Of a stretch of DNA of 64,000 nucleotides, positions 1 through 64,000 are shown in pieces. The notes under the pieces were generated by a model. The model did no database searches. It was not told the DNA's origin and was given only the letters and a program-made list of their open reading frames with translations. The translations under genes were made by a program, and so were the position numbers. Each line of letters starts with the position of its first letter. Position 1 is the stretch's first letter. The stretch comes from Kappaphycus alvarezii (lineage: Eukaryota; Rhodophyta; Florideophyceae; Gigartinales; Solieriaceae), in contig NADL03000137.1 in NCBI GenBank assembly GCA_002205965.3, positions 62,001 to 126,000 of the forward strand, written 5' to 3'.

Positions 1-865
1 AACGTGAGCGACTTGTTGCACAGCTTGATCGAACCCGGGTCCAATTCAACCATCGACGTCAGCAACCATGGGGGGAAGGTCAAGTCCGTAGTTTTCGCAT
101 AAAGTATGGTAATGGTGGCGTTTCTCTGATACTTTCAGTACAGTACATATCATTTCTTGGGATAGGCTACGCTCCCTTCAAGGTCCCCAGCTATCCTTTC
201 ACATAATGCATCTCTTCGTGCCTGTTGGTTGCTGTGTGTATTGCGATGTACCCCCCCGCACCTCACTTCCGCTTTGTCGTCAAAGTTTGACGCCGGTATG
301 CGAGTGATTTTTCAAGATACACATGCTCCGCTTGATGATGCCACTTGACAAACAGCTGGCCTTCCTATGCGCCACGGTGGCTTTGGCTTGACACCCTCCT
401 CTTGGCTACCTACAGCGTTCTATGTGACCTCAACTCTCACCTGTGCCACCCTCGTCACAGCCCTTGCACCCACTTTCTCCGCTTCGTCGTGTCTCTCGAA
501 CCCTTTGCGCGAGCTGCAGTCATCCTTTCTTCCCCCTTCTTATTCTAAATTCTCTATGCATTCCCTCCTACGTCTTGTACAGTCCAACCCCTCTCATCGT
601 CCCGCTCATGTCCACGGCTTTCTCATGAAAGGTATTTTCCAGGGGCAACTCTCGATAATCACCGATGATACCCTCCACTCATCCGGCGCTGAGTTTACTC
701 AACGCCTTCGACGCCTCCGCTCCACCTCTACGTCCTCATCAAGCCTTCCCTTCCCAACCTTACCTCTCCCAGGTAATGGTGCTCGCGCCCAACCGGAGGT
801 TTGGATCACTATGGTCTGTCTCCGTCTCCTTGTACTCCTTTTCTTCCAGAGGAAAGGAGATGGTT
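1..865. other. Region without a recognisable gene
   Basis: Open frames exist here, but they are proline/serine-rich, overlap on several frames and start at non-ATG codons. No domain is recognisable. I see nothing to annotate before the LINE-tail repeat that starts near 866. Confidence 0.5.
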
Positions 866-1020
866 TGGGGAAAGGTTTGGGTGTTTTACTCTTGGAAGAT
901 ATATCCGATCTATGCCATGGATTTCCAGACAACCACAGCTTGGAAGATATATCCGATCTATCCAATAGTTTTCCAGACAACCACAATCAACTCAAAAGGT
1001 ATGCTGACAAAGTAATGGGG
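866..1020 (-). repeat. LINE 3'-tail repeat (B type) with internal tandem duplication
   Basis: The block begins with a G-rich run followed by TTTGGGTGTTTTACTCTTGG and ends near AGTAATGGGG. The same block recurs at 3121, 9618, 11051 and 29621. Within it a 48-bp segment is duplicated in tandem (891-938 and 939-986), each starting CTTGGAAGATATATCCGATC. Read on the minus strand, the block resembles the 3' end of the REL-type LINEs in this window. Confidence 0.7.
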
Positions 1021-1061
1021 AAGGAACTAGGCTCCCTAAAAGGCTACCTTCAGGCCAGCCA

Positions 1062-1873
1062 TCAAGCAGGCCGCATTGGACAGGACGGCTTCTGCAGAGT
1101 GCCATAGCTTCGAGAACCCCGAACCTTTCCGTGCGTCTCCATTGCCCTCACGGCCACATTCCTTGCCACGTCATTTAGCACTGCACATGCATCCGGGCGC
1201 CAACCTCCAAGAGTGGAGATCGACACAGACACGAGCCTACCTCTGGTGGAGGTTGCGATGAAAGATTGATATCTTCTCTGCTTTGCATTTCGCGCCGCAT
1301 TCAGAAAGGACATCGGTTTGAAGGCCCTCACCCGACTGTTGGAGGGAGCGAAGGGATTTTACGAGGGTAACATCCAAAAAGTCGGCCCCTCCGCTGTTTC
1401 CCATTGCTTGGGTGTCCAGTCTCGTTCGTTGGAGACCATGGCGTTGCTCGACGACAGGATGACGAGCAGCTCTTGCGATGTCCTTTGGGAGAAGGGTGAC
1501 TTGACGATCATGTCGGTTGATCCTGTGGGCTCCATACAAGCAGTGCATGAGACGATCGCTATGAACATCGAGTGTTTCCGGACAATACCTTCTCGAGCAT
1601 AACGAGCCAGGTTGAAAAAGGGGGACTTGCCAAGTAGTATTGAGGCCACACTGAGAATTCTCGAGGTTCAATTCTTGTCTGGAGTCCGAGGCATGGCGGA
1701 CAGTACACCCATTCCTTAGCTCCCGGGAGGGCCATAGATGCGTGAAACGGCTGCCTCCTGGAATCCTCGGGAGGAAATCGTTCTTGTACTGCCTCATGGA
1801 TTGCGTTCGTCAAGATCTTTTGCGATGGTGTTTTTTGTGAGCAAATTACACCGAAGGGGAAAAGGTTAAACAT
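1062..1873 (-). pseudogene. 3' part of a REL-type LINE ORF (decayed)
   Basis: Three overlapping minus frames together read like the C-terminal third of the LINE at 4.4-7.98 kb. In order they give a segment ending in a cysteine/histidine finger (C-x4-C ... SDRLMHC, then RH), a PD-(D/E)xK-like endonuclease stretch (RLDTQAMGNSGGADFLDVTL), and a KQRRYQSF ... ISTLGGW tail. The first two pieces are typical of R2-type non-LTR retrotransposons, where the finger and the restriction-like endonuclease follow the reverse transcriptase. At least two frameshifts separate the pieces and no RT domain is present, so this is a dead 5'-truncated copy. Its upstream border meets a plus-strand coiled-coil frame at about 1865. 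Confidence 0.75.
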
Positions 1874-2060
1874 TCGCAGGGCAAAACTCGACCTTCAGGA
1901 AAAGGAACGCAAGGCCAATGAAACGGTGCAGCGCTTGCAAGCCGAGTTGAGCAGAAGCAAAGCCAAGTGTCAAAGGATCCTCACTCACATCCAGGCCAGA
2001 CCGCGTCCCAATCGCGGGACTAAGCGCTATTCCACCGCGCCGGAGCTGGGAGCAATGTGA
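1863..2060 (+). pseudogene. C-terminal coiled-coil protein fragment, unrecognised
   Basis: An open plus-strand frame ends at a TGA (2058-2060). It encodes a charged, heptad-like stretch (AKLDLQEKERKANETVQRLQ, then AELSRSKAKC) followed by a basic tail with RPRPNRGTKRYS. Lysine, glutamate and glutamine content and the spacing of leucines suggest a coiled coil. There is no ATG: upstream the same frame runs antisense into the LINE fragment, so the N-terminal part is missing. It may be the end of a host gene or the tail of a retroelement ORF1. I do not recognise the family. Confidence 0.4.
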
Positions 2061-2584
2061 CTCACTTCGTGCTTTTTTTATCTATCCTAAAGTTTTCATG
2101 TCAGATGTAGATTGCTTTGCTGATGGGCAAATCAGTCTTTTTTGTGTCTTTCACTATGCCCATCTTCAAAGTGAATCGTAGTAATGAAAAGTCGATGCTC
2201 CAGCGGAAGCACGACCCACACTGACCACTCCGCCAGTCCTCTACGCTAACGACATCCCCACCCTGAGCAATCTTGAAAGTCGGTATTGTTACGGCGTGTA
2301 TATTTGTAACATCAAACAAACCTCTGGCCGTAAAACACTCACCAACTCCCAACCAAGGACACATGGGTCAGTTCCAGCTATTCACATTCGTGCACTATAG
2401 GCTGTTCGGCCGTCGCACAACACTCTGCACGACTATCCCGTCTTAGCGACCCGGGGGACAGCCCGGGGGACAGTATGGGCCGAGATTGTGGGCCCTGCTA
2501 CGACGGTATAAGGTACCAGTAACCGACTATGGGAGTACCCTGCGAACTTTGATGAGCTTTGCCCTTGCAAATAGTTGACCAGAG
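2061..2584. other. Intergenic, nothing recognised
   Basis: Only short frames lacking recognisable domains. A small internal repeat of CCCGGGGGACAG occurs at about 2450-2475. Confidence 0.5.
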
Positions 2585-2692
2585 TGTGCCGCGAGACGAC
2601 GGCATGGCACCTCGTTATCATCAGCTTCGGGTAAACAGTGTGCCTCGAGAAGACGGCATGGCACCTCGTCATCATCAGCTTCGGGTAAACAA
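2585..2692 (+). repeat. 54-bp tandem duplication
   Basis: Two adjacent 54-bp units (2585-2638 and 2639-2692) differ at only a few bases. Each contains GACGGCATGGCACCTCGT and ends TCAGCTTCGGGTAAACA. The unit length is a multiple of three, and both units are open in one plus frame (VPR[DE]DGMAPR..HQLRVN). Whether it was ever translated is unknown. Confidence 0.85.
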
Positions 2693-3120
2693 AGGCAGTA
2701 CGGGCGAGAGCAAGTTGGCGCGCCTACTGACGGCTTATTCTCGGGGCGCGGCCCCAACGCAATACCTGCGTGTTGGATTCGGCCCCTTCCTTGGAGTCCC
2801 GGTTTCACTCTACACCTTGCACCTCGGCACCCTGAGGGCATTAGGTAAGAACTTGTCCGAGGATATCGAGGATGTGCTTTTTTGAGCCGGGAAGAGGGGG
2901 ATGTTCCAGTGGAATGGGAGCGGATGAATTTTGGGATGGGAAGGTAGATCGAAGGAGGGAGAGAGATGGGGACATAGGAAATGGGAGTAGCTGTGTAGTA
3001 GGCAGGAAGACCGAGGATGAGGAAAGCGACGACTGGTAGAACTGGAATCGGGGGTGTGACACGCATTGGGGAGGTAACCTCAAGAGTCGAAAGAGGGATG
3101 GGCTGGTGATAAGGTGAAAT

Positions 3121-3189
3121 GGGGAAGGTTTGGGTGAATTACTTTTGGAAGATGTAGCCGATCTGTCCCATGCATTTCCAGACGATCGG
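3121..3189 (-). repeat. LINE 3'-tail repeat (B type)
   Basis: GGGGAAGGTTTGGGTGAATT followed by ACTTTTGGAAGATGTAGCCG: a diverged copy of the block at 866-1020. On the minus strand it reads as a LINE 3' end with CCCAAACCTTCCCC at the terminus. Confidence 0.65.
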
Positions 3190-3289
3190 TGATACGTAAG
3201 TGAAGGTAGGGTGATTAAAGGATATACCCAGCACACTAAGGAATTGTTACGGGCAGATGACTTCATGACGATTTTTCAGTTGATGCTGA

Positions 3290-3738
3290 GAGGAGCATTG
3301 CTTACGCATCGCCATTTACATAGGGCCTATCCCAATATCCACTCTCGGAAATTGACACCCAGACGCCTGTGGGGGGCTAACTGATGTTGCACGGAACGTG
3401 GTCACGGAACGTGACTGTTCGGACAATGAAGAAAGAAGTTTAATGCATTCAGAATCTACATACAATGGAGTCTTACGGCGAGGTCCGAGCGGTGCTTACC
3501 CAAAAGCACGCTGCCGCTTCCGTGTTATTTAACGCAGCATGACCCACCACATCTTCCATGCATTAAAATAACGATGGTGGAGTTTTCTCCCGGTCCCTTT
3601 TTCGCATGAGTGGGCAATCGGTTCAGCCACTGCCCGGAGTCGTCCGTCTAGCAGAACCCGAGGTCCTGTATAGTGCGGACTTGTCTTCAAACAATAAAGC
3701 GTCATTCCTCCCCTTAAAATAACCCAAAAATTCCCCCT
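3290..3738 (+). pseudogene. LINE C-terminus/3' tail, interrupted by a short retroposon
   Basis: In plus orientation this carries the last coding stretch of a REL LINE (PIPISTLG, then ARNV) and ends with ATCTTCCATGCATTAAAATA, then ACCCAAAAATTCCCCC. That terminus recurs at 8925, 9110 and 54670. A 141-bp retroposon (3573-3713) splits the tail. Near 3428-3459 it also holds GAAAGAAGTTTAATGCATTC, which recurs at 36721 and 50893, so the coding part is a mosaic. Confidence 0.65.
3573..3713 (+). mobile_element. Short non-autonomous retroposon with 10-bp target duplication
   Basis: A 141-bp insert is flanked on both sides by TTAAAATAAC (3563-3572 and 3714-3723), a perfect 10-bp direct repeat that exists once in uninterrupted LINE tails. 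Longer copies lie at 46891-47080 (plus) and 10502-10695 (minus). This copy is 5'-truncated, while all three share the 3' end around AATAAAGCGTCATTC. Variable 5' ends, a constant 3' end and a target duplication indicate retroposition. A hairpin GGGCAAT...TGCCC lies at 3612-3635. No ORF. Whether it derives from a tRNA, a snRNA or a gene 3' end is unknown. Confidence 0.75.
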
Positions 3739-3799
3739 GTTTGCTGGCTTGCCTTGAGCCAGCCTTTTAGGGAAAATTAGGAGGTACTACTGGTCACGC

Positions 3800-4295
3800 T
3801 CTAGTGTATGTCCTCCGCAACGTTCTTGCCCTCTACTGTAAGGAAGTTGGGATCGTCGCCCTCGTCGAAGCATCCGCTCCTCTACCAGTTTCCCAACTCG
3901 TCTGGGCATCCGGAGTCCTCCGCGTTACGAATGGACATTTACATACCCGCTGCATACGGGCTTCACAGTACCGATACCCTCGCGGAGTGGTGGGCAACAG
4001 TAACGTCGACGGCCGCCACATTTTGCCAAGTACGGTTACCGCAGGCGCTGCCGCAACACTCGCAGAGCGCGAGAAACATCGCCATTACGGCACTTACTGC
4101 AACCAAAACGATATTCTCCTCTCTCCCGTCGGGATTTATATCTATGGCGCATTGGGCGACGATGGCAACGGTTTCTTCCGCCGTCGCGGTTCCTCGGTTC
4201 CTCCCCTCAACAGGAGTTTCGAAACTTCGTTACCCGTTTTGCGTTTAGTGACCAAGTAATGTAGGCGCGACAGATTTCCACCCGCCGCCCCCATT
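3800..4295 (+). pseudogene. REL-endonuclease C-terminus of a second LINE family (C family)
   Basis: In plus orientation the frames give an endonuclease-like segment (PSSKHPLLYQFP, then ALRMDIYIP, an R-x-DI motif). This is followed by EREKHRHYGTYCNQNDILL and GALGDDGNGFFRR, which matches the K..KY..C ... G..F C-terminal signature of REL LINEs. A minus-strand relative at 14163-14560 aligns along most of its length and supplies the second catalytic aspartate region (VDVAVAHP). In this copy that region is destroyed because 35 bp (3979-4013) lie in reverse orientation. No RT domain is attached. Confidence 0.65.
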
Positions 4296-4445
4296 CGTAG
4301 TTTATTCTGAATGGGGGGTTAATTTACTGTGGTGGATATGTGGGTTGGTATCCAGTAAATTTGTACCGAAGCGTAGATATCGTATCATTGTCAAGCCAAT
4401 TGCGAAACCGTACGATGCGTCGAAAGCTGTGGGTGGCACTCCAAT

Positions 4446-4919
4446 CTACCAGAAGGTGGAAGGGAGGCCAGCCAGCAAACAAGCGGCATTGGAGGTTACT
4501 GTCAAAGCGGAGTGCCGCTGTAAAAGAATGGCTCTGACCTTCGAAAACCGTTCCATTGCGCGGGTGGCAACGGTTCTCGCGAGTTCCTTGACGACGGAGA
4601 ACGCCGCCGGATGCCATCCTCCAAGCGTTGAGATGGGGACAGGAACCAGCCTGTTTCTCCCAGGCAGCTCAGCAAGGAACCCTTGGTATTTCCGCTGCTT
4701 CTCTGCGTGAGCTGCGTTGAGGCTTGTGAGTGGGTTGAAAGCCCTGGCTCTTGCGTGGGAGGGAGCGAGCGGGTTGACAAAGGTTACGTCGAAGTAATCC
4801 GTGCCACCGGCGGCTCCCATCGCCCTGATATCCGGCCTCGTCCTGTTTTGGTAGTGTAGACGAGGTTCGATGAATGGACGTCGGGCGGCTCTCGCAAGGT
4901 CGTTCCCCAGTAAAGTCAC
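4446..4919 (-). pseudogene. LINE restriction-like endonuclease domain
   Basis: This 157-codon frame carries the REL core: LARAARRPFIEPRLHYQ, then RTRPDIRAMGAAGG followed by DYFDVTFVNPL. These form the PD...D catalytic arrangement of the PD-(D/E)xK fold used by R2-like LINEs to nick the target. Next come KQRKYQGF and VPISTLGGWHPAAF, the conserved C-terminal motif of this family, then ARTVATRAMERFSKVRA. Fragments of the same tail appear at 1062-1331, 8731-9103, 9933-10279, 12440-12690 and 33271-33720. The frame joins the 4916-5692 segment by a frameshift just after its finger histidines. Confidence 0.8.
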
Positions 4920-5692
4920 CTGGTTGTTATGGCGAGTATTCCGCTCGCAGCCAAAGCGACATGTAGCAAGTGGTCCCCGTAGATATCCAGCATTTCATGG
5001 CATCCTGCTTTGGGGCAAGGGGTACCTGGGGCGAATAAGGGGGTTTGGCAAAAGTACTGGAACCACACGGAAAAGTCTTTGCTCTTGATGTGCGTCCTCA
5101 ATCCAGGGCAAGGTGCACAGTAGACCCAGCCTTTGGCACCGGGGAGGGACATGCTAGCGCGGAAGGCGCGGGTGCGGATGTTTCCGAGCGGCAAGGCCTC
5201 TTGCACAGCCATATGAATTGCATCCGTTAGCTTCTTCTGCGATGGTGGGTTGGATGAGCAGAAGTTGCTAAACGGAATTCGTTCTGAGGGTCGACAAGAG
5301 GTGCTCCATGCGGTAAAGGCGGCTGTAGCATCCTCGTACTGCGTCAGGTCTTGAACACAGGACGGCAAAGACTTCTCGCATAACTGCTGCGTCGCGGCGC
5401 TGGACGCAAGAAACGAAGCGGCGGCGACATCTCGCGCGGAGGAGAGGCCGATTCCCAAGGTCGGCTTCTTCTCCTGTAGTGCCTTAATGGGCAGTTGCAG
5501 CTCCTTGAATATACAGTTGTCTAGCATTCCACCCGCTAAAGTGCGGCAGCACCTCTCGATTAAGCTGTCGAAATATTCGGCCCCTTTCCGCGTACAAGAG
5601 GGCGGCACAACTCGCAAGAGGTATCCCACTTTGCAAACCCCAAAGCAGTTGCGCAGTAGTTGGAATGAAGCGTGCGCGTCCTCGATTTCCAT
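4916..5692 (-). pseudogene. LINE segment between RT and endonuclease, with cysteine/histidine finger
   Basis: A 258-codon frame overlaps the end of the RT frame by about 130 bases in another register, showing an indel there. It is largely helical and ends with a candidate CCHC finger (C-PKAG-C, then DIYGDHLLH). The fragment at 1.2-1.8 kb preserves the final cysteine of this finger, which here reads valine or lies past the shift. In R2-type elements this finger sits between the RT thumb and the endonuclease. Confidence 0.7.
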
Positions 5693-6591
5693 GACAGCGT
5701 TAAGTAAAGGCTCAAGGAGTATACATGGTCCAGGAAGTATTGTTCCATGAACGTTTGGGAGCCGATTGGCGCGTTCAAAACCGAAGTACCAGTACTGTAT
5801 TCCTGCCGCATATCACAGGGGTATGCGGGCTGAACCGACGCGGAGGGGGCGGTGGGCCACCATACTTTGCATTTTCGAGACTGCCAGATGGAGACCACGC
5901 GTTTGGCCTCGGGAGAAGACAGAACCTCGATTACCTTGAGTATATCCTCGTGTTTGGCTACAATGTAGCCATCGTCGTGATACCAAAGCTCCAAAAGCAG
6001 TGTGTCTAACCCTGTGTCCTCGTCGGGGGATCCCGACAATAGCTCTTTGATCTTTAGGGCGATGGGGTGGAGTACGAGAGCGAAAAGCAATCCGCTGAGC
6101 GGGTCTCCTTGCTGAGTACCCACAACACTCCGTATAGTCTCGAATCCCGTCCAGAGGAACGCTGGATCGTTGTTGTAGCAATACAGTACCCAAGGGAGCA
6201 GCTGAGGAAAGAGGTTCCGGACTGCGTTAAAAAAGGAAGCACGGCTGCACAGGTTGAACGCATTCTTCAGGTCGACCGACAAGAGCGCATATTCAGGGCG
6301 TGTACCGAACTTGTTCACGATGCGTCGAACACCGTGAACTACTGCATCTGTTCCTGACTTTGTGGCGATACCAACCTGAAGAGGCTGGAAGTAGGTGGAG
6401 GCCTTTTCATTGACCCGAGTAGCAAGGCAGCTACTAACTAACCGTCGCAAAGTCTCTCCCACTGCAATGGGGCGCGGAGTCATGTCTTTCTTCGCAAGTG
6501 GTGTGAGTGGGGCTCCAGCAATCCACGGGGCGAGGGCAGTAGGAGCTTTTCCGGAAGCCAGGACGTTCAGAAGTTCTGTTAATGAATCCAA
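5560..6591 (-). pseudogene. LINE reverse transcriptase domain
   Basis: The frame contains successive RT motifs: PIAVGETLRRLVSSCLA (motif 2a region), ALLSVDLKNAFN (motif A, first catalytic aspartate), GTQQGDPLSGLLFALVL (motif B) and LELWYHDDGYIV (motif C, aspartate pair at about 5972-5983). Histidine stands where most LINE RTs have alanine in the [FY]ADD box. The related LINE at 56.5 kb has YADD. Upstream, SFKPGSAPG and GLRPSHVEELL lie in neighbouring frames, so the true domain begins nearer 6780 and is broken by at least two indels. Confidence 0.85.
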
Positions 6592-6765
6592 GAATTTCCC
6601 CTGCGAGGAAGATGTGGGTGTCCGTAGAAGCTCTTCGACGTGAGAGGGGCGAAGTCCGGATCCCCCGGGGCTGAACCGGGTTTGAAAGAGCGAACTGCCC
6701 GCAAAACCTCATCCTTTGTGATCGCTGAGATATCGGGGGGTGCGGAAGGCGGTTCAAAGTGTTCC

Positions 6766-7449
6766 TCATCCTCCCGGGGGATTGAGGATGTTTAGCTCGG
6801 AGGGCGTCAGACACCATTTAGTGGCCGGTAACACCCCTAGAGATCCTAATGCCTGTGCAGCTTTCCCATATGCTCCTTCGCGGGCGAGTCTCATGGCACG
6901 ACGAATGTTGGCCTGTTTCTGTTCCTGGGGCGTTAAAGTTCGTTTTGTTCGGGAGGTCGCTTGTTGAAGTGCGTTCTGCCATAAGGTTTGGAACTGTCCT
7001 GCATTCCACAATTCGAGCCGTTCTCTGATTAAGTCACTGGTTGATTGGACTTGCGTTTCGACGTTCGAACCGGTAGTACCTGAGGAAGGTGAAGTATTGG
7101 AAAGCATCACTGAAGGGAAAAGAAAAACTTTAGAGAGCTTCTCTTCCGCATCATTATGTCCGTGTGCACAAGCCCACGCTGCGTCATGCATGGCGACCGA
7201 CAGGGAGTCACTCAGTGCTGATCGGAATCGTGTAGGGATATGAGACAACACAGGAATGTGGGTCGTAAAGATGTCCTCATGGCGGGGCAGGGGTTGTGCG
7301 TGGAGCGGAGCATGCCCTGGTGAGGGTTGCTGATCTGACGCGTGTCCAGTCGTGTGTGCGGGTCGCGGCGGTTGATCGTCGGCGATCGGGCGTGGGACCG
7401 GGACCGAAGACTGGCGAGGTTCATCCGCCTGCAACTGCGACTTGTGCAA
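6766..7449 (-). pseudogene. LINE linker region between zinc finger and RT
   Basis: A 227-codon frame begins with a proline/histidine-rich low-complexity stretch and continues into a helical part (ERLELWNAGQFQTLWQNALQ, then RRAMRLAREGAYGKAAQAL). It ends PSELNILNPPGG, the usual run-in to the RT domain (PSE ... hP) of this LINE class. The following RT run-in (EEHFEPPSAPPDIS) is out of frame by one indel. Confidence 0.7.
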
Positions 7450-7475
7450 CGGAGCGTACTGCCTTGGCCTTGTGT

Positions 7476-7985
7476 CTACGGTACACTGAGGGCAGCGGAC
7501 GTACGAGAAGGAGTACAGTCCTTGCGGATCCGGACCGTTACTTTGGAGCCGAGGTATTTGTGATGACAGGCACAGTACCAGTATCCGATTTGAGCTAGAC
7601 TTTTCTGCAGTTTGTGGATCTCATGGCAGCGGGGCGGACCGTGTCGGGATTGTGGCGTGTGCGTCGTGCGCAGATGGGCCAGCAAGTTTGCGACAGTCTG
7701 GAGTTGCGGCTGGGGCCTGCTGCAGAGGATACATTGACCGGGAGTAGGTAGTTCCCGGGTGGGTTGGGGCCTTTTCAAAGTGCGTGTTGAGAGCCAGAAA
7801 TGCCGTTGTCTCTCGAAGGCCGATGTTCGAGAGTAAAAGTATTCTTCTTGCCTACGGCCTGTGCCATGATGCTGTAAGCGCGAACAGTCCACTAGTGACA
7901 ATTTCCCAATCCCCTGAGGTCCTAGAACAGTGCACCCTACTAAGCGATTGGACTTACTACTGTACAGTACTGTACAGTGTGCCAA
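7476..7985 (-). pseudogene. LINE N-terminal zinc-finger segment
   Basis: The 169-codon frame includes CILCSRP...LLAHLRTTH, a C-x2-C-x15-H-x4-H finger, followed by a second cysteine/histidine-rich patch (YWYCACHHKYLG). N-terminal C2H2 fingers are the DNA-binding module that gives R2-type LINEs their target choice. The first residues overlap a TACTGTACAGTACTGTACAG palindrome at about 7964-7983, so the true start may lie downstream of it. The 27 bases between this frame and the linker suggest another indel. Confidence 0.6.
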
Positions 7986-8624
7986 TCCTCGGGACTTCCT
8001 GTCCTGTACGGTCGGTATGCACTTCAGACCTCCTTGTTCAAAACTGTAATTGTCACCCGTGCTTCACTGTCAGTTGATACAGCAATGCAATCAATCCGGT
8101 GCGGCGGAATTTGACCGTTCAGAAATTTGAAATTGTGTCCTCATCAGCGGAGGACACGGGAGCCTGCGGGATAGTCGATGGTCGTTGCGATGAAGAAAGC
8201 GCGGTCGGAATGTCGATGTTCCAATCGATCGCCTTGGCAACGAGAAGCAGGGGGGGAACGCCGGGCGTCGAGAACCGCGAGACTGTGGATGATACGAAAA
8301 GAAGTAAAACGAAGGTGAGAGTATTGTGATACGTACCCCAGATGAACGTGGCGGGCAGGAAGGGAATTGTTGGAAGTTGAGGGAGAGGGTCGAGCCGGTT
8401 GCGGGGCTCTACTCCCAATGCGCAAGAGGGGAGCGCTCCGCGCACGCGTGCTCGCACGCGGATGAGAGGGGGTTGGGGGGGGGATCGTTCGTAGTTAATA
8501 TATGAATACCCTCCGCACGCTTCTGTGCAACACTGCTACGGTACAACCTATAAAGATTTACCACCGCTAGTGTACGATATTCTGGGCCACATCCAATCAT
8601 ATCTTTCAAACATCTTAGTGCCCT

Positions 8625-8705
8625 CATGATACGATATCTACGCTCTGGTACAAATTTACAGGGTGAAAACCCACATATCTACCACAGTATATTAACCCCC
8701 CATTT
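8625..8705 (+). repeat. LINE A-type 3' UTR fragment, plus orientation
   Basis: CATGATACGATATCTACGC through to TTAACCCCCCATTT matches the 3' UTR of the 4.3-8.0 kb LINE in opposite orientation. Only about 80 bp are present. It faces a minus-oriented copy that starts at 8731, so the two form an imperfect inverted repeat. Confidence 0.75.
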
Positions 8706-8730
8706 CCTCCGTACATTACAACCGGGGGAA

Positions 8731-9103
8731 AATGGGGGTTAATTTACTGTGATAGTAGATATATACTGTAGGTTGGTACCCAGTAAATTTGTACCGGAGC
8801 GTAGATACCTTATTATGGTCAAGCCAATTGTGAGACTGTACAATGCGTCGAAAACTGTAGATGGCACTCCAATCTACCCATCAGCGACCACTTATCCCCC
8901 ATAACGCATTAGCCGCGTGGATATAACCGACCACATCTTCCATGCATTAAAATAACCCAAAAATTTCCCATCTACCAGAAGGTGGAAGGGAGGCCAGCCA
9001 GCAAACAAGAGGCATTGGAGGTTACTGTCAATGCGGAGTGGCCGCTGTAAAGGAATACCTCCAACCTTCGAAAACCGTTCCATTGCGCGAGTGGCAAAAG
9101 TAC
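8731..9103 (-). pseudogene. LINE A-type 3' end, split by a nested insertion
   Basis: On the minus strand this matches the final coding part (ERFSKV, then SNA.CLLAGLPSTF) and the 3' UTR of the 4.3-8.0 kb LINE. It is interrupted at 8879-8969 by another LINE tail flanked by ATCTACC. The copy is 5'-truncated near 9103, where a further plus-oriented tail (9104-9146) abuts. Confidence 0.75.
8879..8969 (+). mobile_element. 91-bp LINE 3'-end insertion with 7-bp target duplication
   Basis: ATCTACC occurs at 8872-8878 and 8970-8976, flanking 91 bp that end CCGACCACATCTTCCATGCA, then TTAAAATAACCCAAAAATTTCCC. Removing the insert restores the sequence seen uninterrupted at 4430-4460. It is an extremely 5'-truncated LINE copy carrying only 3' UTR. 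Confidence 0.8.
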
Positions 9104-9146
9104 AACCGAACACATCTTCGATACATTAAAATAACCCAAAATTTGT
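9104..9146 (+). repeat. LINE 3'-terminal fragment
   Basis: CAACCGAACACATCTTCGAT followed by ACATTAAAATAACCCAAAA is a diverged copy of the 3' terminus at 8925-8969. Confidence 0.6.
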
Positions 9147-9617
9147 ACCCCATATAACTCCTCCATGTGAAGTACAGGAAGGTCTCCGAATAGTGCCATG
9201 CTGAGTACTACTTCTTTCTATCCAGTGCCAACCTATGAGAGGTGGCATAATTTTTGTACGGTAGCTTCTAATACTGTACATGAGGTACTGTATTATGAAG
9301 CTAAAATGGCTTATACACGTGGAAGTGGAAACATCAGTAAGAACTCCTCGGATATAGTGCCAAATTTGGGGAAATATATGGGGGTGGCACTATTTGTCGG
9401 GCCACCCTGTACCCTAGAGGAGTGGAAAACCGCAGGACGCTTATTTTCTACGGCGCCCTAAAATGGCTTGGTGATGATGATATTTACAAATTCAGTATCC
9501 GCATCCGATCTAAGACCCAGATATGAATTGTGATTGGGTCGCAGCCAAAACACCTGTCACAGTAAAAGAATCCCCTCTTTCCCCCCTTACCTCGGTTGTA
9601 CGGCAATTAGTTTCTAT
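9147..9617. other. Intergenic, nothing recognised
   Basis: No domain-bearing frame. Short ACTGTAC-type motifs occur at about 9270-9290. Confidence 0.5.
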
Positions 9618-9680
9618 GGGGGAAAGTTTTGGATGCTTTTACTGTTGGAAGATATATTCGATCCAGTTTCCATGGTGTGA
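9618..9680 (-). repeat. LINE 3'-tail repeat (B type), diverged
   Basis: GGGGGAAAGTTTTGGATGCT, then TTTACTGTTGGAAGATATAT: a diverged member of the block at 866-1020. Confidence 0.55.
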
Positions 9681-9932
9681 TGAACATTTATTTATTCTAC
9701 TGACTACGTGGTACGCCTTTTTGTCTTGTGTGTGTATAAGCACATAAGACAGGAGGCGTGGAAGGGGCTCCTTTACGGAACTCGAGAGCTGCTGCAAATT
9801 ATATGTGGTGCTAGATTTAGTACATAAAATATGTACCAGGCTGCTGGTTCTGCGAAAGGTGCAAGGGTTCGCAGTCCTATGAATTTGCATTCAAACAATG
9901 TGACAGGATCTACAATGCAAATAATAGAACGA

Positions 9933-10279
9933 GGGGGAAATTTTTGGGTTATTTTAATGCATGGAAGATGTGGTCGGTTGTATCCACGCGGCCAATGCGT
10001 TATGCGGGTAATGATAAAACGATGCAACAGGATCTGTATAGCAGGTATTTGCAGCGTATCTACCTGTAAGAATGTTGCTTGTAGACCAGTCAACAAGTAG
10101 GCCGTGTTGGAGGCGACCATCAACGCGGTTGTTGAATGAGAATCGCCCTCAACCTAGAGTATTGGTCCAAGCATCGGCTGGCGACCGAGAGAGCGACGCC
10201 CTTGACGTGAGAAAACGCATCAGGATGCCCTCCTAGCGTGGGGTTGCGAGCCTATTCCTACCAGGTATCCCGGCTGAAA
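9933..10279 (-). pseudogene. LINE C-terminal coding fragment plus 3' tail
   Basis: On the minus strand, frames give GIPGRNRLA and then a decayed counterpart of the LGGWHP...SVA...QYS stretch of the REL LINE C-terminus. They run into CGCGTGGATACAACCGACCA, then CATCTTCCATGCATTAAAAT and a terminal C-run. Frameshifts and a stop break it. It is 5'-truncated near 10279. Confidence 0.65.
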
Positions 10280-10501
10280 GGTGGGGCTGTTGATTCTCCT
10301 CATTTGTGTTCTTACGCACAAAAAGAATTCTGCAGTCTTCAGAAGAAAGGGGGAAGAGTGAGGGGTGTTTTGATTGTGAAAGATATCCTGGCCGTTGTAC
10401 AGCGTCCCTGTTTGTAAGCGGGGTTAGCTGTTGGACGCCCGTGAGGGACGCCAACTTTGGTCCTCAAAAGACCAGAGTGACACTAGGTAGTATAGTAAAA
10501 A

Positions 10502-10695
10502 AGAAGAAGAATGACGCCGTATTGTTTGTAGACAAGTCCGCACTACACAAGACCTCGGGTTCTGCTAGATGCACGACTCCGGGCAATGGTTGAACCAATT
10601 GCCCACTCAAGCGAGAAAGGGACCGGAAGAAAACTCCACCACCTGAACAGAGGATTCAGGAGGCTTAAAAAAACTCCCGCTGTGAGCACGTAGGC
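10502..10695 (-). repeat. Short retroposon family member (minus)
   Basis: Same family as 3573-3713 and 46891-47080, in reverse orientation, starting on the minus strand with GCCTACGTGCTCACAGCGGG. Its hairpin at 10581-10604 (GGGCAAT / ATTGCCC arms) is preserved; loop-proximal bases differ from the other copies. Confidence 0.7.
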
Positions 10696-11050
10696 CAACA
10701 GATAGAGACGGCGACGACAACGGCGACAACTCCGGGTGAGCGAGCTTGACGACCAGCCCGCGAGGCTGTGAAGACCACAGCCCCACGCAGTTCGTCAAAA
10801 TGACGATGGATTTAAGCCCAGCAGGGTACGGTGGAATTGGCAAACCTTATTCGAGTAGTAGAGCAATCCTTATACAACTTTCCCAGTTCGTCCCACGTGT
10901 GTTGGGGTCGCGGAGAGGCAATCCACTCGATGTGGCCATCGACAAGAACATTGCAGCGAGAGCTCTGCAGCCGTGACGGGCAATCTTCTGAGGGAAGAGC
11001 CGGATGAAGGTCCGGCGTCCACGCCGTGCGCGGGCACCGAGCGAGATGAA
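10696..11050. other. Intergenic, nothing recognised
   Basis: No supported gene. Short frames here carry no motif. Confidence 0.45.
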
Positions 11051-11159
11051 GGGGAAAAGGTGTGGGTGTTTTACTCTTGGAAGATATATCCGATCTATCC
11101 CATGGTTTTCTAGACAATCACAATCGACTCAAAAAGGGTGTACCGACACAGTAATGGGG
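11051..11159 (-). repeat. LINE 3'-tail repeat (B type)
   Basis: GGGGAAAAGGTGTGGGTGTT followed by TTACTCTTGGAAGATATATC, then CGACACAGTAATGGGG: close to the copy at 866-1020 but without the tandem duplication. Confidence 0.7.
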
Positions 11160-11683
11160 TAATGCGAGATGAAGTGAAGGTTGGGTGTAGCCAGTCAAGA
11201 AGAGATGGACGTTGAATACTCAGGAGCGGTCAATGAAGGTTTGTACAGTAATAAACTTCTGCAAAAGTGGGGTTTGGGTAGTTTAAAATTTAGAAAGGGG
11301 AAATGGAAGTAATTTTAATGTTTTAGTAAAGCTGGCTGAAACCCAGTCAACATAAACGGTATGGCGGTAGTGAGCATTTGGCAAGGGAAAAAACCTTCGG
11401 TAATATAATATTTGGAACATGCTTTGAGCCAGTCGTTTTGGCACACGAGTGATATTACCCATTATCCTGAACACGTCGAGCATACTGGGGGATAGCCGAA
11501 CCCCGCTTTTCAAACATTAAAGAACCAAATCGATTCTCTTATTTGGAAAGGGGGGAAATGTTGGGTATTTTATTATCGAAGAGGATCTTACTCATTGATA
11601 ATATTGAGTGTACAGAAGGTCTTTATTATTTGGAAAGATATGTTATTTCTCGAAGTAGGCCGCATGTTCCATTAAAGCACACG
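11160..11683. other. Intergenic with G-rich LINE-tail-like pieces
   Basis: CTTATTTGGAAAGGGGGGAA at about 11540 resembles pieces at 36080 and 36325. No gene seen. Confidence 0.45.
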
Positions 11684-12025
11684 CTTCCAAGGCGCCTGGT
11701 GTCCCCTTCCCTGCTCTCCCGCGACCCAGGTTTCCGATTCCAGCCTCTGGTTTTCGACTCCCTCGGTGCCCCTTCTCCAGAAACCGCATTATTCATCGAA
11801 GAGTTTGTACCACGTGTAGCCAGGAAATGCCACACCTCGGACGCTGCGATTCGCACAAGCATCTACCAGCGTATCAGTTGTACATTGTGGTCGTCGGTGG
11901 CTATGGCCATCATACCGCGCGCTCCACTGCAGGTGACCGATTTGGACCATCCAGTTAGTTCTTCACTGAATAGTCGGTCAGTCGGTGCACACTCAAGATA
12001 AGTAATAAGTAATGAGTAATTATCC
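11684..12025 (+). repeat. Interspersed repeat family R (copy 1)
   Basis: About 340 bp that reappear inverted at 47345-47689 and, in part, at 14818-14985. The conserved part encodes, on the minus strand, FLATRGTNSSMNNAVSGEG followed by ESKTRGWN. It is unclear whether the coding similarity is meaningful or the repeat is non-coding. No terminal repeats are visible. Confidence 0.65.
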
Positions 12026-12439
12026 TTAGGGATTGAGGTGAGTGGGTATTATTATTAGGAAGCCGTAAAATGGGGTTAAATTGTGTGAATGGATTGGTAT
12101 GGGTTGGTCTAAGGAAAAGAATTTATCCAATACTACCACATCACAAGCAAGGTGAAGTACAGACCATATAAAGACAAATCCAAGGGTATAAATGGGCTGG
12201 CTTAATTTTTTTCTGATAGGGGCAAATCCATAGGGTACGTGGGATGATTTACTTAATTTTCCTGACAATAGCATTAGAAATGGGGTAATTATTTTTCCTG
12301 GTTAGAGCAAATCCATGCTCTTACCAGGAAAAATAATTAGTTTTGGTTTAGCGCGAGTGATGTAATGGATGAGAGCCTTTCTAAAACGCTGCTACTGTTC
12401 CGTCTACAGTAAGAGTACAGTTCAATGAGCCTTTCAGCA

Positions 12440-12690
12440 GCCTGAAAGATGGCTGAGAGCCCGCTCAGCAAGTACGCATCGTTGGAGGTGGCCATTAACG
12501 CGGTATATCGCAGAAGGGGAGTGGACCGCACCTTGGAGTATTGGTCCATGGTGTGGCGGGCTACCGAGAGTGCCACTTACGTAATGAGAGAAAACTCGTT
12601 GGGGTGCCACCCTCAAAGCGTGGAGATCGGGACGGCAACGAGACTGTTCGTGAAGGGTAATCCTGCCACAAAACATTGGTACTTCGGTAA
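12440..12690 (-). pseudogene. LINE C-terminal fragment
   Basis: On the minus strand: KYQCFVAGLPFTNSLVAVPI, then STL, a stop, GWHPNEFS and VARHTMDQYSKVRS, then SNDAYLLSGLSAIF. This matches the C-terminus of the REL LINE at 4446-4919 residue for residue in places. Two in-frame stops lie within it. No 3' tail motif follows directly. Confidence 0.7.
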
Positions 12691-14162
12691 CTTATCAGTG
12701 TGGACCGCGTTTAATCTCTTCAGGGTGTTAAAAGATCTCGTTTTGTGTGTGAAAAGTATTGTTATTTCTTAAACTAAGGCCATTTGTTCCACCAGAGATT
12801 GAGGTGAGTGAAAGTGATATTACTCCTTAGGGTCATAATTTTACTTCGGCTATAATGATGTAGGTGTAGATAATGAGGATTTTAATGTGTAACTGTGGCC
12901 CATATCGATATTTTGGTCAAAATTGTTCTCATGTTGGTTTACTAGTTGAAAATTTATTGGTGAAGTAATGCTTCATGTTGTTTGCCTTACATCACTTCAA
13001 GCAAGTCATGCGTGACAGTCTGAGTCTGCTTCCTACTCTAAGCAAGGCAGTCATAGGTAAACCAAGGCTGAACCAAAGTTTCTACAGGTAAAGGTTCTAG
13101 TGTGCAAGCACTTGCGCAAGTGCGACGGAAGCCATTTGAACGGGGCTACATAATCTTTCACTTCAATTGAGGTCGGTGATGTTTCTGCTTCCCCAATTCG
13201 TCGCTTTTTCTCCCATATACCGCCCTCCACTCATCCGTTGTGGACCATTCACAAGCCGTCAGTTTTTATTGATTATTTGATTGATTTTTGGCTATAAATA
13301 TGTAGGCAGTGCAACGGATTCCACTATTCGGATAGGTTGGATTTTAGAACATGCACATTGGTAGGTGTATATCACCAGAACTAAAATCCTGACAAATCTG
13401 GCTAACGCGAATGCGCTGAATATGAGTTTTTATCCTTCAAAATGTATGCAGATGCGTGGAAATGGAATTATGGAAACGAGAATGGTAAAAATGATCGAAG
13501 CGTCTCGATGTAAATACACCTTACCTAACCACCATTCCATCTCTTCCATTTCTTTCCCTTTTCTCGGTCTTAATCAGCCGTACCCTTCCACCAGGAACCT
13601 CCGAGTTCAACGTGCCCCCCCACGCCACCAATTGGTGCAAACACCGATGGGGACGCGCTTTCCCACAACATGTTGAGTCCGGATTTTCCCAGCTATTAGG
13701 ACAAACTTTTTTAAGTTAAGTTATCCCAACATGCTGGTAGGATTAGTTAGCCATATTTGCTGTAATGCATATTTCTGTACCAAAATTTAGTAAATATGTG
13801 CAATTTTGTTATTCACTGTATTAAAGGGTTGTACCGTGTGCGCAGATACTGTACTGTATGGTCAAAATGCATGCAAATTGCTATATCTACTCTTCTGCAA
13901 CATTTTATTTATTTTTATATTGTTCTCAGTAGCTCGTCTGCCACTGGCCGACCGACTCCCGCTGTTTCATTCAACCGCCATTGTCGGGGTGGGATTGCAC
14001 AAAGGAGGAGGCACATTTCCAATCATTGCAAAATGCAGTTATTAGGATACTTTATGGAGCTCACGCTGAGCTGCCTTAAGTGCTTAGATAGATGTTGGCG
14101 GTAGATCTTTTCGAGTTGCACAGTACGGCACAGAAAATTACGTGGGGTATTCAGAAATTAAC
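12691..14162. other. Gene-free stretch
   Basis: AT-rich with short frames only. The small frames at 13365-13676 and 13796-14104 have no recognisable domain. Confidence 0.45.
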
Positions 14163-14560
14163 TATGAATGCAGGCTGCGGGAGGAAACCTGTCACGCCTG
14201 CATCACGTGGATACTAAACCCAAAACGGGTAGCGAAGTCGCGGGGCTCTCGTTGAGGGAAGGAACCGCAACGGGAATCAGCGAATGAAGCAAGACGGTGG
14301 AAGAAACCCTGGCCGTCGTCGCCCAATGGGCCATGGATATCAATCCCAACAGGGTTGAGGAAGATATCGTTTTGGTTGCAGTAATTGCCGTAATGAAGAT
14401 GTTTCTTGCGCTCTACGAGAGTCACGGAAGCGCCTCCGATAACCGTATTTGGCGAGATGTGGAGGCGAGCGGAGGGGTGGGCAACAGCAACGTCGACGGC
14501 GATATTGGTACTATGTAGCCCGTAGGCCCTTGAAAGTTACCATGTGCATGAAATATAACT
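14163..14560 (-). pseudogene. REL-endonuclease C-terminus of the C-family LINE
   Basis: On the minus strand one frame reads VDVAVAHPSARLHISPNTVI, then VERKKHLHYGNYCNQNDIFL and GIDIHGPLGDDGQGFFHRLA. It contains the second acidic catalytic strand (VDVAV) and the K..HY..YC C-terminal motif of REL LINEs. It aligns with 3900-4295 on the plus strand and shows what the un-inverted arrangement should be. It is truncated upstream, and no RT is present. Confidence 0.65.
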
Positions 14561-14817
14561 ATTTGGCTGGAAACCACCAAGTGTAGTAGATGAAAGATAG
14601 GAAAAAACAACCAAACGCAATGCCAGTAGGTAAGTAATAAGCTTCGAACAAGTGCACGAATAAGAAGTAGGAAAATCGGACTGGACTATAGTGGGGAGCT
14701 GGAAGTGTGATTCGCTTCAGGGAAAAGAGTACCCCCGGGAGGAGAATGATAAAGAAGTTAGGAGGTTATTTATAGTGCTTTGATGGCTCAAGGGACGGAA
14801 GTGTGGTATGTGATGCC

Positions 14818-14985
14818 GTGACTCGGACGCTACTATCCACTTGCACATCTTCCAGTGTATCAGTTGCGTCTAATGGTCTTCCGTTACTACGGCCATCGTG
14901 TCTCGCGCTCATTTCAATTGACCGATGTGGATCATCCAATTATTTAACTGAATAGTTGGTCATTCTGTGCACACTCTAGATAATT
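14818..14985 (+). repeat. Interspersed repeat family R (partial, copy 2)
   Basis: Matches the distal half of 11684-12025 (TATCAGTTG..., ACCGATGTGGATCATCCA, GTGCACACTCTAGATAA), more diverged. Confidence 0.55.
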
Positions 14986-15639
14986 TTTGAATGAGTGTCT
15001 TTCCCTAGTGTCTATCTACCATAGCACTGTCCTCACTTGAGGCACAGTTTATTCTCGTACTCATAAGAGGACAAATCTCTTTGTCATACTTATATTTACA
15101 GTCTGGGCCCTTAAATAATAACTAGGGGAGATGCTCTAGAAAAATGGAATTACAGTAAACAGTTACTCAGCAACTTAAAACTCTACATCACTTTGGGCTA
15201 AATCATCCACCTGCAGGTACTCAAAGGGTAAATTGTGATAAACAAGCACTAAAATTGAAGGTTATTGAAAATATAGTGAAAAAAGTTGGATTGTACTCTG
15301 ACTAGCGTTAAAATTACCGAAAAGCTTGTTTTGATCGATTTTCACTAATATTTAAAGGAGAGGTTAGTACAAAATAAAGCAGGAAAATATTTTCATTTTA
15401 AAAAATTATCCCTAAACCTTGCCCTCGTATGAGGAAAATGGTCCGACAAACATTAGAAGACTAAAAAGACTTTATCATCAATAAATTCTTAAAACAGTAC
15501 AGAAGGATAAAAATTTCGGCGAAAATAATTGGGGCCAAGAAGTTTTACTATTTATTTTTTTCCAACCGAAGACTAATAACAGAAAAATTTAGTAGTCCCC
15601 TTAATCATCTACATACAACAGTTTTATATCTACCTGAAA
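14986..15639. other. AT-rich stretch with a possible LTR/primer-site remnant
   Basis: At 15096-15110 the sequence TTTACA-GTC-TGGGCCC resembles the LTR end plus primer-binding site of the two copia elements (TGGGCCCAG, 4 nt after the LTR). No second LTR was found. No gene seen. Confidence 0.3.
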
Positions 15640-16520
15640 AGATTCTTTTTAGCACATCTTCTTTGTTCACGCAAAATATCATTACTTCACTTTACGAGCC
15701 GTTCAATGAACGCAATACTTCTGTGACTCCCATATTCTTTGTGTGCTTAAGCTTTCAAGATGTTTTATGAGACTTAAATCAGGGTATTTGGGAGGCCAGA
15801 AAAAAAGTAAAGACGTCGTTTACCTGAGCAATCTTTTATTTGGTTGCTTCAATTGACTGCAGTATTTTACTGATGCAATAAAAAAATTGCTGTCCGCGTA
15901 TATATCAGGGAACATTTTACCTGTGAGGCGGTAAAGTAAGGCTTATAATGATTTTTTTAATAAAATAATAACTGATACATAATAGTGAGATATAACGCCC
16001 CATACTTATGCTTATTTTCCACCTTGCAGGGGAGCGGAAAAGCACTTCAACTCTTTCAGTCAATCCTCTTAGTAAGGAGCTAGAACTTCTGGGCCACCTA
16101 AGTTTTAATTATCATCACCATTAAAACTATAGTCCTTCCAATCCAAACAGAATAATGTGGAGGCTTTCTTGGTACAATTCAGACCATCTCTTTTGATATC
16201 GATATCAATTGGCTGTACTTCTTCCTTCTTTTTTTACACCATATTAAATATGTCAGAGATAAATTGCTGTAAATGACTGACGTGAAACGGAAAATTCAAG
16301 GTGCTCTTAATATCCTTGACAATATATTTCCCAATCGATAAAAACCTTAACAGCAAGCGAAGTCGACTATCTGAGAGTCCATAGACTTCAATAATACTGC
16401 AAACCGTTGTTTTCGATTTGACTATGCACTCAAAAATCTTTGTTTCAGGATTTTCACTGAAAATGACCGAAATTAGATCCTTTCTGGCGGCTCTGAGCTA
16501 TAAAAGATAATTTATGATTA
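15640..16520 (-). pseudogene. Decayed Tc1/mariner-like transposase
   Basis: Read on the minus strand with several frameshifts and stops, the order is as expected for a Tc1-like transposase. An N-terminal helix-turn-helix segment (FECIVKSKTTVCSIIEVYG) is followed by a second one (LSDSRLRLLLRFL ... DIKSTLNFPFHVS), then FCLDWKDYSFNGDDN for the first catalytic aspartate box, VWGVISHY, and finally FFWPPKYPDLSLIKHL. The last corresponds to the WPP.SPDLNPIE.LW box, with lysine where the catalytic glutamate should be. It belongs to a different lineage from the intact element at 31.5 kb. No terminal repeats could be delimited. Confidence 0.6.
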
Positions 16521-19500
16521 CAAATAAAATACACATAAAATCAATTCCAGTTGCCTAAAATTTATTCCTGATACTAAGAAAACCCCACAAGTTCACTTTT
16601 TTGACACCGTGCAAACTCAAAATGCGGCAGACACAACACTGTAGCTTCATGACCTTTACCGCTGTGAGGTTGAACTTTTAATCAATTCTATTCTAAATGA
16701 CAGCACTACCTTCCGTTCCGCTCTTTATTTCTCCATCCCTAGTCTCAATTAGTGAATTTGGACCCAAAATTGCTTGTTCTATCTTTTTCTGTGGTGTTTA
16801 AAATAAGTTAGACAATGTAAACAGATCATAAGATGCCGCCGCTTAGACAATTTAAGATTTTTTCCTCGGATATATTGAATTGGCTCACAAACCGAAGTGC
16901 CCCTTGTATGGCGAAATTATTGTTCACCAAAAGTGTAAAAGGATCCACTGGAACACTCCGATAGATCGTGGCCTATGGCCAATAGGAGCGCGTCGCGCAA
17001 CGAGATAAAAATTATGTTCTCCGGAAAAATATTTAGATAATTTCTTAATTTTTTTGTTCGAAGGTTCATTTTCACGCTCAAATAACCCATACCTAGGCAT
17101 TATTTCATTCTAAAATATGTAAGGACCCAATTTATTCCCGTTCTTAAATTTTCAGTAACTGAGAACCAGGAAATTGTCGAGCTGATTATTACTAGACTCA
17201 CATTTGAACAAAGAGTGTGATTTCCATTTATGCATTATATGGGATTTCGTGACATTTTCTGAGAACTCCACGCAATACAGGTTATACAGTACCAAAATAT
17301 TTACGTATTACATTTAATAATCAGCGATCGGTATTGCGTGTATGCTACAATAGTTGTACAAGCAATTAGACAGGAGCTCTTAGGAGAAACGTATCATTTT
17401 TTCAAGTAGTATATAGGCTTAGTTGCGATGAGCAATCATAATCTTCTACACATCTAATCATCATTATACCAACATAGTTGTTACTCTGTCTCAAGGACCA
17501 CCTTTTCAGGCAGCCTCTACCAGGAGGTCGCAATTGGCTTCGCACGCAGTCTTTCGCGAGGCCGTCCCTGCAATCGTATTTGTCATTGTAACACAGTCCT
17601 CGTCAGGACCGATCGTCGGCTGCAGAAGCGTTTTACGGTGTGGTTAGAACAGAGAAAAGTATATATTATGGTCAAAAGATAAAGAAATATTCATAATGAC
17701 TGCAGAAAAAAGTTAAGAACAAAAATTGCATTTCGTTTCTCGTTGAAATAAGGTATAGCATAGCATCCAGTAAAATAATCTTTACTCACTGTCGTCTCCA
17801 CGAGACAGAGAGGTTATTTGAACCACAATCATACGATTTTATCACTAAGGCACTCTTTAAGATGCCCAAATTGCCGCATTTGTTTTAACAGCCGCGATAA
17901 AAAATTATATACTTTCATCGAGGTTTAAATAATACCCTACTGTAGGAAATCTATTATAGTGATGCATATATCATAATACCGTTATTCTGACAAAAAGAAC
18001 ATCTGAAATAAATTAATCTTATATTGTAACCGAATAATGACGCAACTCCCTCTTATTTAGTATACCATTAATATTAAAGATATTTCTTGAATTTTTAAAA
18101 TATTTACCACTCCGCTTCGACCATCTTTTTTAATTCAATTACATCTCGTCTTTGAAAGATATATTATTCCAATTAAGTATTCTCCATGAGTAATGTTACT
18201 CAGCTCAATAGAAAAATTTTATTTATGTTAAAAATTCACCACCATTCAGCTCCTTTTTTGTATCTGACATGGTAAATCACCGATATCAACTACAGTATTT
18301 TGGAAAAAAAAAATTATTATGCATCCTTAGAGTGCCGAGACAGAAGTTTCAAATCTATTCCAGCCTGAGATGGAGTCTTATAAAAGGTTTTATAAATTTT
18401 TTAGGCCCAGCAAAATTTTGCCACATTTATCATTCCTTGGGATTTTTAAAAATTGAAAAAGCAGCTAGATAACTGCGAAGGAACACATAATATCTATTCA
18501 GATCCTCATATAATGAACAATAGCCGTTAATATTCCATTGAATTGGTCGATAAGTGCTACAGATATTTGGTATAATTGCTACAGATGTTTCAATAGCTGT
18601 TTCCGTAATGTTCATAATTCCAAATAGAATTCTAATATAGCTTCCCTATATCCTTAAGCTAGCACAGGGTTTGTTTATTTCGTTCTTTTAAAATTAGTTT
18701 TCAGTTTTACAATAACTTTATTTATTGAGAAGAATATTCCCAGCAAACATTTTTCATGTCCACTATAAAGAGTTCTTTTCCTAATTTTTGAATTTACTAC
18801 GTGGCTGATATTTACTTTACTAACTGGGCCGTCGTAGATATTTATAGCCTATCTGTTCTGTATAAATACCTTTATGTCTAATTGGGCGACATAATAAACA
18901 GCCTACTCGGTTTGGCCTTAAAATTAACTCCCGACGTATGCTCCCACAGCTCATGACAACAGAAAATTTGCTGTCTTTAGCCACGCTTATCGGCAAGGAT
19001 TTCTACTTTCAATCCTTCCATTTTTTCAATAAATTACCCCTTCGAATGTTCATTTGTGATTTTTAATCACCTTTGGCGACCCGAGCTCCGGTACTTCCAT
19101 GAAAGTATGAACTTCAACGCTGACATGGGTGGCATTAATCTAGTATCCGAAGAACATAATCAGAGCTGCTGGCGCACCTCTGTCTTTTTTGTCCAATTTG
19201 TTCATGTTTTAATCATATCTTTTCACTTGATTTCTCGGAAAACGCTAGTATTCCAAGGATCTCAGTACGGCCTTACGGCACGGTGGACTACTATGTCTTC
19301 CAGCTCTCCGAATTCTCACCCTCGCTTTACCACGTTAACTTCTCCTCGCTATCAGCGAGGTGCGCTATTTCACCGTATTGTTTTAGAAGGAAAAGAAGTG
19401 TAGTGAATACCTTGCAAGTATTAGTGTGCGTATTTTGTTTGCTTATTCTCTCAAGGGACTCGGTATTCCGAAGAAGACACCCGTGCATAACGTATAACAC

Positions 19501-21353
19501 TTCACAAACATATTACCCGGACTATCAACTAAGAAAATACACTATAAATTGATGCAGCTTTCTTAGAGCTCCCACATCTGATGAATTAAATATCAAAGGA
19601 CAGCCTCTCACAGTCAATGTTGAGAGTTTAAAGAATTCTTTCATCAATTAGCCTTTCTTTTCTTTGTTCTCGATGTACAAGCGGTCATTGTTCAACAATT
19701 AGTATTGGGACCAAAAACAGTGATTTATTCCATTGTATGTAGCCGAGCTCGTAGTTAAGCATGCAATTACCCCACAGGAGCAACTTCCTTAGAAGTACCC
19801 CGCAACCAGACTCGCTAAAGTTTTTTCACCTGTGGAAATGCGACCTTTCACTGCATTACCCCAGCAGGTAACTTATTCTATCTCCACAGAAAGTAATGAT
19901 ATTCTTAGAGAGTAGATCCAAAACTTGATCTGCAGGAATATATAAACGGTTAAAGAAGAGATGGAATTAATTCAGGAATCTCTGAAGACAAGCGAGTTCT
20001 GATTTGTAACTTAATTTCTTCAACAAGAACATCGTATGAAAAGCATTAGTCACATGAAAGTTGTCCTTATTACCTTCTGAGATGAGTCTTCCACTTTGGG
20101 GCAGGGTGCAAAGTTTTCCACTTTGAGGCGGGATGTAAACCATTTTTTTAAGAGCTAGCCACCAAAACTGATACTGGTATGGGACGGACGAAAAGTGTAA
20201 TAACCTGGTTAGTTCATCCCTAGTCTGATGCGTACTGGATACCGCAGCTCTTTATATTTTCGCTAGCCCTCTAAATATCGGTATTATCGTGGAGAAAGAG
20301 GTCGAAAAGGACAAATATCAACCCTGGCGTTACCATTTGCACTGAGGTTGGAGAAATAAATACTCCAGAAAGAAAAAGATTTAGAAAAACCCGAGTAATC
20401 TAACTAATATCCTGTCCTACTTATCGCTTAATGAAAATCATCGGCCACCCATTTCATCTCAAACAGATAAGGCTCAAGCGAAAGCCGGTCGCATTGTGAA
20501 ATATTTAGAGGAAGTATTTATTCTTACTGGAACCCCCAGTAATGGTGGAAATCTACTTTTTTCTACTAGTTAGTGATTTTAACTCGACAACCATGACAGA
20601 ATATCAAGCATTTCGATTACTACCCAAGATGTTAATCGGCATTGCTGAAATGAAATTTCGCTTTATGGCCGGAACAAATTCACCGAACAGGAATTCATGA
20701 TGAGCTGGCCATGGGCAGCCAAAAGACTGTTTATATCCTTTTTTACTGACGATTCAATGCGTAATGTTGTAATTTCAATAAGATAAATTTACTAGCTAGA
20801 CAAAAAGGGAGGACCTTATTACAAGTTGCACTTGTATAATTCCAGAGGCCGCTACTTTCACATGCATGACGCTCAAAAGCTGATATAAGTATTTATAAAT
20901 TGTTCGAACGGCTAAAATCAAGAGATTTATCATGAAGAGTCATCATTCTTTACCGGCGCACCTGCGAGGCTACTAACTTTATCTTTCTGTTTGACAAGCA
21001 GAGATAGAAGGTATATCCATGAGAGTCCGTCAACATTACGGCTCGCGGTGAGATCCTCACTTCAACTCGAGCCACAAAAAAGTCCCAAGTATGACTCTGT
21101 AATGCGATCACCCCACTAAATTCGGAAGGCTTAAAGTAGGATTAAATGGTGTGGATTATTAAGTGGAGAGATACAACCGTTTACGTCAACATATTTTTTA
21201 TTGAGTGTCTGCGTCAGTTGACAACGTAGATTTTAAATTTTCTTTTTGGGTATAGCTGTACACAACAACTGAGCTGTTGCTCAAAAGTCTCTACAGTATA
21301 AAGCAAGTCTCGATGGGCACTCTCTAGAGCTGAAGTGGGAGGGTGTCAGCGGT
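16521..21353. other. AT-rich gene desert
   Basis: About 4.8 kb with no frame above about 115 codons and no recognisable motif on either strand. A GC-richer patch at 17480-17640 stands out in composition but matches nothing else I can see here. Probably old, decayed repeats. Confidence 0.4.
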
Positions 21354-21358
21354 CCGAC

Positions 21359-21686
21359 TGTGATTTCTTCCCGGTATTTATTATTCGGTTTCCTCCAAAT
21401 ACCTCCCGAAGAATCAAGGAAATTACAGTAGCGCCGCCAGCACTCTGGGCGGCCACAGGTGGTTGACTTCTGGGGTACTAAAATATCACCTAGTAAGCTA
21501 CCTACAGTAGCTACCGGGATGGGGGCCACAGAGTCAACCAACTGTTCGAACCTCCGGGGGGTCCTTGTGCCTTTTCACCGTGCCTCGCCCAGAAAAGACT
21601 ACTCCCTACTGCTTGCGCGCTTCAGCGCAGACAAATATCCCTTCGACATCGTCTCTTCCCTCTCTATCCGTCCCGCGCTCACCACA
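21359..21686 (+). repeat. 5' LTR of copia element 1
   Basis: Starts TGTGATTTCTTCCCGG and ends GCTCACCACA; the same 328-bp span occurs at 28496-28823. TG...CA ends are typical of LTRs. Confidence 0.92.
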
Positions 21687-21690
21687 GTTC

Positions 21691-21700
21691 TGGGCCCAGG
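21691..21700 (+). promoter_or_regulatory. Putative primer-binding site
   Basis: TGGGCCCAGG, four bases past the LTR end. Copia element 3 has TGGGCCCAGAG at the same distance from its LTR. It would pair with a tRNA 3' end or an internal tRNA segment; the tRNA is not identified. Confidence 0.55.
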
Positions 21701-21770
21701 GAGTCCTTCGACACACAATCGCGGTCATCCCGATCCGCCGCGCTTTTCACCTTGAATGGATCTCCAGTAG

Positions 21771-22727
21771 TACCGCCGTCGACTCGCACGTCGGGTTGGT
21801 AAGATCAAGGCAGCAGCTGAGTTGGGCTTCGAAAAGGTCTACAAGACGATATTCGCGACTCTGGGACGTCAACTTTACGGCTTTCTTCCAAGTTCCCAGC
21901 AGTCTATCATCGATGGAGCACAAGGCCATGGAAGCATCGACTACAAACAAGCCAATCAGAGCCAAGCCGTGAAGGATATCGTTGACCTTATCGCTGTTGA
22001 TCCTCCGATGGCATTTGCTTCTCGTCTGATCGAATCTTTCAACAGGGTTACAGGTTGTACAAGAGACATCAAGAATAAGAGTAATTTGGCCACATTTGTC
22101 TCCCGATTTCATGGACTGGCCTCTGAGCACTTGATGAACTCGAATGCTCCTGCCTCATTGCAAGTAGGGAAAGTTTTGGAAATTACGCTACTCAACGATG
22201 CCAAACTTTCGGAGAAAACCCTCACTAATGCCACGATGCAACTTATCTCCACTGTTGAAAGTCGTGCGATATCTGAAGTGCAGAAGCCTACCACTGTTTT
22301 CAATGTCAAATATTTGGAAGGAATTCAGAAAGTAATGGACCTGCTTCATGAACTTGATGGTTAGATCCATGTTGGCCGTTGTAAAGACAAGGCTGACAAA
22401 TATCGTCTCGGATTTCTAATTCTCAAAGAAAAAGCCAAGGAAATGGCCAACTCGCTATCTTCTGCCCTTAGGGATCTTTCGAAAGGTCTCGGTAGAGAGA
22501 TTTTGTTGAAGGATACTGTCGAGGCAATCAAAAAATCCAAGCAGAAGTCCTGCAAACTTGATATTCGTGATGCAGTCGATGTTTTGAGCATTTTGTCAAT
22601 TGCCACAGCTCAGTCCTCTTCGATGGATGAGAAGCAAGTTGAGAAGTTCTTCAACTGTAATGTTCAGAAGGCTCTTCTCGTTTTCAAGCAGCCAGGTTCC
22701 GATGTTAATTGTTCCAGAGATAAGTAA
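21771..22727 (+). pseudogene. Copia element 1 Gag-like ORF
   Basis: One frame stays open from 21771 to 22727 except for a single TAG at 22362-22364. It encodes a helical, lysine-rich protein (SRLIESFNRVTGCTRDIKNK; VEAIKKSKQKSCKLDIRDAV). No ATG is found near the 5' end of the frame. Position directly after the 5' LTR and primer site, and before a zinc-knuckle-like segment, supports Gag. Confidence 0.55.
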
Positions 22728-22808
22728 CTTGGCAATCACAAATACAGAAGCAGGAACAAGCGTAAGCGGAATCGCCCTACACGCGGAAATTACCCTGGAC
22801 AGCAGTTC

Positions 22809-22858
22809 TGCTTTGGCTGTTTGGATGAAAATAACCTTCAAGGTGACGAGAGCTGCAA
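22809..22858 (+). other. Zinc-knuckle-like motif of copia Gag
   Basis: In another frame after Gag: QQFCFGCLDENNLQGDESCK, i.e. C-x2-C then a final cysteine, preceded by a basic RNKRKRNRP stretch. The histidine of a canonical CCHC knuckle is replaced by asparagine. Confidence 0.4.
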
Positions 22859-23539
22859 AAAATGAGCTTTCTAGAAACGTCGCCGTGATCGCGATAACTC
22901 GAATGGACGTAGTCAGGAGAACAAATCACCTTCGTTTTTTCAGGCAGGCTCCACTCAGCGCAAAAACAACTAAGTTTAGTTGCTGGACGGTAAGCCTGTC
23001 ATGACATCGCTCCAGGACGGGAAGATTCAGATCAAATTCTAGATTGTGGTTGTCCTCGAAGTTTGGGTGGTATAAAGTATGCTGCTGTACTACGTTTGGC
23101 ATTTGGAATTGAATTTATCCTCATTCCCTTTGATTGCGACCCGTTTTACCATGGATATGGCCATATTTGTAGCGAATCCGGAATCAATGGCGGAATTTGG
23201 GATCTTCCCCTCACGGACTTGGGCTGCAACGAGGTGTAAATCCCCTTTTATATGGCCGATGGGGATGGTATTCCTTTACTCGAAAACGAAATACTCCATA
23301 AATCAATCCAGAGTGGTCCTGAAAACCTCCTTGTAATTCAGTCTGGTTTTCGAGACCTTTCGAAGAGCAAAATTGTGTTACCAACATACTTCGATTCAGT
23401 GTCCCATTCTGAACCAGACGCAAGAAGGACTTACCTTCAGGTATTTTCCTCGAATATGTCCTCCATTTCATCCTTCCTCTCCTCGCATCGTTCTCTCTTC
23501 TCTCCCGAACGTGGAAATAAATTAGTCAACAAAATTTGT

Positions 23540-24000
23540 TTGTCCGATGCAAGGTCGCCAAGTGATTCGCGATCAAGCTGCATGGATACACCCACCTGCC
23601 GGCGGAAGATTTTGCCTAGACTTGCAAGCGAGCGGGCGGCGTAAAAACTATCCTCAATCAGGCGCTAAAGTCTGCGTCGGACAAATGGACGAGCTGCAAA
23701 ACGACTGGACGACCTCAGCGCATGCGAAAAGTGTCTCTACCTCCAATTTTGGCTCAATTCAATGAGCACCGGCAGCTTGAATTTCTTTTCATTGCGGAAC
23801 TCCGAAACTCTCCGATACTTTATATTATTGACGTGTACACAGCTTTCTCAGTCACTCTCATGCTCGATCCTAGGAGTATGAAAACAGCCGCTGGAGTATT
23901 TGAAGTGAATGATACTCCTACCCCTCATGTCCTCAAGGAAGAAAAATAACCGCGTAGCACCGCCATCTACTACTTCAAGCGAGGACAGAAACTTGGTCGA
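23540..24000 (+). pseudogene. Copia element 1 pre-integrase and integrase start
   Basis: Frames give KLHGYTHLPAED, then CKRAGG and CKTTGRP, an HHCC-like zinc-binding order (H-x4-H ... C ... C). This is followed by PILAQFNEHRQLEFLFIAEL and SPILYIIDVYTAFS, the first catalytic strand region of the integrase core. Stops occur inside. The catalytic core is not continuous afterwards. Confidence 0.6.
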
Positions 24001-24815
24001 TGCCTCAAAATTTTGGTATGATCGACAAAACCTCACATGGTACTGCCCTCATTTTCGCTCTAGCATCGCGGAGCACCAATAAGTGCAGCATACGAAGATG
24101 TTCGTAACGCTTCCGAATCAAGTTTGCTCAAGGATTTGGACGAGATTGAATTCGTATTATAGAGGTCTTAATCTGTTCTAGATCTCGAAAGAAAGCACAT
24201 TGATGTGTCTCATTTGCGCAATAATGATCCTGAAATGGACAATCAGGATGCGACAATGCCGAAAATGAAGTCGATTCCACGTTGGAATTTCCCGTTCTTC
24301 AACATCAAAGACGTTCTGGGGATCAGGAAATGCAGCTCTCTGATGTTGCTGATGTTGCTGAAACGTTCGAGGACGAACACGCGTTATTTGTTCACCACGA
24401 GTACCATGGTGCTCTGCTCAACATTCTTCGTAAGTTGAAGATTCGATTGACAGATGTGAACAGTTCCATCGCTGAAACAGCTTGGTCTTTCATCGGAAAG
24501 CAGCTGAAAGGCTCCGTGGATTGAATTCATTCCTATGAACCACCGGAACTTCACAAGGATATTGGTACTACGAAATTAACCTCGCCTCCAATGCTTCCCA
24601 CACAACTGGAATCAGACGAACAAAACACATCAAGCGTTTCGTCGGTGATTAACCAGTTTCAGAATTTCAGCTCCAATTCTCCCCTCAATAGATTCTTGGC
24701 AAGTCTATTACGAAATGAAATTCCAATTACAAAGGCGCGTTTGAAGAAATGGATCTTTGAACACTCCCGACGCATTGTAACATCATTTCTTCTCATCACT
24801 TCTTTCAAGTAAAGG

Positions 24816-25373
24816 ATGATGAATCCGCTGACAAACTCAAGCTCAAATGTCGTCTGGTACCACATGGAAACAGGGACAAAGCCAAAAGTCCCTTCGAACG
24901 ACTCTGCAACCGCTTATTTTCCGATTATTCGTCTCGTCCTGTCCATCGCTTCCCTATTTTGCATGTGTATTGCGACCATCGATATCAAAGGCGCGTACCT
25001 ACAGAGTGTCACTCTCAATTGGGACATTTATGTTCGACCACCCCAGGGATGGGCATCCATCTCTAAATCCGTATGGAAGCTTTTGAGACCTACCTACGTC
25101 ATCGTTGAATCCGGTCGCCTTTTGCAACTGGCAGTTGAGAGATGTTTAACTGATGAGGGATACACAGAAGTTACTGAACTACCTCAGTTGTTTATCAAAA
25201 GAAGAACCAATGGCCGAATAGGAGTCGCTATAGCCAAGGTTGCTGATGATCTTCTCATTGTCGGATCTCCTTCTGACCTGGGTAATTTTTATGAAGACAT
25301 TGCCCGTCGCTTTACCAATTGCCGCTTTCTAACTGGTTACGATTTCATCTTCAACGGTCTCAACCAACAATAA
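24816..25373 (+). pseudogene. Copia element 1 reverse transcriptase
   Basis: The 185-codon frame includes CMCIATIDIKGAYLQS (motif A with its aspartate), DIYVRPPQGW, a degenerate LLRPTYVIVESGR in place of the usual K.LYGL.Q.....W, and VAIAKVADDLLIVG (motif C, VADD where copia RTs usually have YVDD). It carries on in another frame to the RT/RNase H connection (25401-25760: DRCEQMDYNCTRDELTYYLS and SYLQQFVGSLKVLNI). Decayed. Confidence 0.8.
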
Positions 25374-26559
25374 CAATAAAATTTATCGGTTGTCCTTGAT
25401 ATGAAGGAGTACCCGGAGAGAATAAATCCGTTGGATTTGCCGGAGGACCGTTGCGAGCAAATGGATTACAATTGCACCAGGGACGAGCTCACATATTATC
25501 TCTCCCTCGCTGGTTCGCTCAACTTCCTGGACATGGTGTTCTTCCTCAAACAGACTTCGCTGCTAGCTATCTTCAGCAATTCGTCGGTTCTCTCAAAGTC
25601 TTAAATATCTTCACTGCAAACAACGTCCTGCATGAAATCAATGCCTTGGACCCACTGCTCTCCTTCTTCTCACCACCTTCCCTTCATTCTACAGTTCCAA
25701 TTGTCGTCGTGGGGCTACTTATGCTAGGGATAAATCCAATTTGGCTTCAGCGTCCAAATTGAGGTCTACCCAGTGATTCAGCGTGGAAGTAATGGTTGAG
25801 CGGAGAGAGATCCAATTCGCATTTTTTCCTCCCCTCTTTCTTTTTTTCTTCTGTCGCTTTGGTTGCGGCGACAGGCAATTTTGCTGGTTCGAGGTGTTAT
25901 TGTCCCGGTCCAGAAAGTTCGAAATAATCTGCAGCGCGCAATTTAGCCTGCTTGTTTCCTTCCACCTGTATCCAACTATTCACAGTACGTGCTTCCCTTC
26001 GTGCTGTGACCTTGCACAGCATCAGTGTAGGGCCTTCCTTTCACGACCCCAGATGTACATTGTATACTTCGATAAACAATCAACACCATTTTGCCAGCTA
26101 ATAATAATCCACAACCACGCACATGTGACTGTCGAACACAAACTTATCCTCGTGGTGCTTAAATTCCGCCTCCACGTGGCGCATTTGTACAACAACCTGA
26201 ATAAAACAGAGCCACGATAAAAATTAAAATTGTGACAGTCCACTGGTCTGAGCGCTTGCACCACAATTACTGCAAAATTAGGTAGTTGATTTCACATGGC
26301 ACGCGGCATGCAGTACGTCGTATCTGAGCTCAACTTTGTACAAAATATAATGTCGCGCCGTTTGCCTACACCAAATTACTTGTGATTCTCAAACGCTAGT
26401 CAAGGTTCATTCGCATATGGGCATACAGGATACATATCTGGTGTGTTCCTGACTGCGGGGGTGAGTGTGTACATCACGTCCTTGACTGGATTAGCGACAA
26501 GCAGTCTCGAGTTTCGTTTTCTCCTATCGGTGCAGAGATTCTCGCTGCAACCACTGCTT

Positions 26560-26850
26560 CTGATCGCGAATAACTTTTCGCAGAACGCAGAAATTTTGCA
26601 AGTCGTTCACGGATCCGCCAATTCACTCCCTTTTGTCTTGATTTTTGAATCTTATGGGAGTTATTCAACCCTGACAACCCTACACGAAGTTCCAGACTAT
26701 CGTCTCCGCCCAAAAATAGCACTGATTAGAGTTTTATTCGATTGTGGGGAGATATTTGTCGTCCAATGGATTCCAGGTCGCCTAAATTCCGCTTACGGGG
26801 TGACCGTGAGGAACCTGAACATATTTCGTTGCCTAAACAAGTTCTGAAGT
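26560..26850 (+). pseudogene. Copia element 1 RNase H remnant
   Basis: Frames contain LCKSF/VVHGSANSLPFVLI, then SYGSYSTLTTLHEVPDYRLR and VVQWIPGRLNSA, the C-terminal RNase H pattern (K..R..I......W.PG..N.AD..TK) of copia polyproteins. The last acidic residue is degenerate. Confidence 0.65.
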
Positions 26851-27056
26851 CGGGGGTTGTCGAACACGCAATATTCCATTGCGTAAAGCGTCGCAATCAT
26901 GATCAGTTACTTTCCTGGTAAATCAGAAGAGCAGACCTACAAATGTGTTCCTTATCAAATGATTTATTCACTGGTCAGACTAGGCGAGCTAGTTTTCTTT
27001 GTCTGTGCCTCGAATTCTGCGCTGCTCTACTCGCTTCACTACGCTTACGTTTGCGC

Positions 27057-28126
27057 TTATATTTTTTCCCCCACTGGTTGCGAAACAAGCTCGCAAAGGC
27101 CTGTCACGGCTTCAAACTTGAAGCCGTCGCCCACGCAAGCATTGAAGACGGGCACGTAGAGTCTCATCGCATACTCTTCCGCACAGTCAAACAAAAGTCT
27201 GGAATTGTAGTCAATGGCCACGATGTGTTCGATGTCTTCTTCCCTTTCATCCTTGCCCATCACTTGGACAAGAATGAAACCATCTTATCGCTCGAGCAAC
27301 CATTATACTGCTGACTCCACCCCAGTGTGAACGCGACGCAGTGTGTAAAATCTCATGTAATGCTCAACCAATCTTGCGCAAGAACCTAGATATCGATCGG
27401 ATACTGCTCCCTTTTCAAGTAGTTCTTTTGCAACTATCTCTCCTTTTGCCTTCCACAGAAAGTTTTCTAAGGCCGCGGCATGCAATCACCGCTCACGCAT
27501 TGGACAGGTTCCTTTGTTCCGTGTACCATCAAGTCGGCAGAAATCGCGGATGGCTCTCTGTTCTCAGGACCAGAGAGGTATTAGAAGGAGCAATCGTTCT
27601 TTATCCACCACGCATATATCTTGTCTACTGAGTTTGCTGCAGATTCCTCTTGTAACCGGAGCACAACTCCCCCACTTTACCTTTCATCCTCGATTTCGTA
27701 TAGAATTGGGCTTCCAGGACACCGCTCGTCCAAATCTGCCAACGTTACTCTGCTGAAGTCGATGGAGTGGAATTGAACTTCCCAGAAGTCTGCAACGCAG
27801 CCTCGTGCATGCTCAGATTCATAAAAGCAGCTTTTCTTCCAGCCATGTCTCCTTCCGGATGCGTACGTAATCCGCTTGATTTGGTACGGTGTGACGTCGA
27901 CAAGTTGACGAGAATGCATGTCATCCATGACATCAAGAAAGGCCAACCGCATGAGGTCAGTGTTGTGAAACTTCTTACTTGGGCGTTCGTGAAGCCATTC
28001 CTTTATCGCAGACGCGCACCTCGCACCAAGCTTGATCATGTTTTCGAATTTACCTTCTGCGATCCTTTCAGATCCTTTCCGAAGAATAACTTCGAATACT
28101 CCAACCGCATACACCACCGAAACCAA
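27057..28126 (-). CDS. Antisense open frames inside the copia element, unrecognised
   Basis: On the minus strand three frames follow each other: 28126-27677 (149 codons; first ATG at about 28042), 27485-27303 and 27263-27057. Their composition looks protein-like (FLDVMDDMHSRQLVDV; RLYVPVFNACVGDGFKFEAV), unlike the low-complexity shadows elsewhere. A possible donor-like AG|GTAAAG lies at the end of the first frame. I recognise no family. They may be a captured gene, a nested fragment or chance; only the position between RNase H and the 3' LTR is certain. Confidence 0.3.
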
Positions 28127-28495
28127 TTAGAGTGTCTGTCCTCTGGCTTCCACGTCTATCCGCCGATAGTTCGCTTTCGATGAGCTTTGATGCTGCTTGT
28201 CGGTGTTACTAAACCCGAAGGCATCATAACTTGGCACCGAACTGACAGGACTTACACATTGTTTTGTTTTGGAGACAGGATAGGATTTGAAGTGATAAAT
28301 GTGATCTAACAGACTCTATTTGTATGTGTGGAAGGTGCAGCACACCAATATGCCATGGGAAAAGTCGTTAAGTATCGCTTTGTGGCCAATTCTGTTCATT
28401 CTGAATCAGATGGAATGCTTTTGCAGTAGTTCCCACCCCCGCAGTGGTTTTTATTTTTAATTAGGCCCGGGGTATTCTGGTTGCAATGGGGTTTG

Positions 28496-28823
28496 TGTGA
28501 TTTCTTCCCGGTATTTATTATTCGATTGCCTCCAAATACCTCCCGAAGAATCAAGGAAATTACAGTAGCGCCGCCGGCACTACGGGCGACCACAGCAGGG
28601 TGACCTCTGGGATACTTAAACGTCACCTAGTAAACTACCTACAGTAGCTACCGGGAGGGGGGACAGCAGATTCAACCAAGTGTTTGAACCTCCCGGGGGT
28701 CCTTGTGCCCTTTCACCGTTTCTCGTCCAAAAGGGCTTCTCCCTACTGCGTGCGTGCTGCAGCGCAGACAACTATCCCTTCCACATCTTCTCTTCCCTAT
28801 CTATCCGTCCTGCGCTCACCACA
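28496..28823 (+). repeat. 3' LTR of copia element 1
   Basis: Same start and end as the 5' LTR (TGTGATTTCTTCCCGG ... GCTCACCACA), followed by the target copy CCGAC. Upstream GCAATGGGGTTT could be the polypurine tract. Confidence 0.92.
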
Positions 28824-28828
28824 CCGAC

Positions 28829-28925
28829 AGTAGAGTAAAGTACCATACCGTGCCGGCAACGTACAGTACTATACTTTCTGTACTTTACATACTGCACTGT
28901 ACATACTTTACTGTACATACATGGA
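28829..28925. repeat. GTAC/ACTGTAC-rich simple repeat
   Basis: Repeated CGTACAGTACTATAC, ACTGCACTGTACATAC and TTACTGTACATACATGG motifs form overlapping short palindromes. This is one of many such clusters in the window. Confidence 0.7.
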
Positions 28926-29620
28926 GGAAGATGGGAGGTTCATTTATTGTAACAGATTAGCTTGCTTATATCTAGTCAACTCGTATGTTAGTGTCTATTA
29001 GCACATCCGCCTTTCGTTTTTATTTACGTGGGGTGACCATTTTGCACAGTCTATGTGCAATACCAAGTATCATGTTGGACCAATGGTCTGGGAAGCTGTG
29101 CACTATCACCAAGGTCAGTGATCCTTGCTTGACACAGAGTCAAGTTCGAACATTCACTACTGAAAAAGGGCAGTAGTTCAGTTATTGAGGATATAAGGGC
29201 ACCGTTGCTTTTCATACTGAGAAGTTATTTTCGAAAGAGTTCCGTCTAGATAGTTCTAATCAAGAGAATCAAAGCCACAAGGAAATTTAGAGGTCAATGG
29301 TTGGCTACCAGATCAGTCACTCAGCTTTCAGGTCCACTCCTCTCTATCGCCCGACCACGTCTATTGTAGCACTTTGGTCGCTGGCAAAGATTCTCGCCTC
29401 AGGTAGATAGTGTTTCCCTTTTCCGTTGACACCATTTTTACGCGGTCAGATTACTCAATCTTCTTCATAACGGAGGGTGAGTGTAAAGCTGAAAGGGTTG
29501 AACATACTACCGGTCCGGGCAGCAAGCTAGCACCCGTAATAGCTCGGTTGCGTAGAGTCATATAAAAATCAGGTCAATTTCCTTCTCCGTGGCCACAATA
29601 ACCGAACTCACGCGCCTTGA
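28926..29620. other. Intergenic or decayed 5' part of copia element 2
   Basis: No recognisable frame. It may contain the lost 5' portion of the pol remnant downstream, but no LTR pair was found. Confidence 0.3.
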
Positions 29621-29686
29621 GGGGGAAGGTTTGGGTGTTTCACTCTTGCAGGATATATCCGATCTCTCCCATGGTTTTCCGGGCAA
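29621..29686 (-). repeat. LINE 3'-tail repeat (B type)
   Basis: GGGGGAAGGTTTGGGTGTTT, then CACTCTTGCAGGATATATCC, as at 866-1020. It lies at the 5' edge of the copia pol remnant. Confidence 0.65.
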
Positions 29687-29699
29687 CGCCCTTGATGAC

Positions 29700-31342
29700 T
29701 ACCCATAGAAGACTTCAGGTTTGTATGAAATTGGGCGGCTGCCAGAATGGGAGATTGCTGGTTCCCTTCACTAAGTGACAGGTGCGGGGTGTTCGGTACC
29801 ACAGGACTGTGGACCTGTTTCTTTGGGACTGGCAACGTTGACGAATACCATTGAGAAGCAACGCCTTCCTTGCGCGCCAATCCCGGTTCGTCAAACGTGC
29901 CCCCGTGACGACAGGTGGCAGTACTGTAGACCAAATCGGGACAGTGAGAGCAGTTAACAGTCATGTTATTTACAAAGTCAAGCAGAACGATGATCTGTCC
30001 CTCAACAAACTCACGGCAAGGATCGCCCCTCATGGGAATGAAGATGGCTTTAAGAATGTATTAGCATCTGATTATACAACTTGTCCACCAACGGGACTAC
30101 GAGTTGTTGATTTATTTGGATGGACAGTGTACAAGGCCGATGTCAAAGCTGCAGTTTTACAGACTTGTACTGCTAGACGTGATGTGTGCGTGAAGCCTAC
30201 GAAAGAGATTCGGATGAGATCTACACATATATGTGGCTACTAATGACTGCCTCTTATGATTTAGTCCATGCCAATGCTAAGTTCAATTTCAACATGTGCC
30301 ACAACTGTTTTATAAGCGTAAGGATGGAAATCTTGTGCTACTTGTAGCCAAGATTGTCGATGACATCAAGGCAGCAGGCATTCAGGACAATGCCAAATTA
30401 TTATTGAAATGTTTGATGAATCATTCAAGCTCGGCATTGTCTCACATGTTCCTGGTCAGCTAAGATTCTTTGGCATAAATACAGTAAAAGATAACAACAG
30501 TACCGTCTCTAAAAATGCTGATTACAAGCTAAAGGCACTGAAAGAGTACCCGATAAGTCTCAGTAGTCGAAAGGAGTTTGGCGAGCTTCTAAATGATATT
30601 GAATACTCGTACTTTGCCTCTACCAACAGCTCCCTTGGTTGTATAGGCACTGCAGCATCCCCATTCCGCTCTTTTCATGCATCTTATCTACAGCAGAAAG
30701 CTCCTGAGACAAAGGTATGTCATCTCGTCAAGCAGAAGAATGTTTTAAGCAAGCTCAAGGAACTTTATACTGTAATTAACAATCCAGGACCAGCTGACTA
30801 CACTGAATATGAACTATCAGTATTGATTTTTACCGATGCTTCAAAACGTGATGAAAATGGCCAACTTGGTATTCTTACCGGTTTACTTATTGGACCATTG
30901 GCCAAAGAGACTATATTTCATGCAGTTTCCTGGATCTCTCACAAGTCAACGAGAATAGTGAAGAGTGTACCGGCTGCTGAAATCCTTGCTTCAGCATAAA
31001 GTATTGATGAAGCGAAGGGTATAGCATATGCCTACTCAGAAACCCTTAATGCGCATGTTGGAGTTCATCTATGCGTGGACTCTAAAGATTTGTTTACATC
31101 TCTGTCGACTTAACGAAACTCTGGGGAGCGTTGTATCAGCGGAGATGTTGCGTGTATCAGGTTTGTGTTTCAAGTTGGTATATATCACCTGGATTCCGGG
31201 CAAAATCAACTTCGCTGATACCCTTACAAAGAAATATAGTCCTCTCACTGATGCTTTACAACTGACTCTATTCAATGGCCGATTGAACATAGCATTCGAT
31301 GACTTTGCTGAAGCTAAGTCTATGCAAAAGAAATACGGCTGA
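29700..31342 (+). pseudogene. Copia element 2: RT and RNase H remnant
   Basis: Three frames in sequence give the copia RT (AVNSHVIYKVKQNDDLSLNK, KADVKAAVLQT for motif A, VCVKPTKE), a frameshifted motif C (VAKIVDDIKAAG near 30335-30380), the connection (EYPISLSSRKEFGELLNDIE; PFRSFHASYLQQKAPE), an RNase H aspartate strand (YELSVLIFTDASKR) and the C-terminus (YITWIPGKINFADTLTKKYS). Gag, protease and integrase are missing. The 3' flank (about 31400-31535 and 33131-33262) may be its 3' LTR, split by the Tc1 element, but no 5' LTR supports this. Confidence 0.8.
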
Positions 31343-31537
31343 AAGAGAGATGAGTATTGATGTACAGAGACTGCAATGGTGATTCGTGTTGCAGTACTGA
31401 TAAGTGGTCGTTATTTGAATATTCGTGAAATATCTAAGCGGTCGACTCCTTAATACTTGCATATTTCTTTTTATTACCTGTCTTGCCATGTCTAAATTGC
31501 TTGTACTCTACACACACTGCTTCTGTGGATCTCTATA

Positions 31538-31733
31538 CAGTGCGGTTCAAAAAGATAGCCAACCCCCATAAATCGCTCTGTGTTCCCGAAAGTTTTATTT
31601 ATTTTTAACGGTTTCCTTTCCACAGAGGAGAACATTACCTTGCGAACAGGATTAGAGAAAACCAAGAGAAACGAATAAAAAATGGGCGTTTCAGACATGT
31701 TTCAAAAATATAGCACCGTGCCAAAAAGATAGC
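31538..31733 (+). repeat. Left terminal inverted repeat of the Tc1 element
   Basis: 196 bp. Transposase-binding-like direct repeats: outer TTCAAAAAGATAGC at 31546-31559, inner GCCAAAAAGATAGC at 31720-31733, with a weaker TTTCAAAAATATAGC between them at about 31699-31713. Confidence 0.9.
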
Positions 31734-31870
31734 ATAGAAACGTCATATAAAACAAAAACGCGGGAATAACGTAACAGTTGCGCCAAAAAGGGATACAGTT
31801 AGTATTCAAATCTCCTGCAAAGGGAAGCGGGAGAACGATGACGCGGGCGAGAGATACTTTCATCACAAAA

Positions 31871-32872
31871 ATGGGCCGTGGCAAGATGCTCACCGCCGAG
31901 CAACAGACGCAAATCTCAGCCTTCAAGGAAGCTGGCTACTCTCTCTCAAAAATCGCGCGTCGTATCGAAAAGAGCCGCAAAGTCGTCACCAACTTTTTCA
32001 AACCCCCAGGAATGTACGGTACGTATCAAAAATGTTGCCGCCCTCGAGCCGTCTCGCACAGAGACGAACGCAAGATCGTCCAGGACGCACTGGAGGGAGA
32101 CAAGAGTCTCAACGGCTTGCGCCATTCGGGCACGAAACCCGTCTCCAATTCCACTGTGAGGCGAATCCTCCTGTCTACCGGCTACATGCAACACCGCCGC
32201 ATGAAGCAAGCTCCTTCGATGACGGTCAACAACGTCAAGAAGCGGCTTGAATGGTCGATAAAGCATATCAGCTACAAGGTGGAGGGGTGGCAGTGTGTGA
32301 TATGGTCGGACGAGAAGAAGTTCAACCTTGATGGACCTGACGGATGGTCATACTACCCGGCGGACATGAGAGTAGAATACCAACCTATTTTTTCCCGCCG
32401 CCAGATGGGTGAGGGTTCTGTCATGGTATGGGCTTGTTTTACGTACCACGGAAAGTCCAAAATTGTACTTCTGGACGGCCGTATTGATGCGAAGAAGTAT
32501 ATAAGTGTTTTGGAGGAAGGACTATTACCTTTTGCTGCAGTAACAGACGGGATGAAATGGATCTTTCAACAAGACAACGCGCCTATTCATAGCGCGATAT
32601 ACACTCGGTGTTACTTTGCGAGCAACGGTATTTGCGCTCTGGAGTGGCCCGCGCGTAGTCCTGACCTAAATCCGATTGAGAACCTTTGGTCCATTCTCGC
32701 ACATCGTTTCTACGCAAATGTTCGCCAGTTTGACACTGTACCAGAGCTAAAAGCTGCCATTTGCGCAGCTTGGTCGGGGATAGACGACGAGATGCTTCGA
32801 CGCCTCTCTGACTCGATGCAGAGGCGTATTAAGAGCGTCACCAGAGCTCAGGGTCGCGCAGTGAAGTATTGA
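31871..32872 (+). CDS. Tc1-family transposase (DD34E), apparently intact
   Basis: 333 residues from ATG 31871. A second in-frame ATG at 31838 would add 11 residues; 31871 is preferred because MGRGKMLTAEQQ is the usual start of this family. Residues 1-50 form a helix-turn-helix (AGYSLSKIARRIEKSRKVVT), with a second DNA-binding helix set around 80-110 (VSNSTVRRILLSTGY). The DDE triad is D147 (VIWSDEKKFNL), D235 (WIFQQDNAPIHS) and E270 (SPDLNPIENLW), with 34 residues between the last two, the Tc1 spacing. Length and motifs are typical of an active cut-and-paste transposase acting at TA sites. No stop or frameshift is visible, and it lies wholly within matching inverted repeats. Confidence 0.95.
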   Translation: MGRGKMLTAEQQTQISAFKEAGYSLSKIARRIEKSRKVVTNFFKPPGMYGTYQKCCRPRAVSHRDERKIVQDALEGDKSLNGLRHSGTKPVSNSTVRRILLSTGYMQHRRMKQAPSMTVNNVKKRLEWSIKHISYKVEGWQCVIWSDEKKFNLDGPDGWSYYPADMRVEYQPIFSRRQMGEGSVMVWACFTYHGKSKIVLLDGRIDAKKYISVLEEGLLPFAAVTDGMKWIFQQDNAPIHSAIYTRCYFASNGICALEWPARSPDLNPIENLWSILAHRFYANVRQFDTVPELKAAICAAWSGIDDEMLRRLSDSMQRRIKSVTRAQGRAVKY

Positions 32873-32933
32873 GTGCGGCCCATCGGGAAGGAGGGCCTTG
32901 ATTGCAAGAAAAGTTGTTAGTAATAGCCCCGGT

Positions 32934-33130
32934 GCTATCTTTTTGGCACGGTGCTATTTTTTTGAAACATGCCTGGAACGCCCATTTTTTTATTCCTTTC
33001 TCTTGGTGTTCTCTCACCCTGTTCGCAAGGCTCTGTTCTCCTCTGTGGAAAAGAAAACGTTAAAATAAACAAAAAAATTCTGATACACAGAGCGATTTAT
33101 CGGGGTGGGCTATCTTTTTGAACCGCCCTG
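32934..33130 (-). repeat. Right terminal inverted repeat of the Tc1 element
   Basis: Inverted copy of 31538-31733. Outer GGCTATCTTTTTGAA at 33108-33122 and inner GCTATCTTTTTGGC at 32934-32947 mirror the left-end direct repeats. Confidence 0.9.
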
Positions 33131-33270
33131 TATATATATATATTCGATATTGTCTGTCCATTACCCGAATAAAAAAAGGCATCGAAGCTTGTGCCTGAGC
33201 TCTATTGACTTTACTGTGTCTTGCCTCAGTTCTTTGAAGTTTCATTCTCAGTCTCACACCAATTATTATT

Positions 33271-33720
33271 ATGGTCGGTCATATCCACGCCGCTAGTGCG
33301 TCGTGCGGGATAAGTCGTCACTGATGGGTAACACTAAGTAACATTCCTTACAGGACCGGCTCAATGCCAGCGAGCAGGCATGCCGCGTTAGAAATGACGG
33401 CCAAGGCAGCGTGCCTTTGGGTAAGCACTGCTCTAACCTTCCCATAGGTCTCATCGCTGGAACGGCCACGTTCCGCACGACATCGATTATCACCGCGTAC
33501 GCGTCTGGGTCCCAGCCTCCAAGGGTGAATATTGGGATAGGCACAAGCCTTCCCCCTAGCAGAGGTCGTGAGCAGGGGTTGATAACTACGCTTGGTGGAA
33601 ATTGCTGCGTTGAGGGAGATGAGCGGATTGAACGTACGCTCTCTCCTACAAGAACGGAATAAGTGAAGAAAATGAAACGAGTAGTGCGTACACCATCGTA
33701 TTGAGATCGCATGCCGCAAC
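33271..33720 (-). pseudogene. LINE C-terminal fragment
   Basis: On the minus strand: FNPLISLNAA, then a frameshifted counterpart of the GGW..DA motif (VPIPIFTLGGWDPDAYAVII, then VARNVAVPAM) and TYGKVRAVLTQRHAALAVIS, then NAACLLAG, as at the C-terminus of 4446-4919. It ends near the CGGCGTGGATATGACCGACC tail at about 33271. Two frames are needed, so it is dead. Confidence 0.7.
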
Positions 33721-33851
33721 CTTCACGTAGATGCTCACTACCATCATACAAGTTGACGAGGTATCAGCCAGATTATCTGTTACAGTAAATGGACCTCCCG
33801 CGTCCCCCTATTTTGAAATCGAAGCAAACTGTGCGGCACTGTAAATCCTTT

Positions 33852-35635
33852 TCAAAATCCCATGCCAACTATTATCCTTAATACATGTTCCTCCCATTTC
33901 GTTGCCCATTTTGCCGCGAAAGCCGTAAAATCCAAGACGCCGCCCTTACCAGGAATCCTTATAGCTCTATTCCACCTCGGACTGTTCACCCACATTTCTG
34001 TTTCCCTGCAATCACCTGCCAGAATATCCAAGCAATAATTCATCATCATCATGGCACCTCCCTTCCACAACACAATGTGTCCTCTGGTAGCACAATTTCC
34101 CCAACCATCACAGAGCACCCGTGCTCTCACATCCTCCTCATAAACTAAATCCCGTCGCTTGAAGTCTCGGAGCAGCCTGCTGTCTACACAGCCAGCTTCA
34201 TTCTCCCCTTGGTCTGCCCACTACACCCTTGGGCGTGGGTGAGGTATTCTCTCCTGACGTTTCGGGTGTGGTGAGGGCACTTCTTGCAGTTAAATTGCGC
34301 CAACATAAGCGGTACCTCGAATCGGAGCGAACAGAAACACAACTCTCTCCCTCATCACAGTCTCCATCGCTCGTGCAGGCCGAATCATCAATGCGAGGCC
34401 GAATGCAAAAACATGAGCCCCAACGATTGCAGTATATGCTGTCCTCACTGTTCTGTTGACAAATTCTGTCGTCCTTGCAACTGTCATCTGAGGTGCAGCG
34501 GTCCCCCGAAACTCCAGTAAATTCTGGAGAGAGTGGTTGTAGCCTGGTAACAAGGTGTTTAAAAGCACCCTCGCTATTGTTAACCACAGTTTTAGACATA
34601 CACACACCAATGAACGAGTCATGGCGTGAAAAAACACATGTGTTTCCCCATCTTGACACTCATGATCCTTGCGGCAATCCTTATCTTGAATGGGGAAACA
34701 GCGACATCCGCGGTCCCCACACTCGCGCGCGCTTCCGAAGCGGTCCACTCTGCATTCTCTCGGTCCCATACAATCTGTCGATGTTTTACATCGATCATAA
34801 CTCAATCCCATAGCCTCGGCTTCCTCCTTCTCCTTAGTTGCATTATTCTGGGCATGAAACTCGTGAAATCGTTCATCTGCTGCACCCAAACACGAGATAC
34901 GCAATGCAAGTCGTCAACCGCTGCTCCAGTATTAGCACATATTTCACCATATGGACATTCCCATGACACAACACAGGACAAAAAACCGCTACTCGGAATG
35001 CAAATGCAATCGTTCTGACCCTGACACATTTTCCTTCCCAATGTTTGACAAATCCGATTCCCCGCACAGTGAGCGTTGTCTTGACAAGTGTCCCATGTCA
35101 AGGCTGTACCATTACCTATAGCGCTGTAAGTTTCCAAAGGACGGATGAAGTGGGACCGCTTAGTTATTAGAGAACGGCGGAAGGCAGCCCTGGAGAGGCA
35201 AAAAGTGTAGCCATCGACCATTCTGATTGCAAAGAGTTCGCGAGAGTCGCATTCATCGTCGGAAGTACAGGTGGGATCGTACGTAGGGAGGCACACGCAA
35301 GAGTCTGAAGCATTTGACGGACACGTAGTGGAGGATGCATTAAATGATTGAGCACAGACGCGAAGTCCGCGTTGATGGCTATCGCAATGTTCTTGTGCTG
35401 TGCAGTTGTCGAGGGTGACTCCGGGCCGTATGATATACGGCCCGTCGGAAGAGCTACGGGAGCCGGTAGAAGGGAGGTAGTTGAGGGAGGGAATGAGCGA
35501 CGAATGGAGGAAAAGGAAGTTGTTGTTGGGCGAGGAATCGGAATGAAGTAGGAAGAATATTGGAACCAGTTGGAGAGAGAGAAGAAGAATGACGCCGAGA
35601 CATCGGTAAAGTGACGGGGAGACGCGAAAAAGCAT
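33852..35635 (-). pseudogene. Broken copy of the cysteine-module secreted protein
   Basis: Minus strand. The first frame (35635-34802, 277 codons) has a hydrophobic N-terminus (LGVILLLSLQLVPIFFLL) and two cysteine modules starting GVTLDNC and ALTWDTC. The third module (GLSYDRC) and the fourth (GVSGDRC) lie in two other frames (34904-34290 and 34659-34198). The C-terminal domain (about 34200-33852: GCVDSRLLRDF, NCATRGHIVLWKGGAMMMM, WVNSPRW) is in yet another register. Module number and order match the 686-residue protein at 51787-53847. Module 1 has lost its ninth cysteine (DSRELF where the others have GEIC or similar). At least three frameshifts argue for a pseudogene; sequencing indels or unusual introns are less likely but not excluded. 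Confidence 0.8.
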
Positions 35636-35789
35636 AGGTCGTGGGTACTGGGGGAATTGAGGAATATGGCGAAGACGTTGATAGCGGCTAAAAGCGAGGG
35701 CTGGGGAGGTTTAGGACAATAGATTGGGCCCGCGAGGAGCCCGACGATGTAGTCGCTGGCAGGTAATCAGGTTGTGAAAAGGTGTATAT

Positions 35790-35860
35790 GTACAGTTCAG
35801 TATACTGTACAGTATGGTATTTGACACTTTTTTTCATGTGCCATACTGTACAGTATGTAT
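35790..35860. repeat. Palindromic ATACTGTACAGTAT pair
   Basis: The 14-bp palindrome ATACTGTACAGTAT occurs in two copies, extended to a 16-bp inverted repeat (35802-35817 and 35841-35856) with a 23-bp spacer. It lies upstream of the start of the broken cysteine-module gene. Confidence 0.8.
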
Positions 35861-36059
35861 CAAGTAAACCAAAAAACCCATAAAATGTTACGTAACCCAG
35901 CTCAACAATAAAACCCCCCGTGCCTTCCATTAAGTGATACAGCAGCAATGCAGCCTACATACTGTACAGTACTTTAGTATAACAGGTGTCCGCTGCAGGA
36001 TCCGACTGTATTGCTAGCTAAGAGCTAACAGGATGTTCCACGTCGTCTGTAGTTTTCCA

Positions 36060-36410
36060 CGGGGGAATTTTGGCGGTAATTTATTATTTGGAAAGGGGGG
36101 AATGTGGGGTGATTTAATATTTGAAAGTTATGGTCGGTTGTGGCCCGTAATATTCTACAGTACTGTAGTACCTCTTAAATTTCCCTAAAAAACCGGCTCA
36201 AGGCCGCCCAGCACACGTGCTGCGTGGGACATTACGTCCGCGGCACAAATTTACTGGGTTCCAACCCAAATATCTACCACAGTAAATTAACCCCCCATTT
36301 TCCCCTTCGGCCTCCATCGCCATTATTTGGAAAGGGGGGAAAATCGGGTTTTGTTTTACTGCGAGTAATGGAACGGTTGGGAGTCCTCTGTATTTGGAAA
36401 GTAATGTCAT
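36060..36410. repeat. Cluster of LINE 3'-terminal pieces
   Basis: GGGGGGAATGTGGGGTGATT at about 36096 (minus-type tail running into TATGGTCGGTTGTGG), the A-type 3' UTR in plus orientation at 36241-36300 (CAAATTTACTGGGTTCCAAC, then CAGTAAATTAACCCCCCATT), and GAAAGGGGGGAAAATCGGGT at 36330. No coding part is attached to any of them. Confidence 0.65.
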
Positions 36411-36518
36411 TTCTTAAAGTGAGGCCACATGTTGCATTAGGGATTGACCTGAGTGGGTAGTCATACAGTAGTAACTGTACTTGAGAATGATCTTTACTCA
36501 TAAAAACATTTACATAAA

Positions 36519-36752
36519 ATGGCATTGCTTATCTTTGCAAATCTTGAAAATGAATTCGGATCAGGCGTCCAATACCATTGTCTGCGTATGCTGAAAAGGA
36601 TTGGTGCTTTGCCTCAGGCCGCCCCTTTCAAACCTTTAGTGAAATTTGAGCATTCACATTGCTGCATTCCACTGTTCCGCAATGACTTCTCCAATGCTGT
36701 TACTGTTAGTCAAGAAGAAAGAAAGAAGTTTAATGCATTCATTATCTACTGA
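36519..36752 (+). pseudogene. Short ORF sharing its C-terminus with two other loci
   Basis: 77 codons from ATG, ending QEERKKFNAFIIY. The same DNA (GAAAGAAGTTTAATGCATTC) occurs at 3431 inside a LINE tail and at 50893 downstream of the first cysteine-module gene. It is probably the 3' end of an unidentified mobile ORF rather than a host gene. No domain seen. Confidence 0.35.
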
Positions 36753-38690
36753 GGACTGCGCACGTCCTAACTATACGGTTAAGATCTAACCGGATGTACC
36801 TCGTCATACCCTGGGTGACCTAGTCGATTCGACTCAAGTCAAATACAGATTAGTAGGTTTAAGCTATCAAATACTGTACGTGGGTGACATAGCCACCCAC
36901 ACTATATAAGTCAAGTAGTGTAATAATGCAATTCCCCTTTAGGCTCCCCTTATAGGTAGCGCTTCCTCTGTTAGCTCCATCCCGTTGGGGCGAATTCTGC
37001 TTCCTATCGTAGTATCCCTTGTTTTCATACTTGGCTGGGTAGCAAAACGTTCGAAACTACACTGTTTCACGGACCTTCGGTCTCCTACGGACCTCGGCCT
37101 ACTATCTTTAGTCAATGTAGTTCTACCTATGCTAGTCTACCTAGAGTAAAATAAATACCGGGGTTCAGCCGAGTAGTGGCCTGAACCAGCCATCGGTTCA
37201 CAAAGTTTCATCAAATCGGTCAACTCAAAGCAAACGCGCTCTGTTATCCCGACAGTTACCCCCTATCTGTGGTGTCGCAGTCTCGGAAAATAATCTTCCT
37301 ACACCTCGAATCAATAATGCACCCTAAAAATTCCCGCTATGTGGGTTATGAGCTTAAATCTTAAATAAAGGTACAAGTTCCCCCCTTACCAAATATCTGC
37401 ATTTGCAGTTAATGAACCCATTGGCCCCGCTTTTGATTACAAAACAGTACAGTACACTACAGTACACTCCCCGAAATAATGTTACGATCAAGCCTTGAAT
37501 ATGAGCCTCAGTGCCAACGGAACACTACAGGACGAGGATGTTATTCGAGAGCCAATAGAAAATAAGTGACCACCAAAAATATGCTCTTGTCTTCCATCTA
37601 TGCCACATGATTATCCATTTTCATGGTCCTGTTATTATTTCGCACGAAACATTCTTAGGACCTGTTGTTCAGAAATATGTCGGCAGCATTACAATGCTCT
37701 CTGGATCCAAATTTGGGGCACAAAAGTTCTGTTTCGCTACAGTACCTACTGTACTCCCGATTACACAAAAAGAAATCGCCAATTTTGGTACTGTAGTCGC
37801 AAGTTTTAAATGAAAACATTTTCTTGCAGTACTGCACTGTTAATGGAGATTTGAAAACTCGGATTGTCTACACAAGCCCCTGTCTGAGGCTCCGGCCTAC
37901 TCACCGGGAGACACAAAGGATGTAAGGGTCAACAAGCCATTACCTGGTGTGTGCGTAAACCAATACACCCGTTATAACGACAAAAGTTTGTCTGTGCTGC
38001 AAGTTATTCCAATACGGCAGAGGGTCAAAATATATATTTTGTTTGGCTGTCTCTCCGACTGCAAGTGGTTTGTAACAATTTCTTTTGCCTTGATCCTTCG
38101 TGATATAGCCCAGTGCCGAAAAAGACTTCCAGGGACCAACCCTCGCGTATCAAATTCAGTCAACGACGCTATATGCCGGGAAAAGGACGAGTGGCCAAGT
38201 TTGATACGGCAACTGAAGAATCGGGTGTGTCGCAAGTGCCCCAGCTCGAGCATTAAGCTTCGCAGAGAGGATCGTAGCAGAAGGAGAAGAATATTGAAGG
38301 AGCAGCATCACAGGTCCCTTGGATAGAAGACTGGTAACCCGAGAAGTTTCGTCGCGAAAACTCCCACCGTAACCCATCGATGCCGACCCTTACCAGGCCG
38401 GTCGGAGGGAAGACAAAAATATTTAATTTTAGACAAAAAGAACAGACAACGACGATTGGAATCTATTGGCTTCGTACTCATGCAAATAACTGAGTCCTAA
38501 CGACAGTGCGCCTATTTTCTCGTTGGGATAAAATTTTCATTTATCAAGGAAAATAGTTGCATTAAAAGAATCAAAGTTTCACAAAAAAGTGAACCCTTTC
38601 GAGTTTATTCTTTTACCAGACTCCACAGGACCAACTCTGAAAACTAACTTTAGACCCGAGCTCACAGTACTATACAACATAGAATTGGTT
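36753..38690. other. No recognisable gene; possible LTR-like patch
   Basis: A TATATAAG box at about 36903 within a TGTACGTGGGTGACATAGCC context looks LTR-like, but no partner was found. Frames at 37607 and 37949 have no recognised motif. A run of TACAGTACAC units occurs at about 37445-37466. Confidence 0.35.
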
Positions 38691-38701
38691 TGCATCTTTA
38701 T

Positions 38702-38964
38702 TCAATACGCTAGGGAGCAAACTGCGGCCAAATAAACCCCGCAAAAATAGCCAGCAATAGACCGAGAAAACCAATTGAAAGAACAACAACAAGGGGCGAT
38801 TCTTGTTTCACGAAATGACTCCCCAAGAATGCTTAGATCACAGAGCGCTCCAAAAAGGCTGCGCAAAACTTTTTTTGTCTTAAAAATTCCAAAAGGGAAA
38901 AAAGCGATCCCTCCAATAATAATAAAGTACGCAAACTGGGCACTTTTAGGCATGCCTCAACACG
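38702..38964 (-). CDS. Possible small two-segment membrane protein, frameshifted
   Basis: On the minus strand an ATG-started frame (83 codons, start 38950) opens with MPKSAQFAYFIIIGGIAFFP, a membrane-like segment. Partway through, a neighbouring frame reads HFVKQESPLVVVLSIGFLGL, then LLAIFAGFIWPQF and a TAG at about 38708-38710, a second clear membrane segment. AATAAA follows within about 15 bases of the stop. Two hydrophobic segments on one strand, a short basic loop and a poly(A) signal suggest a real gene of about 80 residues with one indel between them. The KQ/KEP.LVV... stretch faintly recalls the complex I NDUFA3/B9 subunit, but this is weak. Confidence 0.35.
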
Positions 38965-39099
38965 TAACTACACTTCCCGCGAACTAAAAACGAATCTGAA
39001 CTTGTCAATTTCAGTACTATTAGTACAGCAGATACTGTCGGGAAGTGGTCACATGATCTACAAAAAAAGGAAATCTGTCCCCACTATGGCAGCTGAACT

Positions 39100-39225
39100 G
39101 GTATTGGTCCAACAGTTAACTCCATTTCGGTTCTACAGTATTCACTAGTATCGCGAAGTAGTATAAATGTTGATAGTCTGCCGCTTCAGTAAAGAGAACG
39201 ACATCACCTGAATTGAACCTAAGAG
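39100..39225 (+). repeat. 5'-truncated LTR of copia element 3
   Basis: Matches 43572-43697. TAGTATAAATG may be the promoter TATA region. The sequence left of 39100 does not match the corresponding part of the 3' LTR, so no target duplication can be checked. Confidence 0.85.
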
Positions 39226-39344
39226 TTTATGGGCCCAGAGTAGAACGCAACTCTCTATAATTCTCCCCAGCTCCCCGAACTCGGACTGACCTCTGTCTTT
39301 ACCACTCTCATCGTGAACATGACACGATGAGGTGAGGCGGAAAA

Positions 39345-40220
39345 GTGCGAATTCGCCCGCTTGAAGCAAAGACCGACTATTGTCTTTGGCGCATTCGCGT
39401 CAAGGCCGCCATGAGTGCCAAGGGACTCGAAGATGCGCTATCCGATAAGGCAGTGGATGATGATCAAAAGACCTTCATGGAACACCAACAGCAAGCGAGT
39501 AACATTATCTTCGCTTCATTTAGTTACCAAGCCTTGAGGGTTTTCAGAGCCGTTATCGGGAAACCCAAAGGCATGTTTGAGAAGCTGGACAAGCGGTATG
39601 ACTCGAAGTTCACCGCGACCAAGATTTCCAAGATGTACGAACTGGTTTCAATGAAGTACTGTAGCCTCCATTAGGACCTTGGTGGACAAATTGACCGATT
39701 GGAGGGATTGTTGAAGCGGCTTACCAGTATGGGAACTGTACTGCAGGACTCTCTGGCGATAGGGATCCTCGTTGCATCTATCGAGGAACCATCGCGACAG
39801 TCCGTGACGGCAGCAATCAAGACTCTCTCCGAAGAACGGATTCAGTGGGAGGATGTCTCCGCACGTCTCCTGGAGGCAAGGAGGCTGCTAATGACTGACG
39901 ACGGAACCAGCAATCGCGCAACAGCAGCCAGCTTGGCCAGCTCGATTTTTGGCAAGGTTAATTACCGTACGGAACAGTGCTTCCTCAACTCCTTGAATCC
40001 GAATAACCGTTTGAAACTTGCAGACGATGTTACAAGCCACAACATAATTGGCGGTAACAGACCTAACGGAAACAGAAAGGGATACCGCAACGGAAAGAAG
40101 TCAAGTGCAAGGGCTGCTGTAGCGAAGACGGATGTGAAACCAGATCTGATGATGCTGGACAGCTGCTGCATGTCACACATGACACCGCATGGAGATAAGG
40201 TTCACTACAAAACGGGGTAG
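39345..40220 (+). pseudogene. Copia element 3 Gag and protease box
   Basis: Two frames (39345-39674; 39699-40220). The first has DYCLWRIRVKAAMSAKGLED and MFEKLDKRYDSKFTATKISK, the W..W.......L...L and LD..Y patterns of copia Gag (UBN2/DUF4219-like). The second has helical SVTAAIKTLSEERIQWEDVS, basic GNRKGYRNGKKSS and, near the end, MLDSCCMSHMTPHG, the protease active-site position with D-S-C-C where D-S-G-A is expected. One stop separates the frames. Confidence 0.7.
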
Positions 40221-40222
40221 GC

Positions 40223-41725
40223 GTGAGCATGAGGCTCACTGACGATTCTTCCGTTACGGAGAATGTGAAGGGCACCCGAATTGTGATGTCGGAAACCGGT
40301 GACGGAGAACAAGAGGTCCGCCTTTCAGAAACCCTTATGAGTCCCAACATGGCTATGAGTCTACTTTCCGTTCTGGTAATGGGGCGCAAACAAATTGGGG
40401 TACTCTCTATGCCCGGAAAGGCCGTATTCATTGACCTTTCGGATGGCATTGCCATACTCGGATTTGGTGAAAAGGGCCGAGGCGGATTATTCTACATACC
40501 GGATTGGATTTCTTGCGGTACGCGGAGCATCTCCAAGACGGACAAAATTGTTACAGCCATGGTCTCCATCGCTAGAGATGGAGACCATATAAACTATAAT
40601 GAGTGCTCGATGAAGACTGCAGTGGCTGAGGACCCTTCCACGCCAGGGGGCGCAGTGGATAACCGAAACGGGAATGATGCGCAATGTAAGAAGAAGACCC
40701 GCGACACCGAAAGGAATAAGTAAATTGCCAAACTGTGGCATCTGCGACTCGGTCACGCCACCCCTATCAAGGCGATGAAGAAGGCAATCCAAAACGGTCA
40801 GCTCCCTCATATCAAGTGCAGCTCTAAAAGTTGTGGAGCTTGCACTATTGGGAAGTTCAAACGTCGGTTCGATGGCTCCCTGACTAGTGAAGACCGTCCT
40901 GCACTGCATTGTGATACCAAAGGCAAGATTGAGACCGAATCGGTTGGAAAGCACAAATACTTCCTCACCATCGTGGATGAGTGCACAAGGCACACCGCAA
41001 CTATTCCGCTCCGGTCTAAGGATGATGCTTCGGATGAGCTACTACAGTTCGTTCGCTTCTTTGAACAACGGTCAGGCCGAATGGTTCGCGAAAATCATAC
41101 CGATGGCGGAACTGAATTCATGCCTGTCTTACACCGACTCGGAAAGGACGGGGGGATTTCATCTTTTACTAAAGTGCATACAACCCAGTCTAACAGTTTG
41201 GCCTAACGGTCTCATCAGGCCACCCTCTCGTTGGCAAGGACCTGTTTGTCCGAAGCCAAAATTCCGATCCGGTATTTGAACTATGCAGTACAGCATGTGA
41301 CTGACTGCAAGAACTATGTTCCCCACACCGTTATGGGAAAGGTTCCCTACTGTGCTCCCTTTGGTAATTCACCAAGGGCACTGGGGCACATCCGCCCTTT
41401 CGGCTCACGCATCTTTTATCAACTAACGACCAAGATGGCTACTTTTGATCAGCGTGTCCGTTCCGGATTATTTCTCCTACGTGAGAGGGGATTATTTTAT
41501 CAAGTGCTGACCGATACGGGAATTGTGCACACAAAGCACACCAGGTCTGATGAAATCAGGTTTCCTGGAATCTCCGAAGTCTGTCAAGCAGTTCCCGGTG
41601 ATGAAAAGGACGACTCCCTACTGTTGAACGTACCGATTGTTGTAACAGTACCACTAATGATACTGATTCAGATACTAAATCGTAGGATGAAGGCCAAGGT
41701 ACCAACGTGGACCTTGAGGCCTTGA
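40223..41725 (+). pseudogene. Copia element 3 pre-integrase and integrase
   Basis: LWHLRLGHATPIKAMKKAIQ, then CSSKSCGACTIGKFKRRF, gives the HHCC zinc region (40735-40870). The core follows with LHCDTKGKIE (first aspartate), FLTIVDECTRHTATIPL and NHTDGGTEFM (second aspartate). From 41231 a shifted frame carries YAVQHVTDCKNYVPHTVMGK, then PYCAPFGNSP and HIRPFGSRIFYQL, the C-terminal integrase pattern. A 12-bp perfect inverted repeat sits at 40559-40588. Confidence 0.8.
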
Positions 41726-41873
41726 CTCATGTGCCGGCAAAGCCGAGCACATTTGGAGAGTCAACCGAGGATTCCGACGAAGAAGTCGAGAACCAAACCG
41801 AAACGGAACGCGAAGAAGCTACTGTACATGGAATTATAATCTACGACCGCGTCAACGGGTTGATTATAACTTC

Positions 41874-42697
41874 ATGGCACAGTCCGACTTCCTCCAGCAC
41901 ACGGATGAACCGAAGCTGAGAGCAGCACTGAAGTCAACCGATGCGGAAAAATGGAGGGATTCCATCAAGGAGGAGTTCAGCACTCTTGTCAAGAATGGAA
42001 CCTGGACCGATGCGGAAACTGTACCTTTTGGAGCCAGGGTCTTACCCTCCGGCATCATCCTCAAAATCAAGAGGGATGCTAAGGGAAGACCAGCACGGTA
42101 CAAGGCACGTCTAGTTGCCCGTGGCAACCTTCAATCCGATCCGGTTGACTACACGGAACTGTACGCCCTGTTGCGTGCATTGAATTGGTTCGCGTGCTAC
42201 TCTCCGTTGCGATTGCCAACAACTGGCAAGTGGACCAGCTGGACATCAAGGGTGCGTTCCTCCACGCAAACCTACCCGCATCGGAGAACATTTGGATTCG
42301 CATGCCAAATGTGGAAGGAATTGACTCCGCTAACGGTCAGACTGTGAAGCTGAACAAATCCCTTTATGGTCTGCGCCAAGCTCCCAAACTTTGGTATGAG
42401 CACTTCCAGAAGACTATCTCCGCTGTTGGATTTCGTAGATCGATGGCAAGCGACTGCTTGTTCATCAATGATCTACCAACCGGACGGGTGTATATCGTCA
42501 TGTACGTTGACGACCTCTTGGTATTTGGATCGAGTAAGACCGTTGCGACGTTAAGAAGACCCTCAGTGGACTGTTCACCGTTACGGATCTTGGAACTTGC
42601 CAGTACTTCCTTGGCATCAAGTTCGATTGGACCGCCAACGGACTGTTTATTTCCCAGAAGGCGTATGCCAAGCGTATCATCGACGCCGCTGGGATGA
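41874..42697 (+). pseudogene. Copia element 3 reverse transcriptase
   Basis: Frame 1 (41874 on): AEKWRDSIKEEFSTLVKNGT and LPSGIILKIKRDAKGRPARY, then KARLVARGNLQ. Frame 2 (42185 on): WQVDQLDIKGAFLHANLPAS (motif A), LNKSLYGLRQAPKLWYEHFQ and YIVMYVDDLLVFGSS (motif C, YVDD at 42503-42514). All catalytic residues are present, but the domain is split by a frameshift near 42150-42185. Confidence 0.85.
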
Positions 42698-42699
42698 AC

Positions 42700-43469
42700 T
42701 CTGCCAAACCGATGCGGACTCCTCTCCCTCTCGCGCATCCTCTGTACAAGGAGAAGGCTCCCTGACCGATGCGGACAAGCTCAAGATGCTAGAAAAACCG
42801 TATCGGGAGGTCCTTGGTGCGCTCCTGTATCTATCCACCAGGACCAGACCGGATATTGCCACTGCGGTGTCCATGCTTGGAAAGTATCAAGCTGATCCCG
42901 CTCCAGAACATTGGAAGTGCCTACAGCACGTAATCAGGTACCTCATCAAAACGACCGACTACGGAATTCTGCTACCATTCGGCCACGATTCTGCAAGCCT
43001 TTGCGCGTATAGTGATGCAGATTGGGCTAGAGATGAGTCTAAGAGACGCTCCCGTTCCGGTTTTGTTCTGTTCATCAACTCCACTCCGGTTATTTGGACG
43101 AGCAAATTGCAGATCTGCACGTCCTAATCCACCTCTGAAGCCGATTTCATAGCTCTATAGGCCTGTATACGGGAGGTAAATTGGATCAGGGAGCTTCTTT
43201 CCGAAATCGTTACTCCGCAAGAAGGTCCCATGAAAGTTTACCAGGAAAATATTGGAACTATTTCTTGGACGGAGGGCGTAGAAGGACTCCGAAAGGTCAA
43301 GCACATTGATATAAAATGCCAGAACGTTCGAGAAGCGGTATCGGATGGTCTGGTTGAGGTACTCTACACAGCGTCCCGGGAAAACCGTGCTGATCCGCTG
43401 ACAAAGATCCTTGGCCCTGAATTTTTTCTATATCCGACAGCGGCTCTTACTACTCCCGCCTCGGTCTAG
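42700..43469 (+). pseudogene. Copia element 3 RNase H
   Basis: YREVLGALLYLSTRTRPDIA, then AVSMLGKYQADPAPEHWKCL, CAYSDADWARDESKRRSRSG and a C-terminal frame (43230-43469) with HIDIKCQNVREAVSDGLVEV and ENRADPLTKILGPEFF. This is the classical copia RNase H order. A frameshift and a stop lie around 43127-43230. Confidence 0.8.
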
Positions 43470-43487
43470 CGACTTAGGGGGGCGTGG

Positions 43488-43697
43488 TGTGATGACCACA
43501 AATACAGTAAGTCACTATCCCAAATGCGAAATTTGCCAGCCCTCCTGGACGTGGATTTAATTCTCCGCTACGGTATTGGTCCAACAGTTAACTCCATTTC
43601 GGTTCCACAGTACTCACTAGTATCGCGAAGTAGTATAAATGATGATAATCTGCCGCTTCAGTAGAGACAAAGACATCACCCTCATTGAACCTAAGAG
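43488..43697 (+). repeat. 3' LTR of copia element 3
   Basis: Starts TGTGATGACCACAAATACAG directly after a purine-rich tract and ends near TTGAACCTAAGAG. Confidence 0.75.
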
Positions 43698-44051
43698 GAC
43701 TGCTTTCAAATCGGGGGTCCAGTGCAGGAACCGACTATGTCGCTAGCTAAGTGCTTACCAGGTGGTCGACGTCGGCCACGAGCACAAGCGTACGTGACAC
43801 GATAGCGTTAGCCAAAGACGACCAGATCATGTAACTAGTGTTTTGGTATGTTCTCGTTTTGATAACTCCAACAGATGTATGCAATTTCCGCGATGCGCTG
43901 GAAAAGATCCTCTATAAAGCGGATAGTAGAGGGGGAAGGCGAACCCAGGGAATAGAAAGCCAGCGGTTGGAAATCGAAGTTGGGAGCCTAAATTAGATGC
44001 AATGGCATCCAACATTAAACACTCAATGAAAAATTCACGCATCCATTACTG

Positions 44052-44121
44052 TAACGATGGCCTATGATGCATATCGTAGGTTGCATACCCAGAGATTGTG
44101 GGTTCAGTTCTCGCTGGGTCT
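44052..44121 (+). tRNA. tRNA-like sequence (pseudo-tRNA or SINE head)
   Basis: GTGGG-TTCAGTT-CTCGC at 44098-44114 folds as a five-pair T arm with a seven-base loop and a near-consensus B box. TTGCATA (44081-44087) could be an anticodon loop with GCA. The 5' acceptor strand does not pair with the 3' TGGGTCT, and the D arm is weak. More likely a relic than a working tRNA. Confidence 0.3.
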
Positions 44122-44416
44122 CTAGCAGAGGCCAGAAAAATCCGTTGGGAACTAGACTTGTTGTGAAAAAGCTGCTGTCTCAGCTTGCCATTAGGCACCC
44201 AGTTGAACACGAGACAGGATACGGTGGCATCTCATAAAGGGATAATTAATTACGCCATAGACAAAAAATAACTTCGTAAGTCATATAAAGCAAGCTGAGC
44301 GACTAGAAAGCTATAGAAATAGCTCTCAAAACAGTGTTTTACTTTTACTTCAAAAATACACACCAACTTGTTTCAACTTGGAGTCATAGTTAGGGCTCAT
44401 ATGGTGCTTTTTATCG

Positions 44417-46233
44417 CTAGTCCATTTTTACGGTAATTAGAGCAAAAAAGTTTAACTCATCCATATTGCAGCCCAAACAGAGCCTCTGGTAAGGTGCGAT
44501 GGTGTACACATCACTACTTAGCTCCCTCTTGTAGTTGTTCCCTACAACATGGTTTCCAATACCCGCAACAGGATCCAATGACAAGTCATCTTCCGCATCT
44601 CCCACGCAATTACATGCTCGGCGAGACATTGATTCAAACTTGATTTAAACGAGTTCCTCAGCAAGTATCTCACTAAAATTTAGACTGTAATAACGATAGT
44701 CTTGGCCCGAAAGAATGCTTTTAAAGTAATCATGAATAAAATACTATGGTCGATAGAAGAGGGGAGTTGATCCTGAGCGACCAATCTTTCACTTACAACT
44801 TCTCCTCAATTCTAATGTTATTTTGACTGTAATTCTTAAGATGATCGGTTTGAGAACACGTTTCATAATATCTCTCCACAACATCTGGAACCGCAATCTC
44901 AATTTCCACCTTCTTTGTGTCACCTTCCACAGTTCTCCATCTTTCCCTGCAAATTCGGATCCCTCGATCCGTCTAATGGCAACTTTTAATGAAATATCCT
45001 CGTTCTCTATTCATCGAAAAACAGCCTTGAAATATTTTTTGGTGTTCAAACTCTTGGAAAACATGGAAATATAATCTCTGCGCTCTATAAGCTCCTGTGA
45101 TGAAAAGAATTCCATCATAAATTCCAAATTTTACATCGGTATCGACGCGATCTGTCTCCAGCCGCGGTCGTTTTTCCCATGACAAGCTCCATACTCAACA
45201 TTATCCCAGACTGACCACATGCCGAAGTCTTCCATTCACACCCAATACAGAGTTTCCTGTCATAGGAGAAATACCGTGGAAGTCCTTTCTTGATTCAGGC
45301 TACGCCGATACCGTACCAGCTGCAGATGCTTTGATCTATGCAAATTTGAAAAGAACGGTAATCATTGAAAGCCCTCAGGAACCCACTCACTAGAGACCAT
45401 CTTGTGTCATCTAAGGGCCTTTTTTCCTTTTCGGAAGGGCGAACGAAGCAAAATTACCGAAAATCAGCTCAAACATCCTGCGTGACATGATCTTTCCAAA
45501 GCTTGGTCTTGGAATATACTTCGATTCATTCTCATTGCAGATGTCTCAAAGAATTGAAAATCTAAACCGTTTCATTAGAATTAGAACTCTGAAAAACTTA
45601 CATGTCTCCCCTGACAAAACAGGCTGAGTTCCAATATCATCCAATTACTCAAGTTCACCAATGGCATTGAGGAGATAGAGCAGAAAATTGATTACAAAAC
45701 ATTTAAATGGCGATGAATCTCGAAGAGCACGACCATTTGTATAAGTATTACCGGACTAGCCCATTAATTGGAAGCTTTTTCGGAAACATTTTAGTTAATT
45801 GCTTTTAAAACCTCCTGATTGGTCGCAGTCGCTTGTGGAAAATTGCATTTACATCTGTTTGAGGCGTTTTTTAATCATCCGAATTCCCATTTAAGGCGGA
45901 TGGAGACAATGAAGAAGCATCTGAATCTTGATTTTCGCATTCATTCGGCAATTGAACCGGTTCAAATTCAGCCAAAATTTCTGTTGGAGGTAACAATGCT
46001 TTGATGTTGAAAATACTGAGCGTGAAGATCTTGAAATGTTCGCGTATCCTCCGGCCTTTTTCCACTGACTTCGTGCTTCGCCCGCTTAAAATGTCACTAT
46101 AAACTGCAATGACGGTTCCAGAGACCAATTCGTTCTTCCATGCTGACTCACACAAGCGCTTACATTCTGCCGCTGACGTAACAATGGAAGATCTGCAGTG
46201 ACTTTGATTTCTCGGAACAGTTCGTGGATCCAT
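44417..46233 (-). pseudogene. piggyBac-like (DDE_Tnp_1_7) transposase relic
   Basis: Minus-strand frames, much broken. Near 45420-45200 one reads FLRAFNDYRSFQICIDQSIC, then SWYG and GLPRYFSYDRKLCIGCEWKT, then SGIMLSMELVMGK. This follows the piggyBac pattern (F....P....VDE.M..W.GR ... GLP......RKP...G.E.K..CD..(S/T)G.ML..E...GK), with IDQ for the catalytic VDE. Frame 45185-44973 (FGIYDGILFITGAYRAQRLY) would be the next strand. 46233-45871 could be the N-terminus and 44629-44417 the C-terminus. No TTAA-flanked ends were identified. Confidence 0.4.
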
Positions 46234-46411
46234 TTTTGCTAAGAGGAAGGGAAAATTGATGGTTACCGCTTAAGGGAAAGTTGTTTATGCGCTGAGCCAA
46301 GTTGCAATTCTCGAAAATTTTGTTTTAATCGAGTATCCTTATGCCTTAATGAACACGTAGGGCCAGAAAATGCTACTAAAAAGATTTTTAATTGAAAAAT
46401 TTTGTTAAAAG

Positions 46412-46890
46412 TTGTCCTCATATGAGGGCAATGGTTCTGCAGACACTGGACCATCTTCAACAAGAATTTACATGCAAAAGAAAAGTCGCGTGATCCACCA
46501 CCTTTGCCAACCCATTCACCATCTCTCCAGCAAGGTGAAGTATGGAGCCGGTGGATACAAAGCTGTGTATATCCCCGTGCTCGTAATCACCTCACCCGCG
46601 CGCCCGGTTGCCTCCTGCCCATGGACGCCTTTGGGGTTGAATATGACAGGGGCGAGTTCCGTACAGTAGAACGTAGGGACTGCTTATTACCGACTGGTGA
46701 CGTTCGAGAAGGTTTCGGAAGACGCGATCAAAGCGATTTGACCGCAGACTTGTTGGTCTTGGGTAGTGAAAAGAGTGGGAGGGCCACTGAAACAACGGAT
46801 AGAAGAGCTCGAAAATTTGCACCGAGAGTACCTTGCGGAGCTGAATATCCATGGCTGGAAAAAGCAGGCCCCTTTGCTTGTAATCTGTAA
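46412..46890 (+). pseudogene. Coding-like fragment, unrecognised
   Basis: Overlapping plus frames. One carries VGGPLKQRIEELENLHREYL, then AELNIHGWKKQAP, a helical charged stretch that runs into the short retroposon at 46891. Upstream the same frame has stops. Possibly the 3' end of a transcript from which the retroposon tail derives. No family recognised. Confidence 0.25.
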
Positions 46891-47080
46891 GCCTATGTGC
46901 TTACAGCGGGAGTTTTTTAAGCCTTCTGAATCCCCGGTTCAGTTGGTGGAGTTTTCTTCCGGTCCCTTTTTCGCTTGAGTGGGCAATCGGTTCAGCCGTT
47001 GCCCGGAGTCGTCCGACTAGCAGAACCCGAGGTCCTGTGTAGTGCGGACTTGTCTTCAAACAATAAAGCGTCATTCTCCT
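46891..47080 (+). repeat. Short retroposon family member (longest plus copy)
   Basis: Begins GCCTATGTGCTTACAGCGGG and ends CAATAAAGCGTCATTC. Same family as 3573-3713 and 10502-10695; hairpin at 46981-47004. No flanking direct repeat is evident. Confidence 0.7.
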
Positions 47081-47119
47081 TCTCTCTCTCTTGTAATCAA
47101 GAACCTTACGTACAACATT

Positions 47120-47200
47120 GCAGTGCTGTACAGTACTGTACTGTACTTTACGGTTATATATTATAATAATAATAATACAGTATACTGTATATATAATCAT
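47120..47200. repeat. GTAC palindromes and AT simple repeat
   Basis: GTGCTGTACAGTACTGTACT, then TATAATAATAATAATACAGT and ATACTGTATATATAA: overlapping palindromic units next to a TAA run. Confidence 0.75.
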
Positions 47201-47344
47201 CTTCACTTCATGTATTATTAAAGGCGTACAAGCCTAGCTGACAGTGTAAGCTAAGATAGTTGAAGTTCGGTTGGGAAAGCAACAAGTCTGACTGTTCAGG
47301 GCGGTACCGTAATGTATCGCATACATGTAATAAATTGCTTTTAC

Positions 47345-47689
47345 TCATGAAAGAAGGATCTTTTCTCAGTACTTATTCTGGGTGTGCGCCGACTGGCCGA
47401 CTATTTGTTTAGTACTGGATGGACCAAATCGGTCACGTGCAGTGGGGCGCGCGCTATGATGGCCGTAGCCACCGACGACCACAAAGCGCAACTGATACCC
47501 TGGCACATGTAGATGCGTGTGCGAATCGTAGCGTCCGAGGTGCGGCGTTTCCTGGCTACACGTGGTACAAACTCTTCAATGAATAATGCGGTCTCCGGAG
47601 AAGGGGCAGCGAGGGAGTCGAAAACCAGAGGCTGGAATCAGAAACGTGGTTCGCGGGAGGGCAGGGAGGGGGACACCAGGCGCCTTGAC
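47345..47689 (-). repeat. Interspersed repeat family R (copy 3)
   Basis: Inverted counterpart of 11684-12025. The plus-strand frame encodes FLATRGTNSSMNNAVSGEG, then ESKTRGWN, the same peptide as the minus strand at 11.7 kb. The two copies match closely over most of 300 bp. Confidence 0.65.
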
Positions 47690-48560
47690 AGCTTGTGCTG
47701 TAGGTCCTGGAGCTTGTGTTGGTGAGTGAGGGCGGCAGGGCCACCGGGGACTTGCGTCTCTTTGGTAATTGATGACTGCTTACACCGGGACGTCACAGGG
47801 ACGTTGCATGGGATGGGTCGGTCTGGCAGGCCAGCCTCAGTGTCAAGGGGGAATTGCACGAGGAGAGGGTAAATGGTAAGGGCCTCGTTGGTACTCCTCG
47901 AGGGATATCGCATGCGGAGCATAACTTGCTACTGAATTAGTGGCATGATGGTCGCTTTGCACTATTACGTTGTTTATCATACATACTACAGATGCTTGAT
48001 CCGACGCGAAAAGGTACTCTGATCTGAACCCTTGAGACAAAAATAAAAAGCTTGAAACAGATAAGAATTGAAGGGAGAGAAAAACAAACCCCCTCAAAAT
48101 AGGTGAATCAAAAGCAAAATAACCATCAACCAATTACATCGGCAGGTCAAAATCAAATTGATTTGCAAGCTCAAAAATTTGGTAACCTACTGTATGATGC
48201 AGTCTCACTTTTCATTCACGGCATGGGTTTTTGCTGGCTGTACTGGCCGTGTCGACGTTTGAATACCCTGTAGCATAATGCGAGGTCCTCGAGTAAGCGT
48301 CGAGGCAAGGTTGGTGAAAGACGCACCATGGAAAAATTCCTCATTTGGGTATGCTATGCACTGTAGTTGTTGAGCTTTTCGGGTGTCAAGTTTCTATTTC
48401 TTGCCATGCAAGGGCCTCTTGCTATTGTACCAATGAACAGCGTGCTGAAAGGGGGAATTTTTGGGTTATTTTAATGAATGAATAGTTTGCAGTAGATGTC
48501 CTCATGAGCGTACGGTAGTTGAAATGACCGTCTCGAAAAAGTTGGTCCATCGGACAGCCA
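47690..48560. other. Intergenic; one small LINE-tail piece
   Basis: GGGGGAATTTTTGGGTTATT, then TTAATGAATG at about 48451-48480 is a minus-oriented LINE 3' terminus. Nothing else recognised. Confidence 0.45.
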
Positions 48561-48690
48561 CGAACTTTTGTACTGTGCAATATAGCGTTAACGGTACCAA
48601 GAACACATTACTCTCAATAAGTACAGTATGTAGATACTGTACAAAACGACAAACTACAATATGTCAGTATTGTACCACCAATAGGTAGCT
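48561..48690. repeat. GTACAGTAT palindrome cluster upstream of the first cysteine-module gene
   Basis: GTACAGTAT-GTAG-ATACTGTAC (48621-48642) is a perfect 9-bp inverted repeat with a 4-base loop, with further TTGTACTG and AGTATTGTACC motifs around it. Confidence 0.7.
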
Positions 48691-49036
48691 ACGGTAGACA
48701 GCAACTTTGGCACTCACGTCATCTTCAATAACGACCAATTATTTATTGACCAATTGTATAATGCCATCCCCTTCCCCGCATCTTACAGCCCCTCCAAACA
48801 TTGCCAATCCACCGCCGATTACACATTCGTTGTAAACAAAAAAAATTTCAAAATTTCCTACAAGCCCCGTTTGCTTTTCTCCAATCCCCAACGACACCGT
48901 ATGAATCATACTGTAATACCAATCAAACTCCAAGCCATTTGCTCCGCTCACCAGACAAATCCAACACCAGCGCTCCAGGCATGACCCTTACCCTTGCCGC
49001 CGATCACCGCCACCTCTCCCGAGCCATACCGAAACG

Positions 49037-50701
49037 ATGCGCCTCTTCTGCCCCCTTCTCCTCCTCTTCCTCGCTCCCATCCTCTCCCACCCCATCCTCC
49101 CCCTACCACAACCACAACACGCATCCAGGCCGCCCATTCCCGCTTCCAAGGTTGCTATCCTCTATCATGCGGTCAACGCCTCTTTCGCCAAAATTCAACA
49201 TTCGCTCAATTCCTCTTTCCCAACTCTTCGTCAAGATGTCTCGGAAACTACCTTGCCACCAACAGCCGGTCTTACCCTCGACCCCTGTTTCACAAATTCC
49301 GATTGTGTTGCCCCGCGGACCTGTCTTGCCCTGAGCGATGAACTTGAGTTCGACGCACCATGCCTGCCTGATTCCGAGTTGTGCAGTTGTCTGCAGGTTG
49401 ACGCCCCCCAGTGTTCCGGCTCCACCGATTGTATTGACGAAGAGAGTTGCGCCGTATCGTTATTCAGAACGGATCCCATTTGCTACTCGAGGAGTCAAAC
49501 GATGGGTGACGATTCCTTCTTATTTGTCCTTTTCGATAGTTTGGAGGGCGGGGTAAATGGAGACGTGTGCGAAAGTGGGGATGTATGCAGAGGTGCTAGG
49601 TTGTGTTCGGAAGACACTCCAGAGAGTATGGATTGTCGGCCGGGAAGGGAGTGTTTCTGCTTCCCTTTGTTTAATCCCAGTTGTTCGACCAGTGACGAAT
49701 GCGATGAGGGGGAGGAATGCAGGGATACGGGACTGGATAACCGCGTGTGCTTTACGTTAGCAGAGTTCAACTCTGTGGATGGGGTGGCCGAGGAGCCGGA
49801 TGAGCCGGAAGAAGGACCTGTGATACAACGGCCTAATCCAAGCAGTATGGTTGAAGAATCGCCAGCCTCTACCTCTGAGGAACTCGACGGGATGTTTCCT
49901 GAGACTGACATGTCACCTACCGGCGAGCCGGTGGACACGGCAGAACAAGTGGACACGGCAGAACCAATGGACACAGCAGAAGCCAGTAGCACTGGTGAAG
50001 ATACAGCTACTGCACAAGCTACAGTTACCGCGGAGGCTGTGGACACGACAGAGGGTACAGAAACCGGTGAGGGTACGATGAGCGGCGAAGCAGAGATGAG
50101 CGCGGAAGCGGTGAATGTAGGGCCTATGCAGAGCGGTGAGGCGGGGCGCGGTCCGACGTTCCTCGCGCTAGAAGGGACGGAAGGGGAGAGTGAAATCATG
50201 GCATCGATGTCGCCAGAGTTTGAGGTGGCGGTGTCGATACCGCCAGTAGTTGGGGATGCAGCGGATGTGGAAGGGACGGTTGAAATATCAGAGGACGAGA
50301 TGATGGAGACGGAAGCGGAAGCGGAAGCGGAAGCGGAGGGGACGGAGACGGCGGCGGCGGTATGTGTGGATGTTGAGTTGTTGAGAGGGTTTTCGAGGGA
50401 GGAAATGGTGTTTGAGGAGGATCGTATGGCGAGGGTGTGGTGTGATTCGGGCGGGAATTGTGCGACTGGGGGACATATGGTTGTGTGGGAGGGACGGGGT
50501 ATGATGATGAAACGGTACTGTGGGTTGGTGGAGGGGGGGTGTGTGAGGAGGGATAAGTTGGTGAATAGTCCAAAGTGGAGGGTTGGGAGAAGGGTGAGGG
50601 GATGGCAGGAGGGGGGTGTGGAATTTACTACGTTTGCGGCACGGTGGGAGACCAGGGTTGAGGAAAGGGTTTTGGCTGGTGTGGTTCGGATGGGGCTGTG
50701 A
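49037..50701 (+). CDS. Secreted protein with two ten-cysteine modules and a conserved C-terminal domain
   Basis: 554 residues from ATG 49037, no intron needed. Residues 1-18 are a signal peptide (MRLFCPLLLLFLAPILSHP). Module 1 (78-149) and module 2 (172-238) each have exactly ten cysteines with the order C-x5-C-x5-C-x9/12-C-x5/6-C-x-C-x7-C-x5-C-x5-C-x9/10-C and start GLTLDPC and GVNGDVC. Residues 245-440 are an acidic Thr/Glu/Ala linker with VDTAE repeats and an (EA)n run. The C-terminal domain (441-554) has cysteines at 443, 469, 475, 495 and 502, NCATGGHMVVWEGRGMMM and VNSPKW. The module pattern suggests an extracellular disulphide-rich binding or wall-associated protein. I recognise no family, and the C-terminal domain is unknown to me. 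Likely paralogue of 51787-53847. Confidence 0.85.
   Translation: MRLFCPLLLLFLAPILSHPILPLPQPQHASRPPIPASKVAILYHAVNASFAKIQHSLNSSFPTLRQDVSETTLPPTAGLTLDPCFTNSDCVAPRTCLALSDELEFDAPCLPDSELCSCLQVDAPQCSGSTDCIDEESCAVSLFRTDPICYSRSQTMGDDSFLFVLFDSLEGGVNGDVCESGDVCRGARLCSEDTPESMDCRPGRECFCFPLFNPSCSTSDECDEGEECRDTGLDNRVCFTLAEFNSVDGVAEEPDEPEEGPVIQRPNPSSMVEESPASTSEELDGMFPETDMSPTGEPVDTAEQVDTAEPMDTAEASSTGEDTATAQATVTAEAVDTTEGTETGEGTMSGEAEMSAEAVNVGPMQSGEAGRGPTFLALEGTEGESEIMASMSPEFEVAVSIPPVVGDAADVEGTVEISEDEMMETEAEAEAEAEGTETAAAVCVDVELLRGFSREEMVFEEDRMARVWCDSGGNCATGGHMVVWEGRGMMMKRYCGLVEGGCVRRDKLVNSPKWRVGRRVRGWQEGGVEFTTFAARWETRVEERVLAGVVRMGL
50300..50345 (+). repeat. GAAGCG hexanucleotide repeat in the linker
   Basis: Four to five GGAAGC units encode alternating Glu-Ala (residues about 426-434), just before the C-terminal domain. 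Confidence 0.75.
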
Positions 50702-50759
50702 GGCGACGATTGGGCCATTGGATTTTGGGATTTTTTGGTTTTGGAGGACGAGATGGTGG

Positions 50760-51060
50760 CGGTTATCATACTGTGGAGTAAAGTACAGTACTATGCTCTT
50801 TTCTTCTTGATTGTTATCCATAGGATTGGATGTGCATGAAAACGTGGCAGCTGTGGTCGGGCTTGCTCTGTTACTGTACGGTACTATCATTTGAAAGAAG
50901 TTTAATGCGTTCAGTATCATACCAGTCTTGAAAATAGGGTATCGTAGGGCATGGAGTGCGTGTGCCAAATAACGTACTGCAATGCAACTTTTGCAAAGAA
51001 TACTATTGCTGACGTTGTTCAAGCAGCAGCACGCATACAGTACAGTACTATACACTACTC
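50760..51060. repeat. Scattered GTACAGTAC motifs
   Basis: AAAGTACAGTACTATGC (50780), TACTGTACGGTACTATC (50872) and ATACAGTACAGTACTATACA (51037) lie between the two cysteine-module genes. At 50892-50920 is the GAAAGAAGTTTAATGCGTTC piece shared with 3431 and 36721. Confidence 0.6.
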
Positions 51061-51195
51061 TCATGTCTGAGACCCGGAAAGACATACACAAATTGCTCGT
51101 TCTATTGAGCGGAGGGGTACATACGCGTGTACTCTTCAAGGGTAGATTTGTAATTGAAGAAAAAGGGCTTTGTAATGATTGGAAGACAGCCACTA

Positions 51196-51243
51196 CTGAA
51201 CTGTACTGTACTGTACAGTACTGCACAGTACAGTACGGTAAAC
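51196..51243. repeat. ACTGTACTGTACAG palindrome
   Basis: CTGTACTGTACTGTACAGTA, then CTGCACAGTACAGTACGGTA: nested inverted repeats that could form a cruciform, about 550 bp upstream of the second cysteine-module gene. Confidence 0.75.
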
Positions 51244-51786
51244 TAATGCGTGACTGGACAAGTGATTTCTCGTTAGTCGAGGAGGCTCCAATGTTGATTT
51301 CCAAGAGCTCAGCTCAATGCCACCCGTCTTGAACCCATTGATATAATCCAAAACGTATCATTTGTACACCACGTTCCAGTTGAAAACAGCAAACCCCGTT
51401 TCTCATTAGCCTCAACCAACAATGAATAATGCCGCACAAGCTTCCTTACCATTCACTTCAACAGCCGCAGATCGTACGGAGGGGGAGCCAAACCTTGTGT
51501 CCAAACATATTCCTTCAAAACATACCGCTGCCAAGCCAATGCTAGTACGCCCGTAGTCTCTCATTCCCCACCTGCCACTTGCAACTGTCACCCTCGTTGA
51601 CGATCACCATTCCACTTCCATCCCTCTCTTCAACATCGCCTCTGCCAAAAGTACCTTTTGACCTACATCCACCCCTATCCCTCCCCCGCAACGGACATTT
51701 CCTCTCCTCTAATCTCCCATAATCATATGCCCGAACCGCTCATGTTTCGCAACTTTGCTATCTCTCCGCCGACCACCACATTAGCC

Positions 51787-53847
51787 ATGACTCTTCCAAG
51801 TCCCCTCCTCACCCTTCTTCTACTCCCAGTCTTTCTTGCTCAACTCACAATCAAATCTGCCCACCCCCTACAACACACCCCCATCAAACCCTCCCACCAC
51901 CACTCCTACCCCTTCAACCAATTCCACCATAACGAAACCCACCTCCCACTCGAAAGCCTTCTCTCCAGATGTCTTCCCAACAATACCCTCGTCACCTCAC
52001 AGAGACAACAGCCTACACCCGGTCTCACCTTGGACTCGTGCAAACAACCACAAGATTGCCTCACCACCCCATCCGGTTCCCGAATCTGCGTCGTCCTGGA
52101 TGACCCAAATTCCACCCACTGTCCCGATTCCGCCTCCACTTGTAATTGCGCTCCTACCTTTGACCCCTCCTGCAATACCGACTCAGACTGTGATCCAGGT
52201 GAAATCTGTGCACCCAGGTTCTCCGATGGCTTCACCTTTTGCGTCTCCCGCCGTTACCACTCCGAAAATCTTCATCTCTTTCGTATCGACCAACCCGTTG
52301 GCCATGCCGGTCTCACCGGTGATTCCTGTCAATCCGACGATCAATGTCAAGACGGACGCCGATGTTTTGAGGATTCCCAAAACAGTACGTCTTGTCCGCC
52401 ACAAGGCCAGTGTTTTTGCCTTGCACAGCCTCTTCCTATGCGCTGTGTAGTTCCATGGGATTGTCCCCTGGGTGAAACTTGTGTGTACGTCCCAGATCTT
52501 GATCCACTGAAGCCTGTTTCGGATCTACCAACAACGAGTTTAGACCAAGACAATGACTTGCACGGGTTATGTTACTCGGAACAGGCCGCGCAAGAGGCGG
52601 AAGAGGACTCGAGTGATTTCTTCGAAATTTTCAAAGTGTATGGCATTGAGGATGAGACGTTGGGAGAGGAGGGCGAGAAAGGCCGAATGGGGCTGAGTTA
52701 CGAACTCTGCGACCGACAAAATGAGTGCAAGACAGGAACTACCTGCAAGGCCGATCGTTTCAATGCAAGCACCAACTGCGGCTCCCGAGGTTGTCGCTGC
52801 TTCCCTGACTTTGACAAGGTCTGTGTGGAAAATGCGGCGTGTGATCAAGGCGAGATTTGCGCCGCACGGAACAAGTTTTTCCAGATAGGCGTGTGTATCT
52901 CCTCAGCAGTGGTGGATCATATTCAACCGGCGTTGGAACCGCTCATTCCGCTTCCGAACAATATCCGTGGAACTCCGCCGACAGGCTTGACGGGGGAACG
53001 TTGCCTCCTCACTTCGGATTGTCAAGGTTATCGGATGTGCGAAGAGGATACAGAAGAGGTGAGGCCCTGTCCGGTGTGGGGTGTTTGTTTCTGCTTTCCG
53101 CCGGAAGATGTAGACATAAGGTGCAATCACGACGGCGACTGCGTTGCTGGGGAGGGCTGCTTTGCGGGGTTCGAAGAACCGATTTGTTTGGCCGAAAGCG
53201 CTGGGATAGCGAGCGAATTTTTTAATAAGGTTTCATCGACCATAACTCCGAGCCCCTCGCCATCGAGCGCAGCGACGCCGAATCCATCGACATCAAGCAC
53301 ATCGACACAGAGTCCATCGACATTAAGCACATCGAAACCGAGTCCATCGACATTAAGCACATCGAAACCGAGTCCATCGACATTAAGCACATCGAAACCG
53401 AGTCCATCGACATTAAGCGCATCGACACCGTCCAGTGCGGCAGCGGATACAGGCTCACAGCAGTTAGAATCGAATGATGTGGAGGATGGTTCAGAAGAGT
53501 CGGAAGTGGGATGCGTGGATGTGAGATTGATTGCGGACTTGGAGCGCGGAGATCTAGTGTACAAGAAAGATAGGTGGGCAAGGGTTCTGTGTGACGAGTG
53601 GGGAAGCTGTGCAACAAGAGGGCATATGGTGGTATGGAAGGGCAGGGCGATGATGATGGGAAGTTACTGTGCCGTTGTGGAGAAGGGTTGTGAGGGGAGG
53701 TCGATGTGGGTGAACAGCCCAAAGTGGAGGCGGGGGGGGAGAGTGTTGGGGAGGGGAGGTGGATTGGAATTGACGGCGTTTGCGGCAAGATGGAGCACGA
53801 CGTTTGAAGAGTCAGTGCTACAGGCATTGTTACATGCTGGGCTCTAA
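51787..53847 (+). CDS. Secreted protein with four ten-cysteine modules and a conserved C-terminal domain
   Basis: 686 residues from ATG 51787, chosen because MTLPSPLLTLLLLPVFLAQL then begins with a signal peptide; ATGs at 51727 and 51742 would place 15-20 polar residues before it. Modules: 79-152 (GLTLDSC), 175-262 (GLTGDSC), 302-370 (GLSYELC) and 400-467 (GLTGERC), each with exactly ten cysteines. Many C8-C9 intervals read [DE]C-D/P-x-GE-x-C. Residues about 480-555 are a Ser/Thr/Pro linker with PSTLSTSKPS decapeptide repeats, probably O-glycosylated. The C-terminal domain (574-686) has cysteines at 576, 602, 608, 628 and 635, the same spacing (26, 6, 20, 7) as its neighbour, plus SCATRGHMVVWKGRAMMM and WVNSPKW. 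Function unknown; extracellular and disulphide-bonded by inference. Confidence 0.87.
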   Translation: MTLPSPLLTLLLLPVFLAQLTIKSAHPLQHTPIKPSHHHSYPFNQFHHNETHLPLESLLSRCLPNNTLVTSQRQQPTPGLTLDSCKQPQDCLTTPSGSRICVVLDDPNSTHCPDSASTCNCAPTFDPSCNTDSDCDPGEICAPRFSDGFTFCVSRRYHSENLHLFRIDQPVGHAGLTGDSCQSDDQCQDGRRCFEDSQNSTSCPPQGQCFCLAQPLPMRCVVPWDCPLGETCVYVPDLDPLKPVSDLPTTSLDQDNDLHGLCYSEQAAQEAEEDSSDFFEIFKVYGIEDETLGEEGEKGRMGLSYELCDRQNECKTGTTCKADRFNASTNCGSRGCRCFPDFDKVCVENAACDQGEICAARNKFFQIGVCISSAVVDHIQPALEPLIPLPNNIRGTPPTGLTGERCLLTSDCQGYRMCEEDTEEVRPCPVWGVCFCFPPEDVDIRCNHDGDCVAGEGCFAGFEEPICLAESAGIASEFFNKVSSTITPSPSPSSAATPNPSTSSTSTQSPSTLSTSKPSPSTLSTSKPSPSTLSTSKPSPSTLSASTPSSAAADTGSQQLESNDVEDGSEESEVGCVDVRLIADLERGDLVYKKDRWARVLCDEWGSCATRGHMVVWKGRAMMMGSYCAVVEKGCEGRSMWVNSPKWRRGGRVLGRGGGLELTAFAARWSTTFEESVLQALLHAGL
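53280..53430 (+). repeat. 30-bp tandem repeat encoding PSTLSTSKPS
   Basis: Near-identical 30-bp units (CATCGAAACCGAGTCCATCG, then ACATTAAGCA) repeat about four times in the linker of the second cysteine-module gene, with the first and last units diverged. Confidence 0.9.
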
Positions 53848-53924
53848 AACATTTTGCGGTTTTCGTCACTTGTCTATATTTAATTTAGGACGTGGCTTCG
53901 TTATCACTCTAACACCAAGTCATG

Positions 53925-54085
53925 TTCCGTACAGTATCCAGCATTCATTCAATATGTATCTACAGTAGTCCTACTGTACATACTGTATGTACAGTAGATA
54001 CTGTACTGTACTGTACTGTAGGTGCAACATGCAAAGACATTGAACACCCCTCTGAAACAGTACAATACTGTACCTACAGTACTAA
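53925..54085. repeat. TACTGTAC-rich cluster downstream of the second cysteine-module gene
   Basis: TACTGTACATACTGTATGTA, then CAGTAGATACTGTACTGTAC and TGTACTGTAGG, then TACAATACTGTACCTACAG: a dense run of overlapping palindromes. Confidence 0.8.
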
Positions 54086-54665
54086 GAGACAGATTTGAAT
54101 ACTGCTGGGTGGCTACTACTAGAGACTACTGGATGCATGCTGCTGGGCGCGACATATCATAGACGCCGCGCGCGTGGACCAAATGCCATAACTTAGCTGC
54201 TGATCATGCCATGTCTCCAATCTTCCCTTCGAACATCCACTGCGGGTCCTGACGGCGGCCGCATACTCTTCCATCACCGTACCCGTTGTCGCAGATGGCG
54301 AACGTAGCGATCTGACAGCTAGTGGCACAAACTGTCATCCTAATTTCAATCGTCCTGGGGGAGCTTTACCGGGGGTGGCTGCCAATCTGCTGGCAAGCTT
54401 TTATGTGCTTTCGTCGTTCCTCGGCACTTGTAGCACCCCGCGCCTCGCGTGCTCCTATGGACTCAGAGCTCTCCTGGAGTTGCGATGTAAATGTGACGTC
54501 GTATGCTACAGGGAGGGGCCGGCAAGTTGTTGATGCTCTCAGATCTCGAGTGTACTAGTACAATATGTCAGCAGGCCGCCCGTTTAACCCGGAAAGTAGG
54601 TGTTTCACCTCATGTTGGACGCCGACTCCTGCTACCTTGAACAGTTGGCGGACCAATGCCTTCAC
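54086..54665. other. Intergenic, nothing recognised
   Basis: No domain-bearing frame on either strand. Confidence 0.45.
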
Positions 54666-54718
54666 TACACATAACCGACCACATCTTCCATGCATTAAAA
54701 TAACCCAAAAATTCCCCC
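54666..54718 (+). repeat. LINE 3'-terminal fragment
   Basis: CATAACCGACCACATCTTCC, then ATGCATTAAAATAACCCAAAAA and a terminal C-run: the cleanest copy of the shared LINE 3' end. Confidence 0.75.
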
Positions 54719-55189
54719 TTACATTATGGTGCATGGTTAAACACTCAACCCCCAGGTGGCGACGTTTCATCGTCGTCCACACCGCATCTTGTGATCGGCT
54801 GACCGCAGACCAAGCGATGAGGAAAACTGCTGAAGGCGTTTCCAGGTATGCATAACCACACATCTTTCGCTCAACATCACCTTCCGAGTGCAACGCAGGA
54901 CTTGAAATCCGGGCCCAGCCATTTTCTTTCTAGAAGAGCTTTGTGTCGACTTGCACCAGGCTCGGTGCAAAATGCAGTGTGTATTATCGAGCTTAGTAGC
55001 AAGGTCGGCGGCCTTCAGTTCTTCGGAAAGACCACCATGTCCGTCAGAGAAGCTCGAGTGGAGTCGTCGAACCAATGCAAGGAGGTGGCTTTCTGTGTCC
55101 GCATAGCTTTGTGTACGGTTTCAGCAAGAACACACTTTATTGGGGTAACCAATGACCACTGTCATGCAGTTGTCAGTGCTAGAGAGCGG
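54719..55189. other. Unassigned, possibly 3' region of the LINE at 55.2-57.7 kb
   Basis: Minus frame 55075-54767 has no recognised motif. It lies directly downstream of the LINE C-terminus and could be its UTR or a separate repeat. Confidence 0.3.
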
Positions 55190-55384
55190 CGACAAACGGC
55201 GTGAGCCGTGAGTTGCAGGGTGAGGGAAGAGATCGTAGTCAGGAGTCGGAGGTATTCGGAAGAGGAATTGGTACATCGGCGGCGGGCGATGTGTGAGGCA
55301 GGGAAGGCCAGGAAGGCTTGAGCGGGCTTTCCGAGAACACCATGGGTACCGAGACCCAGGGGGTGGAATTTCGCTGGTATAGTG

Positions 55385-56143
55385 TTACACAGGCCGCCAT
55401 ATCGACCTGTTCTTGAGAGCCTCGATACCAGTGGTGGCCCCTCTCGGATGCTTGGTGGAGGCAGGGAGGGCGCGGGATGTATAGGGGCTTACAATAAAGA
55501 TGTCGATTGCCTGCGGGCGCGGAGAGAGGGCGAGGTCATCTATGAGGATGTCCATGCGGAGTCTCTCGTTGGCGGGGAGATGATCTTGGCAGGGGAACGT
55601 ATACTCCTTCTTGGCACGAAGGCCGGTGGTGGGGTGACGGAGGATAGAAATAAGATTGTCGCGGATGTGGTTGTGTCGGCGAACATACCCTTCGAGCGAG
55701 GGGCAACTGGTAGCATGGACACCAAGACGGTCGAGGAGGGGCGAGGGGTCGGATCGTGAGTGAACGCATCTGGGGCAGGGCTCGGTGCCAGCGAGCACAG
55801 GGTTCCCAAGGCGAATTTGAACCATCATATTCCACATTTCAGGTTCCACCGTGGTGCAGGATCTGGAGTCGGGCAGTTCGGTGAAGGAGAGGTGTAAGGA
55901 TTGTGTGCGACAGGTAAGGTCGCGTGCAAGGTTTGGAAGGAGATTCGATTCCGGAGGTACAGGAGAGGTACGAGACGAGGCGAGACTGTGGCAGATGGCC
56001 GACAGCATAGGTTGTGTACCAGGGATAGAGCCCTGCCGCTGGATGGATGCGAGGACATTGGGCAATTGAAGAGGGGCGGGAGATGGAGTTGGGAGGAGAG
56101 GTGGGCATGAGAGGAGATGAGGGCTGACGTGAGGCATCGTCAA
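55385..56143 (-). pseudogene. LINE CCHC finger and restriction-like endonuclease
   Basis: The frame reads GTEPCPRCVHSRSD, then LGVHATSCPSLEGYVRRHNH and IRDNLISIL, i.e. C-x2-C ... H-x4-C followed by RHN.IRD, the conserved finger-to-endonuclease junction of R2-like LINEs. Then come RLRMDILIDD and AIDIFIVSP, the two acidic strands of the PD-(D/E)xK core (first residue M instead of P). After the frame ends, YGGLCNTIPAKFHPLGLGTH continues in a shifted frame as the C-terminal motif. Confidence 0.75.
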
Positions 56144-56514
56144 GGGGGAGATGCAAGGAAACGCAGACGAGGGGAAAAGTGGACAGTAGGGAGCTGTAGT
56201 ATGAGAGGGAGGAAACGGTAGCCGTCAGGGTCAGGCCGAGGCCCCGAGAGAAAACGGCAGAGAAGCGCAGAGCCAGGCATCATCGTGAAGGTCCCTGTGA
56301 ATAGCTTCGAATGCCCCTCGCAGTTCCATATCAAAGAGTTTTGAAGTGGAAAGGGTTATTTGCGGGGGTAGTTCGAAGAGCATAGGTCATTCGAGATGCG
56401 CTGGCGCAGTGGTGGAGCAGATGGAAAGCCATTTGGGGGTCGCGAAGGGACTTGAGTGCGTCCCACAGTTTCCTGGCTTGGTGGAGTCGTGTGCCGATGA
56501 TGGCACGGCAACCA

Positions 56515-57486
56515 TCATGGTGTCCAACTGGAGAGCCAAGAGTAGTGATGGCCGAAGATTTGTTGACCGTGCACAGGAGAGCGGCTTGCTGTGGGAGTGG
56601 ACCACCAAGCCTCGGTTTTCTGTAGATTGATGTAAATACCGTAATCAGGTCCCTCGGTTTCAATTTGACGCAGGAGGGAGGCGGCGGAGTCCTGTTGTTT
56701 AACAATGTTCCCGTCGTCTGCGTACCATGTCTGAAGAGGGGCCGTAGGAAAAGACTCACGTAAACGAATGAGAAATGGGTGGATTGATAGCGCGTAAAGG
56801 TGCATGGCAAGTGGATCGCCTTGGTGTGTACCGGTCCTAGAGGAGACCAAGAAGGGGACGAAAAGAAGGTGCGATTGGTGGCTGTATAACAGATGTGCGT
56901 AACGAGCAACCTGCGGTGTGTGAATGATGACTTCACGGAGCAGATGTGACCGCTCGACCCGGTTAAATGCATTCGTTAAGTCCAATTTCAGGAGCACATG
57001 GTCGCTGTCAGAGAGGGCGTCACAGGTGAGCCAAATGCCATGAATGATACTCCCAATTCCATGTTTCGAGCCGACGGCGTGTAGCAAGGGCCAAAGATAC
57101 GAGGTAAAGTCCTCATTCGAGCTTAGGTGGGCTGTGAGAAGGCGAGCGACGAAACAACGAAAGAGGACGCCGATGGCGATCGGGCGAAGTCGCCGCTTTT
57201 CACTCGGGGACTTTGGAATGGCAATCAGAGTGACTCCGGCGAACCAAGGTTGGAAGGAGAAAGGGATGTCTCCATTCGCAAGCATATTGACAAACGACGT
57301 GAGGGTGGTTAGTGCGTTGGCGCAATGCTCCGCCCCTACCGGGGCTCTAGCAAGTAGAGAGAGGATGGCAGGGCGGAGGCCGTCGGGTTCTGCGGCAGAA
57401 TGACGGGGGAGGGCGAGGAGGGCTCGGCGGATGGTGGTCTCATGGATTGGGGGAGAGGAGGGAAGCTGGAGGCGTGGGAGGGGAGT
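56515..57486 (-). pseudogene. LINE reverse transcriptase domain (YADD)
   Basis: Open for about 324 codons. PSSPPIHETTIRRALLALPR, then AAEPDGLRP (pre-motif), SFQPWFAGVTLIAIPKSPSE, RRLRPIAIGVLFRCFVARLL, VLLKLDLTNAFNRVERSHLL (motif A), GTHQGDPLAMHLYALSIHPF (motif B) and QTWYADDGNIVKQQ (motif C at about 56712-56724), then LQKTEAWW. All RT catalytic residues are present. The following LINE motifs (KLWDALKSLRDPQMAFHLLH) lie in another frame (56490-56331). Confidence 0.87.
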
Positions 57487-57660
57487 TTACGGTGTGGAGG
57501 GAGGAGGTTGAAAGGCTTGGATGACAGGGAGGGTGTCGGGGGAAGAGAGAAGAGGTGAGTCTGTCTGAAGAAGAGCGGAAGCGACCTGTACGGTTTCCGG
57601 CTAATCTAGGGTCGTTGCAGAACCTCTCCAGCTGAGATTCAATGATTCTGGCCTTGTAAG

Positions 57661-58329
57661 ATGCTAAAATCAGCGTCGCTACTGGAGCGAGTCCGTGGCT
57701 GCCGTCGCACTGCGGAAGAGTTGCTTGTTAGCGGACTACTTTTATCACAGGCACGTTTTTTGACCGCGAGTAATGTACCATCTGCTCTTCGTCAAATCCT
57801 ATTGCAAATGATTTTGTCGCGCTCGGCTGTGTTAGCTTCATCACATTATGTAGCTTGCGTGAGGAGGCACATACCCTTTGAAGATGGAACCGGATGCGGG
57901 GCGTTAGCAGCGAGCCTTGAAAAGGTCGCCATTTTTGCTATTGTCGAACGGCTGAGTCGGTTGAAAATAAAATTGCTGATAACCCATTTTACTTCAGTGC
58001 CCACAGCGGTGAGCCCTTGTATACGCAGTAGATAATGTTGACTATCTCTAGCATATCTACTAGCTTCTAGCTAAGTTCCGAAGTGGATAGTCCAGCGGAC
58101 GGTCCTAGTGACCCTTACACTACAGCACAACAATCCTGCTAGGCATCATTAAAAGTGCAATAGGATATAGAAAATATAGACTACATAGGATAGAAATATT
58201 AGCAAGGGCAAAATAACTACACTAAAGGATTGTACAGTAAATAATACACCAATAATTTATGTATTATGTATTCTTACATCCTTCTTAGGCTCTTCGTAAC
58301 TGCATTTATGATTTTTGAGAAAATACTAA
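57661..58329. other. Unassigned
   Basis: A plus frame of 124 codons (57661-58035) is helical but unrecognised; the opposite strand continues upstream of the LINE without motifs. Confidence 0.3.
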
Positions 58330-58862
58330 TTAAGGTTTTGTTATAATTGTTGCTCTTCGGATAATGGAAACACTGTCCGTTGTGCGCCCGCGAGGGCTAT
58401 AATTAGTACAGTTGTATATTTTTTTCTTAGTAAGAGCCACTACTGCACTTTGTCTAAGCATTTTCTCCATTAATGACTCAGCTACTACAAGCTTTGCAAT
58501 AACCTGATCATAAATGTTGCATGTTGATCGTAATACTTGCACAGAGACAGCAAAATGGCTCGAGAGATCTCGGTGAAGGGCTGGTTTTTCTCATTTTGAG
58601 ACAATGTATGCCCTATTGCACCTAACTGATTCACAAGTCCCTCTATGCAATTCAAGAACTCAATAACAGGCGCAGATGAGCAAATCGATGCTTCCTGAAA
58701 TGCGGAAAGCTTTGTGTTAATAGGGGCCTCTGAGACACTCTTGTATGTTTGCTTTCTGGATGTTTTCTTCAATCTGTACCATACCATTTGTGGACAACGG
58801 AGCCTGATCACTGATACCTTGCAGCACTGGTCAATGTTCATCATTATATATGCTAGATCCAT
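58330..58862 (-). pseudogene. Copia-type Gag fragment (UBN2-like)
   Basis: The 125-codon minus frame contains LKKTSRKQTYKSVSEAPINT, LSAFQEASICSSAPVIEFLN and CIEGLVNQLGAIGHTLSQNE, then RAILLSLCKYYDQHATFMI. This follows the copia Gag pattern (Y.S....R..L...F.......V.E....I..LV.QL..IG......E....IL.SLP..YD). It continues in a second frame to 58330. No other copia domains adjoin it. Confidence 0.5.
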
Positions 58863-59523
58863 ATCGCGTCTTCTTAAATAAACCTCTAATCCTTCTCAGT
58901 ATTATCTTTCGACCTTTCTTTGCTCCCGTCAACGTATGGCCGCAGTCATTTCACCCTCAGAAATATCTTAACCTCGCTGGCCCACAGGCGACAGTTTATC
59001 GAGTTGCGATGCTCTTTGTGCACGGACGAAGAGTCCAACTTCTCCTCGTAAATAATTTATCCCCCATAAAATGTTGGGGGAAGAAATAAGGATAACGTAG
59101 TTAAGATCTGGAGATTAGGTAGATAGATGAGAACTAGAGAAATAAATGGGCAAAGGTAAGCGACTGTTAGAGGCATCCTGGGCCCATAACCTATTACAGC
59201 ATGGAGGATATTTTTGAATAGAAGTTCAGTTGATCATTTCTTTATTCAACAGTTACAACTGTTGGAGTCCTAAGTACCGCAGTATTATGTGGGATCCAAA
59301 GAATATTTGCTCTCTTTGCAGCGTATTTATTACGATTTGATGATATTCATGGAACGAAATCAAATAATCAAGCAAGTGACGGATGATAAAGCTAATACTA
59401 GTTCCCTCCGTTGCATGTGATGTCAACAGTTTTAAGATACCATACTAGTGCCTTCTGATGCTTTGAATGCATGACTGTGCTCAAATCTATCAAGAATCGT
59501 AGACCAGTACATAGCAAAATCCT
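58863..59523. other. Intergenic, nothing recognised
   Basis: AT-rich with no motif-bearing frame. Confidence 0.45.
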
Positions 59524-61200
59524 GTGGCTAGATCTTATTTTTCTGGAGCGATGCTTCATTTCTTCATATATATTGCGAATGAATGTAAACTAGGGACAAG
59601 TATTGACTTGGACAACCAAAGGTTTCCAGTTAATATTGACGGCAGAACCGCAAAGATGCCCTTGGGCTTCGGCAAAAGCATCATAAATACATACAGCGGA
59701 ATATTTAAGAGAAACGATAAGTGAATATTTCACTAATAGCTAAGAAAGCGAAGAATCTGGACTAAACAACATTTTCGGAAATGGAAAAGGTTATGCTCGA
59801 GGAGCACTAAACATGGCATGGGTTGATTATGATTCCGTGTTTGAAACAGACGACGACTAGAATTCTAGAGAAAATTTGAGCCCCGAATGTGTTTCCTCTT
59901 GCGATACCATCGATTCTCAGGACAGTATTCAGAGTGTGAAAGGCGAATACTTTTCAAAGAGAATAAGAATATGGCGAATTACGTATCTGTAGATATGGGC
60001 ACACCGGAAGAGGTCCTTCAAAATCGGGAGAGTAAGTATCACGAAGAATAGGAGTACAAGATGTTAGAAATTCAAGAAAAAAGGCAGCACCTGGCCGCTA
60101 CTGCAGCAGAGAAAATATCCGACATATTAACATCTTCCGAAGTGATTACATGGAGCGTTTCAGATCTAAGACAAGAAAGTGTACCGGTCATTCACTCATA
60201 CGAGCTTACTGATAATCAACCAATTTACTATATGCCTGGGTGTCAAATGCAGAAAAATGACCAGTTTATCTCAGAAAATGTTTCACGTATGCTTGAAAAT
60301 CATATTGTTCGGGCAGTTTCGTCTCCTTGGTCATGTATTGTTGTTACTAAACCATAAACGGATGGGAGGATTCGGTTTTGCATCGCATATCGTCAGCTGA
60401 ATCAAAAATGGTGTCCTTACAGAGATCCGATTCCAGATATGCAAGAAACTCTCGAGAAGTTAAACGACGGGAAATTTTCCATGTCAATTGACCTGTACAC
60501 TGGCTATTGACAGATTCCTTTGGATGAATACTTTAAGGGAAAAAAGACTTTTACTAGCAAATTCGGTACCTCCAGACTCGAATTGATGCCTTTTGGTCTC
60601 ATGAATGCACCAGCTATCTTCAAAAGAATGATGAATGGTGTTTTAGATAGATTTACATCTGTAAGAGTATATGTCGATAATATGGTGATATTTTCGAATA
60701 CCATGGATGGAAAAATATCGGCTATTAGAGCAGTGGTGGATAGGAAATAGGCATAAAGGATAAAAATTAAATTGAGCGAGTACTTCTTTGCGAAAAAATC
60801 TATCCAGCTACTCGGTTACATATTCGATCAAGAGGGTACTAAAGTTGATCCAAAAAAAATTGAAAAAGATCAAGCTAGTACCAGGGCCTGCTTCAAAGAC
60901 GGATTTTCGAAGCTTCCTCGATCCTGAGCCGTATTACCAAAGATTTATCAATAATTTCGCCCAGACGACAGCTCCGTTACATGCCGGTGCTACGAATAAC
61001 GGAAAGTTTTCTGGAGCAAGGAAATGAAAAATAAATTCAAGGAACTTAAAGATAAGCTTTGTGTTCCTCCAGTGCTCATAGGCCTAGATTTCGAGAGAAT
61101 TTTTTTGTGGGAACAGATGCCTCAGAATGGTCTCTGGGTGCAGTTTTGTCCGAAAAAGCTGAAAAAGTAAGGCTACACCCTGTTCAGTTAACAACTCGTG
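59524..61200 (+). pseudogene. Ty3/gypsy pol remnant
   Basis: From 60061 the frames give DLRQESVPVIHSYELTDNQP, then MLENHIVRAVSSPWSCIVVT, GRIRFCIAYRQLNQKW, MSIDLYTGY-stop-QIPLDEYF, TSRLELMPFGLMNAPAIFKR and RVYVDNMVIFSN. These are the gypsy RT motifs in order, with YVDN replacing YVDD (60670-60681), a fatal change. RNase H-like remains follow (KLSEYFFAKKSIQLLGYIFD; ELKDKLCVPPVLIGLDFERI). The frame at 59524-59724 (TSIDLDNQRFPVNIDGRTAK) may be part of the protease region. In-frame stops lie at 60355 and 60508. No LTRs found. Confidence 0.8.
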
Positions 61201-61380
61201 CCCTGAATGATACGGAAAAGAGATACTAAGTCTGCGAAAAAAAGCACTGGCTGTCTTCTTCGCGCAAAAAATCTCTCGCGTCTACCTATATTGAACGGTC
61301 CATTGCTTCCCGCGTAATATTTATAGATATTACTAATAGTTACATTTTCGTTCCAGAACGGAAGGTTCATGTAAAAAAAT

Positions 61381-61788
61381 TTGGAAGTGATATATTATTA
61401 TTCTGTTGGAAGGTTCGGGAAAGTAGCTACCAGGGACTTATCGCAAACCTATCTGAATATTATCCGCCCAATTTACATATTCCTTAAGAACAATCAAGAT
61501 TTGCAACTTAATGGGTACAGTTTAATCCCGGATATTGAATGTCGATTAGTACCGTACCCGCTATTGGAACCTCATCTCTTACATTAAAACAATGAAAGTT
61601 CAAGTAGAGAAGATGTTACTCTTACGGAAGTGATGATGACACGGGGAGGACCTTTTGAAGGGCGCAACTCATCAAGAAGAGGCCCTGGACGTCCCTCGAG
61701 AGGATATTCTACCGGCCCGAGCACACAGAGAAATGGTAACAAAGCTGAGAGATTACACCGCATCTTAATTCATACATATACTTCATAA
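61381..61788 (+). pseudogene. Gag-like fragment with RG-rich tail (copy a)
   Basis: One frame with a single TAA at 61585-61587. First part: VGRFGKVATRDLSQTYLNII, then LIPDIECRLVPYPLLEP. Second part: RGGPFEGRNSSRRGPGRPSR, an arginine/glycine-rich nucleic-acid-binding tail. The first part resembles 61928-62299. Position beside the gypsy pol and the RG tail suggest Gag, but this is inference. Confidence 0.4.
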
Positions 61789-61927
61789 ACATACACAGCA
61801 TATGTTTGGTAGGGGGAGGATATCCTTTTGGCTTTGCAATATTTCCGAGTAATGAAATGATGCAAAAGTTATTGCTTATTTCATAGTAAGCATCTGTTGA
61901 TGTTTTAGAGCTCTACATGGACCAATT

Positions 61928-62299
61928 TTGCCATGCGAAGACTCATTCTTGATGTTTCGTATCTTTTTTTCTTATATAAATCCATTTATGTGGCACCTAC
62001 CAGACGACCTCGCATATTACATATATTTCTTCATTTTTCGGAGATTCGGAAAGGTTACGGATGAAGAGTGTATTCAACCTCAGCTTAAAGTCATCAAATC
62101 TACATATGAAGCCATGTTACGAAGTCAAACACCAGTGACGCGAACTTACTTTTTGGAACATCATGTTGGTAGTCAGCTATATCTTTATCCAGTTGAAAGG
62201 CCTTCTATTGTGGAAATAAGAAAACGTACATTTACCGGAAACAGAAGAAGAACAATGACGAGCCGGGATGGTCATTTTGAGCGAAAGGGGGTGATATAA
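61928..62299 (+). pseudogene. Gag-like fragment (copy b)
   Basis: 123 codons: RRFGKVTDEECIQPQLKVIK, then HHVGSQLYLYPVERPSIVEI and a basic RKRTFTGNRRRTMTSRDG tail. It shares the FGKV ... Q..L..I...Y ... YP.E.P layout with copy a, so the two are probably diverged duplicates. Confidence 0.35.
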
Positions 62300-62899
62300 A
62301 ATATACTTGCGCCAGCTAAAAAAATCCAGAAGAGGACCTATTTCGGATATAATATCTGAAGTTGGAACATATTTTACAGTATCTGAATTTGAGAGAAATG
62401 TTTAAATTGGATGAGTGCGGCAAATTCGTGGGTTGATTTTTCATTTTATGACACGCTGGCATAAGTGGATATCAGTACACGCCAAATTTCTGGGTGATAC
62501 CAAGAGTGAATTTGAAAAACCTATGTAATGACCGCATCAATTCCAACCCCTGGTCGATGGGTGGCGGGCATAGGTATGGTACCTAGATACATATTTCGTA
62601 AAAATATCTTCTCCTAGTCTCTCTCGTTCACATGATTCCATTTAATGCATGTTATGGTACTTAATAAGTCTGTTAGAGATTTTATAGCTAGCCAGAAAGT
62701 CTTTTCAAGCTGCTTATTAAGACTGAGTAAACTGATATTTATTGGAGAGTTGAAGCAAGTTGTTAGACAACTTAAATTCACTCAAAAATAATTGGGAAAT
62801 TTAGAGTCAACCTCAGAATCAAGATCAGTTTCTTTTACGCTGGTCACAGAGCATAGGGGGTCGATTCAGCCCCTTCTATATTCGCTTGTAGCCCTCTGA
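62300..62899. other. Intergenic, nothing recognised
   Basis: AT-rich; no motif-bearing frame. Confidence 0.45.
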
Positions 62900-63480
62900 A
62901 CTGTCGTCCTTACCTTCCTCTTTCTCTTCGCTCTATTATACCACGGTAACAATTTCTCGTTTGGAACAACTCCTCCTTCGGTAATTGGTTCTGAACGTCT
63001 CTTCTACCCGATGAGTTATCCCTATCCAAAGCTACTGGTTAATCTCCTTATGGCTTCCACCATGGGGAAAGGTCGCGGTATGTTGTCTTCCTTCGCTAGT
63101 ATCTTCAAAAGGGAGCCTACAATACACGGAGACAGATAGTATGGGACACTCTCCCCGGCCAGTACGTTGACAAATTCTGTTAGGGAGTCCAAGAAGCCAC
63201 CTTGGGAAGACAAGGAGTCGGCACGAATTTAACTCCTGTAAATTTTAGGGGCAGAGTCCTTATCGACCTGGAGCTGAGCCTTTTTTGAAGCGTTATACTG
63301 CATATATTACATTCATTATATGATATTCTAATGAATATTGGGAGTTCTGGGGGTGAAGTGAATTGCTTGGTTTCCGTTTCGGGATCTGATACGGGTGCTC
63401 AGCACAAAGGGCATTAGAGGCTGCCTGCGTTGCTGGTAGTGCTCTCCGGGTCTGTCGAACTAGGGCTGGATTTCCATACG
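62900..63480 (-). pseudogene. LINE RT N-terminal fragment
   Basis: Minus strand: SSQGGFLDSLTEFVNVLAGE, then LKILAKEDNIPRPFPMVEAI and RRLTSS (63213-63022) match the start of the RT at 5560-6591 (SSQGKFLDSLTELLNVLASG ... PLAKKDMTPRPIAVGETLRRL). Upstream frames also align loosely with its run-in. 3' parts are absent. Confidence 0.7.
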
Positions 63481-64000
63481 CCCCTTATCTGACGGGCTTC
63501 AAACACCTGCATGGCGTTCATTTGTCCTAATCTTCACATTTCATTCTGTTTGAAGATCGAAAAGAGGATAGCTGCAGGGCTTCTTGACAGATAAAGTCCT
63601 ATGGTTTAAGACCTATTCCTTTCTCTCATTCTTTCTGCGTTTGGAACCATTGTAACTTCTGAGCTCTAATTTACATGCCGAGAAGAAGTTGTGGCAAGCA
63701 TTTCTGAAAGGAAGAGGAAAACCTGGGTCAGCCTCTGCATCGCGCCTCACTGCCCTTGTTTTCATTAATGAGTAGCCGCTGGGATGTTTTGGGCATAAAA
63801 ATCGACACCCGAAGAGATGACTATTGCGAAGTTGATAGAGGTGCACTAGAAAATACAAAAAAATATCAAGCTGGAAACCAAGCCACTAAGCGATGAACAA
63901 AAAACTCCCCGAAAATGATGAAGCCAGTATATTTCGATCAGTTTAAACTGTGTCATCTACATCCAACTAACCCTTGTTCTGAGTTTTCTATTATTTTGCG
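63481..64000. other. Window end, nothing recognised
   Basis: A minus frame at 63858-63613 has no recognised motif. Confidence 0.4.

Follow-up and report, generated by a model that had tools for sequence, protein, structure and literature searches.

The window analysed here, a 64,000-nucleotide stretch of contig NADL03000137.1 of the red alga Kappaphycus alvarezii, carries two adjacent genes encoding secreted-type proteins on the forward strand. Gene 1 (positions 49037..50701; 554 amino acids) encodes a hydrophobic N-terminus, two ten-cysteine modules (49262..49492 and 49544..49759), an acidic, Glu/Ala/Thr-rich linker that lacks cysteine and contains an 18-bp tandem repeat (49766..50362), and a C-terminal five-cysteine domain (50363..50698). 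Gene 2 (51787..53847; 686 amino acids when counted from the chosen ATG, the frame being open from 51658) likewise begins with a hydrophobic N-terminus, which is followed by four ten-cysteine modules (52015..52251, 52303..52581, 52684..52905 and 52978..53196), a Ser/Thr/Pro linker containing 5.1 copies of a 30-bp tandem repeat (53197..53511), and the C-terminal five-cysteine domain (53512..53844). Both reading frames are present where the initial annotation had placed adjacent genes. Kyte–Doolittle analysis reveals the N-terminal hydrophobic stretch in both proteins, and past residue 40 no 19-residue window exceeds 1.15 in either, a hydropathy that fits their putative secretion. Remains of transposons are also found in the window.

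Nearly all cysteines of the two proteins are accounted for by these domains. The gene 1 protein has 26, of which 20 reside in the two modules, five in the C-terminal domain and one at residue 5, and the gene 2 protein has 46, with 40 in the four modules, five in the C-terminal domain and one at residue 62, ahead of module 1. The spacings C1-x5-C2, C5-x-C6 and C7-x5-C8-x5-C9 occur in all six modules, and C2-x5-C3 in five of them, the exception being module 1 of gene 2 (x9). With 60 of 60 module cysteines in register, the earlier proposal of secreted-type paralogues with strict ten-cysteine modules is supported. Across the six frames of the window, the pattern occurs eight times, six of these in genes 1 and 2 and two in a third copy; it never appeared when the residues of both proteins were shuffled 2000 times or the bases of the window 20 times.

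The third copy (33852..35635, reverse strand) comprises four modules and the C-terminal domain spread across changing frames and is pseudogene-like; like the common C-terminal domain and the wider gene family, it is absent from the initial annotation. Its module 1 (35189..35428) lacks the ninth-position cysteine, modules 2 (34892..35110) and 4 (34294..34518) each retain ten, and module 3 (34644..34811) comprises the first eight cysteines only, after which the frame changes; the five-cysteine domain lies at 33855..34190. A paralogue on contig C77 has a single open frame. Among the 109 module instances detected with a profile at the examined loci, 65 contain all ten cysteines and the remainder are mainly partial matches, while an eight-cysteine variant in two near-identical paralogues represents an even loss. 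A tree of the modules supports duplication in the C211 and C100 genes; for genes 1 and 2 it gives no resolution on whether modules were gained or lost.

The C-terminal domain, 111–112 residues long and common to both proteins, links them to a larger set of sequences. Near-complete versions numbered 26 in the 29 examined pieces of the host genome, and 22 of these 26 contain five cysteines, an odd number. Genes 1 and 2 are members of a family dispersed over the host genome; describing them as a tandem pair was correct as to their adjacency and understated their membership of a wider family with a common C-terminal domain. Many family copies have long open frames, and several others are frame-broken like the third copy. 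In the libraries searched (Pfam over 14 members; PDB with a profile), nothing matched the C-terminal domain beyond a weak zf-His_Me_endon similarity in two of the 14 members (best E 0.031). The T-x-G-H motif of the domain suggested a Hint-like self-cleaving domain, an assignment that was dropped, no Hint family being present among the Pfam matches of the 14 members. The C-terminal profile gave three pattern matches in prokaryote contigs and three in viral contigs, none of them confirmed; the module profile proved too weakly conserved for scanning contigs in this way. The structure model of the domain, at pLDDT 47.8, was of insufficient quality to be searched for similar folds. Searches of NCBIfam with both proteins, of the PDB by sequence with gene 2 and with one module, and of phage records with gene 2 returned no match, and no description of this family appeared in the literature collection searched, with the words used. 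A Phage_TAC_4 match (0.42) to the window proteins was taken as chance.

For the modules, no Pfam family reached its own cut-off, and the strong match to a named family that would have spoken against the initial annotation did not occur. The closest was Dickkopf_N (PF04706), with a best score of 23.5 bits (E 6.9e-5) against a curated cut-off of 25 bits. This family matched eight of 24 modules at E up to 1 and none of 24 shuffles, one per module, in which the cysteines were held fixed, and the similarity thus extends beyond cysteine spacing. DUF7107 (PF23416) matched 17 of 24 modules versus one of 24 such shuffles, remaining below its cut-off where scores were printed (best match E 0.0022, 18.7 of 24.6 bits), and its 48 positions are fewer than those of a ten-cysteine module. 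The EB, DX and WAP families are also short cysteine-rich modules, whose printed alignments to the present modules are partial. DX (PF01666) gave weak matches to seven of 24 modules (best E 0.0018), and membership was rejected on score for both EB (PF01683; 3/24, best E 0.035, printed score 10.1 of 24.3 bits) and WAP (PF00095; 4/24, best E 0.025, printed score 11.1 of 20.8 bits). A structure model of gene 2 module 4, computed with the ten window modules as input (pLDDT 86.7, pTM 0.71), gave as its best Foldseek matches a chain of a Dickkopf–LRP complex (3s2k_C; E 6.8e-3, probability 0.93) and the N-terminal region of Dkk4 (5o57; E 0.14, probability 0.57), and many cystine-knot peptides match part of it. 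However, its superposition on the Dickkopf chains is poor, and the module profile reached only E 0.28 or worse against the PDB, including Dkk4 at 1.4 and 4.6. Among the folds guessed at the outset, Dickkopf is hence the best lead, being above the shuffle control in Pfam and first in Foldseek, and EB and WAP are weaker.

Comparison with Dickkopf proteins reveals both shared and divergent features. The Dickkopf cysteine-rich domain (CRD1 of Dkk4 in 5o57; CRD2 of Dkk1 in 3s2k) carries ten cysteines in two subdomains, as the modules appear to, and the Dickkopf_N alignment is near full length, covering profile positions 1–47 of 51. According to the residue numbers given in PMC6078440, the cysteine spacings of Dkk4 CRD1 are 5-5-9-2-6-5-0-4-4. 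Those of gene 1 module 2, taken as representative, are 5-5-9-5-1-7-5-5-9, and the C3–C4 and C9–C10 gaps are the most variable among modules, the latter loop reaching 29 residues in gene 2 module 2. The modules have CxC where Dickkopf has CxxC, and they lack the adjacent CC. Neither gene has the architecture of the Dickkopf protein family, in which a linker joins CRD1 and CRD2; here, two or four modules are combined with the unmatched C-terminal domain. Dickkopf proteins act on LRP5/6 and Kremen, and a red alga would not be expected to offer a Wnt context. We read each ten-cysteine module as a probable Dickkopf/colipase-like double knottin with predicted disulfide pairs, in which two small disulfide-locked fingers would be joined by a loop.

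Constraint is unevenly distributed along the proteins. Between gene 2 and its copy at C86, dN/dS is 0.90 for the modules (bootstrap 0.58–1.54) and 0.16 for the C-terminal domain (bootstrap 0.04–0.55); all 40 module cysteines are unchanged, compared with 286 of 349 other residues. Gene 1 likewise has a C-terminal dN/dS of 0.15 and a module dN/dS near 1, and in the paralogue pair C561/C116 the modules are at 0.26. The C-terminal domain is constrained and the gene 2 modules are not, whereas those of C561/C116 are. A family in decay that retains little function would account for the frame-broken copies, the module ratios near 1 and the transposon remains; however, the low C-terminal ratios, the constrained C561/C116 modules and the many long open frames render this very unlikely.

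Such modules also occur beside proteases. At C447, C625 and C169, stretches carrying AAHC and GDSGGP motifs follow downstream of them on the same strand, and at C447, the only locus scored, Pfam Trypsin matches at E 6.7e-19; the modules at these loci thus apparently precede a trypsin-like protease. The modules might accordingly be regulators or inhibitors of secreted serine proteases, be these endogenous or derived from grazers and microbes, acting in cis at the protease loci and in trans in the present family, and part of the module model does match squash trypsin inhibitors (E 1.9 and above) and other knottins. Against this, no inhibitory loop was identified in the modules, the putative protease genes cross frames, only the C447 and C862 protease frames showed the Asp motif searched for, and no protease was seen adjoining the window genes among the larger open frames listed, eight of which were scanned. 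We therefore consider protease regulation rather unlikely. A comparably doubtful alternative is a structural role in wall or matrix, in which rigid cystine beads on low-complexity strings would be cross-linked via the odd cysteine of the C-terminal domain. Acidic or Ser/Thr/Pro linkers, the prevalence of five-cysteine domains and secretion-type N-termini are consistent with it, but relaxed constraint on gene 2 modules around a fixed cysteine frame is more in line with binding than with a purely scaffolding role, and such modules also adjoin proteases.

Building on the observed anatomy, family, cysteine frame and uneven constraint, we favor, at a probability of about one half, a dispersed red-algal family of secreted proteins with double-knottin binding heads. 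One to four modules would sit on low-complexity linkers, displaying, outside the cell, residues that vary around an unchanging cysteine framework, and would be carried by the conserved five-cysteine domain, which may retain or tether the protein there. That the heads serve in binding is itself a guess, with proteases, microbial surfaces or wall polymers as possible targets. A far more speculative extension, to which we attach little probability, is that red algae either evolved independently, or inherited from a distant ancestor, a set of extracellular recognition proteins based on Dickkopf-like double knottins, with fast-evolving arrays on the library-unmatched domain, and module–trypsin–TNFR-like proteases possibly forming a clip-protease-like cascade. 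A Dickkopf/colipase-like ten-cysteine unit in a red seaweed would bear on whether this fold is ancient or reinvented. To our knowledge, few molecules are known for extracellular sensing or defense in such seaweeds, and the C-terminal domain and the module–protease loci are concrete candidates for such roles.

Gene 1 (49037-50701) and gene 2 (51787-53847), adjacent open frames on the plus strand, encode in translation two and four ten-cysteine modules, respectively, as the initial annotation had proposed, and the C-x5-C opening, central C-x-C and later C-x5-C-x5-C that it described are all present in the shared spacing C-x5-C-x5-C-x(9-12)-C-x(4-6)-C-x-C-x(7-9)-C-x5-C-x5-C-x(8-29)-C. The six modules keep to this spacing, the sole exception being x9 between the second and third cysteines in module 1 of gene 2. 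The pattern is not due to chance, since the six frames of the window contain eight matches (six belonging to the two genes, two to a third, frame-broken copy) compared with none in 2000 protein shuffles or 20 window shuffles. Both proteins start with a hydrophobic stretch, after which no further strong hydrophobic segment is found in either. The module is read as a Dickkopf/colipase-like double knottin, the best explanation as a whole having roughly an even chance of being correct.

At their C-termini, both proteins share a five-cysteine domain of 111-112 residues; neither this domain nor the third copy was mentioned in the initial annotation. The two genes are 57% identical in this domain and 32% identical over the whole alignment. 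In the 336-Mb, 884-contig assembly containing the window, a search with gene 2 matched 72 places (E up to 10) and one with the gene 1 C-terminal domain matched 42 (E up to 1), fragments and split genes included in each case. Among 29 merged genome pieces, the spacing pattern recovered 50 modules, and 29 C-terminal matches exceeded 80 bits, 26 of which were longer than 95 residues. Five cysteines occur in 22 of these 26 domains, four in two, six in one and seven in one; in 22 alignment columns, no more than one of the 26 departs from the consensus, and the positions identical in all 26 include the pairs C-D, A-T, G-H and Y-C, together with the run V-N-S-P. A diverged form accompanies modules on contigs C100, C211 and C641, with three members scoring 20.7-24.2 bits and the highest of 900 cysteine-fixed shuffles 10.1. 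A frame at C127:141758-142978 (L038) carries a relative of the domain behind a cysteine-rich N-terminal part that is spaced differently. With eight further loci added to the 29 pieces, a module profile gave 109 instances, a count that includes near-identical copies, overlaps and fragments; 65 have all ten cysteines, and the remaining 44 are mainly partial, being cut by frame changes or by the profile ending early, as in module 2 of gene 2, where the match stops early although ten cysteines are present. In the titles and abstract openings covered by a literature search, no description of this module/C-terminal-domain family was found.

The third copy (33852-35635, minus strand) comprises four modules together with this C-terminal domain, and its reading frame shifts from module 2 to module 3, from module 3 to module 4, and from module 4 to the C-terminal domain. 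Its module 1 lacks the cysteine at the ninth position, and the frame of module 3 changes after the eighth cysteine. It is read as a pseudogene, which fits the dN/dS of its pieces against contig C77 (modules 1-2, 1.33; C-terminal domain, 1.32; few changes). A segmental copy of 33852-53847 lies at C77:377123-398679, with order and orientation preserved (third gene on the minus strand, then genes 1 and 2 on the plus strand), and may be either a paralogue or a diverged haplotype; there, the relative of the third gene is a single open frame of 620 codons, that of gene 1 is broken, and that of gene 2 is cut by the contig end. About 1 kb past the 3' end of the broken copy is an open Tc1/Tc3-type transposase frame (31778-32872, plus strand; DDE_3 1e-15, HTH_Tnp_Tc3_1 2e-8), and reverse-transcriptase frames occupy 5560-6591 (RVT_1 1.2e-9) and 56515-57285 (RVT_1 1.4e-10), both on the minus strand. 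The 8-mer TACTGTAC is present in 40 window copies, where 100 dinucleotide-preserving shuffles give an expectation of 1.14 and never more than 4; its sites, e.g., 7958-7975, 35803-35971, 51204-51235 and 53929-54073, are partly clustered just outside the module genes.

Gain or loss of modules between the paralogues, as initially proposed, is possible, and module duplication is supported elsewhere in the family. In a tree of 47 modules with few columns, for which the bootstrap had not settled, modules 2 and 3 of C211 and module 2 of C100 form a single group (100/99), supporting duplication there; the gene 1 modules are not placed. The first modules of gene 2 and the third gene cluster (96/88), as do their second modules together with one module from C550 (98/95).

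Constraint is uneven along gene 2. Against its copy on contig C86, dN/dS is 0.90 (95% bootstrap 0.58-1.54) for the modules with their inter-module stretches and 0.16 (0.04-0.55) for the C-terminal domain; the two regions differ in non-synonymous change (p 5.6e-5) and show no difference in synonymous change (p 0.66). The modules alone give 1.00, or 1.26 once cysteine codons are removed, and individually 0.54, 1.45, 0.53 and 1.57 on few changes; the linker gives 1.55. The C77 copy of gene 2 has the same module counts and is no independent datum. Gene 1 agrees, though the compared copies are broken genes (modules versus C86, 0.98; C-terminal domain versus C77, 0.15). Relaxed or diversifying module evolution is therefore seen in the genes of the window rather than as a demonstrated family-wide rule, since the C561/C116 pair counts against generality (modules 0.26, C-terminal domain 0.33), and C662 versus C746 gives 0.60 overall and C146 versus C467 gives 0.18 over the compared part.

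Elsewhere, modules are followed on the same strand by the trypsin motifs AAHC and GDSGGP, at C447:29400-32800 (L071), C625 (L077) and C169 (L078), and C862 (L076) holds a decayed copy of the C447 locus. The Pfam scan, which covered C447, matched Trypsin at 6.7e-19 and, at 1.2e-9, a TNFR-like domain, with TNFR/ephrin-receptor-like repeats scored there; those of C625 and C169 are putative proteases, assigned by their motifs. Frame changes between modules and protease mean that introns or breaks must be assumed in predicted gene models. OAAH lectin domains, which are present in some bacteria too, gave 36 matches on two contigs (C625:479872-619450 and C786:258558-404561), the nearest on C625 being about 49 kb from the module-protease locus. 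All 36 exceed the PF17882 cut-off, and none of 14 control genomes has a match. The domain has been reported in Kappaphycus, Eucheuma and Solieria (PMC11766507). The host is thus probably a red alga of the Solieriaceae, the bacterial occurrence of the domain limiting this assignment to a probable one.

Because modules are associated with protease sequence, control of proteases by the modules is a serious rival for the role of the family; a structural role in the wall is the other. Under the binding role that we favor, these secreted-type proteins, with their fixed cysteine frame and conserved C-terminal domain, would carry their binding heads, the double-knottin modules, on flexible linkers; any target is a guess, and the C-terminal domain may serve in retention.
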